Assembly: GCA_003116975.1 (NCBI GenBank)
Contig: BGKB01000088.1
Span: 62,001-126,000, forward strand
DNA length: 64,000 nt
Reading direction: 5' to 3'
DNA from: Aurantiochytrium sp. KH105
Taxonomy: Eukaryota; Sar; Bigyra; Thraustochytrida; Thraustochytriidae
This document shows positions 1 through 64,000 of this stretch, piece after piece; within the stretch, counting starts at the first letter, position 1, and every line of letters starts with the position of its first letter. Position numbers and translations under genes: made by a program. Below the pieces are notes generated by a model. It saw only the letters and a program-made list of their open reading frames with translations. It was not told the origin of the DNA and did no database searches.

Positions 1-493
1 AATGACCGTGCTCCTTTCCCCCCCGCTCATGCCCGGCCGGGTCTTGCAAGACGCAAACACGCGCGGCACCTGGACTTCTTGCTCGCAGTTGGGCCGACCA
101 CCGCCGCCGCCGCCGCCGTCCGTCGATCGGAGTTCATCGGTCTCAGTCTCGACCTGGTGCGTGCGTGTGCTTGCGTGCGTGTGCAGCACGTGCACACGTT
201 ACGGCTCTTCAAGGGGAGGAGACTCACTGTCAGAAAGAAACCGGAGAGAAGAAACAAGTTTTTTTTTTTGGGAGGTGAGTGACCACCGCTCACATCAAAG
301 CGGCTTTCTCCTGCACAAGTCCGCGGCGGCGGCGAGCATCAGGACTCCGCCGAGGACGAGGTCGAGGACTAATACGAGGACAGACGATCAGAACGCGACG
401 AGACAAGCCAGGACGGGCGGGCGGCGTCCAGAGCCGGGACGGTGCGGGCAGCGAGAGAGACCAAAGTTGCGAAGTGCAGAGCGGAGCAGAGGC
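1..493 (+). other. 5' flank of the first gene
   Basis: No convincing gene. The stretch is GC-rich with a GCC-type triplet run near 100-120 and a T-run near 259-269. The frame of the downstream gene is open back to the window edge, but its predicted residues are Pro/Arg/Ser-rich and look untranslated. A consensus-like donor (GAG/GTGAGT) lies at 275, so a 5'-UTR intron ending just before the ATG at 494 is possible. Confidence 0.4.
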
Positions 494-1357
494 ATGGCGA
501 CGAAGAGTACGTGGACTCGAGACGATGACGAGATGGCAGAGACTTCCGGCAGCCCGCGGAAAAGACGACGGTCGCTTGGCTCGGCAGACGACACGATCGA
601 GAGCTACTCGATGGCAGCGACCGTGTTGAGCTCGCCGGGGCAAGGGATCGAAGACAGCGAAGATCTCCTACGTATCGTTGGTCAGCGTCCCGAGAACCAA
701 GACCTCGCCGCAGCCGACGACATGTTCTCCGAGCCTCCCCTTGAAATTCCAGAGCCCGAAGTCCTTGTGGCCTCAAGATGTGTTTACCACGCTTTCACCA
801 AATATCGAAACTTGGTCGCGGTACTCGATACGCAAAGATCCGACAAACCATTGGAGATAAGCATCATTATGTCGGGGAAATGTCGTATCAAAAAGGCTCA
901 CAGACGAGATCACGGAGAAGACCAGAATTTCATTGTTGGTGATTGGTTGGACGAAGCCACATGGACACACGACATTCCCCGAACTGTCGCGCAAGCTTCG
1001 GATGCACCCACGTTCATCTTACAGGATAAAGTCTCGGTCGAAAGCGGGTGCGGGCGAGTCTTCCTCAAGGTCCCAATGAAGCCGCGGAAACTCGCACTAT
1101 TGCTCCCTCAGGGGAAACAACGCAATCTTTTTGACATCAGCGTCCGCTGTCGGTTTAGAGATGCAACAGTGCTAACCGTCAAGCTGCCACAACTTGAAAT
1201 CTTTTCGAAACCGCACAGAGGAATGAGTAATCTTCCCGATTCCTTTCGCTCTGACTGTGAGCAGAAAAATTATCAATACGAGCGTTACCGTGGCGAAACC
1301 TCTAAGACCTTGCTGCATTTTAAATGTCACGCAAAACCTCGTACTTCACTAACATGA
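494..1357 (+). CDS. Basic protein of unknown function with a beta-rich C-terminal half
   Basis: I do not recognise this 287-residue protein. The start is set at the ATG at 494 because upstream in-frame sequence has spacer-like composition. The N-terminus is charged and contains a KRRR run near residue 25 that resembles a nuclear localisation signal. An acidic linker follows. From about residue 95 to the end, alternating hydrophobic residues suggest a beta-sandwich, including a stretch with VFLKVP, a later ISVRCRF strand and a terminal IFSKPHR motif. That pattern is loosely reminiscent of Ig-like folds in transcription factors, but this is only an impression. The gene is convergent with gene A (1629-3161, minus), leaving about 270 bases of CT-rich 3' sequence between them. 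The nuclear signal next to a family of putative nuclear proteins is suggestive only. Confidence 0.6.
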   Translation: MATKSTWTRDDDEMAETSGSPRKRRRSLGSADDTIESYSMAATVLSSPGQGIEDSEDLLRIVGQRPENQDLAAADDMFSEPPLEIPEPEVLVASRCVYHAFTKYRNLVAVLDTQRSDKPLEISIIMSGKCRIKKAHRRDHGEDQNFIVGDWLDEATWTHDIPRTVAQASDAPTFILQDKVSVESGCGRVFLKVPMKPRKLALLLPQGKQRNLFDISVRCRFRDATVLTVKLPQLEIFSKPHRGMSNLPDSFRSDCEQKNYQYERYRGETSKTLLHFKCHAKPRTSLT

Positions 1358-1390
1358 CAACTATCTCTTTCACCAGTGCTTTGCATTCTG

Positions 1391-1400
1391 CTTTCCTCTG

Positions 1401-1435
<35 letters not shown>

Positions 1436-1442
1436 TCCTCTC
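1391..1442. repeat. CT-rich simple repeat
   Basis: Nearly pure TC/CT tract with a TTTC interruption, lying between two convergent stop codons. It is probably 3'-UTR sequence. Confidence 0.8.
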
Positions 1443-1628
1443 CACCTTGATTGGCCTGCGTACAGCTTGATGATAATGGGCCGACTCGGGACTTGGGGCT
1501 TTGGTTCTCGAAGCGTTGCCCTCGAGCAACATGATGTCGAGGTGTGTGTGTGTGTGTGGCATCAAGAAATGAAGAAATCGTACTGGTTTTCATCGGCAGG
1601 CTTTTTCAAAAGAGTTATACAAAATACA

Positions 1629-3161
1629 TCAATACTCGGAGCGCAAGTGCTTGCTGCGCGTGTCACGCTCGGCCTCGACCTCAGGGTCTCGATGACGCTT
1701 GTCGCTGGTGCTGCTCCGACTGGAGGAATCGGCGCTGTCGTCATCGTCGTCGTCGTTTTCGCCATCCTTGCTCTGATCGTCAGGTGTGCCAAAAGTTGGT
1801 TCCGTTTTGCAGTCCTTGAGAGCGTGCATGTTCTTTGTGTACGCGAGGATACCGGCAAACCACTGGAAGAGCTTTGTGAGAAGCTGCTTGGGGTCCGTAT
1901 TGTGCATCTGACTAAAAAAGTCCAAAAGGGGCCAGGTACCCATCTGGGGAACCTTTGCCAAAGATTCCATAATGGTGAGGGTGAGGTCCTCGTTTTTCCA
2001 GACAAGCTCGAGCGCGTGGCGTACGTGGGGCACCGAAACCTTGTTGTACTTTGGAAAGTGGTTGCGGTTCTTCTTGTTCTCGGGCCACTGCATGTAGATC
2101 TTGCACTCAGCCAATGGCCCAGCGAGTGAGGCCCATGCTTCCGCCACCTCGGGGTTCGCCTCGGCATCGACTTTGTACTTTTCAATTGCAGTCTCCATCG
2201 CTGACGACGTATTGTTGCTGGGCATGGGCGTCTCGATGATACTCTGCACAAAGCAACGAAGATGGCGGAGCGTTCCATCGGTCGGGAGGGTGGGGCGGCG
2301 AGTCCTTTGCACGTCTCTGATACCCCGAAATACAGAAAGTAGCGCCTCGGAGTACTGCGTGGTGGAAAGCATGCGCGATTTTGTGCTCTCGGACTTGGTG
2401 TGAAGGTACCCGGGAAGACCACGGAGCGCGCGGTGGAAAAGTCTCTCGAGAATTACGTCGCTAACAGGGAGCTGGTTGCCCTCGCTGCTGACTCGGGACA
2501 GCGAGGCGTTTACCGTGGTGCTGTTGTGCGGCGCCGATGCAATTCGCATCGCTTGAAGGCTGTCTTGGGAAAGGGCTGAGCCGCGCTGTGAGCCAGTTAT
2601 TGACGGCGGGGGACAGGAAGGAGGGACTGGCGCCCTATTGTTTGGAGTAAAATGAGTGTATTGGGACGTGGGGCATTGCGGAAACGCTGTATCAGCAGGA
2701 AGATGGTTGGCCGGGTGAATCTGGGCTCCTCCGTTCATCATCGGGTACGACCGAGACATCTGGTTCATCTGAAAGCAGTTGTCATTAGAACGGGCCATTC
2801 GCTGTTGACAGGCTCCAATGTTGCGGGTCTCCATTCCAGGTATTATCTCGTTCGCATAGTACATGGTTTGGACTTCGTGCGGAGGTGCAAGTTTGTACTC
2901 TTGGTTCGCCAAGCGACCGAGCTGGTCTGCTAGACCACCGTTTTCAGTAGTCTCCTCGCTTTGATTATGATGACTGTCCATGGTGGGCAGGTATGGCTCG
3001 TATGAGGACTCGAGCTTGACGCCCCTCTCGTGCTGGGCAAAGTCGTCAAAGTCTGCTGGGGCTGGTTCAAGTCCTGATCCTGGTGCTTGATCTACTCCAG
3101 CTCCAGGTCCGCCGCTGCAACCGTAAAAGCCCTGCAGAGTGTCCACCTCGACAGCAAGCAT
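1629..3161 (-). CDS. Family gene A: acidic N-terminus, helical domain, basic tail
   Basis: A 510-residue protein of unknown function and the first member of the five-gene family in this window. The start is taken at the ATG at 3161 (MLAVEVDTLQGF). An in-frame extension to 3317 exists, but it runs through a TTTGC simple repeat and looks untranslated. Residues 1-60 are acidic with aromatic residues (DFDDF) and include a VKLE stretch that fits a sumoylation consensus. Residues 60-240 are Asn/Gln/Ser/Pro/His-rich and probably disordered. Residues about 270-445 are helix-rich and end in LFQWFAGILAY, which matches the terminal helix of genes B-E. An Asp-rich run follows, then a basic tail (KRHR, RSKHLR). 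Compared with the others it has Phe where C, D and E have Cys in the terminal helix. No catalytic motif is visible. A nuclear regulatory role is inference only. Confidence 0.75.
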   Translation of the reverse strand: MLAVEVDTLQGFYGCSGGPGAGVDQAPGSGLEPAPADFDDFAQHERGVKLESSYEPYLPTMDSHHNQSEETTENGGLADQLGRLANQEYKLAPPHEVQTMYYANEIIPGMETRNIGACQQRMARSNDNCFQMNQMSRSYPMMNGGAQIHPANHLPADTAFPQCPTSQYTHFTPNNRAPVPPSCPPPSITGSQRGSALSQDSLQAMRIASAPHNSTTVNASLSRVSSEGNQLPVSDVILERLFHRALRGLPGYLHTKSESTKSRMLSTTQYSEALLSVFRGIRDVQRTRRPTLPTDGTLRHLRCFVQSIIETPMPSNNTSSAMETAIEKYKVDAEANPEVAEAWASLAGPLAECKIYMQWPENKKNRNHFPKYNKVSVPHVRHALELVWKNEDLTLTIMESLAKVPQMGTWPLLDFFSQMHNTDPKQLLTKLFQWFAGILAYTKNMHALKDCKTEPTFGTPDDQSKDGENDDDDDDSADSSSRSSTSDKRHRDPEVEAERDTRSKHLRSEY

Positions 3162-3221
3162 TCCTTGAGACGCCTTGAGGCTCGCTTGCTGATATGTGAA
3201 TGAATGGAATTCGCTTTTCTC

Positions 3222-3490
3222 GCTGCTTTGCTTTGCTTTGCTTTGCTCGGCTCGCTCGTTACACCGCACGAAAGTCTTCGCGGAACGGAAAAAGGACGCT
3301 CCAGAGCGCGCGTGCAACTCGGCCTCTCTCCGCTCTAACCCGCTGCGCGCGGTTCTCGACGAACAGCGCAGCGTCTGGCAGTAGTCCTTCGCAACGGCGC
3401 CAAGGGAGCTTTGCTTTGCTTTGCTTAGCTATGCTTTGCTTTGCTTTGCTTTGCGATGGGTTGCTTGCTTGCTCTGCTTGCTCGCTTGCC
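3222..3490. repeat. TTTGC pentanucleotide repeats (two clusters)
   Basis: Short runs of (TTTGC) occur at about 3222-3248 and again at about 3407-3454, the latter decaying into TTGC tetramers. They lie just upstream of gene A's start, in its probable promoter or 5'-UTR. Confidence 0.8.
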
Positions 3491-3628
3491 GAGCGCTCGT
3501 GGTCGATTTGGGCGCTTGAGGTTCTGCTCTTTTCTGCTTTGCCGCTCTGCTGTTCTGGTCTGGCCGCCCGCGTGTCTGGCTGGCTGGCTGGCGGTCTGCA
3601 CCTGCCACTGCTGCCACTGCTGGTCAAC

Positions 3629-3740
3629 CCACCCAGAAAAGAAAACAAAGTAAATACTGAAAAGAAATAAAAAGAAATAAAAAGAAAAGAAAAGAAAAGA
3701 AAAGAGCACAGCCAGGAAAAGAGGAAAAGAGGAAAAGAGA
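3629..3740. repeat. AAAAG-type purine repeat
   Basis: Nearly all-purine stretch built of AAAAG and AAATA pentamers. Simple sequence, not coding. Confidence 0.75.
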
Positions 3741-4902
3741 CGCGCCTGCCTACTGGTGAGAGGAGCGCGGAGTGAGAGGGGGGAGAGTTAAAAGAAAAGA
3801 AAAAAATTATAAAAAAGAAAAGAAAGGCGAGGAGAACGAGGAGGCCCGGCCCGGCCGGTCTGGAGGCCACGGCAACGGGAGCGGAACGGGAGCGCGCCGC
3901 GGGCGAAGCGCAGCGGCTGCGTGCGCGAGACACGCAAGGCCGCTTCCGGCCGCAGACGGGCCGGATGGCTGGCCGGTCGGCTGCCATCCGCGCCGCTCGG
4001 GGCGACTCACGGCATGCGCTACCTAACTTGAAGGCGACCGCGGTGAGCGGGCGCGAGCAAAAGCGTAGCCCAACGGAGTATTTGGAAGCGGGAGCGTTTT
4101 TAAGCAAGGTGAGGGAAGTGAGCCGTGCTGTGGGAACTGCAGGAAATTAGCTGCCGGAGAGAAGGAAAATCGGAAAGAGCGAGGGGAAAAGAATGAACGA
4201 TTTCAGGCGATTGATTGCTGCATTGATGGATGGCATACGAGGGCAGAGACCGGTCGAGGAATGGCACAGCCAAGCAAGGTAGTAGACAGACAGACTCTGG
4301 CCGGCCGCAGCCTTGGAAAAACGGAACATAGACAGCTTGAAACCAAGGGAAAATTGGAGGGGAGAACTCCGCAGCCTCCGCAGCGTCCGCAGCCTCCGTA
4401 TCGCTAGCTGCCTGCCTGTCTTTGCGAGACCTGCACACCCTTCGCGGGTCAGACGTCGTGCGCATCGAGCGAGCGAGCGTGCGTGGAGAGCAGAGCGGAA
4501 GATGCAATGCAGTATACCCTTCTCCTCCTCGTGCTCATTATCTTCCACCCGCACTCTCCTCTGCACACACTTCCCACAGCCCCCTTCTACTTCCCCTTTC
4601 CAAAGTTTCCCTCTGCCCTCCCCTCTTCCCCCTCTGAACCACGCAATGTGGTCTTTTCCCATCCTTCCATCCGAATTCCATCGTTCCAATTCCGCGCCTC
4701 CCTCGCTTCCTTCCTTGCACGCAGCCGCCATCGGTGGCGGCAGCGGCTCGGGCCGCGACCAACCCGCCTCGCCCCCAGGCCCGCCTCTCCGGATCCGTCC
4801 GCGCCTCTCCTCTCCTCATCGGCGGCGGGCCTCTCCTCTTCGCCGCGCCACGCCCGCGGCGGGCGCGATCCTCGCACCCGCGTCCTCGCCCTGCCAGCTC
4901 CT

Positions 4903-4966
4903 GCCTCTGTCTGCCTCTGTCTGCCTCTGCCTCTGCCTCTGCATGCCTCTGTGTCTGCCTCTGCGT
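4903..4966. repeat. TGCCTC hexamer repeat
   Basis: Imperfect tandem TGCCTC/TGTCTC hexamers in a pyrimidine-rich spacer. Confidence 0.75.
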
Positions 4967-5307
4967 CGGTCACTCGACTCGACTGACGCGTGCGGCTCCG
5001 GGCAGAGGCGGCTCGCCGCGGACCACGGGCCAGCGGTGGCAGGATGTGATGCGATGCGTCCGTGTCGCTCCTCACTTCGCAGGAATGAATCGAAGTATGA
5101 GTACTTTGCTCTGTCTGCTCAAGTCTTGGCCGTGACGCTGTCGCCAGACTTCGCTCGAGGTGCGATACCTGTGCTGCAAGAGCGAGCGAGCGAGCGAGGG
5201 AGCGAGGGAGCGGGCGCGTGGCGCATGGCCCGGATCCGCGCGCCGCGCGGGGAAACAAGATCTCTGCAGCAGCGTCTTCAACCTCCTTTCCTCCATGCAG
5301 ACAAGTC

Positions 5308-5395
5308 CGTCCATCCATTTCTCCGTTCATTCATTTCTCCATCCATTTTTCCGTTCATTCATTCCTTCATTTCTCCCTCCATCCAAACAAGCATT
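5308..5395. repeat. CCAT/TTCATTC-rich simple repeat
   Basis: Interleaved ATCC and TTCA tetramers, with a higher-order unit of about 26-28 bases containing TTTCTCC. Spacer DNA. Confidence 0.65.
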
Positions 5396-6393
5396 CGCAA
5401 ACACAGTCGCTTCCCCAGCCAATCAGTCGCCCGTGCCAACCTGCCCTCCAGTCAATCACCTCCGTCAGCAGCAGCTCCGAGCCAAAGATCGCCTGTGCGC
5501 TCGCGAAGCAATCGACCGACCAACAGACAGACAGCGACAGACCGACCGACGGCCGGGCCGACCGACCTCCCGCCGCCAGCGAGCGGTCATTGCACGGCGA
5601 CAGACCGCCTGGCCTCCCGATCTTTCGCATCGAGCCATGCCATGCCACGTCTCGCCGCGCGGAGCGGCTGCGGCTCGGGCAAACAGACACCGACCAGGGC
5701 TCGCTCCCTCGCTCGCGCACACCCCGAGTTAGTTGTGCCAGGCTCTACCCGGGGCCGCGCTCCGCGCGTCGAGGCGGCCGTCGACTCTTCCCTCCATACA
5801 CTCATGCATCCACGCACGCCAGCAACCCCATTCATGTCAAACAATCAATCGATCAGTCAAACACAGTCAATTCGATCGCTCGGCCGCTCTGTCCACGGCC
5901 GCTCTGTGCCAGGCAGAGGGAGGCGCCTCGGAGCGCAGCGCTTGGGCTGCTGCGCGTTGCCACCGCCGCCCAGGTTTTTGCAGTCGGCTGCGGCCGTCCG
6001 CGTGGTCATCAACGCGCCCGCGCCGGCGGCCGGGCGGCGCTGCGGGAGCTGTAGGATCTGCGGGTGCACCCCTTTACACACGCGCTCCAGCGAGCCCGCC
6101 CGCCCGCCAGCCCCACACTGGCAGCCCACACGGTTCTACATACTTACGCGCAAGTTCGAAAGGGCCGTGGCTGCGGGCCTACATGCGCTGAGTGGCAACT
6201 GTGGATACGAGAACCATCTGGCTAGCAGTTGCAGGGCATGGCTGTGGGTAACCGCAACTGCGGGATAGGGCCGCAGCTGCAGCTGACTGTTTCTCGGCCT
6301 GGCCCGCCTGGTGCTGGACTTGCTGGTGCTGCACAGGCGACTCACTGCCCGCGTCCCCGCGCCCCCGCGTCCCCGTGTCCCTGCGTCCGCCTC

Positions 6394-6512
6394 GGCTTTG
6401 CCAGCGGCTTTGCCAGCGGCTTTGCCAGCGGCTTTGCCAGCGGCTTTGCCAGCGGCTTTGCCAGCGGCTTTGCCAGCGGCTTTGCCAGCGGCTTTGCCAG
6501 CGGTTTTGCCAG
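6394..6512. repeat. 12-bp minisatellite (GGCTTTGCCAGC), about 10 units
   Basis: Ten nearly identical 12-base units in tandem. Only the last units show a T change. The 12-base period is divisible by three, so every frame stays open and gives false repetitive peptides: a Phe-Ala-Ser-Gly type on plus and an Ala-Gly-Lys type on minus. The near-identity suggests recent expansion. Confidence 0.9.
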
Positions 6513-7068
6513 TGTCCATCGATTGACCAGCCAGCTGCAGCCAGCAGCCAGAGATGACCGGTGCGTTGGCAGGTGCCTGAGGCGTCCAGGCGCCGGTTCG
6601 TTTGGTCTGGCCGAGAGAGACGCGTCCGAGAGACGAATTGCCACTCGTCGACAATTGCGACAGTGTATGTCGACCAGGCAAGCACACAGACAGGCTAGCT
6701 GGCTGGTTAGCACACGGGCACCGTGGTTGTTCTCTGTGCTGCTGATTGTCAGGCTCGCGGCCGTGGAGGATGCTTCTGGACGCAGGAGGTCTCGGCGGCG
6801 ACGGAAGAGCAAAAGCTGGACTCGTGATGGGGATGAAACTGCTGAACGGCTGTACAGCGCCCACTATGGCCATGCACGAGCGGTTGCGTGCGGCAGTTCT
6901 CAGTCCACGCCAAGCGACGAACTTTATTTCCCTTCTCGCCTAAAGGGGTGCATCCGCCAAAGACAATTGACAAGAGGGACACCCGTCACGAGACAGCGTC
7001 TCGATGAAGACGATAGAAACTTGCTCGTAAGAAGAAAAAAAGTCAGAGGTAACTTACACTTACCGAGC

Positions 7069-7357
7069 CTAATCCAGAAGAGACGTCTTGATGGAATAGG
7101 TCGAGGCAAGACCAGGATGCTGCTTCAAGTGAATAATAGCCAATAATTGATTGAGCGGGTTCTCATAGTTGGCATCAATGGTGCGCACGAAAGAAGGAAA
7201 AAGGCAGACAGGAATCCCTTTGGGCGCGCTTAACGGCCATGATACACGGAGCTCCGTAGTCAGGTCGGTCGTGATTGGCACGCATCTTGAGCTGGTTCAT
7301 TTTATTTGTTGCTGCAAATAGACTGCAAATGGAAGGGGGTGCATGATGATGATGCAA
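7069..7357 (-). pseudogene. Possible small gene or relic with a frame break
   Basis: On the minus strand, one frame starting inside 7357-7299 encodes MNQLKMRANHDRPDYGAP and then runs into a stop. An overlapping frame continues with a coding-like peptide (TIDANYENPLNQLLAIIH...) to a stop at 7069. A donor-like GTAAGT follows just past the stop. The two halves could be one gene with an unseen short intron, a relic with an indel, or chance. I recognise no family. Confidence 0.2.
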
Positions 7358-7929
7358 AAAAATTGAATACAGAATATTCTTTCGTAGTGGAAAGCGAGAG
7401 AAGCTTGCTACGAAATCCGTCAGAACGTAGCGTCGACTTCATTCCAGGTTCACTTTATCAGCTGCAGATCGCGCAAAAAGAAAAACATTGTGGCGCTGCA
7501 TCTTTTTTGCCAGCCAGCCCTACGATAACAGCTGCCAGTGGATGCCAAGAACACTTAATCGCAAATGTGCAAGAGGTTTGTCAAGCGTTGCAGTCCGACA
7601 ATCTCCGACTGCATGCTTCGCTCGCATCATGGACGGAGGGTCTAAACAGCGTTCTTGTCGTGACCAAAAAATGAGAAGATTTCGAATTGCAAACCAAAAT
7701 TGCCCCACCATCACGCACGCCAGCAGCAGCAGACGTTCCCGAATCCTTCGCCCGTTTGCTGAACGCAACGAGTTCCGCCTCGTCAGCTTTCGACCTCGTC
7801 GCAACCTACACCCACGTAAAACGCGTATGAACAACGCGGGACAACGACAGAGGCGAGCACTCTCACCGTCTGGATGAAATAAAAAAACTTTCATTCTTTC
7901 TTTCCTCCCAAATTTTCTTTCACAGTCTT

Positions 7930-7993
7930 GAGGGTTGTCTGTCTGACTGACTGACTGACTGGCTGACTGTCTGTCTGTCTGTCTGTCTGTCTA
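7930..7993. repeat. CTGA/TGTC tetranucleotide repeat
   Basis: Tandem TGAC then TGTC tetramers in spacer DNA. Confidence 0.85.
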
Positions 7994-9823
7994 TCGATCA
8001 GCCAGCGGTTTCGCCGACAGGCCGCCTGTACTAGTGCCTGGACATCCGCGTAAGTAGAGACTAGCTGTAAGGGCATCTTTCTACAAAGTCGGACCCGACC
8101 ACCGACAATGCGCACAATGTGGCTTGAAAGTTCTGGCAGCACGATGAAAAGTACCTCGACCGTTATTTTCCTCTACTCCTTACAAACTACCAAGCGCAAG
8201 TGAAGGCTTAGTCTTTCTGTGTCCCGAGGCATAAAGATGAAGCAGAGTTCTCCAAGGGCTTGCACAATTGAACAACCATTGCAAAAATAACATCGGACGT
8301 CCAATCGTGGGCCGTTAATCTGACGCGTTCCCCTCTCCCCTCCCCCTCCCCCTCCTCCCCCTTCCCCTCCCCCTTTCCCTCCTGACATTTTTTCGTAGAT
8401 TCTTCTCAGTGATGCTCCATGGTTCGCAAGGTTGCCTCTCTCGCCTTGCTCGTTGAGCGTCAGTCCCGCGATGGACAATGAGCCTCCTCGCCTTGCCATG
8501 CTCGATGGGTGGTTGCTGGATAGCTGCTGCCAAGCAAGCATCGTAGCACGACCTCGCCTTCGTTTCCTAATCGAGGAGAAACCCCCGAATTGTCCCCCGG
8601 GCTTTGCGTGCCACCAATCAAAGGCTGCCGTACCGTTGACTCGAGGCTCGAAACAGCCATCAACGCAAATCGTCCCGATACGTCCCGATTCTTCCCGCTT
8701 CGCAATTCAGCCCCGAGCTATGGCCTGCCGGCTGAGCCAGCGCTGCGCGTGGGCCTGCTCGCTCGCGGCTGCCGCCATCGTCGTGGACTTCCTTCCTCTT
8801 CCGTCCCGCTTTCCATTTTCTCCGCCTCTCCACCTGCGCGTGCGGGTGCGCGTGCGCGTGCACAGCCAACGAATCTCTGGCTGCCGCTGGTGCTGCAACT
8901 GCTGCCTCGATGTACCGCTGCTGCTCTGGCACTCTGACCGTTGCTCCGCGCGCACAACGCGAGGTATACTTTCTCCAAAGGCGAGAGAGAGCCAAAGGCT
9001 TTTTGTCTTCCCACACTTGTACGCCTGCCCGCAGCGCTCCGCACATGGCTTTTGCCATGCTTCTTCCAGCTTTTACAGCCCTCCACAGTTCACATTCTTG
9101 CTTCTTCCAGAAGCTTGCAAGCCCGCAGAAAAAAGTCGTGAGCGACTGAATTGCTCTTTTTACCATGCAATACATGGGGTGCGTAAGCGTCGCTGGAGTG
9201 ATGACACAAACAAATTGCTCCCGCAGTGAAGTCAACGGCAAACCACAGTGTGTAAATGGCCCGAAACCCGGCCGCCAAACAACCCGCCGGACCGGGAATT
9301 ATTTACAACATAGGCCTACCCATCTCGAACCCAACGTAAACTTCCGGAAACAAGAGAGGAGAGAGAAACGCAGAGAGAGAGATGAGGAGCGAGATTCGTA
9401 TTCAGCCGATCGTTCCGTTATTGTCCCAATGGATGTGTGTGCATGCAGAGATGGACGCCCGCTCTCATTGTTCGCAGCTGAGGTGGTGGCAAGCACGGCT
9501 GCATTGAGATGGCTTACTTCGACTGTAGCGTCCGGTCGGCTAGAAAACGCGAGAAGCCTCAAGGTCTCTACGGAGCAAGAGGTCTTACCCCCCCCCCCCA
9601 AAAAAACAAAAAAAAAAGAGCAAATAGGGGAGAGATGTTCGGGTAACTGCAACGTCAAAGTAACGGAAAGAGCGTCACCGCAAATTCGCGTGCTTCAAGT
9701 TGAACACTCACTGATGAACTTCATGCAAACACGAAAAATAGGTCTCTTATTGCAATCAGGGATCGCTTAGGAGATGCTCGTGGCTGCCGTATTTCTAAGC
9801 TACAGATCTGATGCATTTCGACA

Positions 9824-10069
9824 TCAACGAAAGCGACGGAGCCGATAGGAGAGGCCCGGTCTTGCTGGTATTCTTTTCAATACAATCACTGTCAATTCAA
9901 GTGATGAATGTAAGTTATAGTCATCCTTTGCAGCAGAGAAAAGGCCTGGGACTAGGGGATAGAGTCTCGGTCTGACAAGTTTGCCCAAGCCCGAATACGT
10001 CTTGGCGACGAAGATGAAGCCGGGTGCACCGCCCAAAGCAATGCCAAGCTGGCTCATGAGACATTGCAT
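9824..10069 (-). CDS. Possible small Gly/hydrophobic protein (81 aa), uncertain
   Basis: This short minus frame begins with ATG at 10069, with a second ATG four codons in. It reads MSQLGIALGGAPGFIFV near its start and then LVRPRLYPLVPGLF. The first 45 residues have a plausible membrane-associated character and normal codon use, unlike the surrounding spacer. The last 30 residues are less convincing. I do not recognise a family. It could be a small mitochondrial or membrane protein, the first exon of a spliced gene, or a chance frame. Confidence 0.3.
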   Translation of the reverse strand: MQCLMSQLGIALGGAPGFIFVAKTYSGLGKLVRPRLYPLVPGLFSAAKDDYNLHSSLELTVIVLKRIPARPGLSYRLRRFR

Positions 10070-10583
10070 GCTCCAACCACAAAGAAAGTTCTCCTACTCA
10101 TCCGGACGCCCAGCATTCCGCACTCCGTCGCCTTCAGGCTCTCCCCGTCTCTCAGAGTTCGCAAGATCTGGCCATTGCAACCCGAGCCCATGGCATCGCC
10201 GCACCCAGCAGCCTCGAACCCGCGCGGCCAGATCGTCCGCGCCCGGCGCCCAGGCTCGCGAGGTCCCCTCTTGCCCTCAGGCCAGAGCTCGCGGCCGCGC
10301 GCGCCCGACGCGAGCAGGCGAGCTCGCATCTTGATGCAAGCGCCTGGGGCGGAGCGGTCCCACGTGCGGTTCCTGGGGCTCTCTCTCGCTCTCGCCGCTC
10401 CCCCGCGCGACCCGAGTCTGCCACGCCGAGCGCGCTCGCCCGCGCGCGCAGCACGTGCCGCCGCCTGCACGCGCCGCACGGCTGCCGCGCGCGGCCGAGG
10501 GCAGGTCGTCCGCCCGCGCGCGGCACGGCACGCGCGGCCGCGGCAGGAGAACGGGCTCGCGTGCGTCTTCGCTTTGCCGCGTT

Positions 10584-10690
10584 GTCTCTTTGTCTGCGTG
10601 TCTGTCTTTGTGTCTGTCTGTCTGTCATTCTGTCTGTCATTCTGTCTGTCATTCTGTCTGTGTGTTTGTCTGTTTGTCTGTTTGTCTCGT
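10584..10690. repeat. TGTC tetranucleotide repeat with TCAT interruptions
   Basis: (TGTC)n with a regular TCATTC interruption giving a secondary period of about 14 bases. Spacer DNA. Confidence 0.85.
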
Positions 10691-10841
10691 CTGTCTGGAT
10701 GTGTAATGAATGCGTCGCGTTTTCGCGCAAGTTGGCGCTGCGCATCTCCGAGCTCAGGCCGGTCGATCGCCAGGCGCTGGCCGATGCGGAAAAGCCAACC
10801 GAAGCCCGAGAGGGGTGCAAGGTCTCGACCTGGAGAACGAG

Positions 10842-10888
10842 TGAGTGAATGAATGAACGAATGAATGAATGAATGAATGCATGCATGA
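10842..10888. repeat. TGAA tetranucleotide repeat
   Basis: (GAAT/TGAA)n with single changes, lying upstream of gene B. Confidence 0.85.
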
Positions 10889-11416
10889 ACGAAAAGCGAC
10901 CACTGACGGGGATCTTTTTGATAGCGGCCAAGGAAGGCAAGTCACATGGGCAGAACGACAACGAGCAAAGGAGGAACTCGAGCGCCAAGGCAGACGCGCA
11001 AGGGCCTCGCAGCGCGCGAGATCTGCAGACTGCCGGACGCCAGTGCCGCTGCCGCCAGTGCCGCTGTCGAGCCGAGCCGAGCCGAGCCGAGCCGAGACGA
11101 GCCGAAGCCTGTCGCGGCCTGGGATTTGTCGTCATCGTTCGTTCATCGTTCATCACCGAGCCCCTCGGCACGTCGACATTTCCGAGACAGAGCGTCGCCC
11201 GGGGACTAGGCAAGGAAGGAAGGCGGCAACGCGCGCGCTGCGGCGCGGGCCTCGGTGCGAGCTCCAGAGTGGGCTTGACGCGCCGCGAGGCTTCGCATCG
11301 AGACGAAGCAAGCAAACGAACGAACGAGTGGTCGTCGAGAAGCGACGAACGTTCTCCCGCGAACTCGATACGCGAAACAGCAGGCTTGCTACGGCACGCT
11401 CGCGCTTGTGAACATC

Positions 11417-14400
11417 ATGAACGACGATGAAAACCTGGACTTTGATGCCTTAGATGAAAGATTCTTCCGGGACGACGATGCTGGCTTAGTTGACGGAATC
11501 TTCGCAGGCGGGAACTCTGCCGACGGGGACTTTGCAGGCGGGAACTCCGAGAATGCTTTTGCAACAGACAACGGTGAGGGCTACCAAGACTCTGCGCACG
11601 AAAGTACTTTCGACATCCATGCCAAAGAAAACATCTTCCTCCAAGTGCCGGTGCAGGCGTCTCACACGCAAGTGCATCCTTGGCCGTCTCATAGCACGCA
11701 CACGGACCAAGATTTTTTTTCTCAACCTCATTATCAGGCGCCTCGTCAACACCTTTCGCCGTTACCCTACCCACCTCATGCAACGCGCATTCCTTTCAAG
11801 GCGCAAAACCAATTTGTCTCGCCGTCGTACCACGCGCGGCATCCTCCTCTTGCTTCAGCCGAGCACGGGGGGCAAATCGACGGTCTGGGCGCTTCTCTCC
11901 TTCATCATAACGCAATGGAAATCCATGAACACAATCTCGTGCAGCAGGATCCCCCAATAGATCCTTTCAAACCTGGCGCTCATGGCTTGGAAATTCGAGA
12001 CACAACGCAAGGCACACTTGCGAATCCTGATTTTGCAACACAGGAGAATGAGTTCCCGCAGCAGCACCAGCAGCACCAGCACCAGCACCAGCACCAGCAC
12101 CAGCAGCAAGACAAGGTCTCATCGCCAGAGCGCGCAGCCCCAGACTCGATGCGTCCGCCGTCGCCTCTCTGTGTTGCCAACGCGCATTACGGTCAAGTTG
12201 AGGAACTTGTACGCAACATCGTCAGCCGTTCGTCAACGGTCGATGTCATTCTCCAGTTCATCGTTGAGGAGGGAAAGGGCAGCTCTCAAAGCACAATGCA
12301 TCGCAACAAGACCATCTCTACGCTCACCAAGCTCACAATGGACACCTTGGAGAGAATTGCGCATCCTGGGTTAAACGCTTCCCTCGACGAATTTACCGAA
12401 GACGACGTTCATGCAATGGCTGAAAATCTTAAGCACGTCGTTAGAATCGACGCAAGTTCCATACATGGTAGCTCTGCATCTGAAGAGCCCAAGCGCAAGA
12501 CGAAGCAATCAAGACCGGAAAGGGACGATTGGCAAGAATTTATCATTTATAAACTCCAGGAGCTCAATAGAAAGCCGCACCTGCGCAACCTGTGGCTTTG
12601 CTATGGTGGGATTCCCCGACAATCGGATCCCTTGTATTCTTCCTATAAACTGGCACGCCAAGACGCAGCATCATTTAGTCCGTTCCGTGAACTCCTCGGC
12701 AACTTACGCAGAGCGTTCAAGGAGGAGCGCAGCCACTCGGAACTCTATGACGTGCTCGTGATGCTCGCTCTCAAATTCAAACAGCGACGCATGTATCCAG
12801 AAATTGGTCAATTTTTCATTGATCTCGACACGAGCGCACGGGGTCATGTTTTGAATGCCTTCACAGAATGGATTGCAGCCATCTTTTACAAGCAAGTTTT
12901 TCCTCATGAGGCGCCCGAAAAAGATGCGATCAAAGTCGATTCTTGCAAGAGAAATGCGCATTCTCATCCGGACAACCCGCAGCACCAAGGTGGGGATCGA
13001 AACAAGCGCGCCCGTTTCGGCAACGTCTCGGAAGATCAGCAGACACAAACGACCGACGGCTATACGCCCAATCACGCCCTGGCGCTCGCCTGGCGCTGGG
13101 GTCTCCACTTCGTCATGTCCCTTTCGATCTTGGCTTGGATTTGTGCAAGCGCGCTGTGGGCTCATACTTTCGACCGCGTCTTGTTGTTCTTTTCAAAGAC
13201 GCAAAATATCGCTCTCCCGCCCCCGGATGTCGATGCTGACCCTCAAGAGAAGCCAACGAAAGAAGACTCCCAAGGTGCAACAAGCGCGAGTGCTGCAAGT
13301 GCAAACATAGTGGAGAATCACAGCTTGCCAAATGAAGCAACACTAGGTTTGTATGCCAACTTGCATACTCTTACAGAGTCAGCAAATGGTGGCGTAGTGG
13401 AGAACGTCGAGGACGACAGCGACGGCAGCGAGGACGGCCGAAGTTATGATTCTTCACTCACAGGTGCGAGCAGTTCGTGCTGCGGAAAAGTGGAGTGTAG
13501 CCTTGCCAAAGACTCGATTGGCGTCAGTGTCCATTTCCTTCGTCTTTTCGCTCGCCTTGCAGCGAATGGAGCGCTCTCAACCCGCCAGGTCGTGCAAGAC
13601 ACCGTGATGCTTTTCCACACTGCGCAAGATCACGGCGGGTCCCAAGAATCTCTGTCGAGCCGTCGCCGCCGCCGCAGAAGGAACAGTGCCAGTAGCCGGA
13701 ACAGTGCCAGCAGCAAGAGCAGCAGTAGAGCTGAGGATGAGACAAATGGGAGCTTCATCTCCTTTGTCAAGTCCGATCGAGGTCGCTCGCTCACAGAAGC
13801 GCTTCTTGTCCAGGCTGTGACGCCAGCCGAAAGAGATTACAAGCGCTGGTTTGGTCCCGCAACAAATTATGTTTGCCACGCCTGGGACGCGCCCTTTCCC
13901 GGCCTTGTAGAGTCTCTTGCGGGAACCTGCCAAGCGGGCTCGTTCTTTTGGATCGACATCTTCTCCGGCCCTCTCGTCAAAGCGGAGGAGGACGACGCCC
14001 TCACGGACCCGGAGAAGGCGGACAGCCTCGTCGAAAAAAGCGTCAGAAATACCATTCGCACGGCGCCCGGAGATGTTGTCGTCGTTGTCAACAATTGGCA
14101 GAAGCCGCGACTGCTTGAACGGAGCTGGTGCTGGTTCGAGATGGCAATTGCGCTCGAAGAAGGTAAAGGCCTTCGCATGGCTCTCTCCAGAGACACGCAT
14201 GACAGCCTCTACAAGTTTCTCTTGGCATGCATGAGCAGCAATGACACTTCCGTGCCGGATAGCTGTCACGCAGCATCGCTTGAGGCGTTACGCAAGCTGA
14301 TGGGCCCTGAAACTTCCTTTGACAAGAGCTCGTGCTCGCGGCCGTCCGACAAGCGAATGCTTGCGAGCTATTTTCAGAACCGCAGTCACGCTTTGTTGCC

Positions 14401-16120
14401 ACCCGAAGGCAGGATTAAGACGGCCATGTTGGAGCTTTTGCTCGAGCCCGCGGGCCGACATCTTGAAAAGCACCAGCAGAGTGCTGACCCGATCTTTTTC
14501 CTGTCAAGCATTGCCTCATCCCTCGATCCGGTCAGCGAGGCCGCGGCGACGCTGTTCCTGATGCCCAGGCTCACGGGTCGGAACTATCACAGGGCTATCG
14601 ACGGCAATCTTTTGGATGCGAACATTGGCAAGCTTCGCGCAGAGCTTTCGCGCCTGAATCAGATCATTGACGCAAACAACCCGCTGAGGGATGGCACGGA
14701 TGTTGCCGAAAGCGGAAACCGTCTTGGGCGCGTCGAAGACGAAGAGCCACGTGCCGAAAATGCTCGTCACAAGAGGCGGCTCGAGTCCGACGTGCGTATG
14801 CTCATTGAACGCTCGCTGGCACACATGCTCACAAGCAAGGGGCGAATGCTCGGAGATAAGAGACGCGACGCTCGAGCGGTCGATGACGCGGTGCGCTGCC
14901 ACAAGGAGGCTATTGCGATCATGGATCGTCTCGACGATCCAGCGCTGTCCAAAGCTCAATACCATTTGGCCCGCGTGCTCATCGATCACCACTTTACCAT
15001 TGCTAGACGCCATCGTGCTCACCGTTCCATCCAACCGGACTTGAACATGGCCGAGAAAGCGCTCTCGGCGTCGATCCAGACGCAGGAGTCGAGGGCGCCG
15101 CAGCCGGCTTCCCTTGGCGCTGCGTACGCGCTCCGCGCCAAGCTAAGCAACTTGCGAGGCAAGGGAAGCGCTGCGGCACAAGAGTATTGCGAGAAGGCGC
15201 TCGAGCTCCAGACTGCACGCTATGGACCTGGCGACCCTCGCTGCGCCACCACGGTCGCATGCCGCGGCAGCAGCTACTACTGGCATGAAAAGTTTGGCAA
15301 CGCGCTCGCTTGCTGGCGGCAAGCGTTTCGCGACCTCGCCAAGGACGGCATTGTGACCAATGGCGGTGGTCTCAATCTGCGAGCGCTGCAGGTGCTTGAC
15401 CAGGTCTCTCTGGCATACCGTCGACTTCGCGAGGCTCGGTCGTGGCCACAAGAGGAATACTTTGCCCAAGAGGTTAGCTTTGTTCGGGATGAGGTCGAGC
15501 CAGCCCTCGTCGAGGGTCTGTGGGCCGATGTCGAGACCTGTGAATCAGGCTCGCTTCTCCTCTCAGACCTTACGCACTGGACGATGACGACGCTCAAGCG
15601 TGTCCTCGTGCTGGATCCTCGTGTCGATCGAGCAGAGTCGTTATCTGCCATGCTGACGGGGGTGTCGGCTCACGTGCAAGTCGTGCACGACCTCAAGTCT
15701 GCGAGTCATCTTCTCAAGGCGCATGTTTACGCCTTTGTGCTCGTCGCCGATGCCCTTTCGTTCCAGCCACCCCAAGAGCACCATCAGCACGAGGAAGAAG
15801 TGGCTAAAGAGGAGGAGAAGGACGAGGAGAACAAGTTCTTTTTAGCCTTTTACGCAGCTCAGCACGAGCTCGCCGCACAATATCCTTCCCGCCCGCACAC
15901 CGTTGTGCTCCAGTACGCCACAGAGGACGCCAACATCAGGCACCCCACGCAGCTCTTCGGAGGCGGTCCCAGTAAGGCTGCTGACCTCCCTATCGAGCTC
16001 ATGACCCGCTTTTCCAAGATGGCGACGTCTTCCTGGGACCCGAATGCTTCCGAACCGCTAACGCGCCGTCACAGCATCCGCCACAGCATCCGTTTCCGCA
16101 TCGATAGAGACGAAGACTGA
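11417..16120 (+). CDS. Family gene B: helical domain, hydrophobic segment, TIR-like, TPR and receiver-like protein
   Basis: Protein of 1,567 residues. The start is the ATG at 11417; a GTG three codons earlier was ignored. Rough layout: residues 1-40 acidic/aromatic (LDFDALDERFF); 40-240 disordered with a His/Gln run coded by CAG/CAC at 12058-12106; 250-500 the family helical domain ending FTEWIAAIFY; basic NKRAR near 530. A hydrophobic segment at about 555-590 (LHFVMSLSILAWICASALW) could span a membrane. An acidic linker and an Arg/Ser stretch follow. Residues about 798-945 form a TIR-like domain of the type found in protist KLC/TPR proteins, with WFGPATNYVCHAW, FFWIDIFS, VVVVNNW and SWCWFEMA. 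The Glu in the last motif sits where TIR NADases keep their catalytic Glu. KLC-like TPR units fill about 1130-1330, and residues about 1390-1445 resemble a receiver fold (RVLVLDPR, YAFVLVAD). It is a tandem paralogue of gene C. Function is unknown; signalling is inference. Confidence 0.85.
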   Translation: MNDDENLDFDALDERFFRDDDAGLVDGIFAGGNSADGDFAGGNSENAFATDNGEGYQDSAHESTFDIHAKENIFLQVPVQASHTQVHPWPSHSTHTDQDFFSQPHYQAPRQHLSPLPYPPHATRIPFKAQNQFVSPSYHARHPPLASAEHGGQIDGLGASLLHHNAMEIHEHNLVQQDPPIDPFKPGAHGLEIRDTTQGTLANPDFATQENEFPQQHQQHQHQHQHQHQQQDKVSSPERAAPDSMRPPSPLCVANAHYGQVEELVRNIVSRSSTVDVILQFIVEEGKGSSQSTMHRNKTISTLTKLTMDTLERIAHPGLNASLDEFTEDDVHAMAENLKHVVRIDASSIHGSSASEEPKRKTKQSRPERDDWQEFIIYKLQELNRKPHLRNLWLCYGGIPRQSDPLYSSYKLARQDAASFSPFRELLGNLRRAFKEERSHSELYDVLVMLALKFKQRRMYPEIGQFFIDLDTSARGHVLNAFTEWIAAIFYKQVFPHEAPEKDAIKVDSCKRNAHSHPDNPQHQGGDRNKRARFGNVSEDQQTQTTDGYTPNHALALAWRWGLHFVMSLSILAWICASALWAHTFDRVLLFFSKTQNIALPPPDVDADPQEKPTKEDSQGATSASAASANIVENHSLPNEATLGLYANLHTLTESANGGVVENVEDDSDGSEDGRSYDSSLTGASSSCCGKVECSLAKDSIGVSVHFLRLFARLAANGALSTRQVVQDTVMLFHTAQDHGGSQESLSSRRRRRRRNSASSRNSASSKSSSRAEDETNGSFISFVKSDRGRSLTEALLVQAVTPAERDYKRWFGPATNYVCHAWDAPFPGLVESLAGTCQAGSFFWIDIFSGPLVKAEEDDALTDPEKADSLVEKSVRNTIRTAPGDVVVVVNNWQKPRLLERSWCWFEMAIALEEGKGLRMALSRDTHDSLYKFLLACMSSNDTSVPDSCHAASLEALRKLMGPETSFDKSSCSRPSDKRMLASYFQNRSHALLPPEGRIKTAMLELLLEPAGRHLEKHQQSADPIFFLSSIASSLDPVSEAAATLFLMPRLTGRNYHRAIDGNLLDANIGKLRAELSRLNQIIDANNPLRDGTDVAESGNRLGRVEDEEPRAENARHKRRLESDVRMLIERSLAHMLTSKGRMLGDKRRDARAVDDAVRCHKEAIAIMDRLDDPALSKAQYHLARVLIDHHFTIARRHRAHRSIQPDLNMAEKALSASIQTQESRAPQPASLGAAYALRAKLSNLRGKGSAAAQEYCEKALELQTARYGPGDPRCATTVACRGSSYYWHEKFGNALACWRQAFRDLAKDGIVTNGGGLNLRALQVLDQVSLAYRRLREARSWPQEEYFAQEVSFVRDEVEPALVEGLWADVETCESGSLLLSDLTHWTMTTLKRVLVLDPRVDRAESLSAMLTGVSAHVQVVHDLKSASHLLKAHVYAFVLVADALSFQPPQEHHQHEEEVAKEEEKDEENKFFLAFYAAQHELAAQYPSRPHTVVLQYATEDANIRHPTQLFGGGPSKAADLPIELMTRFSKMATSSWDPNASEPLTRRHSIRHSIRFRIDRDED
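12058..12106 (+). repeat. CAG/CAC coding repeat (His/Gln tract of gene B)
   Basis: Alternating CAG and CAC codons inside gene B give a mixed Gln/His run. Probably length-variable between strains. Confidence 0.85.
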
Positions 16121-17121
16121 TGCGACGGACTAACCAAAGGACGCTTGTTGGCCGTGTTCTTTTCTCTTTCCCTTTTTTGCTGCCCCCGCCGCTGAGGCTT
16201 GCCGGCCTCCGATTCTTTGATAAATGAACCATGTTGAAAACTCTACCAAATCCGGCCAATCTTCCTGCGCCTCGATGCCTCGCTGCCCCGTGGCCGTGGC
16301 CGCCGCCGGGCCCGCCGCGGCCACGTGCCGTCTCGCGTAATATCCTAGTGTATCACGAAAACTGGGAAATCGTGATACAATCAGCCCGCTCGGTTCGCGG
16401 CCTGCACCGCATCCGCCTTCCAGAACCCACGCCGGCTTCTGCTCCCGCGCCCGCCGCTCCCGTCGCGCCGCGCCTCGCTCGCGCCCGGCGCGCGTCCCCG
16501 CTCTCCGCCCTTCGCGCTGCGCCGCGCTCCTCTGCCGCCGCTGCCGCGCCACTCGCATCTTTCGCGCCGCTGTCCGTCGCCTCCCGCTCTCCCCTCCCCC
16601 ACACTTTCCACACTCCATCACTCCCACACCCCTCCCTCTTTCTGCTGCGGGCCGAAGACGCGGCGCGTCCCTCGCGCCGTGGCCCCACAGCGGGGGTGTG
16701 CGCGGCGGCCCTGCTGCCTCGACCGTATTCGACTTTCATGTGCAAGCGGGTCTGCGCAGACGGCGGCGCGGCAGACCCGCAACAACAGCAACAATCGATC
16801 GATCGATCGATCGATCGATCGATCGACCCGGCCATCGAGCACCGATACGCGGAGACAGCCTCCGCTCGGCGGCCCGACCGATCGTCCCGCGCGGAGGCCG
16901 GCGGCGGCGGGCGCGAGGCGCGCGCGCGCGGCTGCGGCGCGCGGCGCGCGATCGAGCAGGACCGGACGCGCGAGGAGATCAGGCGGCGGCAAGGAGGAGG
17001 GAGCGCGGCTACGACGAGCGCGAAGACGACCAGGAGCAGGAGCTGCAGGTTCTTCGAGGCAGGGCGAAGGGGGGCGAGCGAGGACGTGAGCGAACGAACG
17101 AAGAAAGGAGTTGCGAACGAC
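16121..17121. other. Spacer between tandem paralogues B and C
   Basis: About 1 kb of very GC-rich DNA with a pyrimidine-rich middle (16560-16640) and a GATC repeat. Gene C's frame stays open back to 16231, but the predicted peptide is Pro/Ala/Arg/Ser-biased with no resemblance to gene B's N-terminus. I therefore treat it as promoter and 5'-UTR. Confidence 0.6.
16795..16828. repeat. GATC tetranucleotide repeat
   Basis: Perfect (ATCG/GATC) tandem run of about eight units. Each unit is self-complementary. It lies in the 5' flank of gene C. Confidence 0.9.
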
Positions 17122-20100
17122 ATGAGTGCGAGCGAGGCGACGATGCCCACGCAGCACCAAGACCGCGACGAGGGTTTTGGTGAAGAGCTCGATTCGTCAT
17201 TTCTTAGCGACTTGGACGGTTTTCCAGACTCTTTAATTGATCACGATTCGTCTTCCATTCCTCGGGAGGCTTCGGGCGACGCGCAGCATTCCGCACAAGA
17301 GCAAAACGGCCTAATCCAACGGGTCGACACTGTCCCCGGCGGAGCGCCGGTCCCCAACCATTTATGCTCGCATCCGGCAGAAGATGGTGATACCGATACC
17401 GACCCGCTTATGATCGAACCTCCAGGTCCCTCAATTCCTATGGAGAACGGAGCGGATACTGGCATCGTGCCTTCATATGGTGATACCGATGCCGACTTGC
17501 CTGTGTTCAAAGATTCGGGTGACCAGATCCAAACAGGGGACGACGGCATTTATGATGGGAATCACAGTCAGCTTCCCTCAAATCAAGGCGTTCCACCCTA
17601 CTCCTCTGTTTCTGGAACGCCTTTTGCCCCATCAGAAAATCCCGTCTCCAATAACTTTAACAATGCGGATGAAGTCATTGCTGGCGGCGAGATGCTCACC
17701 TCTCCAGATGCGCCTAGCATTGCATCAGCTGCACATTATCCTCCCAATGAACCCGCGAATCTCGACTTGTTTCGCGCGGGTCAAAATGAAGGCTTCGCAG
17801 GCGAGACTGTGGATCAGGGTGTTGCGGCCTACGCGCAAGTTCCCCACACGCCAGGCGCAGAGACCGAAGCAAGCGAGACGCAAAGAACGGATCCGGGTTC
17901 TCCACGTGTCTCCGAACCCGGTGGAGCGTACAATCATCACTTTCGCGTGCACGATTTTCATGCAAACGCAGGCGAAGACGATCCGCAACCACCGTTCAAT
18001 TTTCATGATGGTGTCGAGGAGACCGTTGGCGGCCATGTCCAGGTATCCGGGCCTTGGAGCCCAAGCCAGGAGAGCAATGAAAGTGAAAGCTCAGCGGGGC
18101 TCCCCGATACGCCTCGTTTCGAGGATCCTACGCCTCATTTTGAGAATCTTATGTACGAAGCGGAAACATTTTTCAAGCATGCCAATGAGGTCAAGGTGAG
18201 GGCAATCGAAGAGCGGTACGAGATATTGCACCAAGACAGAAGCCCTATACCTGATAGTCGTCGCCGAGACCTCCACCGCGTGTTAGCGCCCATTCTTGCC
18301 TTGCTGCAAGTTGGAAACGACCAGCGCAATCCTCCTGAGTCATTTCCCGACATCAGCGATCATCTTAAGTACTACATTGTGCGGTTGGTGTTCGACGCAA
18401 ACACAAAGGGCGCAGTCCTTCAAGCAATGCGGGAAACCCTTCGACCCCCTGAAAAACCTACCTCAAAGAATGCCTTTACACAGGCGGTCGTTCGGGCTCT
18501 CGGTGAATTGATCTCCTATCCCATTGCGGCCACTCCTCTAAAGAACGAGTGGATCGCGTGGGCAGATCCAGACATTCCGGATAGGCAACTTCGCGCGATC
18601 GAAGCAGAGGCGGAAAATACGCCCCAGGTGAGAGCCCCGTATGCTTTTCGGAAAGACGGGAATCAATTTGGCGTGGCTAGTGCACTTCTCGGAAAGTACA
18701 TCTCGTGGAATCCCACGGGAAACGAACAGAGCAACATTTTTAGAGGTGCTGAAGTGTTCCTCGATTTTGTGAAAACCAAAAAGGGAGCGTCGTGGGATTT
18801 ACGGGTTATCGCCAAAATTTTGGCAGAGCAGCATCGCCGCAAGCTGTCATATCACCTTGCGAGATGGTGCGCGGCCGTGCTGTTCACGGAAGCGGGAGAG
18901 ATTCTCCCAAAGATGCGCAACGTTCTCAAGGTCTGGCTTGATGGCATCTTGCCGTTATCACCCAAAGGCAAGAAGAGAGGTCGCGACGGTTCGACAAGCC
19001 CATCCTCGTCGGACACCAAGGGTAGTCGCTTCGCAAAGCAGGCTCGTGGAGCCGCCGGGGCAGTCAACAGCGTCTTGAGCCTCCTTCGCAGCTCTGTCCT
19101 CCGCCTCTTTACGAACCTTTATGCCGCCGCGGGCATGGTTATCTCACCTTTAACAGGTCTGCTGCCCTCTTCTGTGACAGGCCGCGTGGATCCAAAGGAC
19201 GCTGCGCGGAAGGCGCTTCGCCCCGAAGGCGCGCATGGCGTGAGTTCGGAGTTCCTTGTACTCTTCGATCGCCTCTTGAGCAGGAACGATGCGCTGGATG
19301 ACGACGATGGCGACGACAATAACGATGGAGGGGACAAGAGAGACGCATTCAAGGCCGGGGCTGTGCTCAGCGAGATTTGTAAGGCTGCTCCGCAGGGATC
19401 TTCCGCCGCGAGTCTCAAAGAGTTTGTTTTATCCGAAGCTGGCAAAGACTTTCGCGAAGAGCTCGTGAGCCTGGCAAGAAGTGCTGCTGAGCGGGAGGTT
19501 GAGAAGTGGTTTGGACTTGCAACGAACTTTGTCTGCTATGATCCCCAAATGCCCTTTGCAAAGGTGTTGGAAGGGCTCACGCTCGCGTCCGGCTCTCGGA
19601 CGTACTGGTGGATTGATATTTTCTCCAACTTCGTCGGTTCACAGAGCAAGGCCGACGCTTCAACTCGAATGACATCTTCGGATGCTGTTCGTGCCACCGA
19701 TAACTTTACGATTGTTATCGACAAGTGGCAGGACCCGGCCGTCGGTCGTCTCGAGTCATGTCGTCATGAAATTGCACTCGCCGTTGACGAGCGCAAGCCG
19801 CTGCGCGTTGCCATGTCGCAAAGGGTACGCAGTGAACTCGATCGCTTCAGTAGGGCATGTATGAGTGCCAAGAATGAAGAAAAGGAGGAAGGAAAAGAAG
19901 ATGACGATGGCCAGGGCCCGGGGCAAGACGATGCGGACGTTGACGCTGACTTTGACGAGCTGGGCACCTCTCTTGGCGTTCATGGCAAGCGCCTGGTCGA
20001 AAGCAAGTCGGCGACGAAGCAAGTTGACCTGAAAACACGTCTCGCAATCATCTCCGTTGTCCTTGAACCTGCGATGGAAATGATTCGCCAACACAAGGGC

Positions 20101-21486
20101 AACGTAGATCCTTCAAGGATGCTCAATGCGATCGAGGCTAACGTCGTCAAGGGAAATCTGGATGTGGTCGACGCCGCCAACGCCTTTGTGGCCCTTGCGC
20201 CAGCCTACGTTATCCAAGGAAAGACGGAAGAAGGCATTCGAATGCTTCGGCGCATTATGGACCGAGTGGGCGCGGAGTTGCGCGCTGAAGACCGCCCTTC
20301 GCGCAGACGCCTCGCCGACCTCGAGAACGTCCTGGGTCGGGCTCTCTTCAGTATCGGCCGCTTTTACTGCGACTCCTTCAGCGGGGATGAGACGGTTGCT
20401 TGCGCTGATCTCTGCTGCGATGAGGCGATCGCGATTTTGCGCCGATGCGACGACCCTCTCCTTGCCAAGGCACAGTACGTCTTGGCGCGCACCCTGGTGA
20501 ACTGTCACATGTCCATCACAACGTTTTCGAGTCGCGAGAGGGGGCCGGACGTACAGAAATCAGAGAAGGCGCTCGACGAGGCGATTCGCAGCATGGAGGA
20601 TGACAAGGTCCTTCAACCTGATCTTGGCGCGCTCTACGTGCATCGTGCCAAGCTTCTCGATCTCAAGGACGCCGACCCGGCCGAGGTCGAAGCGGACTTT
20701 GAGAGAGCCCTTGAGGTTCAGGTCGAGCTTTACGGCCCAATGGATCCGCGCGTCGCGCTCACTACGAAATGCCGCGGCCAGAGCTGGTACTGGCGAGGCA
20801 AGTACGAGAAGGCACTCTTTCATTGGGGCCAGGCGTTTCCGAGGATTTGCGATGGATACAAGATGAAGTCAATCTCAGCCTTTCACGTCTTCAAGATCTT
20901 TTACTTCACGGCCATGGCCTTTGACAAGCTGCGCCAGGAGAAACCGGAGATGGCCAACCAGGAGATGGACTTTGTCAAGGTCACGGCCGAAAAATACTTT
21001 GTGGAGCTCCGCGAAAAGCTGCGCAAAAACCTTGAAGGCAGCTATCCCACGGAGGCGCGCCGCTGCGACGAGGTTGGCTACGATTGGGTTGCCTCCGCGC
21101 TGCGGCGCGTCCTCGTCATTGACGCTGACGAGACGCGAGCCACGCAGGTCGAGAAAGCGCTTGTTGTTTCGGATAATGTTGACGTCGTCAAAGACGTGGA
21201 GGCGGCCCGAGTCAATCTCCAGAAGCACGTGTACGCCATCGTCTTTGCAGCTGGCGGTGAGGACGTATTGACCGAGACGGACTTGGCTCTGGAGCCAACC
21301 CCGGCCGTCATTGATGGCACCAAGCGCCATCGCCCCCAATTCTATCGATATGGGAACAGCGCTGAGGGTGCCGAGGTGCACGACGTCGATAGTCTGCTGG
21401 ATCTCACCAAGGAGACCTTTGCGACCATGTCGCAGCGGCTCACTCAAGGCTTGGTCCCGGTTCCCGCGCCCGCGTTGACTTCTTAG
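17122..21486 (+). CDS. Family gene C: helical domain, degenerate TIR-like, TPR and receiver-like protein
   Basis: Protein of 1,454 residues, starting at the ATG at 17122 (MSASEATMP), with the same order of parts as gene B. The acidic/aromatic N-terminus contains LDSSFLSDLDGF. A long disordered acidic region reaches about residue 330. The family helical domain occupies about 345-592 and ends ARWCAAVLF, followed by KGKKRGRD. An amphipathic or hydrophobic stretch at about 645-685 stands where B has its hydrophobic segment, but it is weaker. The TIR-like domain (about 791-905) keeps WFGLATNFVC, WWIDIFS and VIDKW. It has lost the His-Ala-Trp of B and the Trp-Cys pair, reading ESCRHEIALA, although the Glu remains. 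KLC-like TPR units at about 1085-1250 include an acidic insert before them. The end has a receiver-like fold (RVLVIDADETRA, HVYAIVFAAG) without the expected acceptor Asp. It reads as a diverged tandem duplicate of B. Its partner or ligand is unknown. Confidence 0.85.
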   Translation: MSASEATMPTQHQDRDEGFGEELDSSFLSDLDGFPDSLIDHDSSSIPREASGDAQHSAQEQNGLIQRVDTVPGGAPVPNHLCSHPAEDGDTDTDPLMIEPPGPSIPMENGADTGIVPSYGDTDADLPVFKDSGDQIQTGDDGIYDGNHSQLPSNQGVPPYSSVSGTPFAPSENPVSNNFNNADEVIAGGEMLTSPDAPSIASAAHYPPNEPANLDLFRAGQNEGFAGETVDQGVAAYAQVPHTPGAETEASETQRTDPGSPRVSEPGGAYNHHFRVHDFHANAGEDDPQPPFNFHDGVEETVGGHVQVSGPWSPSQESNESESSAGLPDTPRFEDPTPHFENLMYEAETFFKHANEVKVRAIEERYEILHQDRSPIPDSRRRDLHRVLAPILALLQVGNDQRNPPESFPDISDHLKYYIVRLVFDANTKGAVLQAMRETLRPPEKPTSKNAFTQAVVRALGELISYPIAATPLKNEWIAWADPDIPDRQLRAIEAEAENTPQVRAPYAFRKDGNQFGVASALLGKYISWNPTGNEQSNIFRGAEVFLDFVKTKKGASWDLRVIAKILAEQHRRKLSYHLARWCAAVLFTEAGEILPKMRNVLKVWLDGILPLSPKGKKRGRDGSTSPSSSDTKGSRFAKQARGAAGAVNSVLSLLRSSVLRLFTNLYAAAGMVISPLTGLLPSSVTGRVDPKDAARKALRPEGAHGVSSEFLVLFDRLLSRNDALDDDDGDDNNDGGDKRDAFKAGAVLSEICKAAPQGSSAASLKEFVLSEAGKDFREELVSLARSAAEREVEKWFGLATNFVCYDPQMPFAKVLEGLTLASGSRTYWWIDIFSNFVGSQSKADASTRMTSSDAVRATDNFTIVIDKWQDPAVGRLESCRHEIALAVDERKPLRVAMSQRVRSELDRFSRACMSAKNEEKEEGKEDDDGQGPGQDDADVDADFDELGTSLGVHGKRLVESKSATKQVDLKTRLAIISVVLEPAMEMIRQHKGNVDPSRMLNAIEANVVKGNLDVVDAANAFVALAPAYVIQGKTEEGIRMLRRIMDRVGAELRAEDRPSRRRLADLENVLGRALFSIGRFYCDSFSGDETVACADLCCDEAIAILRRCDDPLLAKAQYVLARTLVNCHMSITTFSSRERGPDVQKSEKALDEAIRSMEDDKVLQPDLGALYVHRAKLLDLKDADPAEVEADFERALEVQVELYGPMDPRVALTTKCRGQSWYWRGKYEKALFHWGQAFPRICDGYKMKSISAFHVFKIFYFTAMAFDKLRQEKPEMANQEMDFVKVTAEKYFVELREKLRKNLEGSYPTEARRCDEVGYDWVASALRRVLVIDADETRATQVEKALVVSDNVDVVKDVEAARVNLQKHVYAIVFAAGGEDVLTETDLALEPTPAVIDGTKRHRPQFYRYGNSAEGAEVHDVDSLLDLTKETFATMSQRLTQGLVPVPAPALTS

Positions 21487-22481
21487 AGTGGCCGCCAGAA
21501 GGATTCCGACTTAGCAGCAGAGCGCACGTCGCACGGGATGGATGTCGGTCGATCGATCGAGTGAAAGACTCATTGTCGCCATTGATCGAGTGACTTATGG
21601 TCGCCGTCGCTGTTGATGCGCATCGTCATGCGGCGTAAGCCATGCACGCGCGCGGGAAGGTGAAAAGACGATCCCTTCCGAGCCGTTGCCGCTTCTTCCT
21701 CCGAGGCTCCTGCACTTTTCGTGACACTCGGGTTCCTCCGGTTCGACAAGTGGGCACTTTCCATGACACGCAGGTTCTTCCAGTTCTACTCGTCGAGAAA
21801 CGTCACCCGTGCAGGCTCGAACGCTGCCTGCGGCCGCAGAGCTGGAAGAGGAGGCAGGGGCTGTGACACGAAAATCGACCTCCCGGCCACGGCTACCACG
21901 CTGACTCGCACTCTTTCGATCCTTCTCCGTTCGCTCTCGGTGCGAAAAGAAAAATGAATCAACAAGTGAATCAACAAATGAATGAATGTAAGAATGTAAG
22001 AATACACGCTCTCGCAAGTGGATCATGCGCTAGCTCGCGTTCCGCTCGTTGTGCAACCAGCCAGCCAGCCAGCCATGCAAGCAACGACCGGCTTCTTCCC
22101 CGCGCATATAACTGACTGACCGCGGAGACGAGGCTGTGTCACGATTTTGCGCAGGGTTCCCCCGCCAACAAGAGGAGAGAAAAAGTAAAAGAAAAAAATC
22201 GAACGAGAACGCACCACCACCGGCCGGCTGCCCGAGCCCATCGCCAGTGCCAGTGCACGTAGCAAACCGAAAGGTCGCCAAGCGTTCGCGAAGCTCGCTT
22301 TCTATCTCTCTCTGGCACTCACTGCCGCGGCCGCGCAGTGAGCTTTCGTGACGTGAAGTTCACTTTATGTATAAGTTGAAGTTCGCGCAGTGAAGTGAAG
22401 ACTCTGTTTCACTTTCAACTTCTTTCTTCTCTCACTGTAAACATAAAATAAAAGCTTTTTCGGCGACTTCTTCCAGCACGT

Positions 22482-22530
<49 letters not shown>

Positions 22531-22792
22531 CTCTCCTCTCTCTCTGAAGCGGGTTCTTCTTCTTCTTTCGTCTTCTTCGACATTCTTCTTCTCCTTCTTT
22601 CTTTCCCTGGATCCAGCACAGCGCTCTCAATCGGCGCCGGACGAGCGCCACGCAGGCGAGCGAGCGAGCAAACCCCTTTCGCGCCGAGGTCCAGCTGCCC
22701 GCGGGCTGGCCGGAGGCTCGCTTGCTCGCTTGCTCGCTTTCTCGCTCGCTCGCGTGAGCGAGCGAGTGGGACGCGCTGCGGCTAGGACGAGC
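21487..22792. other. Spacer between genes C and D
   Basis: No convincing gene. It contains a duplicated segment of about 32 bases with a 42-base offset (21712 and 21754, beginning GCACTTT) and a long CT repeat near the start of gene D. Small Cys-containing minus-strand frames here come from the duplication. Confidence 0.6.
22487..22548. repeat. CT dinucleotide repeat upstream of gene D
   Basis: Long (CT)n run with a short TTTT break, about 250 bases before gene D's start. Probably promoter or 5'-UTR. Confidence 0.9.
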
Positions 22793-24007
22793 ATGGAGGA
22801 GGAGCACCGCGTGCACGATGAGGACAACGAGGTGCGCGGGTTCGACCTGGACTTCTTCGCTGATGAGGACCACCGGCAGCACGACGAGGCGTACCTTGAG
22901 CAGCAGCGGCACCCGGGTGAGCGACGTGTGCCCGCAAGCACGAGTAGCGAAGGTGCTGCTGGGGCAGCTGCTGCTTCTACTGGCGGCAGCGGCGGAGGAG
23001 GAGAGCGCGAGACGGACAACGTCTCGCAGGAATTCTTTGATACTAGTCTAAATAGAATTCTGAAGCTTCGAGACGCAAAGCTCACGAGCGAGCCGACGCG
23101 AGGACGGAGCGAATCGCTCAGGCAACTGGTGGATTGCGTCGCGCCGATCGTGAAATCGCTGCGAGCTGTATACTCTGCACATGCAATTAATGAGGGCCCT
23201 TTCATTATCCCCGAGACCTTGAAGGTATTGATCCATCGTCTCGTTTTCAAGGCCAAAAAAAGCTCGTCAGAGAACCTGGCGGAAAATTTGCAGAATCTAG
23301 CTGACCCCTGGTTGCCGCGACGCTCCTCGCACTCGCAAATGACAACGGCGGCACCGTCATCGGCGACTTCGCCGTCACCATCTACGTCGCCAATCGCACC
23401 CACACCTTCGCCGCCCCACTACTCTGGTACCGCGTCGCCTTCGCCATCGTCCAGACATGGCCGAGGACAGTCTTCTTCTGCAAGCGATCTCGGAAAGCCA
23501 TGGCAACTCGAGGTTTTGCGTGAACTTTACGAGCTCTCGATCCACCCGGAATATAAGACTACATGGCTGGGTCGAGGCTTGCCTCGTTTCCAGGATAGCA
23601 TGAACACAGGCCACGGGCGGCAAGATGCTCAAATCTTCACCAAGACGCGCGGCCTCCTCGACGCGCTCACAAGCGAATTTCGCCAGGACAAGTCTATTGA
23701 AGATCTCAAGGACACTGTCAGAGTTTACATGCTTCAGATCAACTGTGCGCAAATCCTCTACAAGCTGGCGTATCTCTTAGTTGTGGACGGCAACAGCCTC
23801 ATTCTGAAGCAGTTCACGCAGTTCTGCGCAGCTGTCCTCTTTGAGCAATATAACAAGGATTGTGCGGATCCCCTTAAGGCCATCATCGAATATGGCGGAA
23901 AACGTAATGCTCCGGAGGGATTCCGAGCAGCGGACTCAGGTCGACCAGGCAAGCGCTCGCGGCTCCGCGTCACTACTTCCGATTCCATGGACAGTGTTTT
24001 ATCATAG
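22793..24007 (+). CDS. Family gene D: acidic N-terminus, helical domain, basic tail
   Basis: Protein of 404 residues, starting at the ATG at 22793. The N-terminus is strongly acidic with aromatic residues (FDLDFFADED). A Gly/Ser/Ala linker with an Arg-Glu stretch follows. The family helical domain runs from about residue 105 to 355, split by a Ser/Pro/Thr-rich insert at about 180-235. It is closest to gene C: both carry an L-x-x-x-I-x-RLVF-x-A segment in the first half, and the terminal helix FTQFCAAVLF matches C's ARWCAAVLF. The protein ends soon after a basic KRSRLR. It thus looks like the N-terminal third of gene C without the TIR-like, TPR and receiver-like parts. A donor-like GGTGAG near 22916 means a small intron in the linker cannot be excluded. 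Confidence 0.75.
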   Translation: MEEEHRVHDEDNEVRGFDLDFFADEDHRQHDEAYLEQQRHPGERRVPASTSSEGAAGAAAASTGGSGGGGERETDNVSQEFFDTSLNRILKLRDAKLTSEPTRGRSESLRQLVDCVAPIVKSLRAVYSAHAINEGPFIIPETLKVLIHRLVFKAKKSSSENLAENLQNLADPWLPRRSSHSQMTTAAPSSATSPSPSTSPIAPTPSPPHYSGTASPSPSSRHGRGQSSSASDLGKPWQLEVLRELYELSIHPEYKTTWLGRGLPRFQDSMNTGHGRQDAQIFTKTRGLLDALTSEFRQDKSIEDLKDTVRVYMLQINCAQILYKLAYLLVVDGNSLILKQFTQFCAAVLFEQYNKDCADPLKAIIEYGGKRNAPEGFRAADSGRPGKRSRLRVTTSDSMDSVLS

Positions 24008-24719
24008 TCGTGGGTTCTCTGCATCTTCGAACGTGCGACCCACCCCAGGAGAGTGCCGTCTGCAGAACAAGAGAAAACAAACATAAGAAGTAGCGGAATC
24101 ATCCACTCACCCACCCACCCACCTAATTTCGGGGAGCGAAACGAGGTATCGCAAACCCTTGTTTTGATGATCAATTTTTGACAATGATATGACATAGACA
24201 GAGAGATGGAAAGAGAGGGAGAGAGCATGGAAGGAGCGTGCGCATGCGAAAACTTGTGGTCTGCTTTGCGCTGCCTAATGCATTTCCCACCATGCGTGAG
24301 AATGGCGAGAGTAAGGTTATCTTTCCAAGTCGCCGTGGCCTGAAGTTTCGGGTGTTTCGAAAGCGGGGGCAGACAAGCCTTCCTTGTTGGAGACGTCTAG
24401 ATTGTGGAAGGAAATCATACGGAAACCAATGAGCATCAACAGCAGCAGCAGGGCGGCTCGCCACGGTGACAAAATGATGGCAAGCGAAAGTGTTGTACAA
24501 AAGGGTAAAAAAAAAAGAGAAAATAGCTGAGGGTCCCCTCTTAAGGGTTTATGAGAGCACGCGCGAGACGAGCCATTGATTGGACCGTCAAAGCGCCGGA
24601 GAGGCAGGAAGACGCTTAGAGCCAGCCAATTTGCGGAAGGGGTCCTTCTCTCGCATCAGGAAACATCTCATTCCTTTGGTTAGGGGATGATGAAAAGGCT
24701 GTGATAGCTAGCTAGCTGT

Positions 24720-24747
24720 AGCTAGCTACAGCTAGCTGCTCGAGTTT
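24720..24747. repeat. Perfect 28-base palindrome
   Basis: AGCTAGCTGTAGC joins its exact reverse complement with no spacer, and flanking TAGC units extend the symmetry loosely. It could form a cruciform or a transcript hairpin. It may simply be a decayed AGCT simple repeat. Confidence 0.85.
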
Positions 24748-26016
24748 CACAGAAGACGCAAGAACGGTCCGGCAAGCTCACGCGCCGGCCGAAGGAAGAA
24801 GCTTTTGTCTCGTGCTCAAGGCTACTATACCTTCATGGCGGCGCTACTTTGGTGTTGGACTAGCCTAGATCTCCACCTGCTACAGTTTTTCTCAGAGACA
24901 CACCAAGCGAAGCTGTTGGCAGAATGGATGCATGCACGCTCATCGGGGGCGGTCGCCATGTAGGACCCTGCTGGGGCCAACGAATGGTGTTGCACGCGTG
25001 CGCGAACGCGCAATGTTCTCTCGCGTCGCAAGTTGCAGCGCCATTGCAACCTGTTTCCTCCGTAGCACGCGTCAGCTTCTGGATCAACGGACGGGGCGAT
25101 CGACCCGAGTGACGACGGTCCAATCAACATATCTGGACTACAAGGCGATCAGTGGCCGGCCTCGAAGAAAGTCAACGCCTCCAGTGTGATTGCAGGGAAC
25201 CCCACACCTCAGCCTCAGAATCAACCGAAGTGTGGTGGCGTCAGAGTCACTTCGCCGGCCGGGCGGCAACCCATGCACGGAATGCCTGCGATTGATTGGC
25301 CTCTTGAAGCAGTGGCTTGCGCCGCAGATGCAGCTAGCTTTGTGGCGCTCGCTTAGCTTGCGCTTTCCCAACACCGCCCTTCTCCGCGGCGAGAGAGAGC
25401 ATGGTCTGCAGGGCAGCCAGACAGCTTGCTTGGCCAGAGAAAGCTGCGCTCGCTGGCATGCTCTGGCCGCCGTCGAGCTATAGCTTTCCCGTGGGGCCGG
25501 TCTGCCTGCCTGCCTGCCTGGCTGCCTGCCTTTGCCTGCCAGTCACCATGGTCAGTGCGAGCAAGGGCACCCACCGCGGAGAGCGCTTCGCACGCGCCTG
25601 GCTGGCTGCACGCGCCTTGGGTTTCGAGGAGGATTACTGGCATCCGCGCATAGGCGTCCGCGCGCATAGGCAGGCGTTCGCGCACTGTCCCAGCAGCGAC
25701 GAGGTGGCGAACGGCCACGGACGGATGGACGGACGGATGGGTGGACGGTCGGGTGGATAGATGAGCGAACGGGAGCGTGGATGCCTCGTCTCACCTCACC
25801 CCACCTTTGAACAAGTCTTGACCTTCTGAATAGTAAGATAGTAGGCCCACTACTACTTTCCTAGTTCGTAATAAATAAGTTATTTGAAGCCGGTCAATCA
25901 ACTCACCGTCCGTGGCTTACTCCAAGAGGCTCTGCCGCTGCTCTTGTAAAACTATAAAATGTTGACGGCCACTGCGAAACAGAGTATATATAGTATCGAA
26001 GCAAGGAAAGTCGTCG

Positions 26017-26038
26017 TGACGTTGCGGACGTGACGTCA
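26017..26038. promoter_or_regulatory. CRE-like element pair near TATA-like sequence
   Basis: A half site TGACGTTG at 26017 and a full palindrome TGACGTCA at 26031-26038 match the consensus of CREB/ATF-type bZIP factors. TATA-like runs lie about 45-80 bases to the left (25956 and 25985). No convincing gene begins nearby, so this may be chance. Confidence 0.25.
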
Positions 26039-26257
26039 GTGCCCTCCGCCCAGACCCGTCCCCGTGACGCGACCTCGATGGCGACGCCGTTCGCTCCTTC
26101 CCCGCATACCGCCACGCCAGCTCTTTCCGCAACCTATCTCTCGCTCGATCGCCTGATCGATCGATCGATCGATCCAGCGATCGCGCGCTCTATCAGACGC
26201 GCGCGGCGCCGCCGCAAGGCGGCCAACCTCCGCCCGGGTCCGTGCGGCTTCCGTTTT

Positions 26258-26382
26258 GCAAAAAGCGTAGCCCAGCGGCAGCGGCTTCCTCTATTCACCT
26301 TCCATATCGCAAAAAGCGTAGCCCAGCGGCAGCGGCTTCCTCTATTCACCTTCCATATCGCAAAAAGCGTAGCCCAGCGGCT
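26258..26382. repeat. 51-bp tandem repeat, about 2.4 copies
   Basis: Units begin at 26258, 26309 and 26360 with GCAAAAAGCGTAGCCCAGCG. The first two copies are identical over the full 51 bases and the third is partial. Exact identity points to recent duplication. The period is a multiple of three, so it creates an open but meaningless repetitive frame. Confidence 0.9.
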
Positions 26383-27444
26383 TCCTGTTCCTGACCTTCT
26401 TCCCGCTTTCCGGGAGTTGGCCAGCGACGAGCACCGGCTTACTGTCCGGAGGAAGGAAGAAACTCTGCTCAGCTGCGCCGAGGTGAGCTGCAGCGCCCTA
26501 GCTCGGCTTGAGTTGGGTTGGCTTGGCTTGAGTTGGCTTGGCTTGATTCGGCGTGGCTTGAATTCGCTTGGATTGGGTCGGCTAGAAGGTCGCGCTTGGC
26601 GTCGCTATTATCGACGGATGTGACTGTGGGCAGACGTCTCACCGACGGCTGTTTTCCCTGCTTTGCCACGCCCACAGCAAGCGCGAAGTATCATCGTGAC
26701 GGGGCCTGGCCCCCTCACAGGTCTCACCAAAGGCCGCAATTCCTCGAGCTGCGGGACGGAGGCTGCGGGTGTGCGCCTGCCCGCGGCCGCTGCTCTCTCG
26801 CTCCTGGCCGTCACTCCGCCACGCCTGGTCGCCCGGCTTGCTGGCTGGCCATCGCTAGCTAGCTGCCTGACATGAATGGCGCCGCTGCTTCGAGGTGACC
26901 TGCTGGGAGCGGAAGGGGCTGGCGCGTCCACGTCTCGCGCGCGCAGGCTCGCCGAACCAGGCGCCGCCGCGGGGCTCCCCAGCGCGCAGGACCTCGGCCA
27001 GGCCACGTGAGCCGTGAAGGGGAACCCTCTGACCGCCCCAGGGCCTGTCAGTCACGGTTTCACTCGTTTCGAGGCGCGGCAGCGTGGCGGAGTGTGGCAG
27101 ACTTGATCCCGTTCACTTCGAGAAAGGCCTGCGCGGCTCGGCCTGGCTGGTCGGCGCAAGCGAGATCGCGCGAGAGGCTTTGTAGGCGCGCGTGCTGTGA
27201 CGGTCGTTGGGGGAGGAGTAAAGGAGGGGAGACAAGAGGAATGGAGAGCAGCGGCGCGCGCGTCGCCACCGGACAAGCAACCATCCAACAGAAGCTACCA
27301 CAGTCGAGCACAAGAGCGCACAGGATTGGAAGGCAGGGTAAAGCAGAGAAAAGCCGCTACACTTGCTCTGCGAAAGCTGCTTGCTTCCCGCTTGCTTCTC
27401 ACAGCTTCGCAAGCTGTCTGACACGCGCACGGCCGATAGCGGGA

Positions 27445-27492
27445 GGAGGCAAGCAAGCAAGCAAGCAAGCAAGCAAGCGAGCGAGCGAGTGA
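27445..27492. repeat. CAAG/CGAG tetranucleotide repeat
   Basis: (GCAA)n followed by (GCGA)n units in spacer DNA. Similar short CAAG runs recur near 29550 and 39850. Confidence 0.85.
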
Positions 27493-28423
27493 GCGAGCTA
27501 GGGAGCTCCCGGAGCTGTCTCAGCCTGTCGTTTGCTTGCGACCGCTCGCGCACTCTCCTTCAATCTCTGCTCTTCTTCTTCTTCTTCTTCTTCCCCAATT
27601 CCTCAGCCCGCCAGCTGGCAGCTGCGAGACGTTCCTTAGAGAGGCGTTGCACCACTCTCCAAACCACACCGAAAGACAGGAACCCATTGCTCCCATCCAC
27701 CCACCTCCCTACTGCTGCCGGCCGCCGCCGGGCCTCCGCGTCGCCCTCGCCGCTGTCCTGCATCCGCATCGGCGTCGCAAACGCAGCTGCGCCGCTTCTC
27801 CTCCCACGCCCTCGCTCCATTCCATTCCCTTCCCTTCCGCTGCACTTCTTCTTCTGCTCCTTGGCCCATCCATCCGCCTCGCCGCGGCTCCCCGCACCGC
27901 CCGCACCGCGGCCTCCTCCCCGCGCTTCCCACCGCGCGGCCAGCCAGCCAGCCGCGGCAGTCCCCCATCGCGCCGCCGCTGCGAGCCAGCCAGCCACGCG
28001 GGCGGCACGGCATGACGCGCAAAATTCGCGACAATACTTGTCATTTTTATTTTTATTTTTTTTCTCGTTGGAAGGTTTTCCACGCGGCTTCGAGGCGGCG
28101 AAATTTAACAGACCCAGTGCGCTTGCCGGGGGGGGTAGCATGGAGAGGAGGGGGGTAGGAAAAAATGGGCGCACAGCGAGGCACAGCATGAAAAAAACGA
28201 CCAAGTACACCCTCTGTAGCAAGGGTGAAAAATGAGTCGATCATCAAAAATATGACGAAGGCCGCCCTCTGTGGCAAGAGTGTAGAATGGCTCCAATCCC
28301 TGCAGTAAAGGGGTGGAGAGGAAAATGAGCCCAAAATTCGACAAAGTCCAACTGATGTAGTGAAGGGTCGTACAAAGACACTGCAAATGCAAGAAGGAAA
28401 CGTTTGTACACAAATGATTTCGT

Positions 28424-28759
28424 TTAAGCAGTTTCGGAAGTGGTAGCACGGCTCATAAGAACTACCTTTACGGGTCTTGAAAAGCGTTCTCGCCATCCTT
28501 GCGTCTTCTGCTTGAGATGCTCGTACGATCTGTAAACGGTGTCTTCCACACTGTATAAGGAGTCTCCGAAACCAATCTTGTTGCGAATTGTATCATCGGT
28601 GATGGGATCCTTACGTGTCACACGCATCTCTTGATCAAGACAGTCGAAGAACTCCTTAAAGTTGACGGTCAGTGCCATTTGTCTGCCTGCATACTCGAGC
28701 CCAAAGCCAACATTCGTCTGCAGGTTCTGGTCAAGATGGGGATGAAAGGACTTCCCCTG
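28424..28759 (-). CDS. 3' end of an unidentified gene truncated by the assembly gap
   Basis: The frame is open from the gap edge (28759) to a TAA at 28424-28426, giving 111 residues. It has balanced composition unlike the surrounding spacer. It reads GKSFHPHLDQNLQTNVGFG near the gap, then FKEFFDCLDQEM, KDPITDDTI and YEHLKQKTQGWRERF. The KDPITDDTI stretch is faintly like the D-x-D-x-I-x-x-DD-x-I strand of a C2 domain, but this is weak. On the other side of the gap (28877 onward) a minus-strand peptide DLIIRDNKQL may be part of the same gene, though the frame across the N run is unknown. The 5' end is therefore missing. Confidence 0.6.
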   Translation of the reverse strand, partial: QGKSFHPHLDQNLQTNVGFGLEYAGRQMALTVNFKEFFDCLDQEMRVTRKDPITDDTIRNKIGFGDSLYSVEDTVYRSYEHLKQKTQGWRERFSRPVKVVLMSRATTSETA

Positions 28760-28876
28760 NNNNNNNNNNNNNNNNNNNNNNNNNNNNNNNNNNNNNNNNN
28801 NNNNNNNNNNNNNNNNNNNNNNNNNNNNNNNNNNNNNNNNNNNNNNNNNNNNNNNNNNNNNNNNNNNNNNNNNNNN
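28760..28876. other. Assembly gap (117 N)
   Basis: Run of N bases interrupting a probable minus-strand exon. The true length is unknown. Confidence 1.
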
Positions 28877-29973
28877 TAAGCTGTTTATTGTCGCGAATGA
28901 TCAGATCCACGGCACGGCACGGCTCGCCCCGCGAAGCAGCAGCGACAGCACAGCCGCAGCGACGGCGGTAGCGGCGCGAGGCAGGCCCAAGCGGAGCGGG
29001 GCGAAGGCGACGCGAGCGGCGTCGTGAAGGCAAGCTCGGCGGGGAGAAGAAACCTTCGACCGAAACCTGCAAGCGAAAAATACACAACCAAAATTATCGA
29101 CCAAACCCTTCGAAAACGGAAGCCACTCCGCCTGGTTTGCTTGGCCTTGCTTTAGCTTCGGGTTGGCTTGGCTTGGCTTGCCCGGTCGCAGGAGAGGAGG
29201 GAGAACGAGGTAAGTGAATTGAATGAACTAGCGGGGCTTGTACGCCCCCGCCCGGAGCGTCTTCCGCGCTGTTGCGTCGCCTCGCGCTGCCTCGCGCCGC
29301 CTCGCGTCGCCTCGCGCCGCCTTGCGTCACCCCGCCTCGTGGCGCTCCAGGCTCGCGCGGACTTCCATGGAAGCCGCGCCGCCGGTGTACAGTAGTCATC
29401 ACGCCACGCCTCGGGCCTCGCTCATGGATGGGCCTGACGCTCGAGTTCGGCCGCGCGGTGGGGCGAGATAAGACGAGATTAGACGAGACAAGCGGGAGCG
29501 ACGGGCGGGAAGGTTGGACGGGGCAATGCATATGCAAGCGCAAGCAAGCAAGCAAGCAAGTGCTCCTCGCAGTCGAAGCGACAAGCAAGCCTGACAACAC
29601 AGAATAGACTCACGTGAACCCGCTCTCAACGCAGCAGTTTTCTATCGCCCGGACGGCGTACCGCCCTTCTCCGATCGATCGCTCGCGACCGGACGGGTGG
29701 GCGGCGCGTAGGTTGGTTGATTGGTCGGTTGGTTGATTGGTTGGCTTCATCCGCGACGCCGTGGTCAGAGCTGCGCGACCTGAACCCCAAGCAACGTAAA
29801 GTACACTACACTACTTGCAAACTAGTGGCGAGCACCAAGGCTAGGTAAGACAAGGCAAGATAAGACCAAGAAAAGACTAAGACAAGATAAGACAACTTCG
29901 GAAGATCAAGCGCAAGATCATCAAGAGACAAAGACCTTCGGCTCCGGGCCCGTCAGTCGTCCAGCAAAGCAGT

Positions 29974-29974
<1 letters not shown>

Positions 29975-30022
<48 letters not shown>
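29975..30022. repeat. CT dinucleotide repeat
   Basis: Perfect (CT)n of about 24 units. Confidence 0.95.
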
Positions 30023-30024
<2 letters not shown>

Positions 30025-31483
30025 CCACCCAAGCGATCGGCCTCGACTTGACGACCTTTGTTGCAGCAGCTGTCGAAATATCTTTTTCCGCGCGCTCTTC
30101 CTGCGCCGTGCGAAGTCTGCAGCTGCTCTGCAAGCGCGTTGATCAGAGCCGAGGCGCACAGCGCAGGTAGAAGCCGCGCGGCGCAGGAAGCGCACGGGCC
30201 TCCGTTCGCAAAGCTGTAGCAAGCTGCAGCAAGCTAGATAGCTTTGGCCTTCTCGCTTTGCTTCCTGCTGCTCCGTGCTTCGCAAGCGCGGATTTTTTGC
30301 TTTCTCCGATCTTTCTTTCTTTCCTGCATCCCTACTTCCGTCGCACTTGAATCGCGACGAGCGTCCTGGCGCGACGCAAACGGCAGCGAATCGTCTCACG
30401 CTCGCGCTCGCCTGCTCGCTGGCCTGCGTGTCCGCGTGCCTGCACTTCATTTTTCCCCGCCTCCCGCGGCGCATTTTTTTTTCCCCTCTCCATTTGGCTT
30501 CTTTTCGCCTTTTGCTGCCTTTGCCGCAGCTGCTTCCTCCCGCGCTTCCAACGCGCGCTCCGAACTTCCCAGCACCCCCGGCCCGGGCTCTTCGCTCGTG
30601 CCGCTCGCGCCGCCGCGCCCCGGCCCTCCCCCCGCCGCCTCGCGCGACCCGCGCGCCTCGCGAGCGGTCGCTGCGCGCGCCCGCGCGCTCCACGCGCGCC
30701 TCGTGAGCGCAGCGCATTCGCAGGCGTCCACGGGCCCGCGCAGGCGGAGTGTCACTGACCGTGAGTCGTGACCAGGCGGCCAGGTTCGGAGCCGTTCCAC
30801 CCCACACCTCTACCACAGTTAGCTTCGAGTCCCCCGCTGCCCCTCGCCCCTCCTCGCTCGGCCTCTGCTTGCTCGCTGGGTGGCTTGGCTTGCTCGGCTT
30901 GAGCCGGCTGAGCTCGCTGAGTTCGCTGGGCCTGCAGGCTCCGCCGCGCGCAGACCGCGCCCGGCTCCCGCACGCGCGAACGCGAACGCCTGCAGCTGCG
31001 CGGCAGAAGCAGACGCGGACGCAAACGCAGACGCGGCCCGCCGGCTGCGCCTTGCCTTCAGTCTCTCCTTTTTACGGGTCTTTCGCTGAAAGACCAAGGG
31101 GGCACGCGCCGACTGTGCGCGGTCGTGCGCGACCGGGGTCGTGGACGCGGCGTGCGTTCTCATCCTGCCGCGCTGCCGGCCCGAGTCGCCTGCGACGCGC
31201 CCGCGCCGTCAACCCAGACTCGACCTTCCTCCGCGGCTCCGCGCGGCACCCTCCCTCGCTCGCCGCCCGCCCTCGCCGCGCCCGCGAGGCCTGCGTGCGC
31301 GCTCGCTTGCCCGCTCGCGAGCGTGCATCCCGCCGGCACCCATCTCCCTCGTCGCTGGTCTCGCCTTGTGTGCGGCGAGCCCTCCTCCCTCGCAAGCCAC
31401 CCAGCCCCGCCTCGCCCCTGCCGGGAGCGGAGCGGCGGCGGTTTTTCCGCGCCCCGTCCCGTCCCGTCCCATCGCGGCGCATC

Positions 31484-31528
31484 GCATCGCATCGCAGCGC
31501 AGCGCAGCGCAGCGCAGCGCACCGCGGC
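31484..31528. repeat. GCATC/GCGCA pentamer repeat
   Basis: (GCATC) then (GCAGC/GCGCA) pentamers. Spacer DNA before gene E. Confidence 0.8.
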
Positions 31529-32588
31529 GCACCGCGCAGAAGCCACTCGATCGATCGCGCGCGACCGAGAGACGTCCTCGCTCCTCCCTTCTTTTTGCCC
31601 TTCTTTTTCCCTTCATTCTTTCTGTGCGATCGAGTGAGCGCTCGCTGCCCGGTTGATTGATTGTCATTGATCAGCCGCAGCATACCCATCAACGCGGCGG
31701 CCGGCCGCGGCACGGGCGCGCGGCAGCCAGCGGCGAGCGCGCGCGCGACGCGCAGGCGAGCCCCGCCGGCGCAGCGGCGAGCCACGGCCCTGCTGCCTGC
31801 CTGCCTGCCCGCCTGCCTGCCTGCCTCGTCGCGCTTTAGGATTGGCTTGGTTTGGCTTGGCTTGGATTGGGCGCAACGAGCACATCTCGCGACGTCTAGC
31901 CTCCCGCGAGCAAACCCGCTTCGCTCCCGCGCGAACGAGCGGGCGCCGCGCACGGACGCCCCGCCCGCCCGCCGTCCCGCCGCGAGCGAGCGCGCCTGCC
32001 CGCCTGCCTCGGCCCGACCTCGCCTCGCTTGCTTTCCCTCGACCAAGCGAGGCTTTTGCCATCGCCCGCTCGCTCGCTCCTTGCGCCGAGCGAGGAGGTC
32101 CTGCGACACCTGCTCCTGGCCCGGCCTCCGAGCCCCGGGCTCGACGGCGCGGCCGCGTCCACCCGTCCGATTCCTGCGCCGTCTAGACCCGGCCCAGGTC
32201 GAGCCGACCGAGCCGAGCCGAGCCGGGACGAGCACCTCCCTCGAGGCATCCGTCCATCCACCGGCCACACGCACGTCCCGGCACGACACCGCCTGCCTGC
32301 CTGCCTGCAAAAGCCTAGCCTCGGCATCCATCTCTCGCGGGCCGTCGGCGGCCACGCCCGGGCGCCGCTCGGCCACGCCGCCGGCCGGCCTGCTGGCTGG
32401 CGGCGAGGCAAGGCGAGGCCGGCAAGGCCGCCCGCCCTCGCGCTCGACCTCGCCCTCGTCGAGCGAGCGAGCGAGCGAGCGAGCCCTTCGTCGGCGAGGG
32501 CGAGCACGGCAGGGAAGCTCCACCTGCGGTTTGGCCTTTTTTCTTTTTGCGTCACACTGCAGCAGCAGCACGCCCTCTCTAGCGCCGT

Positions 32589-34445
32589 ATGAAAGGCCGC
32601 TCACAGCGGCGACGGGGTGGCCGCAAGGACTCCAAAGCAAAGCAGCAGCAGCAGCAGCAGCAGTCAGAGTTCGCGCCTTCGCTACCCCAAACCTCATCAC
32701 AGCCACACCCGTCCCGTGAACAGCAACAACGACAACGACAACGACACCAACAAACAAATTCTACCACAGCTGCGCAGCAGGTACAGCAGCGCCAGCAGGA
32801 AACTTGGAAAGAACCGTCTTCTGCATTGTCAACATCATCGACATCATCCGCGCCGTCTACAATAGTGTCCTCGACGGCGTCGCAGCAGGTGCCACCTCAA
32901 GCGCTGCCTCCCACAGCGCATGCCACCGATGCGCAGCTTTTCCAGCAGAACCAATCGCAAACGAGCTATGGCGCAGCACTGGCGCACTTCTCTTCGATAC
33001 AGCACAATCCTGGCGTCTTTGACGAAGCACAACAACACCAAGAGCCCCTCAACCAGCAACAGCTGCAACACATGGCGCTCAACCAGACCCACGCATTCAA
33101 CCCACACCTTATGCACCATCATCAGCATCCTCAATCAGTATACGGTCATCAACAACCGCCACTACTCAACGCGCAGTTTCCCCATGCATACCCTCAGCCC
33201 GCGCAGTGGACACAAAACAATGCATATAACCCCACCAGTTCAATGCTCGGCACCCATCTCCAGCAGCCTTCATCCTCCCACACGCAACACCAACACCCAC
33301 CACATCGTCAGCCCAGTGCGCACGCCATGAGCTCCGATTCATCGCGTAACCAGTTAGAAGCAAGCGCAACAGCCCCAGACGTGCAAAGTGAGGCAAACTC
33401 TGTGTCTGGTGTGCAGAGAAGCGCATCCGTTCCCGCCGGATCCTCCTCCTCCTCTTCCTCCTCCTCCTCCTCCTCGTCGTCGTCATCCACAGCAAGAACG
33501 ACATCAACCAGAACAACAGCACCTGTCGTCCCTGCAGATATCGATTTTGCCTCTCGCTTTGGCCTCGGCGGCCCGGACACCGACCAGGCGCACATCGATG
33601 CCGTGCGCAGCATTGCGGCGCGCTTGCTCACGCTAGGAACAGAGCTCACCGAGGTTCAAGCTCTTGCTGGGGCGCGAGGCCTGCCCGGGCTGATCGCGAG
33701 CTGCGAAGAGAGGTCCAAAAAGAACGACTCGGCCGTCAGCCGCAAGCGCTCGACAGAGTCCGCGTCCAACTGCATCATGGAGATTTGTACTGCTATTCGC
33801 GACAACATGCCGGCCTCCTTGCCGCGCAACGTGCCAGACGCCAGGCAATTTGTGAGAAGGATGCAAGAAACGGGCATCGACAACAACCAGGACCCGGACG
33901 CCCGCGAGTTCAATACGGCGGTGAACGCACGCGTTCAGGAGCTCAACAGCATCGAGTCTTCAGACGCGGCCACGCGGACAGCGATTGTGTGGGCCTCCAA
34001 GGCCGGCCTCCTCGGCTCTCTCAACTTCAAAATATTCACAAACGCGCAGAGTATTCCCTTTGTTCGCGGCGAAGTCGCGCGCGTGGGGCAACAACGCTTT
34101 GGCCGTCTGCTCGAGCTCACCGTCTCGCACCCGCACGTCCTCGGGGTATGGAAACTCTCAAACTTCTTTTTCGCGTCCGGGCGCCCGCAAGCGATCCGTT
34201 TGAGAGACGATTTTGTGCGCTGGTGCGCTGGAATCATCTTTATTTCCCCCGATCAGGCCGAACCGGAGACCGCCGACGAGATGGCAGCTCTGACCACGGC
34301 CGCCGCCTCCGTGCCCGACTTGGATCAGGGCTCTTCGAAAACCTCGCAAAAGCGTCGCAAATTCTCAGACAGCAGCGCCAGCGCGAGTGCAAACCCAGGC
34401 GGCTCCAGTGGCGCTGGGGGGGCGTCCTCTGTGCGAAAGAGGTGA
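32589..34445 (+). CDS. Family gene E: Gln/His-rich N-terminus, helical domain, basic tail
   Basis: Protein of 618 residues, starting at the ATG at 32589. The N-terminus is basic (SQRRRGGRKDSK) and then Gln/His/Ser/Thr-rich to about residue 245. A Ser run coded by TCC/TCG lies near 285-300. The family helical domain extends from about residue 335 to 555, ending FVRWCAGIIF, the same terminal helix as in C and D. After a short acidic linker comes QKRRKFS and a Gly/Ser tail. Unlike A-D it lacks an acidic N-terminus, so an upstream exon could be missing. A Gln-rich region beside a nuclear-type basic stretch fits a transcription cofactor, which is inference. It is convergent with the EDR2-like gene at 35032-38553. 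Confidence 0.75.
   Translation: MKGRSQRRRGGRKDSKAKQQQQQQQSEFAPSLPQTSSQPHPSREQQQRQRQRHQQTNSTTAAQQVQQRQQETWKEPSSALSTSSTSSAPSTIVSSTASQQVPPQALPPTAHATDAQLFQQNQSQTSYGAALAHFSSIQHNPGVFDEAQQHQEPLNQQQLQHMALNQTHAFNPHLMHHHQHPQSVYGHQQPPLLNAQFPHAYPQPAQWTQNNAYNPTSSMLGTHLQQPSSSHTQHQHPPHRQPSAHAMSSDSSRNQLEASATAPDVQSEANSVSGVQRSASVPAGSSSSSSSSSSSSSSSSTARTTSTRTTAPVVPADIDFASRFGLGGPDTDQAHIDAVRSIAARLLTLGTELTEVQALAGARGLPGLIASCEERSKKNDSAVSRKRSTESASNCIMEICTAIRDNMPASLPRNVPDARQFVRRMQETGIDNNQDPDAREFNTAVNARVQELNSIESSDAATRTAIVWASKAGLLGSLNFKIFTNAQSIPFVRGEVARVGQQRFGRLLELTVSHPHVLGVWKLSNFFFASGRPQAIRLRDDFVRWCAGIIFISPDQAEPETADEMAALTTAAASVPDLDQGSSKTSQKRRKFSDSSASASANPGGSSGAGGASSVRKR
33446..33492 (+). repeat. TCC/TCG coding repeat (Ser tract of gene E)
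   Basis: Run of TCC, TCT and TCG codons giving polyserine inside gene E. Confidence 0.85.
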
Positions 34446-35031
34446 GGCTCCGTCTCGTCCGTGGCGTGGGTGGGCCCATGTCGCAAGCTCCTCGCCTTGT
34501 TGCCTTTCTTTCATTCTTTCTTTCTCTCTTTTCTTCGTGGGATGGCTCGGGCCCACGTTTTTCCCCCTTTGAGCGTTTCCAGGCCATGCAACTGTCGGGG
34601 GTGTTGAACACCCGCGAATATAAATGAATACGCCGCGTTTCGCTCTGCTCGCCTGACACGATCGTCGAACAAGATCCGCGCGACCTCGTAGTTAACAATT
34701 TTGGTCGAGCATGATGGCGTGCTCTCTATCGTTCTCTCGTCGCCTCCCACCCTCATTCTCATGACAGAGACTCGTCCACCTGCAACGACATTTTGGAATA
34801 ACGACCATCAACAACATTCTAAAATCAACATCATTTCTTTCTCTCTTTCCATGCATGCATGCATGCATAGCAGCATGTGATCGATTCTTTATTTTTACCT
34901 CTCACCAATTTCTGCTTGGTATTTGGCGTGAGATTCTCATCTGTCCGCGCAGGTTCATCATCATCATCATCACCGTCGTCGTCTGCTTCATCCAGCCTTC
35001 CTCGCTGCCATCTTCACCTTCCCAAATCCGC
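34446..35031. other. Intergenic region between convergent stop codons
   Basis: 3' flanks of gene E and the EDR2-like gene. It contains pyrimidine-rich stretches, an ATGC tetramer run (34851-34868) and a CAT triplet run near 34952-34968. No gene seen. Confidence 0.6.
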
Positions 35032-38000
35032 CTATTTGCTACCGTCCTTATCCTCTTTGACATACGTCTTACGGAACTCGTTGGCGTCCATGGGAAACAT
35101 GATCGGGTGGTGAAAACGTGTGGCGCCGAGAATCCGCTCGGGAAGCTCGTCCTCAGCGGTCGACTCAAAGAGAAAAGCAAGATCCAGGACCATCGACGTC
35201 GCGTACGACTTCACCACACCCATGAGACTTTCCGCAACGGTCGAAGAGCCAACGTCGACGCAAATCTCAAAGTGATTGTCGCCGCGATAGTAATCGGTCT
35301 GAATCTTGCGACCGAGGATCGCCGGTTTCGAACCAATCGCGCGACGGGCAATAAAATAGCCCTCAGGTACGCTCGGAATGATCTTGAAGCGCGAATTACG
35401 GTACGCGTCGTCTGCTGAAATAAACTTCTCAAGCATTCGGTCAAACTTGGCGTCCTTCACACCTCGCCGCTTCGCAAAGTACGCCACCATGTTCACACCC
35501 TCTCCACCGCCCAAGGGCACAGCGAAATTCAACACCATCAAAAACGGCCGATCCTTGCGGCCCACGTGCTGCTTTTGGATAAGCTCATCCTTGTCAGCCG
35601 AAATATGCTTCTTCGCGCCGTGATAAAACGACCATTGACAGGCGACCAGCTCCATTGCCGAAACTTCTGCAGGAACTTTCACACCATCAGAAAGATACGT
35701 CGGTCCGCGCACCTTATGGTAACCTTCCAGCGAGCCTGAGTCTGAGACGGCCGTCTCTTGAGTCTTGCTCTTATCCATGGGAACAAGGTAATTATTGTCG
35801 TGCGGAATCGAATACTCGTAGTTCAGGTCCTCTTTCGTAGCATTTCCCGCGCCCACTTCCGCCTCGGACTTTGACTTCTTGCCCTCTTGCTCGTCATCCT
35901 CGTCGCCCTGATTCTCATTATCGTTCTCTCCCGATCCGTCCTTGTCGTTCTGCTTGACCGCTTTTTGGTCCGCGCTCCCGCCCTCGTTTCCGTTCTGCCC
36001 ATTGGCCTGCTGACTCGACCCTTGATGTTCCTTGGAGGTCTCCTCGGGGCCTGGCGACGCATCGGAGGGTTTCTCGTCACTCGACTGTTCCGCCGTCGCC
36101 GAGGGCGATGCAGCGGGAAACTTGAGCGCATCCTGGTACGCCTCGGCCGACTTGGTGTATCCTTCAACGAGGTTATCCACTGGGTACATGAGCGGGCGAT
36201 GCATCCTGCACCCAGTCATGAGAACCTCGGGCAATTCATCAGGGTCCTGCGACTCAAAGAGAAAGGCAAGATCGATGACCAGGCTCGCTGCATAGCGCTT
36301 AACCAGGCCCATGAGGCTGCCAGCAACCTTGCTCGAGCCAACGTCCACGCAAATTTCGAACCAGTTCTCGCCTTGATAGTATTCCGTGGTAATCTTCTTG
36401 CCCAAAATAGCTGGCGTGCTGCCGATGCCCCTCTTTGCAATGTACGAGCCCGAGACCACGTTGGGGATGATTTTGAAGCGCGAGTTCCGGTACTCGTCAT
36501 CGCCAGCGATAAACTTCTCGAGCATGCGATTGAAACGCGGATAATCCACGGTGCGACGTTTCACCATGTACATGACGTAATTGCCAATGGTGGGCACCAT
36601 AAAGTTGATGACCATCATAAACGGACGGTCACTTCGCCCTTCGTGCTGCATTTGCACAAGTTCTTCAGGATCGCGAGCAATGTTGCGCTTTGGTTGGTCG
36701 AAAAACGCCCACTGGATCTGCACCAGCTCCATGGCGGACGTCTGATTGGGCACCTTGACGCGGTCTTCAAGATACTTGGGACCCCGTACATTCCAGAACC
36801 CAACCTCGATGCCGGAGTCCCACCACGCTGACTCGCCTGATTTCGAAATATTCATTGGAATCAAAAAGTTGTTCTTTGGAACACCGTACTCGTAGTTGAG
36901 GGCTGTCTCCACTTCTCCATTGCTGTTACTGCTACCACTGATCGAGGTGGCGTTAGCCTCTGCACCAGACGGAGCTGCAGAGGCGGACAGGGACGAAGAT
37001 GAGGGCGACGATTGGCCCTTGCTGGAACCCTCCATGGATGTCAGCGACTTGTCTTCGGGACCCATAGCCTGACCCTTTTGCGATTGCTGTTCCTGTGATT
37101 GCTGTTGAAGGAGACGACGCGCACGCTGGATCTCACGCTCGTCGTCGCTGAGATCTTTGAGCGTGTGCGCGAGCTCACGAATGACGCCAATGAGTGCGAC
37201 GGGATCGCGTAAGAGCGTAGCGTTGGCCAAGACGGCCTCGTCCAGCGCGTCTTGCAGCTCGCACGCAAATGGAATGCAATGGCTATGCGCCACAGGATCT
37301 CGCAGACTCGGAGGTGCCTCGCCAAGCTCCTTGAGCTCACCCAGACACGACACCATGGCCACGGCCTGCGATCTTGCCAAGGGCCGCAGGAACTGAAGCC
37401 ATCCGCCGAGAGCCACGCGAAGGCCGAGAACGACCTTGGAGGTGCCAGCACGACCAGGCGTGATGGTAGCGAACATGTACTCGAGCGAAGCGTCCGGCAC
37501 CGTCACCGCAGCGTGTGGGCTTGCACGCATGGAAATGATGTATGTCCCGGAGCTCTCGCGACACCAGTAGCGACTGACTCCAAGACGGCGGCACTGTGCG
37601 CCCCGTCCGCACGAGTACTCGAGCGTGAGGCGATCGTTGTGGGCGTCGATGATTTCGTCGAGCGTTCCACTCACAAAGGTGGGGTCCCATGCGCGCCGCG
37701 ATTTGCTAATGTCCATGAGCATTGCAAACACCTGCGTCGGGTGACCGCTGACGACGGCGTGCGAACGCACCTCGCGGGCCCCGACAAGATCGTCAATCTG
37801 CGCATTCACGTCGGTTGCGCTGTTGCCGGCAAACTCCGTGTTGAGCTCGAAAATACGCATGCCCTTGGTACAGAGCTGAAGGCGCCAGCCTTCAAATTCA
37901 GTGACGGCATCTGGCCCAATGCGAAGCTCCCGGGCGAGATAAAAGTAGTCTGGGGCGCGACCGTACTCGGCGTTGGCCTCGAAGCTGTCGTCTATCTCGT

Positions 38001-38553
38001 CCGAGAAGCTGCTAATGCCATCAGCGCTCGACTCGGGAACAACCTGGCTTGGAAATGAGGTTTGGGCCTGTGGTCTCTCGTCGTCCGAGTACTGTAGCTT
38101 GAGCTTCTTTAAGAGAGATCGGCGAGACCACTCGCTTCTCCAGGCAAGGTCGGAGTTTCCTTGGCGCAAGAGCACGGCCCGTCGAATCTTGTGACCTAGC
38201 ACCTTGACCCAGTAATCCACATCCTTGGCGTTGCCTGATGCGAAAGACCACGTTGTGCCATTGGACACAATATCAAACCCATAGAGCCCGGCATCGCTGA
38301 GCTTGCCCTTGTTCACCACCTTGCAGTCGTGCGCAAAGACGGCGATGCCCCTCGGTGTCAGATCGCCTCTGCGGCCAAAATATTGCAGCTGGTCATCGTC
38401 TGCCACGATGTACCGCATGCGCCACCCAGACCACGAAAGGTACGCGCTCAGCCGCGTCGGCTTCTTCAGCAGCGTCCCCTCGTACAGGCCCGTGTGCGCC
38501 TCGCCCTGGCCGTCCTTCTCGAGGTCCGCCATGGCGCTCCCGCTCCCCGGCAT
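35032..38553 (-). CDS. PH-START protein with two tandem EDR2_C (DUF1336) domains
   Basis: Protein of 1,173 residues counted from the ATG at 38553 (MPGSGSAMADLEKD). The ATG seven codons later at 38532 has a stronger context and is equally possible. A PH domain covers about residues 15-115 (EGTLLKKPT, WRMRYIV, final Trp helix). A START lipid-binding domain lies at about 190-470. A coiled, Gln/Ser-rich linker follows. First EDR2_C at about 560-790 (FLIPMN, VRGPKYL, FEICVDVGSS); acidic linker; second EDR2_C at about 920-1160 (YLVPMD, VRGPTYL, FEICVDVGSS). Plant EDR2, a negative regulator of defence cell death that binds phosphoinositides, has PH-START-EDR2_C with a single final domain. Here that domain is duplicated. 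Its likely role is lipid sensing or transfer at membranes. No intron is needed. The upstream in-frame Arg-rich extension looks untranslated. Confidence 0.92.
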   Translation of the reverse strand: MPGSGSAMADLEKDGQGEAHTGLYEGTLLKKPTRLSAYLSWSGWRMRYIVADDDQLQYFGRRGDLTPRGIAVFAHDCKVVNKGKLSDAGLYGFDIVSNGTTWSFASGNAKDVDYWVKVLGHKIRRAVLLRQGNSDLAWRSEWSRRSLLKKLKLQYSDDERPQAQTSFPSQVVPESSADGISSFSDEIDDSFEANAEYGRAPDYFYLARELRIGPDAVTEFEGWRLQLCTKGMRIFELNTEFAGNSATDVNAQIDDLVGAREVRSHAVVSGHPTQVFAMLMDISKSRRAWDPTFVSGTLDEIIDAHNDRLTLEYSCGRGAQCRRLGVSRYWCRESSGTYIISMRASPHAAVTVPDASLEYMFATITPGRAGTSKVVLGLRVALGGWLQFLRPLARSQAVAMVSCLGELKELGEAPPSLRDPVAHSHCIPFACELQDALDEAVLANATLLRDPVALIGVIRELAHTLKDLSDDEREIQRARRLLQQQSQEQQSQKGQAMGPEDKSLTSMEGSSKGQSSPSSSSLSASAAPSGAEANATSISGSSNSNGEVETALNYEYGVPKNNFLIPMNISKSGESAWWDSGIEVGFWNVRGPKYLEDRVKVPNQTSAMELVQIQWAFFDQPKRNIARDPEELVQMQHEGRSDRPFMMVINFMVPTIGNYVMYMVKRRTVDYPRFNRMLEKFIAGDDEYRNSRFKIIPNVVSGSYIAKRGIGSTPAILGKKITTEYYQGENWFEICVDVGSSKVAGSLMGLVKRYAASLVIDLAFLFESQDPDELPEVLMTGCRMHRPLMYPVDNLVEGYTKSAEAYQDALKFPAASPSATAEQSSDEKPSDASPGPEETSKEHQGSSQQANGQNGNEGGSADQKAVKQNDKDGSGENDNENQGDEDDEQEGKKSKSEAEVGAGNATKEDLNYEYSIPHDNNYLVPMDKSKTQETAVSDSGSLEGYHKVRGPTYLSDGVKVPAEVSAMELVACQWSFYHGAKKHISADKDELIQKQHVGRKDRPFLMVLNFAVPLGGGEGVNMVAYFAKRRGVKDAKFDRMLEKFISADDAYRNSRFKIIPSVPEGYFIARRAIGSKPAILGRKIQTDYYRGDNHFEICVDVGSSTVAESLMGVVKSYATSMVLDLAFLFESTAEDELPERILGATRFHHPIMFPMDANEFRKTYVKEDKDGSK

Positions 38554-39671
38554 CCGCGCCTCTCCGCCTCGCGTCGCCTCCTCGCGCGCGACGCGCGGTC
38601 CAGCGACCGGCCGACCAGCCGGCCACAACGCACGCGGGCGCGCCGCTGCGTCTCCTCGCGCGCGCTCCTTCGCCGCGCCGCCGCAGGTGCTTGCGGGTCT
38701 GCGGCCTCGTCGAACTTTTGCCAATCTTCGACGCCGCTTCTCCTTCTTATCTTCCTTGGCTATTGACCGTCGATGATCGTCGCGCCTACGTGCGTCTTGC
38801 CCTCGGTCGCTCGAGCTCCAGCTTGCGAATCCACGGCATTCCGCTTCTACTTCTACTTTTGCTTCTGCTTCGACGAGGACGCGAGCGACGTGCGCACGCC
38901 CGTGCACGATTGCGGGCGCATGCTCGCTCGTCTTCGCCGACTCCGACTCTGGCCGCGAGTCTCGGCGCCGACCTGTTCAGCCAGAGGCTCCACTGGTCTA
39001 TGTTCTGAGCAGCTCTGCCCCGAAAAACCTCGAAGCCGAGGCCAGCGGCAGCACATATCCGCGGAAAGAACTGCGCAGGACGCGCCGATCGTGCAGCCAC
39101 GAAGGAGGACGTCTCGCGAAGACGTAACACGGGTCGACGTCGTGTCTGTCGCGGAAGGCCTTGGAAAGATGAGCACGTCAACCAGCTGCAGCTGCAGCTG
39201 CAGCTGCAGAACGGATGTGTGAAAGATGTGGGTGCGCGATGACGAGCTCGTCACCTCACATAGCCAAGGCCATGTCACTGCACCGTCGACATGCTTCTCC
39301 ACGCTCGCGACTGTGCGAGAGTAGCAGCTGGCCGCCAAAGCCATGCTCGCTATGCCTCGCGGCATGCACGGTGGCCGAACGCAAAGGCCCAAAGAAGACC
39401 CGCCACGCAATGCCATGCACACCTTGCATGGCATGCACCGCGTGTCCCACTGCGTCCCAGCTTGCAATCTATCTTTCCGGAGACTGGCTCTTGGCGCGGC
39501 TACGTGGGTGGAACGACAGCGTTTGAGCAAGGGGCTGCACAGCACAGAAAGTTCGCCTTTTCACGACTTTGCAGTGATAACAATGACCGATGATAGCCAC
39601 TGCAACCGCAGGACCGAAAGTATCGTCGATCTCAGCTGGCTCGAAACGAGATACACCGGCAGATAAAGAAG

Positions 39672-39708
<37 letters not shown>

Positions 39709-39919
39709 AAGATTCGCAGACGATGTGCGGCTTTGTGCTGTCGATTCTATTTTTCGCAACCATTGCAATTTCTTGAAAGGATTTTTATAATCTCAGCGCA
39801 ATTTGAGGCTCGATTGATTACGGCCCCGAGCACAACCAAGCAAGACAACAAGCAAGCAAGCGCAAGCAAGTAAGCAAGAGTAAAGAATGGGTTGCCTCGA
39901 CTGGAAGGTTCTTCAACGC
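38554..39919. other. Intergenic region upstream of the EDR2-like gene
   Basis: About 1.4 kb holding the probable promoter of the minus-strand EDR2-like gene and the 3' flank of cytochrome c1. Contents are a CAGCTG repeat (39183-39209), a short GA repeat near 39680-39703 and a CAAG run near 39847-39880. No gene seen. Confidence 0.6.
39183..39209. repeat. CAGCTG hexamer repeat
   Basis: Four to five tandem CAGCTG units, each a palindrome and an E-box-like sequence. Located about 640 bases upstream of the EDR2-like start. Confidence 0.85.
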
Positions 39920-41101
39920 TTAGTTTGTGTACTCAATCTTGCGACCCTTGAGGATGGCAAAGCGGAAGCGCTTGTAAAAGCCGGTGACGGCAGCCATCAT
40001 GACGAGGGCGGTGATCCACTTGAAGCCCTGGCGCTTGCGGTCCTCCATCTCGGGCTCTGCGGCCCAGGCGAGGAAGGTGGTCACATCATGGGCCATCTGG
40101 GTCTCGGTGGCCGGGGTGCCGTCTTCGTACTCGACACCGCCGTCCTCGAGCTGCTTGGGCATGCCAATCTGTATTATTGCGAAAGAAAGCGAAGTGAGTC
40201 GTTTGCGTTAGTCAACATTTCGTCCAGAAGCAAGCCACGCATAGGCATCTTGTCAAGAGGCAATGCGCGGAGAGAAGAAAAAAAAAAGGAAGAGAGAATG
40301 AAACGTACAGCGCCACCGGGAAAGTACGGGTTGTAGTACAGACCGTCACGGAGGGTCACGCCCTCCGGGGCGTCACGGTAGCCGGTGAGAAGACTAAAGA
40401 TGTAATCAGCGCCGGCGTGCCGGGCCTTGACAATGAGGGACAGATCAGGCGGGTAGGCACCGGCGTTGGCCATGCGGCCCTCCTCCTCGTTCTTGTACGG
40501 AGAGGGAAAGTAATCCGAGGGCTTACCGGGGCGCTCGAACATCTCACCGGTGTCATCAGGGCCGTCCTCGACGTCGAGCTCGGCAGTCATGGTCTTGACC
40601 TCGTCCTCCGTGAAGGCAACGTCGATGAGCGTGCGGAAGGCCACAAGCTCCATGCTGTGGCAGGCGGCGCAGACCTGCGTGTACACCTGGTGGCCACGGC
40701 GGATCGCCTTGTGGTCGAACGCAGACAATGGGCCGTTAAAGTGCCAGTCATGCTTGGGGGGGTCTGCGCAAGTTCAAAGAGAGATTCGTCGTCCATTCGA
40801 TACACGTTAGCGTCTCGAGCTCGCATATTTAGCGTCTCGTCTCCTTTCCATTCCTTTCGAACAGAACAGTCGAGAATGGCAGCGAGAAAGATGTGCCCGC
40901 TCTTGTCAACTTACGCAGGACCTCGTCATCGGTGAGGACGACGGTGCCAACAGCCGTGGTGCCGGCTGCCAAGACGGCAAGAGCGCGGGCGGCGCTGGCA
41001 CCCCAGGTCTTGGCGCCAGTGTAAGTGCCAGCGGCGCGCTGCGTCACCGGGACCGCAGTGGCGGCGCTACGGCGCACGACATTGCTGCCCACGTGAAACA
41101 T
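39920..41101 (-). CDS. CYC1: Cytochrome c1, heme protein of respiratory complex III (three exons)
   Basis: Membrane-anchored c-type cytochrome of the bc1 complex, which passes electrons from the Rieske protein to cytochrome c in the mitochondrial intermembrane space. Exons on the minus strand are 41101-40915, 40763-40309 and 40168-39920. Donors are GTAAGT and GTACGT and acceptors GCAG and ACAG. The joined frame is 891 bases, 296 residues. The N-terminus is a presequence-like basic stretch followed by a hydrophobic segment. The heme site CAACH lies just after [10 protein letters not shown]. Further family motifs are [15 protein letters not shown] and AIGMP, and a C-terminal anchor before [12 protein letters not shown]. 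The axial Met should be the one in IGMPKQ at the start of exon 3. The exon 1/2 junction makes the His of LHPPKHDW from a split codon. The length is normal for the family. This is one of only three clearly spliced genes here. Confidence 0.96.
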
Positions 41102-41738
41102 GATGGATAGATCCCTGTGGTGCGCGCCTAAGCCGCAGACATGTTAGTTTTTTCGTCGTTCATTCGTGGCCTCATCCGTTTGCACAATGAAGCATGCCAA
41201 AGTCAAGTTAGCAAAGAAGCAGGAAGGGAAAGCAGCAGCAGCAAGAGCAGCAAGAGGACGGGGGAATACGCATCTGTATAACACACAACCATCATCATCA
41301 ACGTCACGAAACGAGGGTGTGACGTGACACCCTCTGCCTGTAATGGTATGGTCACGGAAATAAGGTAGTCGCTTCGCTTGCGGTACAAGCGCCGCGAGGC
41401 CGGCCAAAGATGTGCGTTCCCTCGACTTCTCGCTCACCCCTCGCGTGCATGCGTGCGTGCGTACGTCCGACACCGCTCCTGCTCCCGCCGCCGCCGCCCG
41501 CGCGGACGGCCGCGAGCGTGAGGCCTCGCGGGGCCGCCGTGCTGGCCGCTCGTTCCTGCCTGCTTTCTATCTATCTCTCTATCCTCGGCCGCGCCCGCGG
41601 CGCCCGCGCCGCGGCGCCGCGGCGCGGGCCGGGGCCGCCGCGGGGCGGGGGCGGGGGCGCGGCGCCGCGCCGGGCCTCGCGGCAGGCCGCCCGCGCGCGG
41701 CCGCGCGGCGCACGTACCTGGCGGTCTTCGTGTGGTTG

Positions 41739-41769
<31 letters not shown>

Positions 41770-42198
41770 CCTCTCCCTCCCTTTCTCTCCCCTCTCTCTC
41801 TTCCCCTCTCTCTGGGTGGCAGCGCAGCGCCGCCCAAACCTAACCCAACCCGACCCGGACTGCACCCAGCAGCACATTGCAGCGGCGCCGGGCGGTGTGC
41901 GCGCAACGCGTTTTGTCGCGGCGGCCTGCCTGCAGGGCCGAGCTGCTGAGGCTGGCTGGCTCAAGGCGTGGCGCGGCTGTGGTGGGTGCGAGCGGCGAGG
42001 AAAGAGAGCCGCGCACGTGCCGGTTGGTTGCACCTACGAAGGAAAAGGAGGAGAAGATTGTGAAGATTGAAAGAAAGATAAAATTAACTGGCTGACGCTT
42101 GTTTCTCAGAAGTAGAGCAAGCGAAAGCGAAAGACTCAGAGTGAACATGGACCATAAACACCCCCCCCCCCCTCTTCTTCTTTTTGTGAAAGAGAAAA
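41102..42198. other. Intergenic region between cytochrome c1 and urease
   Basis: Promoter side of cytochrome c1 and 3' side of urease. It contains an extremely G/C-rich block (41590-41710), a TCTG repeat and a C-run near 42159-42171. No gene seen. Confidence 0.6.
41741..41768. repeat. TCTG tetranucleotide repeat
   Basis: (GTCT)n of seven units. Confidence 0.9.
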
Positions 42199-44763
42199 TC
42201 AAAAGAGCATGTAACTCTGCGCGAGCGAAAGCTTTGTGGCAGGCTCGCAGGTGAGCGTCTCGTCGCCCACGGTCACGTGATACTTTTCCGAGTCAACCTC
42301 GAGCTTGGGAAGAGCGTCGTTGAGCTTCATGTGGGTCTTGTCGATGTTGCGGCAGTTCTTGACACCCTCCACGCGCTTAGAAAGACCGTACTTGGTCTTG
42401 ACGTCCTTGGCCATGGCAGCCTTGCTCACAAAGCAAATGCAGCGGTCGCCGACCGCCTTGCCAAAAGAGGCAAACATGGGTCGCATGCACACAGGCTCGC
42501 ACGTGGGGATACTCGCGTTGGCATCGCCCATCTCCGCAGCTGCGATGGCGCCGCCCTTAATGACCAGCTCGGGCTTGATGCCAAAAAACGCCGGCCGCCA
42601 CAGCACGAGATCTGCCATCTTACCCACCTCGACGCTACCCACAAGGTGGCCAAAGCCATGCGAGATGGCAGGGTTGATGGTGTACTTGGCAATGTAGCGA
42701 CGCACGCGAAAGTTGTCCGCATCGGTACCCTCGTCCTCCTTGAGCGTACCACGCTGCTTCTTCATCTTATCGGCGGTCTGCCACGTGCGCGTAATCACCT
42801 CACCCTGGCGGCCCATGGCCTGCGAGTCCGAGGTCATGCTGGAAATGGCTCCCATGTCGTGCAGAATGTCCTCGGCAGCAATGGTCTCGGCACGGATGCG
42901 CGACTCCGCAAAAGCAACATCGTTGCGCGAGTTCTTGTTCAAGTGATGGCAGATCATGAGCATGTCCACGTGCTCGTCTACCGTGTTGCCCGTGAAGGGG
43001 CGCGTTGGGTTGGTCGACGAGGGCAGCGCATACTTGTTACCGCAGACAGTGATGATGTCTGGGGCATGGCCACCGCCGGCGCCCTCCACATGAAAGTACG
43101 CCAGAGGACGCTCACCCTGCGCCTTGACGGTGTCCTCGCAAGAGCCCGCCTCGTTACAGGTGTCGGTGTGCACGCACACGGAAACATCGGCCTCCTCGAG
43201 GCGGGTGAGCGCCGCATCAATGGCCGCGGGCGTCGTGCCCCAATCCTCGTGCAGCTTGAAGCCGACCGCACCAGCGTCCAGGATCTCCTGCAGGCCGTCC
43301 GGCTTGGATGTGTTGCCCTTGCCGTAAAAGCCAAAGTTCAGGCATGTGCTGTCTGTGGCCTTGATCATCATCTCCACGGAGTCCGCCGACGGTGTGCAGG
43401 TGGTGGCCTTGGTTCCGGTCGCCGGACCGGTGCCGCCGCCCACCATGGTCGTCAGTCCACTCATGAGGGCGTCGTCGGCAAGCTGTGGGCAGATAAAGTG
43501 CACATGAGCATCGATGCCACCCGCAGTGAGGATGAATCCTTCGCCGGCGATGGCCTCCGTGTGCAGACCGACCGTCATTCCAGGCGTCACGTTGTCCATC
43601 GTGTCTGGGTTGCCAGATTTGCCAATGCCCACAATTTGCGTCCCGCGCAGACCGACGTCGGCCTTGTAAATACCCGTGTAGTCCACGATGAGCGCGTTCG
43701 TAATGACAGTGTCCAGGACCGTGCCCTCGTCTTGAGGCCCCACGGCCATGCCCATGCCCTCGCGCAGCACCTTGCCGCCGCCAAAAACGGCCTCGTCACC
43801 ATACGTCGTGTAGTCCTTCTCGACCTTGATCCAAAGGTCGGTGTTGCCAAGACGGACCTTGTCACCGGTCGTGGGGCCGTAGAGACCAGCGTACTGCTTG
43901 CGAGACACGAGCGTTTTGCCGCCATCGTCAGCGGCCTCGGCTCCATCCTCGGTCTTGCGTCGCTTGCTCGAGGGCTCGCTAGCTCCGCCTTCCTTGTGCG
44001 CAAAACCCTGCTCGGCGACGCGCTTGGCGACGCGGGCGCGCGCCTCCTCGAGCGCAGCACCCTGGGTATCACCATCAATGAGGTTGTTGCCGCCAAAGGC
44101 GCGCATGTTGCCGCCGATGCGGCACAGCCGCACAGTCTGCGACTCACCGGGCTCGAAGCGGACGGCGGTGCCGGAAAGAATGTCGAGACGGTAGCCCACG
44201 GCCGCAACACGGTCAAACTCGAGCTGACGGTTCGTCTCGGAGAAGTGGTAGTGGGATCCCACCTGGATGGGGCGATCTCCGAGGTTTTTCACCTCGATCG
44301 TCACCTTGTCTCGGCCCGCGTTGATCTCCAGCGGGTCTTCGGATCCGGGGACCACCTCGCCGGGAATGTCCGAGGTATCTTCGCGCTTGCCCTTGAAGAT
44401 GTCAAGGTCCGGTGCCGGAAAGGGGCACCCATGGAACGCGAGCGAGAGGTCGCCATCGAGCTGCACAATCGGCTTGTCCACCGTCACCAGCTTGGTGCCA
44501 TCGGGAAAGGTCGCCTCGACCTGGACCATATTAATGATATGCTCGACGCCGGGCGCGACCTGGCGTCTCCCCAGAATTTTGCGGCCCAGATCCATGAGCT
44601 CCGCCACGCTCTTGCCGTCCCGCGCGAACTCCGCCACCTGCATCGCGATCAGCGCCACCGTCTCCGGGTGGTTCAGCAGCGTGCCTCTCGCCAGTCTGCT
44701 CTGCGCGAGGCTGCCGGCCTGCCGCAGCAGCAGCTTGCCCTCCTCGCGCGGGTTGAGCATCAT
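42199..44763 (-). CDS. Urease, single-chain plant/fungal type
   Basis: Nickel enzyme hydrolysing urea to ammonia and carbamate. The ATG at 44763 ([10 protein letters not shown]) gives 854 residues, close to the roughly 840 of plant enzymes; the in-frame upstream extension is spacer-like. The gamma (UreA), beta (UreB) and alpha (UreC) parts are fused in that order. The gamma part covers about residues 1-100. The beta part runs to about 235 and carries GSHYHF. After a linker the alpha part begins with [16 protein letters not shown]. Active-site features are visible: HVHF nickel ligands near 420, the carbamylated Lys in GFKLHEDWG near 502, GAGGGHAPD, and the flap CHHLNK with its Cys and His. The C-terminus ends in Phe, as is usual. 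The beta-alpha linker contains KRRKTED, a basic stretch absent from the core fold. No accessory genes (UreD/F/G) lie nearby. It is divergent from the SAP/WW gene across about 1.6 kb. Confidence 0.97.
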
Positions 44764-46379
44764 CGTCCCTCCCTCCGCGCCTCGCTTCGCGCCTTCCTTC
44801 GCCCTGCGCCTGCCGACCTCGCCTCGCGCCTCCGCTGCGCTGCTCCCCGCGACGCCGCCGCTGCTGCCGCCGCTCTCCCCCGCGTTGCCGATCTGCTGCC
44901 GCTGCCCGTCCTCCTTGTCCAAGATCCTCGCGTCGTGGATCGCACCGTAGCGCCTTGAACTTTTTTTCAAGTTCGCGCAGTCACTGTTGAGCACAAACCT
45001 CGACACACCTCCGGGTTTAAAAATCCAAAACGCCGCGAGTCCTGGCGGGGTCGACAAACAAACAAACAAACAAACGATCGAACCAACGACCGGGCCAGAA
45101 GAATGCCTGCTGCTGCTGCGGCTCGCCGGCTGCTCTGCTGCGCCCGCCGGCCTGACAAAGACCTTGGTGCGTGCAGCTGCAGCAGCGGCGCGCCGCCTTC
45201 TCTTGGGGTCACGAAACAAACCCTGGAGGCGCCCCGTATAGTGTTCCAGCCGAGCGGCACGCGCGCCTTATTCCCCCCCGCCTGCATGGCTACGGGCGCG
45301 CGCTTACCGGAATCCATAGGAGAGACCGCTGGACGGTTACGCGAAACGGAAGGGGCAGCTGGGTTCGGTGGGCAAAGTGTTTCCTTGAGCCCCCTTCTCG
45401 TGACGCAGGGGTCTCCTTTGTCACGGATACGTGGGGGGTACGATAGTGACTCTATGTGTGAAAATACGTTTCGGACGGACGGATGGAAAAGAACCGCGCA
45501 GCGACGCGTTACTACAAGCTATGCCCTGCTCCTTTCCGCCCTTACCTTCGCCCAACAAGAATGGCGCGAGGGGAGAGCGCGCGTAGCGGAAGCCCTCCCT
45601 CTCCATGTCCCCAGACTGACTGTGACAAGGATCAGCCCAGCCTTGTCGAGCCCGCCGCCCAGCCACGCCATTTCCTCTTCCTTCCTTCCTTCGTGCCGCA
45701 AAAACCGGTTGCGCCCATAATGATGCTTTTCCTCGCAGTCGCATCGCTGTTATTAGCTGCCAAGGCGCAGTGGCGCGCGAGCGAGCGACGCCGCCGCAGC
45801 CGTTTCACATGGGACCCGAGCGACGCGGAGTCCCCGCGAGGCCACGCCAGTCGAGCTCGCGGCGCCGAGCGCGAGCGCGAGCGAGCGCGAGTCCGAGTCC
45901 GAGCCGGAGCCGGAGACGCGCCCGCGCGGCTGCGCAGACACGGCCGTCGCCGCCTTCCTCCTTCCCGCCGCTGGTCTGCCTGTGTCTGCAGGGTCGGGAC
46001 CGCTCGAGGGCAAAGGAGATCTCGCAGAGCTCGAGAAGCGGATAACCGCGAGCCAAGCCAGGTCGAGCCCGGGGAGAAGGCCAGCGGGAGAGCAGACGCG
46101 GAGCGAGCCAAGGCCGCCGAGGTTCTGCAGACGTTGGGGTCGTCCAGACCAAGAGGCAGGCAGCTTGCCTTGCACGAAGAGGGTGGCCGCCACCTCGGTT
46201 CCGAGGACAGCAACGGCTGGCTGCACGACGAGAAAGAACTCCGTGCACGCAACAAACTAGCTTGCTGGCTTGTTTGCGGCTCGCGGCCTGCATTGAAGCA
46301 GATAACAAGGGCCCAACCTCGTCGCGCGTGAGAGCAAGCAAGCTGCACGTAAACGTCTAAAGGTGCCAAAGAAGGAAAC
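44764..46379. other. Divergent promoter region between urease and the SAP/WW gene
   Basis: About 1.6 kb between two divergent start codons. It contains an AAAC tetramer run (45057-45075) and a GAGC/GAGT run near 45870-45910. Open frames on both strands (for example 45483-46331) are Arg/Ala-biased and not credible. The region is likely to hold both promoters. Confidence 0.6.
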
Positions 46380-48677
46380 ATGGTAGACCTCAATGCGCTG
46401 AGCAGGCGCGAACTGCAAAACCTTGCCAAAAAGGAAGGCATTCGCGCCAACCAAAAGACGAGCGACCTTGTGGCCCAGCTCTCCGCGGCGCAGAACGAGA
46501 CAAACGCAGAGAATGACAGCAACGATTTCAACACGCTCGCCGAGCAGGTCGACAAATTGAACCTTGGTGACGACCGCAGCGAAGATCAAAGCGACTCCGA
46601 AGCCGCAGGAAATGAGACCAACGGGTCTGCGCGAAAACCAAGATCACGCTACGAAAGCCCGCTTGCTACGTTGATGCGGCGTGCATCAGGAGGCGCAACA
46701 TCTTTCCTTCGAACGCCCAGCAACAAGAACGCAACGCGTCGTCACTCCTTGGCACCCTCACCGTCTTCGGCTACCTCGTCGCAGTCCCCACCTAACCAAG
46801 ACAGCTTCAACACACCTAAACGAGAGGACAAGGCAACGCATCGTCTCGCACCGCGGACAATTGCCACGACAAGTCACACAACCAACAACAACAGCAACGA
46901 AGCGGACAAACGCACCAACACCGAGGAATCCACCGATGCTGCAGAGGTAGAGGACGTCCTCGGAGAGCTGCCGCAACGACTTTCCAAGTCCATGCGCGCT
47001 CCTTCGAGTTTGCGTCACTCCTCTTCAACCTCAGATCTGCCAACCGGAATCCCACAACGGTCTAACGCTATGCGCACCACCACAAGCAGCAAGGTGGACG
47101 AGTTTGGCGATGGCATGGACGAAGGCAAGTCGGCAAGCGCACGACCTCAGGACGCAGTCAAGTCTGCCTTCGAGGAGTCTGTGCGCGCAACGGAGGCGCG
47201 CTTCAACGCAGATCGCATTGCCAAGGCGCGCAAATCTCTTGGATACCAGCCTCGGCAGACGGCGTGCCCCGCCGAACTGTCTGCTAGTCTTGCGTCACGC
47301 CAGTCGCTCGAACGCGCCGTGGCGGCAGCGCACAGCAAGCCTGGAACCTCCGGCCCAGAAAAGATTTGGGTCGGCGCCGCGGAGGAAACCCCGGCATCCA
47401 TCGTCGATGAGCGCATTCGAATCGCGGTCAACGCCATTGCCGCGCTTCAAGCGGGAGACCATGGCTCCTCGTTTGACCAGATCTGCGGCTTTATCAAGAA
47501 AACGCCTACTCCATTTTACGACAAGGGATCTACCGCGGTCCAGCTGCATCGCGCGCTGCGTGTTGCTGTGGAAGAGAACGCTCTCATCAGCAAGACAAGC
47601 GCCTCTGGCGAGGTGCGTTTCGCCATGCCCCCGGGTACCTCTGTTTCTATGCTAGCAGCCTCCGCCACCGCCGCCACTACCACCTCTGCGCCTTTGCCTG
47701 TGAATTCGAATGGCGCTTCGGACCGCTCAGGAGCGTTGCGAAAGCTGGACGATGACTTGCCCTCTCCGCCCGCCATTCCCGCCATTCCTGAAGCCAAGCC
47801 ACTCCGCCTCGGAGCAAAGGATGACCGTGATCTCAAGACACCTAGTGCACTCTTGCGTCCTGGCTCCAAGGCGCGTCGTTCAACCATGTCTGCCATCCCT
47901 TCGTCGCGCTCGTACGAATTCACGAGTCGTCTGACGCGGCCCGGAGCGTCTTCTTCCTTGTTGTCTTCGTCGTCGTCGTCGCCGTCGTCATCGTCTGCGA
48001 CATCGTCTCTTGCAGCCGCCTTTGCCGCGTCGTCGACTTCGGCTCCGACGCAAGCAGCAAAGCCATTGTCATCAGTATCGCCACCGTCGGCGCGAGGAGA
48101 ATCTCGCACAGGGGTCAGCAATGCCTCCAAACGTCCGGATGATGTGGCCACTCGACTTCGATCCGCGGTCAAGACCGAGCGCCTTCGTCGCAACAAGCTG
48201 CGCCAGCAACTTCGTCGGGATCTCATGCAGCAAAAACTCGATGGAGCTCGTGGCGCCGCAAATTCCGTGCAAGAGTCCTTGTTGCCGCGCAGCTTGCATT
48301 GTGAGAACTGCAAGGCAGCTCTGTCGCAGACGGATTCGTCTCAGACGGAGCTGACGCAGCTTCCATCCTCCGTGCCTGCAGAGGCCGCTGAGGAGGCTCC
48401 TTTGGAGGTGGATGTCGACGAAGGCTTTGTGGAAGAGACGCGGACAGCGCCGTCGCAATCGCAATCGCGAGGACCATGGGAAACGCCGGCGCCAAAGCAA
48501 ACGCGTGTCAAGGCTGTATCGGCGTTGTCGCCCGTGCAGATGGACCCCGTCGAGATGATGAAGACTCTTGGGCCTGAGCACAAGGACTGGGAGCTACGCG
48601 AGTCGCGCAGCAAGCCCGGTCGATTTTACTTTTACAACCGTGTCACTCACAAGACCAAATGGAAGATGACCGACTAG
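46380..48677 (+). CDS. SAP, winged-helix-like and WW domain protein
   Basis: Protein of 765 residues, starting at the ATG at 46380. Residues 3-35 form a SAP-type helix-turn-helix (LNALSRRELQNLAKKEGI) most like that of NuSAP-type microtubule/chromatin proteins. A Ser/Arg-rich disordered region follows with RRASGG-type phosphosite-like motifs. Residues about 340-415 resemble a linker-histone H15 winged helix (IRIAVNAIAALQ, FDQICGFI, LHRALRVAVEENALI, GEVRFAMP). Long Ser/Pro/Ala linkers include a Ser run near 520-540. A basic helix (LRRNKLRQQLRRDLMQQK) precedes a lone C-x-x-C (CENC). The last 35 residues are a WW domain (WELRESRSKPGRFYFYN, TKWKM), a Pro-ligand binding module. The combination suggests a nuclear or spindle adaptor, which is inference. 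The H15 call is less certain than SAP and WW. Confidence 0.85.
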   Translation: MVDLNALSRRELQNLAKKEGIRANQKTSDLVAQLSAAQNETNAENDSNDFNTLAEQVDKLNLGDDRSEDQSDSEAAGNETNGSARKPRSRYESPLATLMRRASGGATSFLRTPSNKNATRRHSLAPSPSSATSSQSPPNQDSFNTPKREDKATHRLAPRTIATTSHTTNNNSNEADKRTNTEESTDAAEVEDVLGELPQRLSKSMRAPSSLRHSSSTSDLPTGIPQRSNAMRTTTSSKVDEFGDGMDEGKSASARPQDAVKSAFEESVRATEARFNADRIAKARKSLGYQPRQTACPAELSASLASRQSLERAVAAAHSKPGTSGPEKIWVGAAEETPASIVDERIRIAVNAIAALQAGDHGSSFDQICGFIKKTPTPFYDKGSTAVQLHRALRVAVEENALISKTSASGEVRFAMPPGTSVSMLAASATAATTTSAPLPVNSNGASDRSGALRKLDDDLPSPPAIPAIPEAKPLRLGAKDDRDLKTPSALLRPGSKARRSTMSAIPSSRSYEFTSRLTRPGASSSLLSSSSSSPSSSSATSSLAAAFAASSTSAPTQAAKPLSSVSPPSARGESRTGVSNASKRPDDVATRLRSAVKTERLRRNKLRQQLRRDLMQQKLDGARGAANSVQESLLPRSLHCENCKAALSQTDSSQTELTQLPSSVPAEAAEEAPLEVDVDEGFVEETRTAPSQSQSRGPWETPAPKQTRVKAVSALSPVQMDPVEMMKTLGPEHKDWELRESRSKPGRFYFYNRVTHKTKWKMTD

Positions 48678-48776
48678 ACCTACCCGTCCGTCTACCTCGG
48701 TAGGTCGAGCCTAGATTGGCTTTAGAGTGCCTTCGCCAAGTGGTACTGCGCTGCTGGGTTTCTTGACAGTGACTGA

Positions 48777-49199
48777 CTAAAGATCTTCTTCTCCTCTGCT
48801 TTCCTCGTCAACGTCTGATTTTTCATAAGTTATAAATCGAAGCGAACCTCTCTTCGACAAAAAATGCCAGCGCTGGTTGATTAGCAAATCAAAATCAAAA
48901 TGATAAGGTGGTGTTGCAAACGACCCTTTTAGGAAGGCGAAACATTGCCTGGGCCCACGATCCTTCCGTAGTCGTCTTGAAAAGAACTCCCTGACCTCTC
49001 CTCCATTCTCAGCTCTCCCAAATAAGAGCACCAACTCGTCGGCGAAATTGGCATGGCTGCTGGTGCAGCCTCGTGCGTCCATAACAAGTCGCCGGCGGTC
49101 GAATCGTCGGAAGTCCTTTCTGATGGATGTCCACAGCGAATCATATCGAAAGTCCACACGACGCTGCGAGACGAGTTTTCCTTGGTCACCCGCCCACAT
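48777..49199 (-). CDS. Doubtful small ORF (about 140 aa)
   Basis: Minus-strand frame from an ATG at 49199 to a stop at 48777. It has fairly balanced composition (for example LVMDARGCTSSHANFADELVLLFG, then FHFD-like and a charged end). No family is recognised. It overlaps the likely 3'-UTR of the plus-strand SAP/WW gene and the promoter side of the next gene, so it may be chance. Confidence 0.25.
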   Translation of the reverse strand: MWAGDQGKLVSQRRVDFRYDSLWTSIRKDFRRFDRRRLVMDARGCTSSHANFADELVLLFGRAENGGEVREFFSRRLRKDRGPRQCFAFLKGSFATPPYHFDFDLLINQRWHFLSKRGSLRFITYEKSDVDEESRGEEDL

Positions 49200-49382
49200 C
49201 CCCCCCCCTCCCACTATCGTAAACAGCTCGCTCTCCTCTTCTATCCCCGCTCTCCAGAATCAGAGCGCCATCCTCTCTCGCCGGCAACGTCCCCGCCCTC
49301 CCGCGTGCGTCCACCCTAGCCCCAAGTCGTGTCGCTGGCGGGCGAATCTCCGGTACTTCGTGACGGTCATCCCTGCTCGCTC

Positions 49383-49432
49383 GCTTGCTTGCTTGTGCTT
49401 GCTTGTGCTTGCTTGTGCTTGCTTGCTTGTGC
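49383..49432. repeat. CTTGCTTGTG repeat
   Basis: Tandem 10-base units made of CTTG tetramers, about 165 bases upstream of the ZNF706-like start codon. Confidence 0.9.
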
Positions 49433-49596
49433 AAACAAGGCCTTCCTTCCCTGTGCGTGCTTCTCCCCTTTCGGCCGGGAGCAAACACCAAACAGGCGAC
49501 GAGACGCGACGCGACGCGACGTGCGCGGCGCGTGCAGGCTCGAGGGAGAAGCGAGAAGAGCGCGAGCAGCGGCGCGGCAGCGGGAGCGCGGGCACG

Positions 49597-50269
49597 ATGG
49601 GGCGCAAGGGCAAGGTCCAGAAGCACACGGCCAAGGAGGTACGTCGGCCGCGGCGGGCGGAAAGGGGGATGAAGGAAAGAAACGTGTGGCTGCGCTGGAT
49701 GGACGAATGAACCGAGGACGGCGCGGGGACCACGAGGACCCGGCCTGCGAGGCGCGAGGGCGCTGCGCCAAGGCGTCGGGGCCAGCGCAGGCGAGCCGCG
49801 CAACGTCGGGTCGACACGTGGTTCGCGTGGTCGAGCGCGATTCCCAGAGGGGGGTCATTGATTCTTGGCGCGTCGTGAATGACGAGGAGGAGCAGGAGGA
49901 GGACTAACTGTAACCTCTCTACGCCCTGAGCAGATTGCGAACAAGCATAAGCAGGCCAAGGAGCGCGCCGGCGCCGCCGGCCACGGCAAGGATGGTCAAA
50001 AGGGCCGCGAGGCGTCCATGATGAAGGTTAAGGTCCAGTGCAAGATTTGCCTCACGGCCCAGCCTCACTTGGCCGCGATGCGGAACCATTACGAAAACAA
50101 GCACCCAAAAGAGCCTTGGTCGGATGATCTCTATGACTTTGGTGCTGCGCGTTCGCAGGCCAAGCCGCCTATTGCCAAGGGCGAAAAGAAGTCAACTGTG
50201 GTCGCTAAGAAGCCTGCCAAGAAGGGTGGCAAAGAGGACCTTTCCTTCCTTGACGACGCTCTCAAGTAA
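49597..50269 (+). CDS. ZNF706/SERF-like small C2H2 zinc-finger protein (two exons)
   Basis: Exon 1 is 49597-49638 (MGRKGKVQKHTAKE, 14 codons) with donor GTACGT. Exon 2 is 49934-50269 with acceptor GCAG. The product is 125 residues. The N-terminal half is Lys/Gln/Gly-rich and disordered, as in SERF/4F5 proteins. The core CKICLTAQP then HYENKHPKEPW matches the single C2H2 finger of ZNF706 and its plant relatives, where the spacing from the Cys pair to the His pair and the following HPK-x-P are characteristic. The C-terminus is a Lys-rich linker followed by a conserved-looking DLSFLDDALK. Family members are small nuclear or nucleocytoplasmic proteins of poorly known function, with reports of a role in translation and amyloid modulation for SERF relatives. 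The intron phase is zero. A long C-terminal tail beyond the finger is an extra compared with human ZNF706. Confidence 0.9.
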
Positions 50270-50946
50270 GTAACCTGCTGTCAATTAGTACGAGCTGCTG
50301 TCTGCACGTTGCGTCACATATACATACACTGTTCTTCATTTCTCGTTCCTCTTCTTCCTTTTCCTTTTTCTTTTTCTTGAAGTTCTCGCCACTTGGTTTC
50401 TTCTACTTGGGTAACCAATGATAAAGGAAGGCCGGTGCCGTGCAGCGAACACCGATATTTTTTCTTCTAACTTTGCGGACTGACCGTGAAGTCGATCGAG
50501 GGAGGGAGCGAATTCATGCCCCTTTTCACTCTACGCTTGTACGATATTTTGGTCAATGAAAGCTCGACTTTGTTATAAAAAAATTTCTACGTAAGACCTG
50601 CAAGCCCTCCGGACTTGCGACACGGAAAAAAGGAAGTGTCTTCATCCCAGCCAATCCATGTTGCCATGTATCCATATGAAGCGACCGCTGAGCGCCCATG
50701 CGTGCGCATACATATACTACTGCCTGACCAGTAAAGCTCACACCTGTACACAATTGCCTTTTGGAACCAACAATCGTGACCGATGGCTCTCTGTCATTCT
50801 TCAAAGCAAGAGAGAGTCGCCTCACAACTTTATCCTCGTTCGCTTCGCATTCCCTTGGAAGCCTAAAAGAAGGATATAAATGAAAAACCCTTCCTTCCAC
50901 ATTGTCATCCCAGAAATGCCCCCCTCCAAAACGAAAAAGTAAGTAC
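50270..50946. other. Intergenic region between convergent genes
   Basis: 3' flanks of the zinc-finger gene and the EDR2_C protein. It contains pyrimidine-rich DNA at about 50336-50380. A short ATG frame at 50916 followed by a GTAAGT donor at 50939 was judged not to be a gene. No other feature seen. Confidence 0.6.
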
Positions 50947-52035
50947 TCATGAAGAAATTACGTCCCCGTGCTCGTTGAGTTTGTTGCCGCAGTCCGCGAG
51001 CGAGCAGTGATCCCAGCGCACCGCGAAGAGAGCGCGTTCCGGAAGCTCTTCCTCGCTCTGACCTTCAATGCAGACGGCTTCGTCCACAACGAGATGGCCA
51101 CTCGACTTGAGAGCAATGCCGTTCAGCATGGACGCCACCGTAGAAGACCCGACGTCAAGGTCAATTTCAACGTAGTTTTCTCCTCGATAGTACGAAGCGG
51201 TGAGCTTCTTGCCAATAATGACAGGACGCTGGCCTCCGAGGGCATCGATCGTTTTCAAAAGGTGTGTGCTGGTCTGCGAGAATTGCGGGCAGTACTTGAG
51301 CTTGGCGCTCTTTTCCTCGTCAGAAGCAGCTAGCCAGTTCGAAAAGACCTTGTCGAGCTTTGGGTCCTCGCCTTCGCCCTTGGAGTCTATCTTGATCGCG
51401 CGTCGGCACACGTGGACCACAGCCGTGTATTCTGTCTTGAAAAAGTTGCTAAACACCCAGCTATAGATCAAATAGGGAGGCGCGTCGCCCTGCAGGCCCG
51501 GGTCCTCGCCGTTAAGTTTGGCATCCTCCTCGAGGCGCGTTGCGAGATACTGCTTGAGGCTAGCCACCTTTTCTGCAGCGTGCCGCAGATCGTACTTGGC
51601 AATAAAGACATTTAGACCCACGCACGAGTACGCTGCAGACGCCGAGGGTACCTTGAGCTTGGTGTTATTCGTCGTGTTCTCCGCAAGGTACCCCGGTCCG
51701 CGCAGCTTGAACTTGGACGCCGGCAGGTTGGTCCACATGTTCGTCAGGCCCGAGTCGGCCGTGCCGTCCTCGCCATTGGCCGTCGTCTCCGCCGCATCGG
51801 CGTTTTGCGCCGTGTTCACGTCCTCGTCCTCCTCGTCATCGGTGGCCTCTGCCGCCGCCGCCGAGGACGCCCCGTCGTCCTCCAGTTCCCCGTTGACGCG
51901 GTCCTCGTACACGTACGGCTTGGGCGCCCCAATATCCCACGGCGGGCACGAGGTCGTCGTCGACGCGCACAAGGTCGCGGCCGGTTCTTGCTTGCCGGCC
52001 TCTCCGCCCTCGGCGCTCGCGCCCGCGTCCGCCAT
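50947..52035 (-). CDS. Standalone EDR2_C (DUF1336) domain protein
   Basis: Protein of 362 residues from the ATG at 52035 (MADAGASAEGG). A GTG ten codons earlier was not used. The first 100 residues are acidic and Ala-rich, with CPPWDIGAPKPYVYEDR. The rest is one EDR2_C domain: FKLRGPGYLAEN at its start, IYSWVFSNFF and VVHVCRRAI in the middle, then GKKLTASYYRGENYVEIDLDVGSSTVA. It closes with EELPERALFAVRWDH. These match the VRGP-x-YL, YY-x-GENWFEICVDVGSS and ELPE motifs of the two EDR2_C domains at 35032-38553, although overall divergence is large. It lacks PH and START domains. In plants the family links lipid binding to defence and cell death; the role here is unknown. It is divergent from the alpha-kinase gene across about 970 bases. 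Confidence 0.9.
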   Translation of the reverse strand: MADAGASAEGGEAGKQEPAATLCASTTTSCPPWDIGAPKPYVYEDRVNGELEDDGASSAAAAEATDDEEDEDVNTAQNADAAETTANGEDGTADSGLTNMWTNLPASKFKLRGPGYLAENTTNNTKLKVPSASAAYSCVGLNVFIAKYDLRHAAEKVASLKQYLATRLEEDAKLNGEDPGLQGDAPPYLIYSWVFSNFFKTEYTAVVHVCRRAIKIDSKGEGEDPKLDKVFSNWLAASDEEKSAKLKYCPQFSQTSTHLLKTIDALGGQRPVIIGKKLTASYYRGENYVEIDLDVGSSTVASMLNGIALKSSGHLVVDEAVCIEGQSEEELPERALFAVRWDHCSLADCGNKLNEHGDVISS

Positions 52036-52281
52036 CGTCCCTCGCTCGTCGATCTCCGCGCGCACGAGCTCGCTCGCGGCGCCCTGCGCCCTCGCGCTTG
52101 AGTCTCTGCTCTCTCAAATTCCGTCAAATTCGCCACGCAAATTCAAACTCGCCCAGATTTCAAACCTCTGCCCTGCCTCCCCTCCGCCGCTCGCCGCCGC
52201 GCGCCGCCGCGCCGCGGCCTGCCGCCGCTTCCTCGCGTGCGCTGCCGCGGCGTGTCGCGCGTCGTCGCGGTGCTTCGAGGT

Positions 52282-52314
<33 letters not shown>

Positions 52315-52320
52315 TGTCTG
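52282..52320. repeat. TGCC tetranucleotide repeat
   Basis: (TGCC)n passing into (TGTC)n. Confidence 0.9.
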
Positions 52321-52650
52321 CGAGGTACGAGGCGCCTCGGGTTCGTTCGGCCAAGCGGCGGCGGGCAGGCGCGGGCCCCCAATTCCGGGCTCTCAAAAGA
52401 AGCCGCCTCCCATCCGTTTGGCGGCCGAGAGCGCCCTGGGCGCGGACTCGCAGGCGCCGACGCAGGCCGCGGCCGCGACGGAGTCCGGGGCCGCGACGGA
52501 GGCGCGGGCGGAGCCGCGCACGCCGGCAGAGGCGGGCCCGGGGCGGGCGGGACGACAGAAGGCGGAGTCGAGGTGGGAAAAGCGGAAGAGGCCAGCGCAA
52601 GGGCAGCGGACGCGGCGACAAACGAACAGGTGGACGCGGCGGCTGCTGCT

Positions 52651-52725
52651 GCTTGCGTGCTTGCGTGCTTGCGTGCTTGCGTGCTTGCGTGCTTGCGTGC
52701 TTGCGTGCTTGCGTGCTTGCGTGCT
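52651..52725. repeat. 8-bp repeat GCTTGCGT, about nine units
   Basis: Perfect tandem octamers in the divergent promoter region. Confidence 0.92.
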
Positions 52726-53006
52726 GGCTGGTGTTGGTGCTGGTGCTGGTGAGGTTTTCTCGAAGGCTGAACGAGCCGCGAGCTCGAGCTGAAGACCGCA
52801 GCTGGCTGACTGAGCTGAGCTGAGCTGAGCGGAGCCGAGCGGAGCTGAGCATCTGCAGCTGGCTGGTGCTGCATCTTCCTCTTTCATTTTGTGGGCTCAG
52901 CTGCCCGTGCTACGACACCGTTGCAGTGCAGTCGTTCATTCATCTACGTCTACTACAAGTTGTTCACGGACCGCGGCGGCTCTTGCGCCGGGAACACGTA
53001 GCATGC

Positions 53007-53759
53007 ATGGGGACGAACCTGTGCAAGGTGGACCAGGCCAGGGATCTCTGTGTGGACTTTGAGAGGACGAGCTTCGCGCGAGGCGAATACAAGCGCGCAT
53101 TTCGAGGCGTGGAGAGGGGCTCCGAGGACCGCGTGGTTGTCAAGGCATACGCAGACCGGTGGCGCGCGGCGCAGGACCTCGATGTGGACGTTCGCATGCA
53201 CAAGGAGGCACACGCGCTAGCAGTAAAATTCAACGCGCTCAAGCTACCCGCAACCCGCGAAATCGTCTTTGTCGAGCCGCGACGCGCCCACGTTGTCATG
53301 ACGCGTCCCTGCTCAGGGCTGGCGCCCGGCGATAGAGTTACTGTGGAGCAGGAACTTGTCGGCCACTATCAAAAGTTTCTCTCCAACAATGGGACCTTTG
53401 CGCGCGGCCATTCCAGTCTGACCGCTTTTGCACACTGGACCTTCCACCACACCAAGGGTGCCAAAATGGTCGTCGATTTGCAAGGCATCAAGACAAAGGA
53501 TGGCTATGTACTTACTGATCCGGCGATCCATTCGCGCGATGGATGTTATGGCGATCTTGACCTGTCTACCGTGGGCATGCAAGCCTTTTTCGCCAACCAC
53601 AAGTGTACCCATGCCTGCCGGGGTCTACGTCGTCCTTCTGGTGGGGTCAAGTTTGGCGTCGACGACTGCGAGAAAATTATGCGAGACCGTCTCGTTCGGG
53701 CAAAGTCGTCTTCTCGCGTTGTCATGCCCGCCCCATCGGGGGCGCTTCGTTACCAATGA
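53007..53759 (+). CDS. Minimal alpha-kinase (eEF2K/MHCK type)
   Basis: Atypical Ser/Thr kinase of 250 residues, starting at the ATG at 53007 (MGTNLCKVDQAR) and consisting of little more than the catalytic domain. Visible elements are the nucleotide-loop region FARGEYKRAFRG, the ATP-contacting Lys in VVVKAY near residue 45, MTRPC at the hinge and LTAFAHWTFHH. The catalytic region MVVDLQGIK and LTDPAIHS comes next. The family zinc/structural site follows: DLDLSTVGMQAFFANHKCTHAC, whose His and C-x-x-x-C residues stabilise alpha-kinase folds. Known family members carry calmodulin, WD40, channel or vWF-type domains; here no regulatory domain is attached. Substrates cannot be predicted from the sequence. 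Upstream in-frame codons (from 52866) are probably 5'-UTR. It is followed after 250 bases by the tRNA-editing gene on the same strand. Confidence 0.92.
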   Translation: MGTNLCKVDQARDLCVDFERTSFARGEYKRAFRGVERGSEDRVVVKAYADRWRAAQDLDVDVRMHKEAHALAVKFNALKLPATREIVFVEPRRAHVVMTRPCSGLAPGDRVTVEQELVGHYQKFLSNNGTFARGHSSLTAFAHWTFHHTKGAKMVVDLQGIKTKDGYVLTDPAIHSRDGCYGDLDLSTVGMQAFFANHKCTHACRGLRRPSGGVKFGVDDCEKIMRDRLVRAKSSSRVVMPAPSGALRYQ

Positions 53760-54005
53760 AGGACTGCTGTGACCCTTTCACGAACTTGATTGTATTATGT
53801 ATAGTATTTATAGACATCGCATCTCAGTGACACATGCTTCGTTCGTTCACCAAGAAGTACCTTTATACTGATGCCGTCTGGCCTTGCCGCTAGAAGACCT
53901 ACTTGTACTAGGTACTTTCAAGTGTCTTTGTTTGTTCAAACGTATTGTGCATCATCGCGACCCGGAAGGCTTCCTCAGACCCCGAACGCAAACAATCAAT
54001 CAATC

Positions 54006-55485
54006 ATGGCTCCGACACCGCCGTACATCTTGGCATGCCAAAACGACAGGTGAGTGACAATGCGATGCAGACGTACGCGCGGGGGGTGCGTCGTCTTCGC
54101 GGCCTCGGACCTCCCCGCCCGCTCGTTGCGCGCGCGCGCTCGTCCCGCGACCCCGAGACTGACGTGAGATTTGTCCTTGTTCATGACCACGACGACGCAG
54201 CCACCTGCGCGAACTCGCCGGCCTCGAGGTGGTCGAGTGCAAGCCCATCGAGGGTGAGAATGCCGCCGGCAAGGACAAGGATGTCGGCGACACGGCGAGC
54301 TTCCTCGTGCAGCTGAGCGACACCGTGCTCTTCGCCGAGGGTGGCGGCCAGCCGAGCGACACCGGCGCCCTGGAGACCCCCGAACAGACGGTGCGCGTGC
54401 GCCACGTGGAGCGCGCCGAGGATGGCAGCGTCTGGCACGCTGTCGATGTCGAGCTGCCTCCAGGGACCAAAGTGACGGCTCGCGTTGACTGGGATCGGCG
54501 CAGAGATCACATGGCACAGCACTCGGGACAGCATCTCATCACCGCCGTCGCGCTGCGCACAATTGGCTACGATACCGGAAGCTGGTCCATGGGACCTTTC
54601 CCGCAACCCTCGTACCTCGATCTTCTTGGTCCCAAACTCACGCAGGAACAGATTGATCAGCTCGAGCGCGACGTCAACGATGCCATACTCGATGACCACG
54701 CCGTCACGGTGCGCACCTATACCAGCGAGGAATTGGCGAACCTGGGAGATGAAGTTCGCTTCAAAGAACGACCTTCCAGTGAATTCCCAATCCGTGTCGT
54801 CTCCATCGCCGCCCTCGATGGCAATATGTGCTGCGGCACCCATGTCAAGCGAGTCTCGGAGCTCCAAGCTGTCAAGCTGCTCAAAAATGACTTTCTCAAC
54901 AAGAAACAGTCCCAGATCAACCGTCTGCAATTTGTCGCTGGACCTCGCCTCTTGCGGTGCACAGGGGATCTCTCGACACGATCTCTGGCTCTCACCGCCG
55001 CTCTTGGCGCTGCCGGCGACGACCAGCTTGACCGCGTGTCTCAATTGCAGTCTGCGTCGAAAAAGCTTCAGAACGAGATGAAGTCTGTTCTCACAGATCT
55101 CGCCAACCTCGTCGGCCCGAACCTCGTGGCGCAGGAGGAGAAGGAGCAGAGCGGTATTGTTGTCTACCACCGGCGCGAAGGATCGCCGCAGTTCATGGAG
55201 GCGCTTTCCAAGGCTATAGCTGCCGCCGCAAGCTCTGAAATGCGCGTTTTCCTCACCATCGGAGACGAGACGGCGCGCGGCGGGGGCAGCGGCGCATTTC
55301 TGCTGACGGGGCCCGCGGAGGGTCTCGATGCTCTTAACAAGGCTGCAATTGATACTTTGGGTGCCAAGGGGGGAGGCAAGGGCAAGCGTTTCCAAGGAAA
55401 GATTCCCGAAGGCTCGCTGACTGCCAAGTCGCTCAAGGAAGCTCACGCAGGCCTTCGAGAGGCCCTCAAGACTATCTCGCAGTAA
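54006..55485 (+). CDS. Alanyl-tRNA editing protein, AARSD1/AlaX type (two exons)
   Basis: Free-standing relative of the alanyl-tRNA synthetase editing domain, which hydrolyses Ser or Gly mischarged on tRNA-Ala. Exon 1 is 54006-54049 (MAPTPPYILACQND) with donor GTGAGT; exon 2 is 54201-55485 with acceptor CGCAG. The Ser codon of CQNDSHLRE spans the junction. The product is 442 residues, close to human AARSD1. The N-terminal beta-barrel part carries LFAEGGGQPSDTG. The zinc-binding editing site is complete: HSGQH near residue 173 and CCGTHV near 275. The C-terminal region (about 340-442) has the Gly-rich sequence of the AlaRS C-Ala-like domain (GGKGKRFQGKI near the end). The gene is convergent with the DnaJ gene, with only about 234 bases between stop codons. 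No frame damage is seen. Confidence 0.95.
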
Positions 55486-55719
55486 AGAGGACAAATGTCA
55501 TGTCGTGCAAAAAGAAATCAATTAAATGTTGTTGTCTCAGACCCTTGAACTTGACTGCTTGTGTCCAAAACACACAAGAAAAGGAATCTCAAGAAAAGGA
55601 ATTTCAGCCGCACGCGCACACTTCGACTTGCGTTCGACGTCTCACGGAAGCCAAAATTGTCACTGCAAAGCTGACCAACTGCTTTTTCTTCCTGTCCTGT
55701 GTACTTTTCCTTCTTTTCA

Positions 55720-58700
55720 TCAAGCTATGCATCGAAAGAAACGGTCGTACTGCTCGCGAACCTCGTCATTGCCAAGAACCGAATAGGCTTCGGCCACACG
55801 CTTAAACGTTGTCTCGCTCTTGCGTCTCTCCAACTCGGGCGCGGTCTGTGTTTTGTCCGGATGGTGCTTGAGCGCAAGACGATGAAAGGCCTTTTTGATG
55901 GAGACACGATCAATCCCCGCCCCTTGCGTGAGCCCCAGCGCCTGATAGTAATTCTTGATACGACCCTTGGAATCGAGCCATGCAGTGACATTTGCAGACC
56001 CAAAAGTTCCGCCTCCCCAGGTCCTTGAGCCCGCGGTGCGAGGACGTGGACCCCGCGACGAAGACGAAGACGAAGAAGACGAAGAAGATGTCGACGATTT
56101 TGAAGCTCGTCCTGGACCCTTGCCCGTTGATGCATTGGAAGTATGACGAGGACGCGACCCACGCGAAGAAAACCACTCTCGCCAGTGCTCATCCTGACGC
56201 TCCTTCCAAGATTTTGGCTTGGCAGAGGCAGGACGAGGTTTCGATCCTGCTGACGCAGCACCAGAAGGTGAAGAAGACGGATTGCTTCGCTCGGGAGTCT
56301 TTTCACTAGGTCGTGGGCGCGCATTCTTTTGACGCGCGGCCCTGGCGTCCGCTTCAGCCTTCTTCAGGTTTGAAATCCGCACTTCAAGCTCATTGAGTTC
56401 CTGCTGATGCGTGGCCTGTTGCGTATGATCCCGTCGAAAAACACGATGATAGTCGGCTCGAGCACGTAAGAGAAAACTGAGCTCGTCGGGGAGTTGCGCA
56501 CCAGCGCGTGCACGACGCAGCATCGCTTTCGTGTAGTTAGGGTCAAGACGAAGAGCCTCATCGCAGTCGTTAAGAGCCAACTTATACTGCTTGCGCGCCA
56601 TATGTGTGGCGGCCCGATTGCTATGCAGAATAGCACTGAATTTGGGGCTCGTACATCTTGCCAGCGCTGCAGAGTAATGGTCCAAGGCTTTGCTATATTG
56701 CCCTTTGGCAAAAAAAGCGTTTCCTTTTGCCTTGTCCTCGCTTAAGCGCCGCCAAAGCGTTAAAGAAACCCGACTTTCGCCCTGCATAAAGATGTCTTCA
56801 ATGCTCTGAGCGAGATGAACGGCTTCGTCGACTTTTCCATGCGCGTAGGCGCACCTGGCCTCCCCCATAATCATGTTCGCAAGAAGACGACGATCTGTTT
56901 TAGTGTCCAGTTCTCCCTTGACTTTTTCACAAAAAGTCGCAGCATCGGCCCACCGTTTTGCTTTCAGCAGAGCATCCACTTTAAGGGAAAGACCCTGCAC
57001 AGAGATGGGGCACACTGCCAGGAGCGAGTCGATATGCCGCAGACATCGCAAGGGTTTGTTCTGTTTCAATGCCTCCTCCGCCTGAGACTGCAAGGTTCCG
57101 GCTTTCGAGACCTCTTGAAGCTTGACACCTGCAACACTCACGTAATCGAGTCCCCACAAAACCAAGAGTTCTGGATGTTTGCGCATACCATCAATGGCCT
57201 TGGCGAGTTTGCGTCTTGCGTTGCCCAAGTGGCCATGCAAGAGGTCGACCTGGCTCTGCATGGTGAGTCCGAGGCCGAGCAAAGTGTCTGCCAGGAGATG
57301 CGATCGATGACCTCCAACTTCTTCAAGAGCTGCTGCACAGTCTAGCTTTGCGCAGCGAATCCGTGACCTCCGAATTCGCTCCGTCTCAGCCACCTCGCTC
57401 CACCTGAGATAGGTCTCGGCGCGCTGTACAAGTACGGGAATGCGCCACTCGAGCGACTCGCTGGCCATCTTCTTGAGCATTTCGTCGCATAATTCTCCAC
57501 ACCGGCGATATTCCGTGTTGTATAGCGCAAACTGCACCTTTTTCCTCCACGCCTCCACTGCGGCCTTGCGTTTAGTATTGTCGGCATCGTCCTTGACGCT
57601 CCCCGCGTCAGGTGGTGCTTTCGGCGGAGAGACGTCGGCCGTTTCTTTCGATGCATCTTCGTTTGTCGGCGCATTTTCTCTTGACGCCTCTTTGCCGGTT
57701 GTCGATTTTTTCCTGTCTGTGCGCTGTCGACTTTCAGAAGCCAAATTCCTCTTGCTATCATTTGATGTTGTCTGTGATTTTGCTGCAGAGGATTTATCAG
57801 CAGAAGTTTCTTCAGTAAGAGGAACCGTTGAAGATTTAACGGGACGCTTTGCAGCAGACGCAGGCTTTGTAGAACTAGCAGGAGGCGCAGACGCAGGTTT
57901 GGCAGCACTTGCAGAAGCAGCACCAGCAGGCTTTGAGGAACGAGTCGAGTCATTTCTAGCAGGCTTTGCTACACTGGCAGAAGTGGTAGATGTAGGCTTT
58001 ACAGGACTTGCAGACTTCGTAAGACCAGCAGAAGCAGCAGATGCAGGCTCTGCAGTAGTAGGATCTGAGTCCGCGGGCTTTGCAACACCAACAGAAGCAG
58101 CAGTGGAGGATGTAATGGTGCTGTTTGTAGCGAAATGATCAAAAGCACCTGTCTGTGTTGTATCAGGGGCTACTTTCGTTTGAACGCGATTCTGTTTTGT
58201 GCTGGGGTTTGCATCACTCGGCCTCTTCTTGGTCAATCCTTCACGTGGTGAGGCGGCATCCTTTCCGTTTATTCGAGCTGATTTCTCTGATGTTGTGCTC
58301 AAAGCAGTATGGCCGACTTGGTCACCGGAAAGAGGTGTTTTCGGGTGGGCATCAGTGGTTTCTTGCGTCTTGCGCGACGATGGTCCTGGTGCTGACTTGA
58401 CGCCATTTTCCGAGCTTGACATGGCCTTGGTAGCAGCTACACCTTGCTCCGGGAGAGAATCAGCTTTGTTTCTCGACGAGAGATGGGGACTCTTGCGAGT
58501 GTCGACGCTTCTTATGGGCTGTGCGTTGGCTTGAGCAGCGGTATTTTCTGCAACATGATCTTGAGGAATTTCTCGGTCGGTGTAATGATTCTGATGCGAT
58601 GCCTTCATGTTGGTAAAGTCTGAAAGTGATGCTGGCTTTTGAAAGTAGCTCTTGCGCTTGTGCCGGTTACTGGGGCAAGCGCAAACTTTGCATGCAAGGC

Positions 58701-58962
58701 TCTTGGGTGACTTCCGTTGAAACTCGCGACACCTACCACACCGGCACTTGCCACGCTTGATTCCGAAAGCGTCTGCATTATTGCTTGGTGCCGCGATGTC
58801 TTCTCGTTCCTCTGGTCTACGTCCTGCGTCAAACTTGGTGCTGCGAGCGCTACTCGTCGCTGTGCGCGGGCTATCCTCCACGCGCTCATCCAACGCGTCC
58901 CGGTGCGCGAGTTTTCCATGCTCGAAAACGTCTCCCCCGAGCGAGATCCCGGGGCGTGGCAT
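55720..58962 (-). CDS. TPR-DnaJ co-chaperone with N-terminal Cys cluster (DNAJC7-like)
   Basis: Protein of 1,080 residues from the ATG at 58962 (MPRPGISLGG). Residues about 68-103 hold a compact Cys cluster, KCRCGRC then ACKVCACPSNRHKRK, which looks metal-binding but belongs to no family I can name. Residues about 120-450 are disordered, with a degenerate Ala/Lys/Pro/Ser repeat (units like SAAKPASA) at about 295-380. TPR units occupy about 478-560 and 625-860; the strongest is KGNAFFAKGQYSKALDHYSAAL near 742. A charged linker leads to a J domain at about 1003-1077 with NYYQALGL and the HPD motif in ALKHHPDKTQ, the Hsp70-stimulating element. The TPR plus terminal J layout matches DNAJC7/TPR2, which links Hsp70 and Hsp90. 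The long N-terminal extension is unusual. No intron is required. Confidence 0.92.
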   Translation of the reverse strand: MPRPGISLGGDVFEHGKLAHRDALDERVEDSPRTATSSARSTKFDAGRRPEEREDIAAPSNNADAFGIKRGKCRCGRCREFQRKSPKSLACKVCACPSNRHKRKSYFQKPASLSDFTNMKASHQNHYTDREIPQDHVAENTAAQANAQPIRSVDTRKSPHLSSRNKADSLPEQGVAATKAMSSSENGVKSAPGPSSRKTQETTDAHPKTPLSGDQVGHTALSTTSEKSARINGKDAASPREGLTKKRPSDANPSTKQNRVQTKVAPDTTQTGAFDHFATNSTITSSTAASVGVAKPADSDPTTAEPASAASAGLTKSASPVKPTSTTSASVAKPARNDSTRSSKPAGAASASAAKPASAPPASSTKPASAAKRPVKSSTVPLTEETSADKSSAAKSQTTSNDSKRNLASESRQRTDRKKSTTGKEASRENAPTNEDASKETADVSPPKAPPDAGSVKDDADNTKRKAAVEAWRKKVQFALYNTEYRRCGELCDEMLKKMASESLEWRIPVLVQRAETYLRWSEVAETERIRRSRIRCAKLDCAAALEEVGGHRSHLLADTLLGLGLTMQSQVDLLHGHLGNARRKLAKAIDGMRKHPELLVLWGLDYVSVAGVKLQEVSKAGTLQSQAEEALKQNKPLRCLRHIDSLLAVCPISVQGLSLKVDALLKAKRWADAATFCEKVKGELDTKTDRRLLANMIMGEARCAYAHGKVDEAVHLAQSIEDIFMQGESRVSLTLWRRLSEDKAKGNAFFAKGQYSKALDHYSAALARCTSPKFSAILHSNRAATHMARKQYKLALNDCDEALRLDPNYTKAMLRRARAGAQLPDELSFLLRARADYHRVFRRDHTQQATHQQELNELEVRISNLKKAEADARAARQKNARPRPSEKTPERSNPSSSPSGAASAGSKPRPASAKPKSWKERQDEHWREWFSSRGSRPRHTSNASTGKGPGRASKSSTSSSSSSSSSSSRGPRPRTAGSRTWGGGTFGSANVTAWLDSKGRIKNYYQALGLTQGAGIDRVSIKKAFHRLALKHHPDKTQTAPELERRKSETTFKRVAEAYSVLGNDEVREQYDRFFRCIA

Positions 58963-59469
58963 GTCCCTTCACGCCACTGCCTCTAGGCCCGCTGCGCCCC
59001 GCCACGGCCACGCCGCGCCGCCCCCCTTGCTTCGCCTGGGCCTGCTCGAGTCAATACGTTTGGCCGTTCTGGGACTCGAAGCGAGGTTCGGCGATTGGAG
59101 TTCTGCTTTCTGTTGACTTTCGTTCTAACGCAATGACACAGAAAGGGTAAAGCTCAACGCAAGCAACCGGGCGAGCGAGGCCCACCTTGAAACAGGATTC
59201 GTCACAACATCTTCAAGCGAAGTACAAATCGTCCTGAAAATCGGACTGCTTTATCATCTCGTCTTCATTTTCGTTCGATGCGAAGGGGCTTCCCATTCTC
59301 TTTTTTTTTTTGCGGGGGGGGACCCTATCTAGATACAACGCGCCCAGCTAGACAGGATGCGCCAAGCGAGATTGAGTTTGATAAGAGAAAATACAATAAT
59401 TATGAAACCGTGCCCACGAACACCCCCTCCGACTTTGATGCATTGGCGGCCGATGTTTATACCTTGAAT
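58963..59469. other. Intergenic region upstream of the TPR-DnaJ gene
   Basis: Promoter side of the DnaJ gene and 3' side of the F-box/LRR gene. A T-run followed by a G-run is at 59301-59321. No gene seen. Confidence 0.6.
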
Positions 59470-60681
59470 CTAGTATGACTTTTTAAGATCCGTGTGCAAA
59501 GCTTCCATGCCGGGAGCATTGCGCAGAGCTGCATATTTTGTGCGAACTTTTCGAGGCAAATTCCGACACGAGTCGACCATGGCAAGGCGAAACGAAGGAC
59601 AAGCCTCAAAGCGACTCAATGTGTTCACGCCTATACGTGTGGAGGAGAAGTCAACCACGCGGAGACTTGGCCCAAATACGAGCCCACGAGTATCTGAGCT
59701 CTGTCCTTGTGTTGCGGTGAAGTACTCGTCTGTATGAGGACATCGCGCTGCAGAGAGTAGCTGCAGCGCGGGCAAGACATCCTCGTAAAGCATACGTTGA
59801 AAACCTTCGGACAAAGCGATGCCGTCAAGCACAAAAGAGCGTAAACGAGGAGCGTGCCAGTCGAGGATGGTTGGAAGAGTCTGAAGGGAATCGGTCAAGT
59901 TGACGTACTCGATGGTGGGCGCGACACGGCGCAAGGTATCAACCAAATGCGGCGCAGACATTTGGTGACGTCCGCAATCGACAAGAGTGAGTCGCACGAG
60001 CGGAGGTGGAGGATCCGGCAACGCATGGATTCCCATGCAATTAGTAAGCCAGCACGCGCCGACAACGAGGAGATCCTTTACGGAGCTCAGGTCGGCCATG
60101 CGTTGGGCAAATCTATCTTCGAGACCACTCGCAAAATACAAACGAAGGCTCTTGAGCTTGAGAGGGGAGCCAATCGTTCGAAGAGTTTGGGGAAAGATAA
60201 CGTGTTCCAGGTCTAAGAATTCAAGTATCTCGAGCTGTTCTTGGGCAAGCAACAATTTCAGCCCGGCGGATCCGCGGGGCGGTCTGCGCACCTTAGCGCC
60301 GCGAAGATTTGGCAAGGAGCCCAAGAGCCTCTCATAATCGCGCCAAATGAGCTTGGTCTTAAGCTGCGTTAGGTCCAAAAAATGAACGGATTCTGCGAAG
60401 CGCGGAGAGGCAACTACGCGCTCAAGAAACGGCGTCGCCGACTTGTATAGCTCGATCCAGCAGTTTCGCATCCCCACGCGGTCCGCCGCCTCGCGCCACG
60501 CGGAGTTGATCGTTCTGCACGCGGCCCAGTCGCGAGGCGTGCCAATGAAGGGGACGATCTCACTCGCGAGAGCGTCGAGTTGGACACCACTGCCAGCAGC
60601 AGGACGCGCTTGTCGCGGGCCTCTTGTGGCGGACGGAGCTCCCTGGCTTCGCGCCTTGCGCTTTCGCGCAGCGGTGGCCAT
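59470..60681 (-). CDS. F-box-like / leucine-rich repeat protein
   Basis: Protein of 403 residues from the ATG at 60681. A basic N-terminus (ARKRKAR) precedes an F-box-like helix set at about 33-75: LDALASEIVPFIGTPRDWAACRTINSAWREAAD. In this set Trp and Leu/Val positions fit, but the classical LP is replaced by SEIV. From about residue 95 on, irregular leucine-rich repeats follow (VHFLDLTQLKTKLI, LEILEFLDLEHV, LKLKSLRLYF, IEYVNLTDSL, LRVVDFSSTRI). The layout suggests an SCF ubiquitin-ligase substrate receptor. The LRR call is good; the F-box call is moderate because the motif is degenerate. No intron is needed. Confidence 0.78.
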   Translation of the reverse strand: MATAARKRKARSQGAPSATRGPRQARPAAGSGVQLDALASEIVPFIGTPRDWAACRTINSAWREAADRVGMRNCWIELYKSATPFLERVVASPRFAESVHFLDLTQLKTKLIWRDYERLLGSLPNLRGAKVRRPPRGSAGLKLLLAQEQLEILEFLDLEHVIFPQTLRTIGSPLKLKSLRLYFASGLEDRFAQRMADLSSVKDLLVVGACWLTNCMGIHALPDPPPPLVRLTLVDCGRHQMSAPHLVDTLRRVAPTIEYVNLTDSLQTLPTILDWHAPRLRSFVLDGIALSEGFQRMLYEDVLPALQLLSAARCPHTDEYFTATQGQSSDTRGLVFGPSLRVVDFSSTRIGVNTLSRFEACPSFRLAMVDSCRNLPRKVRTKYAALRNAPGMEALHTDLKKSY

Positions 60682-61570
60682 TGGCCTCGTCGGGTCAGTC
60701 AGTCTGATCTGAGAAGTGGTTTGCTGATGATTTGCGGCGATTAGCCTGATGATCAGCCTCCTTCAATGCGCACAACTAACTGTGAGCCTAGGCCTAAGTT
60801 GCTCCAAATCTTTTCGTCACGATGATGACCACGATCCACTCCATACCTTCGATCTTCGCTTCTCAGAATTGCCGCATCAAGCGCACGGATTCCGGCCGGA
60901 TTTGATCGGGGCAGACGAGTCTTTTCTTGTGTCTCGTCATTGGACACCCACCCTCTGTGGCCGGAGATCCACCCACACGTTTGCGATACGAAGAAACAAG
61001 ACAAGGAAACCTTTGAAATACTTACTGAAAGGAACCAGAACATCGTGATTGGTAATTTGTAGTAGTTGTAGTAGTAGTTGTTGTTGTTGTTGAATTTGGA
61101 GGCGTAGGAGAACATCATCTGCGACTGCCGGGGCGCAGGCTGGCGGACTATTAGTATGAGAGTATGATCGGCAGCCGAATTGATGGGATGAATTATACGA
61201 GCGACCGACTGACTGACCGACTGACTGACAGACTGAATTTGAAACTGACGAAACGAGGAAGACGGAAAACGCTGGCGTACTCGAGCCTGCTTGCTGGCTA
61301 AGCTGGCTTCCCTGCAGCCAAAACGAATGCCAAAAAGCGCAGGCCGGAATACCACACAAGTCAAGTCAAGTCAGTCCGCGTCTAGCGTCAGAAACGAAAA
61401 AGCAAGACAGAAAGGCAGCCAAACAGCCAGGCGCTCGTCGCCTCATCGCACCAATACACAGACATGTCCGTCAGTCAGCCACGTCGGCTGGCAGACGGGT
61501 CGCGACTGCGATCGTTTACTTTGCAGAAGAAAGGACAGGCAGACGGGCTGCCTGGCCGGCCAGTTCGCGC
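60682..61570. other. Intergenic region between F-box/LRR and LC8 genes
   Basis: Promoter of the F-box/LRR gene and 3' flank of LC8. It contains a TAG/TTG triplet run at about 61061-61093 and an ACTG tetramer run at about 61203-61231. No gene seen. Confidence 0.6.
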
Positions 61571-61840
61571 TTAGCCACTCTTGAAGAGCAAAATAGCAAT
61601 CTGCGAGAGGTAAAGGTAGATGAAGTGCTTGGTCTCATGGGTGACGTAGGAGCCAAAGTTGCGGCCGACGATGCAGTGCCAGGTCGGGCCGTACTTTTTG
61701 TCGAACTCCTTCTTGATGAAGGCCGCAATGTCCTTCTCGATGTTGTACTTTTCGAGAGCCTGCGATGCGCAGTCAACTACATCCTGCTGCATCTCCTCCG
61801 ACATGTCGGCATTCTTGATCACGGCCTTGCGCTCCGCCAT
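61571..61840 (-). CDS. Dynein light chain LC8 (DYNLL family)
   Basis: Complete 89-residue LC8, the hub dimer that sits on the dynein intermediate chain and binds many TQT-type peptides. It starts at the ATG at 61840 with [15 protein letters not shown], and the family signatures follow: [44 protein letters not shown], then [12 protein letters not shown]. The length matches human DYNLL1 (89). The match to the conserved core is nearly residue for residue, so the call is secure. It serves as an unambiguous eukaryotic marker in the window. The CDS is uninterrupted; an intron in the 5'-UTR cannot be excluded. Confidence 0.98.
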
Positions 61841-63208
61841 TTTTCCTGTTGGTTATATTACGCGAGAGAGTCTGCAACCTGAGCGCGTCAGTTTTTCCCG
61901 TTCCTCTTCCTCCTCGTCTTCTCCTTTCCTCGTGCTTCGGCGCGGGCTCCTGCCGCACCGCACCGTCGCGGCTCTTTCTCCTTCTCCTGCTTCTCCTTAT
62001 TCTTCCCCTTTGCGTGTGTGCTCTCGCCGACGGTTGCTGCTCTGCTTTGGCGCCTCGTGCGTCTCCAAAACGCGACGTCTCGCAGGACGGGTTGCCGCGG
62101 CATTGCGGACGGGGCGGCGCGGGCGCAGGCAGGCAGGCGGGCGGGCCAGAAACAAGGAGGGTCCGCTCGCGAGCGCGTGCTCCTGGCTCGTCTCGTCGGG
62201 AGCGCTCATGGCGTTTTCGAGGCCCGGGCCCGCGCCATCCCTCCTCGCGTTTATTTGCGCCTACCCGCGGCGCCCCCGCGAGCGCGGCGCAGGCGTGCGA
62301 AGGGCGGCGCGCGGCGGGGCGCAGCGATCGGGCGAACGTACCGGTGGGTCTCGGCGGTCGGTCTCGCGCGGCGTGCGGCGGCGGCTGCGGCTGCGAGGCG
62401 TTGCGTTGGTGCTTTGATTTTTGGCCTCTGCCCGCCCCGCCTCAATTCAATGTCTAGAGCTGCCGCTCCAAGTGCACAATGCGCGCCGCGCAAGTGCGCA
62501 GCCCCGGCCGCAAGTGCGCTTTCGCCCCCGCGCAAGTCCGCATACCGGCCCGCGCCAGGCGCAAGTGAGGGAAACGGCCCTGCAAGTGCGCTTAGGCCGC
62601 CGCGAAGTGCGGAATCGACGCGCGCAAGTGCGGAATCGGTCGGCCCTAAGCGCGGCGACCTCCACTGACCCGCAGCGCGCTCTGTCGAGCTTAGTGGCGT
62701 GCCTTTTAGCTTTGAGGTATTCTTTTCGAGGGGATCGAGGTGTGCGAAAAAATGCCTCTTGAAAGTATGTCAGTCGTGAGGATAATTATATGGGCTAAAA
62801 GTGACAGTGGAGTCAGTCGGAGTTGCGGGATAAAAATGTGAGCGTTTCACATGTTACCGTTTGACCGCCATCTTCGGCCCGACCTCGCCCGGCACGTTGG
62901 ACATAGGCCCCTAATACCTTAGCATGCAATGTTATGTAGTGTACGCAAGGAAAGTGAGCAAGGCAACGTACGAAAAAAAAAAAAAAAAAAAACCACGACC
63001 ACATTGGCGCATGCCACAGACAACGGAAAAAGATGTAAGATTTTGATAGATTTTTTGCTGGCTGGCGCAGGCATTAGCTTGGCTCTGCGAGAAATTCACT
63101 GTCTATGCAAAGCAAGGCAAGAATCGCGTGCGTCATATTGTCGAGACCAATAGAGAAAAGAGACAATTGCGGTCTTGAAAAAAGAATGGGTGATGCAGGT
63201 TGGCAAAC
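61841..63208. other. Intergenic region upstream of LC8
   Basis: Holds the LC8 promoter, a periodic AAGTGC array (62468-62640, listed separately) and a run of about 20 A at 62972-62991. GC-rich frames (for example 62018-62668) are biased and not convincing as genes. Confidence 0.6.
62468..62640. repeat. Degenerate 21-bp array of GCAAGTGCG motifs, eight copies
   Basis: The core AAGTGC (one AAGTCC, one AAGTGA) starts at 62470, 62492, 62512, 62534, 62563, 62584, 62605 and 62626. Spacings are 22, 20, 22, 29, 21, 21 and 21 bases. The sequence between the cores is diverged and GC-rich, while the core is kept. This could be a decayed minisatellite or an array of binding sites on one face of the helix, about 630 bases upstream of the LC8 start codon. 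It is also open in a frame from an ATG at 62450 as an Ala/Pro/Ser heptad-like peptide, which I doubt is translated. Confidence 0.75.
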
Positions 63209-64000
63209 TCACTGGAGCTTGGCCTGGTAGGCCCGGATGGCATTGGCGAGGCGCTCGATGCCAACGCGAATGTCCTCCGCATCATAATAAGAGAAGGAAA
63301 GGCGAAGGTAGTTCTTCATGCTGTCACCAAAGCTGGCGCCCGGAAGGAAGCAGACCTTGTGGTTCTCGGTGGCCTCCACGAGAAGGTCAGCCGCAAGCTG
63401 GCCCTCGGGGAGCTTGACGAGAACAAAGTAGCCACCCTGGGGCTTCTCAAACGTCGTGCCCTCCGGAAGGAACTCCTCGAGAGCCTTCTCGAGGGTCGAG
63501 TAGCGAGTGTAGAGCGTCTCGCGGGTCTTGTCGAGGTGCTTGTCCTGGAGTCCGAGGTCAATGGCGCGCTGCACAATGCCAAAGATGACCGGGTTGAGGC
63601 CACCGCTCGAATCGAGCTGGCCGCAGGCAGTGATCTGCGCAAGGATCTCCTTGCTGCCCTGAAGCCAGCCGGCGCGAAGAGCTGGGGCCAGAATCTTGCT
63701 GAACGAGCCCATGCAGAGCACCTTGTCGTGCTTGGCAAAGGTCATCATCGGGGGAGGAGGGGTAATGTGCGGGAAGGTAAGAAGCTGGTAGACCTCGTCG
63801 CAGAGGAGGATGAAGTCGTACTTGGCCGCGAGGGCGGCAAGCTTCTCGCGGCGCTCCGCGCTCAGGGTGCGGCCGGTCGGGTTGTGCGCCGTAGGCACCA
63901 CGTACATCAGCTTGGGCACGGGGCCGGCCTCAAGGGCCTGCTCCAGCTTGTACACGTCGAGGCCCTCCTCGTCCATGGGAATCTGGCGGCAGTTGAGCTT
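63209..64000 (-). CDS. Aminotransferase class I/II (PLP-dependent), 3' part only
   Basis: The frame is open from the window edge to a TGA at 63209, giving about 263 residues of the C-terminal two thirds of a fold-type-I aminotransferase. Visible motifs are YVVPTAHNPTGR (substrate/cofactor loop), FILLCDEVYQLL with the Asp that pairs with the PLP ring nitrogen, and GSFSKILAPALRAGW with the Schiff-base Lys. Also present are LNPVIFGIVQ, the small-domain GGYFVLVKLP and a conserved Arg in LRLSFSY that binds the substrate carboxylate. The sequence is most like the aminoadipate/multi-substrate branch (LysN, KAT/AadAT-like), but the exact substrate cannot be set. The N-terminal part lies beyond 64000, so upstream introns cannot be judged. 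Confidence 0.93.
   Translation of the reverse strand, partial: KLNCRQIPMDEEGLDVYKLEQALEAGPVPKLMYVVPTAHNPTGRTLSAERREKLAALAAKYDFILLCDEVYQLLTFPHITPPPPMMTFAKHDKVLCMGSFSKILAPALRAGWLQGSKEILAQITACGQLDSSGGLNPVIFGIVQRAIDLGLQDKHLDKTRETLYTRYSTLEKALEEFLPEGTTFEKPQGGYFVLVKLPEGQLAADLLVEATENHKVCFLPGASFGDSMKNYLRLSFSYYDAEDIRVGIERLANAIRAYQAKLQ

Follow-up and report, generated by a model that had tools for sequence, protein, structure and literature searches.

Two long genes, B and C, follow one another on the forward strand of the window, i.e. the whole stretch of 64,000 nucleotides that was analyzed. Gene B occupies an open reading frame from 11408 to 16120 (+) and encodes 1567 amino acids from the ATG at 11417. 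Gene C lies in a frame from 16231 to 21486 (+), for which the ATG at 17122 was taken as the start, giving 1454 amino acids. This start was chosen because the dN/dS between two haplotypes shifts at codon 298 of the frame—from a noncoding-like 0.66/0.97 before it to 0.11/0.15 just after. The modules of both genes, together with three stand-alone proteins (A, D, and E) that bear the helical family domain, are as follows:

1629..3317, - strand: A, stand-alone family-domain protein; related to E (phmmer 0.0012 and 6.6e-6; BLASTP 7e-8 with composition correction off; group link)
11417..12166, + strand: B, N-terminus of low complexity and acidic (net charge -24 over 247 aa), rich in Q/H toward its end; haplotype dN/dS 1.13
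12167..12937, + strand: B, helical family domain with a WIAAIFY motif near its end; related to D, haplotype dN/dS 0.96
12938..13051, + strand: B, basic, bipartite-NLS-like stretch (KR...NKRAR pattern; putative nuclear import)
13091..13165, + strand: B, hydrophobic, membrane-like segment; Kyte-Doolittle maximum 1.79 (1.92 in the allele), not specific
13748..14242, + strand: B, TIR/HET-like domain with WCxxE motif; AF2, Foldseek, and alignment A4 versus seven same-genome TIRs
14435..15532, + strand: B, TPR-like helical repeats, limits approximate; TPR_12 below gathering score, fold of the C homologue
15575..15757, + strand: B, receiver-like segment (β1 to β3 part); profile A5
17122..18129, + strand: C, acidic N-terminus; net charge -51 over 336 aa, start from the haplotype comparison
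18130..18930, + strand: C, helical family domain, WCAAVLF motif close to the end; aligned with the T copies in A1, haplotype dN/dS 0.92
18964..19065, + strand: C, short basic stretch; KKR cluster without bipartite pattern
19411..19875, + strand: C, TIR/HET-like domain with SCxxE in place of WCxxE; alignments A3 and A4, low AF2 confidence here
20008..21060, + strand: C, TPR-like helical repeats; AF2, Foldseek LGN/KLC1
21094..21450, + strand: C, receiver-like domain, probably degenerate; AF2 alternating strands and helices, profile matches to response regulators
22730..24007, + strand: D, stand-alone family-domain protein; related to B, allele on contig C59
32589..34445, + strand: E, stand-alone family-domain protein with a Q/S-rich, nonacidic N-terminus (net +7); related to A, weak direct match to a T copy (41%, E=0.04)

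B (11417–16120) and C (17122–21486) thus have one module order in common: an acidic N-terminus, the helical family domain, a basic stretch, a TIR-like domain, KLC-type TPRs, and a receiver-like C-terminus. From the TIR-like domain to the receiver-like end they are 28% identical across ~860 amino acids. An earlier note, made from the letters of the sequence, had named these domains in this order, and both the calls and the order are borne out in two long, intact genes. Its fusion of the family domain with TIR-like, TPR, and receiver-like modules is genuine as well: contig C59, a second haplotype, carries an intact allele of B and of C, and eight further copies of the same architecture (here called T copies) form open frames at another locus, three on contig C133 and five on C282. 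If these two contigs are read as haplotypes, the T locus holds three copies on one and at least five open frames plus two incomplete copies on the other. The incomplete copies are T282x, which is interrupted by a stop, and T69, whose 5′ part lies in another frame near a contig end; besides these, 12 frames are open, counting alleles. Such tandem copies, unequal in number between haplotypes, fit a polymorphic sensor family. A fusion of this type is not named in the titles and abstract openings of the literature searched, which covered a minority of subscription papers and preprints.

The hydrophobic segment that the earlier note had placed in both proteins is membrane-like in B only (Kyte-Doolittle 1.79, residues 565–583), the segment of C scoring 1.34, and the T copies T133a and T282e bear none. 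Even for B the value is not specific, as the T copies reach 1.55–1.81 in their receiver strand.

The family domain of B is related to that of D (E 6e-10 by BLASTP and 4e-12 by phmmer) and remotely to those of the C/T and A/E groups. Its AF2 model is unreliable, with block pLDDT of at most 42, and was left unused. Pfam matches among the members of alignment A1 are scattered and weak—EAD8 in 2 of 11 (best 0.019), Death_3 in two, and GAT, SesA, and DUF2115 in one each—and were treated as chance, as were SIP1 for the B allele (0.0049), WT1 for A (0.085), and UL37 for D (0.21). Conflict systems do, however, use EAD8, Death, and SesA as adaptors, all of them helical. Genome matches of A on C24 and C13 (E 0.015 and 0.06) were rejected as a different protein, and further weak matches of the family-domain searches lie on C77, C184, C41, C68, and C21 (E 0.18–0.85). 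Judged by a loose pattern, 15 of 17 family proteins have a cluster of basic residues behind the family domain, bipartite in 12 and single in three; that of C is only short, and T133a and T282e have none.

The TIR-like domain of B and C is clearly akin to the one in other KLC-like proteins of the same genome: B, C, and two T copies match a set of 10 KLC-like TIR–TPR proteins and a C26 protein with P=5.7e-16. A remote relation to true TIRs, above controls, is also supported by profile comparison. No Pfam TIR model matches any of the 15 TIR-like domains at E≤10. Hhalign of alignment A4 against seven TIRs of the same genome—which include two near-identical pairs—gives P=1.9e-5, a value reached by none of 100 column-shuffled controls (lowest 0.01). 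The B/C/T members alone give 0.0012 and the 11 others 0.0044. AF2 predicts a fourfold β–α order for the domain of B, at a pLDDT of 56.6, and has low confidence over that of C. The first Foldseek row for B is a plant TIR with E 0.075, the best among TIR-type entries, at a TM of about 0.3; TIR-type entries make up 16 of 50 among the matches listed, none at E≤0.001. Cys and Glu of a WCxxE-like motif, at the catalytic Glu position of helix αC, are invariant in 15 of 15 domains, and its Trp is kept in 12 (B included), with Ser in C, T133a, and T282b. In plant TIRs, NAD+ hydrolysis is reported to depend on this Glu, and 2′,3′-cNMP synthesis on the neighboring Cys (PMC9153377).

Searched against PDB sequences, the TIR-like profile retrieved no TIR. 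Scans for relatives of the domain in viral contigs and in prokaryote contigs, each with one short peptide pattern, gave 29 and 34 matches, respectively, of which none was confirmed. The viral fold search gave two matches at E≤0.001, both repeat proteins. The HET profile (PF06985) has no match among the 15 A4 members, and none in the genome in a search run without positive control. TIR_2 is found at 150 places or more in this genome, a number comparable in size to plant TIR repertoires.

The TPR region of B matches TPR_12 with E=0.0024, below the gathering score. For C, AF2 models the repeats with block pLDDT of 62–92 from residue 1323 on and 33–62 before, and Foldseek returns LGN/KLC1 with E 3e-5 to 8e-4. 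One might take B and C for kinesin-light-chain-like cargo adaptors, whose TPRs bind cargo or motor peptides while the other domains regulate transport. The repeats do resemble KLC1/KLC2, weakly in sequence (E 0.1–0.7) and also as a KLC-type array by fold. However, LGN/Pins match the fold at least equally well, and therefore the likeness is to the TPR class. Kinesin light chains bear an N-terminal heptad region that binds the kinesin heavy chain; to our knowledge, neither a TIR-like domain nor a basic stretch is among their parts. We consider an adaptor role improbable.

The C-terminus of B and C is receiver-like as judged from profiles and a model, if weakly so by single sequences, and probably degenerate. 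In the AF2 model of C, strands and helices alternate, with block pLDDT of 75–88 over β1–β3, 46–66 in the middle, and 72–82 at the end. Four of the five PDB sequences matched by the receiver profile at E≤10 are response regulators (E 0.15–0.93, none significant alone). Hhalign against a profile of five E. coli receivers gives P=5.6e-5, where the best of 20 single-sequence decoy pieces reaches 0.051; taken singly like the decoys, three of the five receivers beat that best (0.0004, 0.0035, and 0.012) and two do not. The Pfam Response_reg model matches none of 13 C-termini at E≤10. Compared with the CheY fold, the likeness consists of the β1-α1-β2-α2-β3 profile match and the alternating model, but the match spans about half of the domain, and Ala stands at the end of β3, at what we take to be the phospho-acceptor Asp position of CheY. 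An Asp is found two residues on in the T copies (VASD), one on in B (VAD), and nowhere near in C.

Between the two haplotypes, the N-terminal part of B and C—family domain included—is fast-changing, whereas the TIR–TPR–receiver part is under purifying selection. For B, dN/dS is 1.05 over residues 4–505 versus 0.42 over 781–1470 (Fisher P=0.0035); for C, it is 0.81 over 298–900 versus 0.19 over 1061–1751 (P=5e-5). A urease control gives 0.02. By region, the TIR, middle, TPR, and receiver parts of both genes range from 0.10 to 0.60. In B, constraint is no more than mild over the linker (0.55), the middle (0.60), and the final 100 residues (0.73). This constraint, together with the many open frames, argues against B, C, and the T arrays being decaying lineage-specific duplicates that drift without maintained function—a very improbable reading, for which the two incomplete copies speak.

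In synonymous divergence, the family domain exceeds the TPRs in all seven pairs of T copies and the TIR part in six of seven. By dN/dS, the receiver part of these pairs is not clearly conserved (0.38–0.67) and exceeds the family domain in two, and one TIR part is at 1.16. Between T133a and T133b, divergence drops sharply where the family domain ends—from 0.60–0.66 to 0.36 and then 0.05–0.31—a switch not observed in the two other nonallelic pairs scanned by window (T133b/T282d and C/T133b).

The earlier note had likened the layout to that of an innate sensor, with an N-terminal regulator and a repeat sensor. Order and fusion stand up, and the tandem copies suit a polymorphic sensor family; the assignment of roles does not match the comparison, and since the N-terminal part is fast and the TIR–TPR–receiver part conserved, it may have to be reversed. 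The N-terminal half has the look of a variable side that sets specificity, and the TPR half that of a fixed one.

Alternatively, these could be regulators or scaffolds of the nucleus that play no part in immunity. The acidic N-terminus and basic stretch would then mark a transcription-regulator-like family, which B, C, and the T copies carry into TPR-held complexes with TIR-like and receiver-like interaction modules, and the N-terminal half would be fast since it is weakly constrained and partly disordered. The basic cluster is indeed common to stand-alone A, D, and E, and the N-termini of A, B, C, D, and all seven T copies measured are acidic. Further, stand-alone D has an N-terminus that changes just as quickly (1.09) as in the fusions. 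As the N-terminal dN/dS values in B and C lie no higher than about 1, relaxed constraint would fit too. However, the helical family domain is itself among the fast regions, and its rates in B and C are above those in A, D, and E (0.28, 0.55, and 0.46; P=0.004); the Cys-x-x-Glu is invariant, and the haplotypes differ in copy number. We regard this alternative as less likely than not.

Our preferred, still tentative reading is that a possibly thraustochytrid-like protist has a small family of receptor-like proteins inside the cell, polymorphic and duplicated in tandem, of which B and C are members, with a fast N-terminal input, a fixed scaffold, and TIR/HET-like signaling. The partner bound by the fast half would be foreign, self, or host-targeted, and the basic stretch hints that binding might take place in the nucleus; TPRs and receiver-like end would serve as the fixed scaffold. 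On binding, the TIR/HET-like domains might assemble and signal, either as an NAD+-cleaving enzyme via the invariant Cys-x-x-Glu or as an adaptor, and the outcome could be a defense or incompatibility response. A role in defense, allorecognition, or self/non-self recognition is what we infer from this arrangement. More speculative, and on balance unlikely, is the broader idea of a class of recognition proteins, in a single-celled eukaryote, that do without the NLR switch. These would join a hypervariable nuclear-type helical sensor to a TIR/HET-like effector and a platform of TPRs and degenerate receiver, and would evolve by haplotype copy-number change and by exchange of the sensor module ahead of a conserved signaling half. 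If the receptor-like reading is right, the family would provide a concrete, testable candidate for allorecognition or intracellular defense in a protist, with its variable and conserved halves mapped, and would show that TIR-type signaling and repeats can be linked where the nucleotide switch of NLRs is missing. The TIR repertoire of this unicellular eukaryote also looks very large.

Among known systems, the fungal HET-domain NLR-like proteins (HET with NACHT/NB-ARC and WD40 or TPR, as in het-e, het-d, and het-r) resemble B and C in joining a TIR-related effector to repeats in polymorphic genes; HET, a relative of TIR that acts as a death effector in fungal incompatibility, has homologues reported in stramenopiles (PMC4986451). 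They differ in that B and C have no Pfam match to NB-ARC/NACHT or another nucleotide-switch domain at E≤10—NB-ARC is over the cut-off at two places elsewhere in the genome—and in that the effector of B and C is internal rather than N-terminal and the variable part is the N-terminal half. The plant TIR-NBARC-TPR proteins (TNP, XTNX) likewise combine a TIR-type domain with TPRs in one protein and share the catalytic Glu position (PMC9806590, PMC9153377); B and C have no NB-ARC between the two and add the N-terminal family domain and the receiver-like end. The KLC-like TIR–TPR proteins of the same genome (on C46, C86, C13, C52 twice, C62, C179, C53, C65, and C59) differ by canonical TPRs—TPR_12 is over the cut-off in all seven scanned of the 10—and the comparison with B gave no match of any of them to the family domain or the receiver-like end of that protein; what they share with B and C is the TIR-like domain.

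The earlier note had described B and C as single fusion proteins with the order acidic N-terminus, family domain, basic stretch, TIR-like domain, TPRs and receiver-like end. This layout is borne out, as the order is repeated in the alleles on contig C59 and in the full copies on contigs C133 and C282. That B and C are accidental joins of two genes seems very unlikely because the same order recurs across these copies. The genes discussed here are as follows:

11408–16120, (+): open frame of B, ATG at 11417
16231–21486, (+): open frame of C
35032–38907, (-): protein with the block YYxG[ED]NxxEIxxDVGSSxVA, twice
42199–45219, (-): presumably urease-like gene; 3 nonsynonymous and 39 synonymous changes between haplotypes
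50947–52065, (-): protein with the block YYxG[ED]NxxEIxxDVGSSxVA

The start of C was placed at 17122 since the values between haplotypes shift at codon 298 of the open frame (dN 0.66 and dS 0.97 before it; 0.11 and 0.15 in codons 298–633). B and C align with 28% identity over about 860 aa. The block common to the 35032–38907 and 50947–52065 proteins marks two products that we take to be START/DUF1336-type lipid-binding proteins.

A search of the genome (76 Mb, 367 contigs) with B found at least 39 places at E≤0.001—a lower bound, as 30 of 64 candidates were scored—comprising the C59 alleles, three full copies on C133, five on C282, one incomplete copy each on C282 and C69, and distant TIR-like proteins. 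B, C and the stand-alone family-domain proteins A, D and E of the window each have one partner on C59 (about 87–93% identity), which is read as the second haplotype of this region (the window itself is C88:62001–126000). A PfaA-type PUFA synthase match in this genome (930 bits, cut-off 1010 bits) would point to a thraustochytrid-like labyrinthulomycete, but 11 of 14 control genomes gave matches below the cut-off as well. At the second locus, whose copies (T) are named by contig, the left flank of C133 matches the right flank of C282 (96% over 1.8 kb) and its right flank matches C69 (92% over 0.76 kb). Hereby, C133 is read as one putative haplotype with three genes; the other would consist of C282 and C69 and contain at least five open frames plus T282x and T69. 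The latter number is a lower bound, since the assembly interrupts the array and the flank comparison covered about 2 kb. From stop to stop, the eight full T copies are 1191 to 1420 aa long. T282x is interrupted by a stop, T69 lies near the contig edge and changes frame after its 5' part, and T282c has no start codon where one would be expected—array copies decaying or broken by assembly.

The family domains of B and D are related at E 6e-10 (BLASTP) and 4e-12 (phmmer), those of proteins A and E at 7e-8 (BLASTP without composition correction) and at 0.0012 and 6.6e-6 (phmmer). The groups C/T, B/D and A/E are joined by hhalign (P=1.4e-4, 2.5e-4 and 3.5e-3), each link being better than 100 of 100 column-shuffled controls (lowest control P 0.029–0.047) and spanning 61, 39 and 29 columns that surround a [WF]-x-A-[AG]-hydrophobic motif at the domain end. 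A T copy and the proteins A, D and E, each used as a genome query, recovered A–E, the T copies and weak matches, two of which were inspected and rejected as a different protein. Neither a reliable Pfam name nor a reliable AF2 fold was obtained for this domain.

For the TIR-like domain, seven invariant columns are common to B, C, two T copies and 11 other proteins, among these columns the Cys and Glu of a CxxE motif (15/15). Profile alignment relates B, C and T to the 11 others (P=5.7e-16) and all 15 to seven Pfam-positive TIRs of the same genome (P=1.9e-5; lowest P of 100 shuffles 0.01), with subsets alone reaching 0.0012 and 0.0044. The AF2 model of the B domain shows a fourfold beta-alpha order at pLDDT 56.6; among the 50 Foldseek matches listed, a plant TIR comes first (E 0.075), 16 are TIR-type (SPARTA or short-pAgo, RPP1, SNC1, RPPT, TIR-1; the SPARTA, RPP1 and 8fex chains presumably carry a TIR) and none reaches E 0.001. 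No Pfam TIR model matched the domain and no TIR matched its profile among PDB sequences. The earlier TIR-like claim holds as a distant relation, and the domain is named TIR/HET-like, short of a proven TIR. The CxxE Glu and Cys occupy the positions of plant TIR residues on which, according to PMC9153377, NAD+ hydrolysis and 2',3'-cNMP synthesis depend. HET is described in PMC4986451 as remotely TIR-like with homologues in stramenopiles. The HET profile matched neither this genome nor any control genome, so that its absence here carries no weight. TIR_2 exceeds its cut-off at at least 150 places, the two haplotypes being counted separately (258 candidates, of which the 150 scored all passed), and PF01582 at 21, one only together with neighbours; seven of the frames, when inspected, were presumably ankyrin-TIR or Roc/COR-like-TIR proteins. 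One protein of this genome combines the TIR-like domain and TPRs with a methylase:

C26:116885–120109, (-): TIR-like, TPRs and C-terminal N6/N4 DNA methylase (PF01555, E=2e-13)

It bears DAPY in place of the DPPY-type motif usual in these methylases.

AF2 on C 634–1751 (13 sequences, mean pLDDT 54) gave TPR-like helices at pLDDT 62–92 from residue 1323 on, and Foldseek found 54 matches at E≤0.001, including LGN/Pins and KLC TPRs (best 3.3e-5). The C end was modelled as beta-alpha-beta-alpha-beta...beta-alpha (pLDDT 75–88, the middle falling to 46–66). Four of the five PDB sequences matching its profile at E≤10 are response regulators (E 0.15, 0.22, 0.34 and 0.93), the fifth a ribosomal protein (1.5). 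Against a five-receiver E. coli profile P is 5.6e-5; since each of the 20 decoys was one sequence piece (best 0.051), single receivers are the like-for-like test, where OmpR (0.0004), PhoB (0.0035) and CheY (0.012) are better than the decoys, and NarL (0.068) and CheB (0.34) are not. None of the 13 C-termini matches a Pfam receiver model. An Ala aligns with what we take to be the CheY phospho-acceptor position, with Asp two residues on in the T copies and one in B; the label pseudo-receiver is hence likely, though unproved.

Rates of change separate the two halves (Nei-Gojobori, one haplotype pair, rounded counts; several tests, P values uncorrected). For B, dN/dS is 1.05 in residues 4–505 versus 0.42 in 781–1470 (Fisher P=0.0035), excluding the basic stretch (0.28), the hydrophobic segment (0.95, from 4 changes), the linker (0.55) and the last 100 residues (0.73); for C, it is 0.81 in 298–900 versus 0.19 in 1061–1751 (P=5e-5). 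The family domains alone give 0.96 (B, P=0.022) and 0.92 (C, P=0.0003) against the respective C-terminal parts, and the urease control 0.02. Stand-alone family domains show 0.28 (A), 0.55 (D) and 0.46 (E), their N-termini 0.57, 1.09 and 0.19; family domains of B+C exceed those of A+D+E (P=0.004), while the latter and the C-terminal parts of B+C are not distinguishable (P=0.32). Such near-neutral change in the N-terminal parts is no proof of positive selection.

In seven T pairs, dN/dS is 0.53–0.83 in the family domain, 0.20–0.40 in the TPRs, 0.15–0.59 in the TIR part (one exception at 1.16 with few changes) and 0.38–0.67 in the receiver part, where it exceeds the family domain in two pairs; what is conserved in the T copies is thus TIR-TPR, not the receiver. 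Synonymous sites of the family domain diverge more than those of the TPRs in 7/7 pairs and more than those of the TIR part in 6/7. Between T133a and T133b, synonymous divergence falls from 0.60–0.66 in the family domain to 0.36 at its end and 0.05–0.31 beyond, while amino-acid identity rises from 18–38% to 61% and, after a linker dip (38%), to 66–98%. This switch is absent from T133b/T282d, and C/T133b is close to saturation along its whole length. One paralogue pair thus shows module exchange or homogenisation, and others hint at it.

Recognition genes typically vary in copy number and exchange modules, and we hence tentatively favour, as first choice, a defence or incompatibility receptor, with a nuclear scaffold under relaxed constraint almost as likely. 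The TIR-TPR part resembles a fixed part for signalling and assembly, the N-terminal half a variable one. As this receptor model is grounded in these two parts, the weaker receiver claims do not lower its odds. That the proteins bind a partner, enter the nucleus, act as enzymes and evoke a response is inferred.

No fusion like B and C is named in the titles and abstract openings that the literature searches listed. As NB-ARC and NACHT are unmatched, B and C differ from NLRs and are not counted among them; their TIR-like and receiver-like parts both fail the Pfam test. The nearest published architectures found are plant TIR-NBARC-TPR and fungal HET-NB-TPR (PMC9806590, PMC9153377, PMC4986451), and in its working the B/C architecture would come closest to HET- or TIR-repeat receptors.
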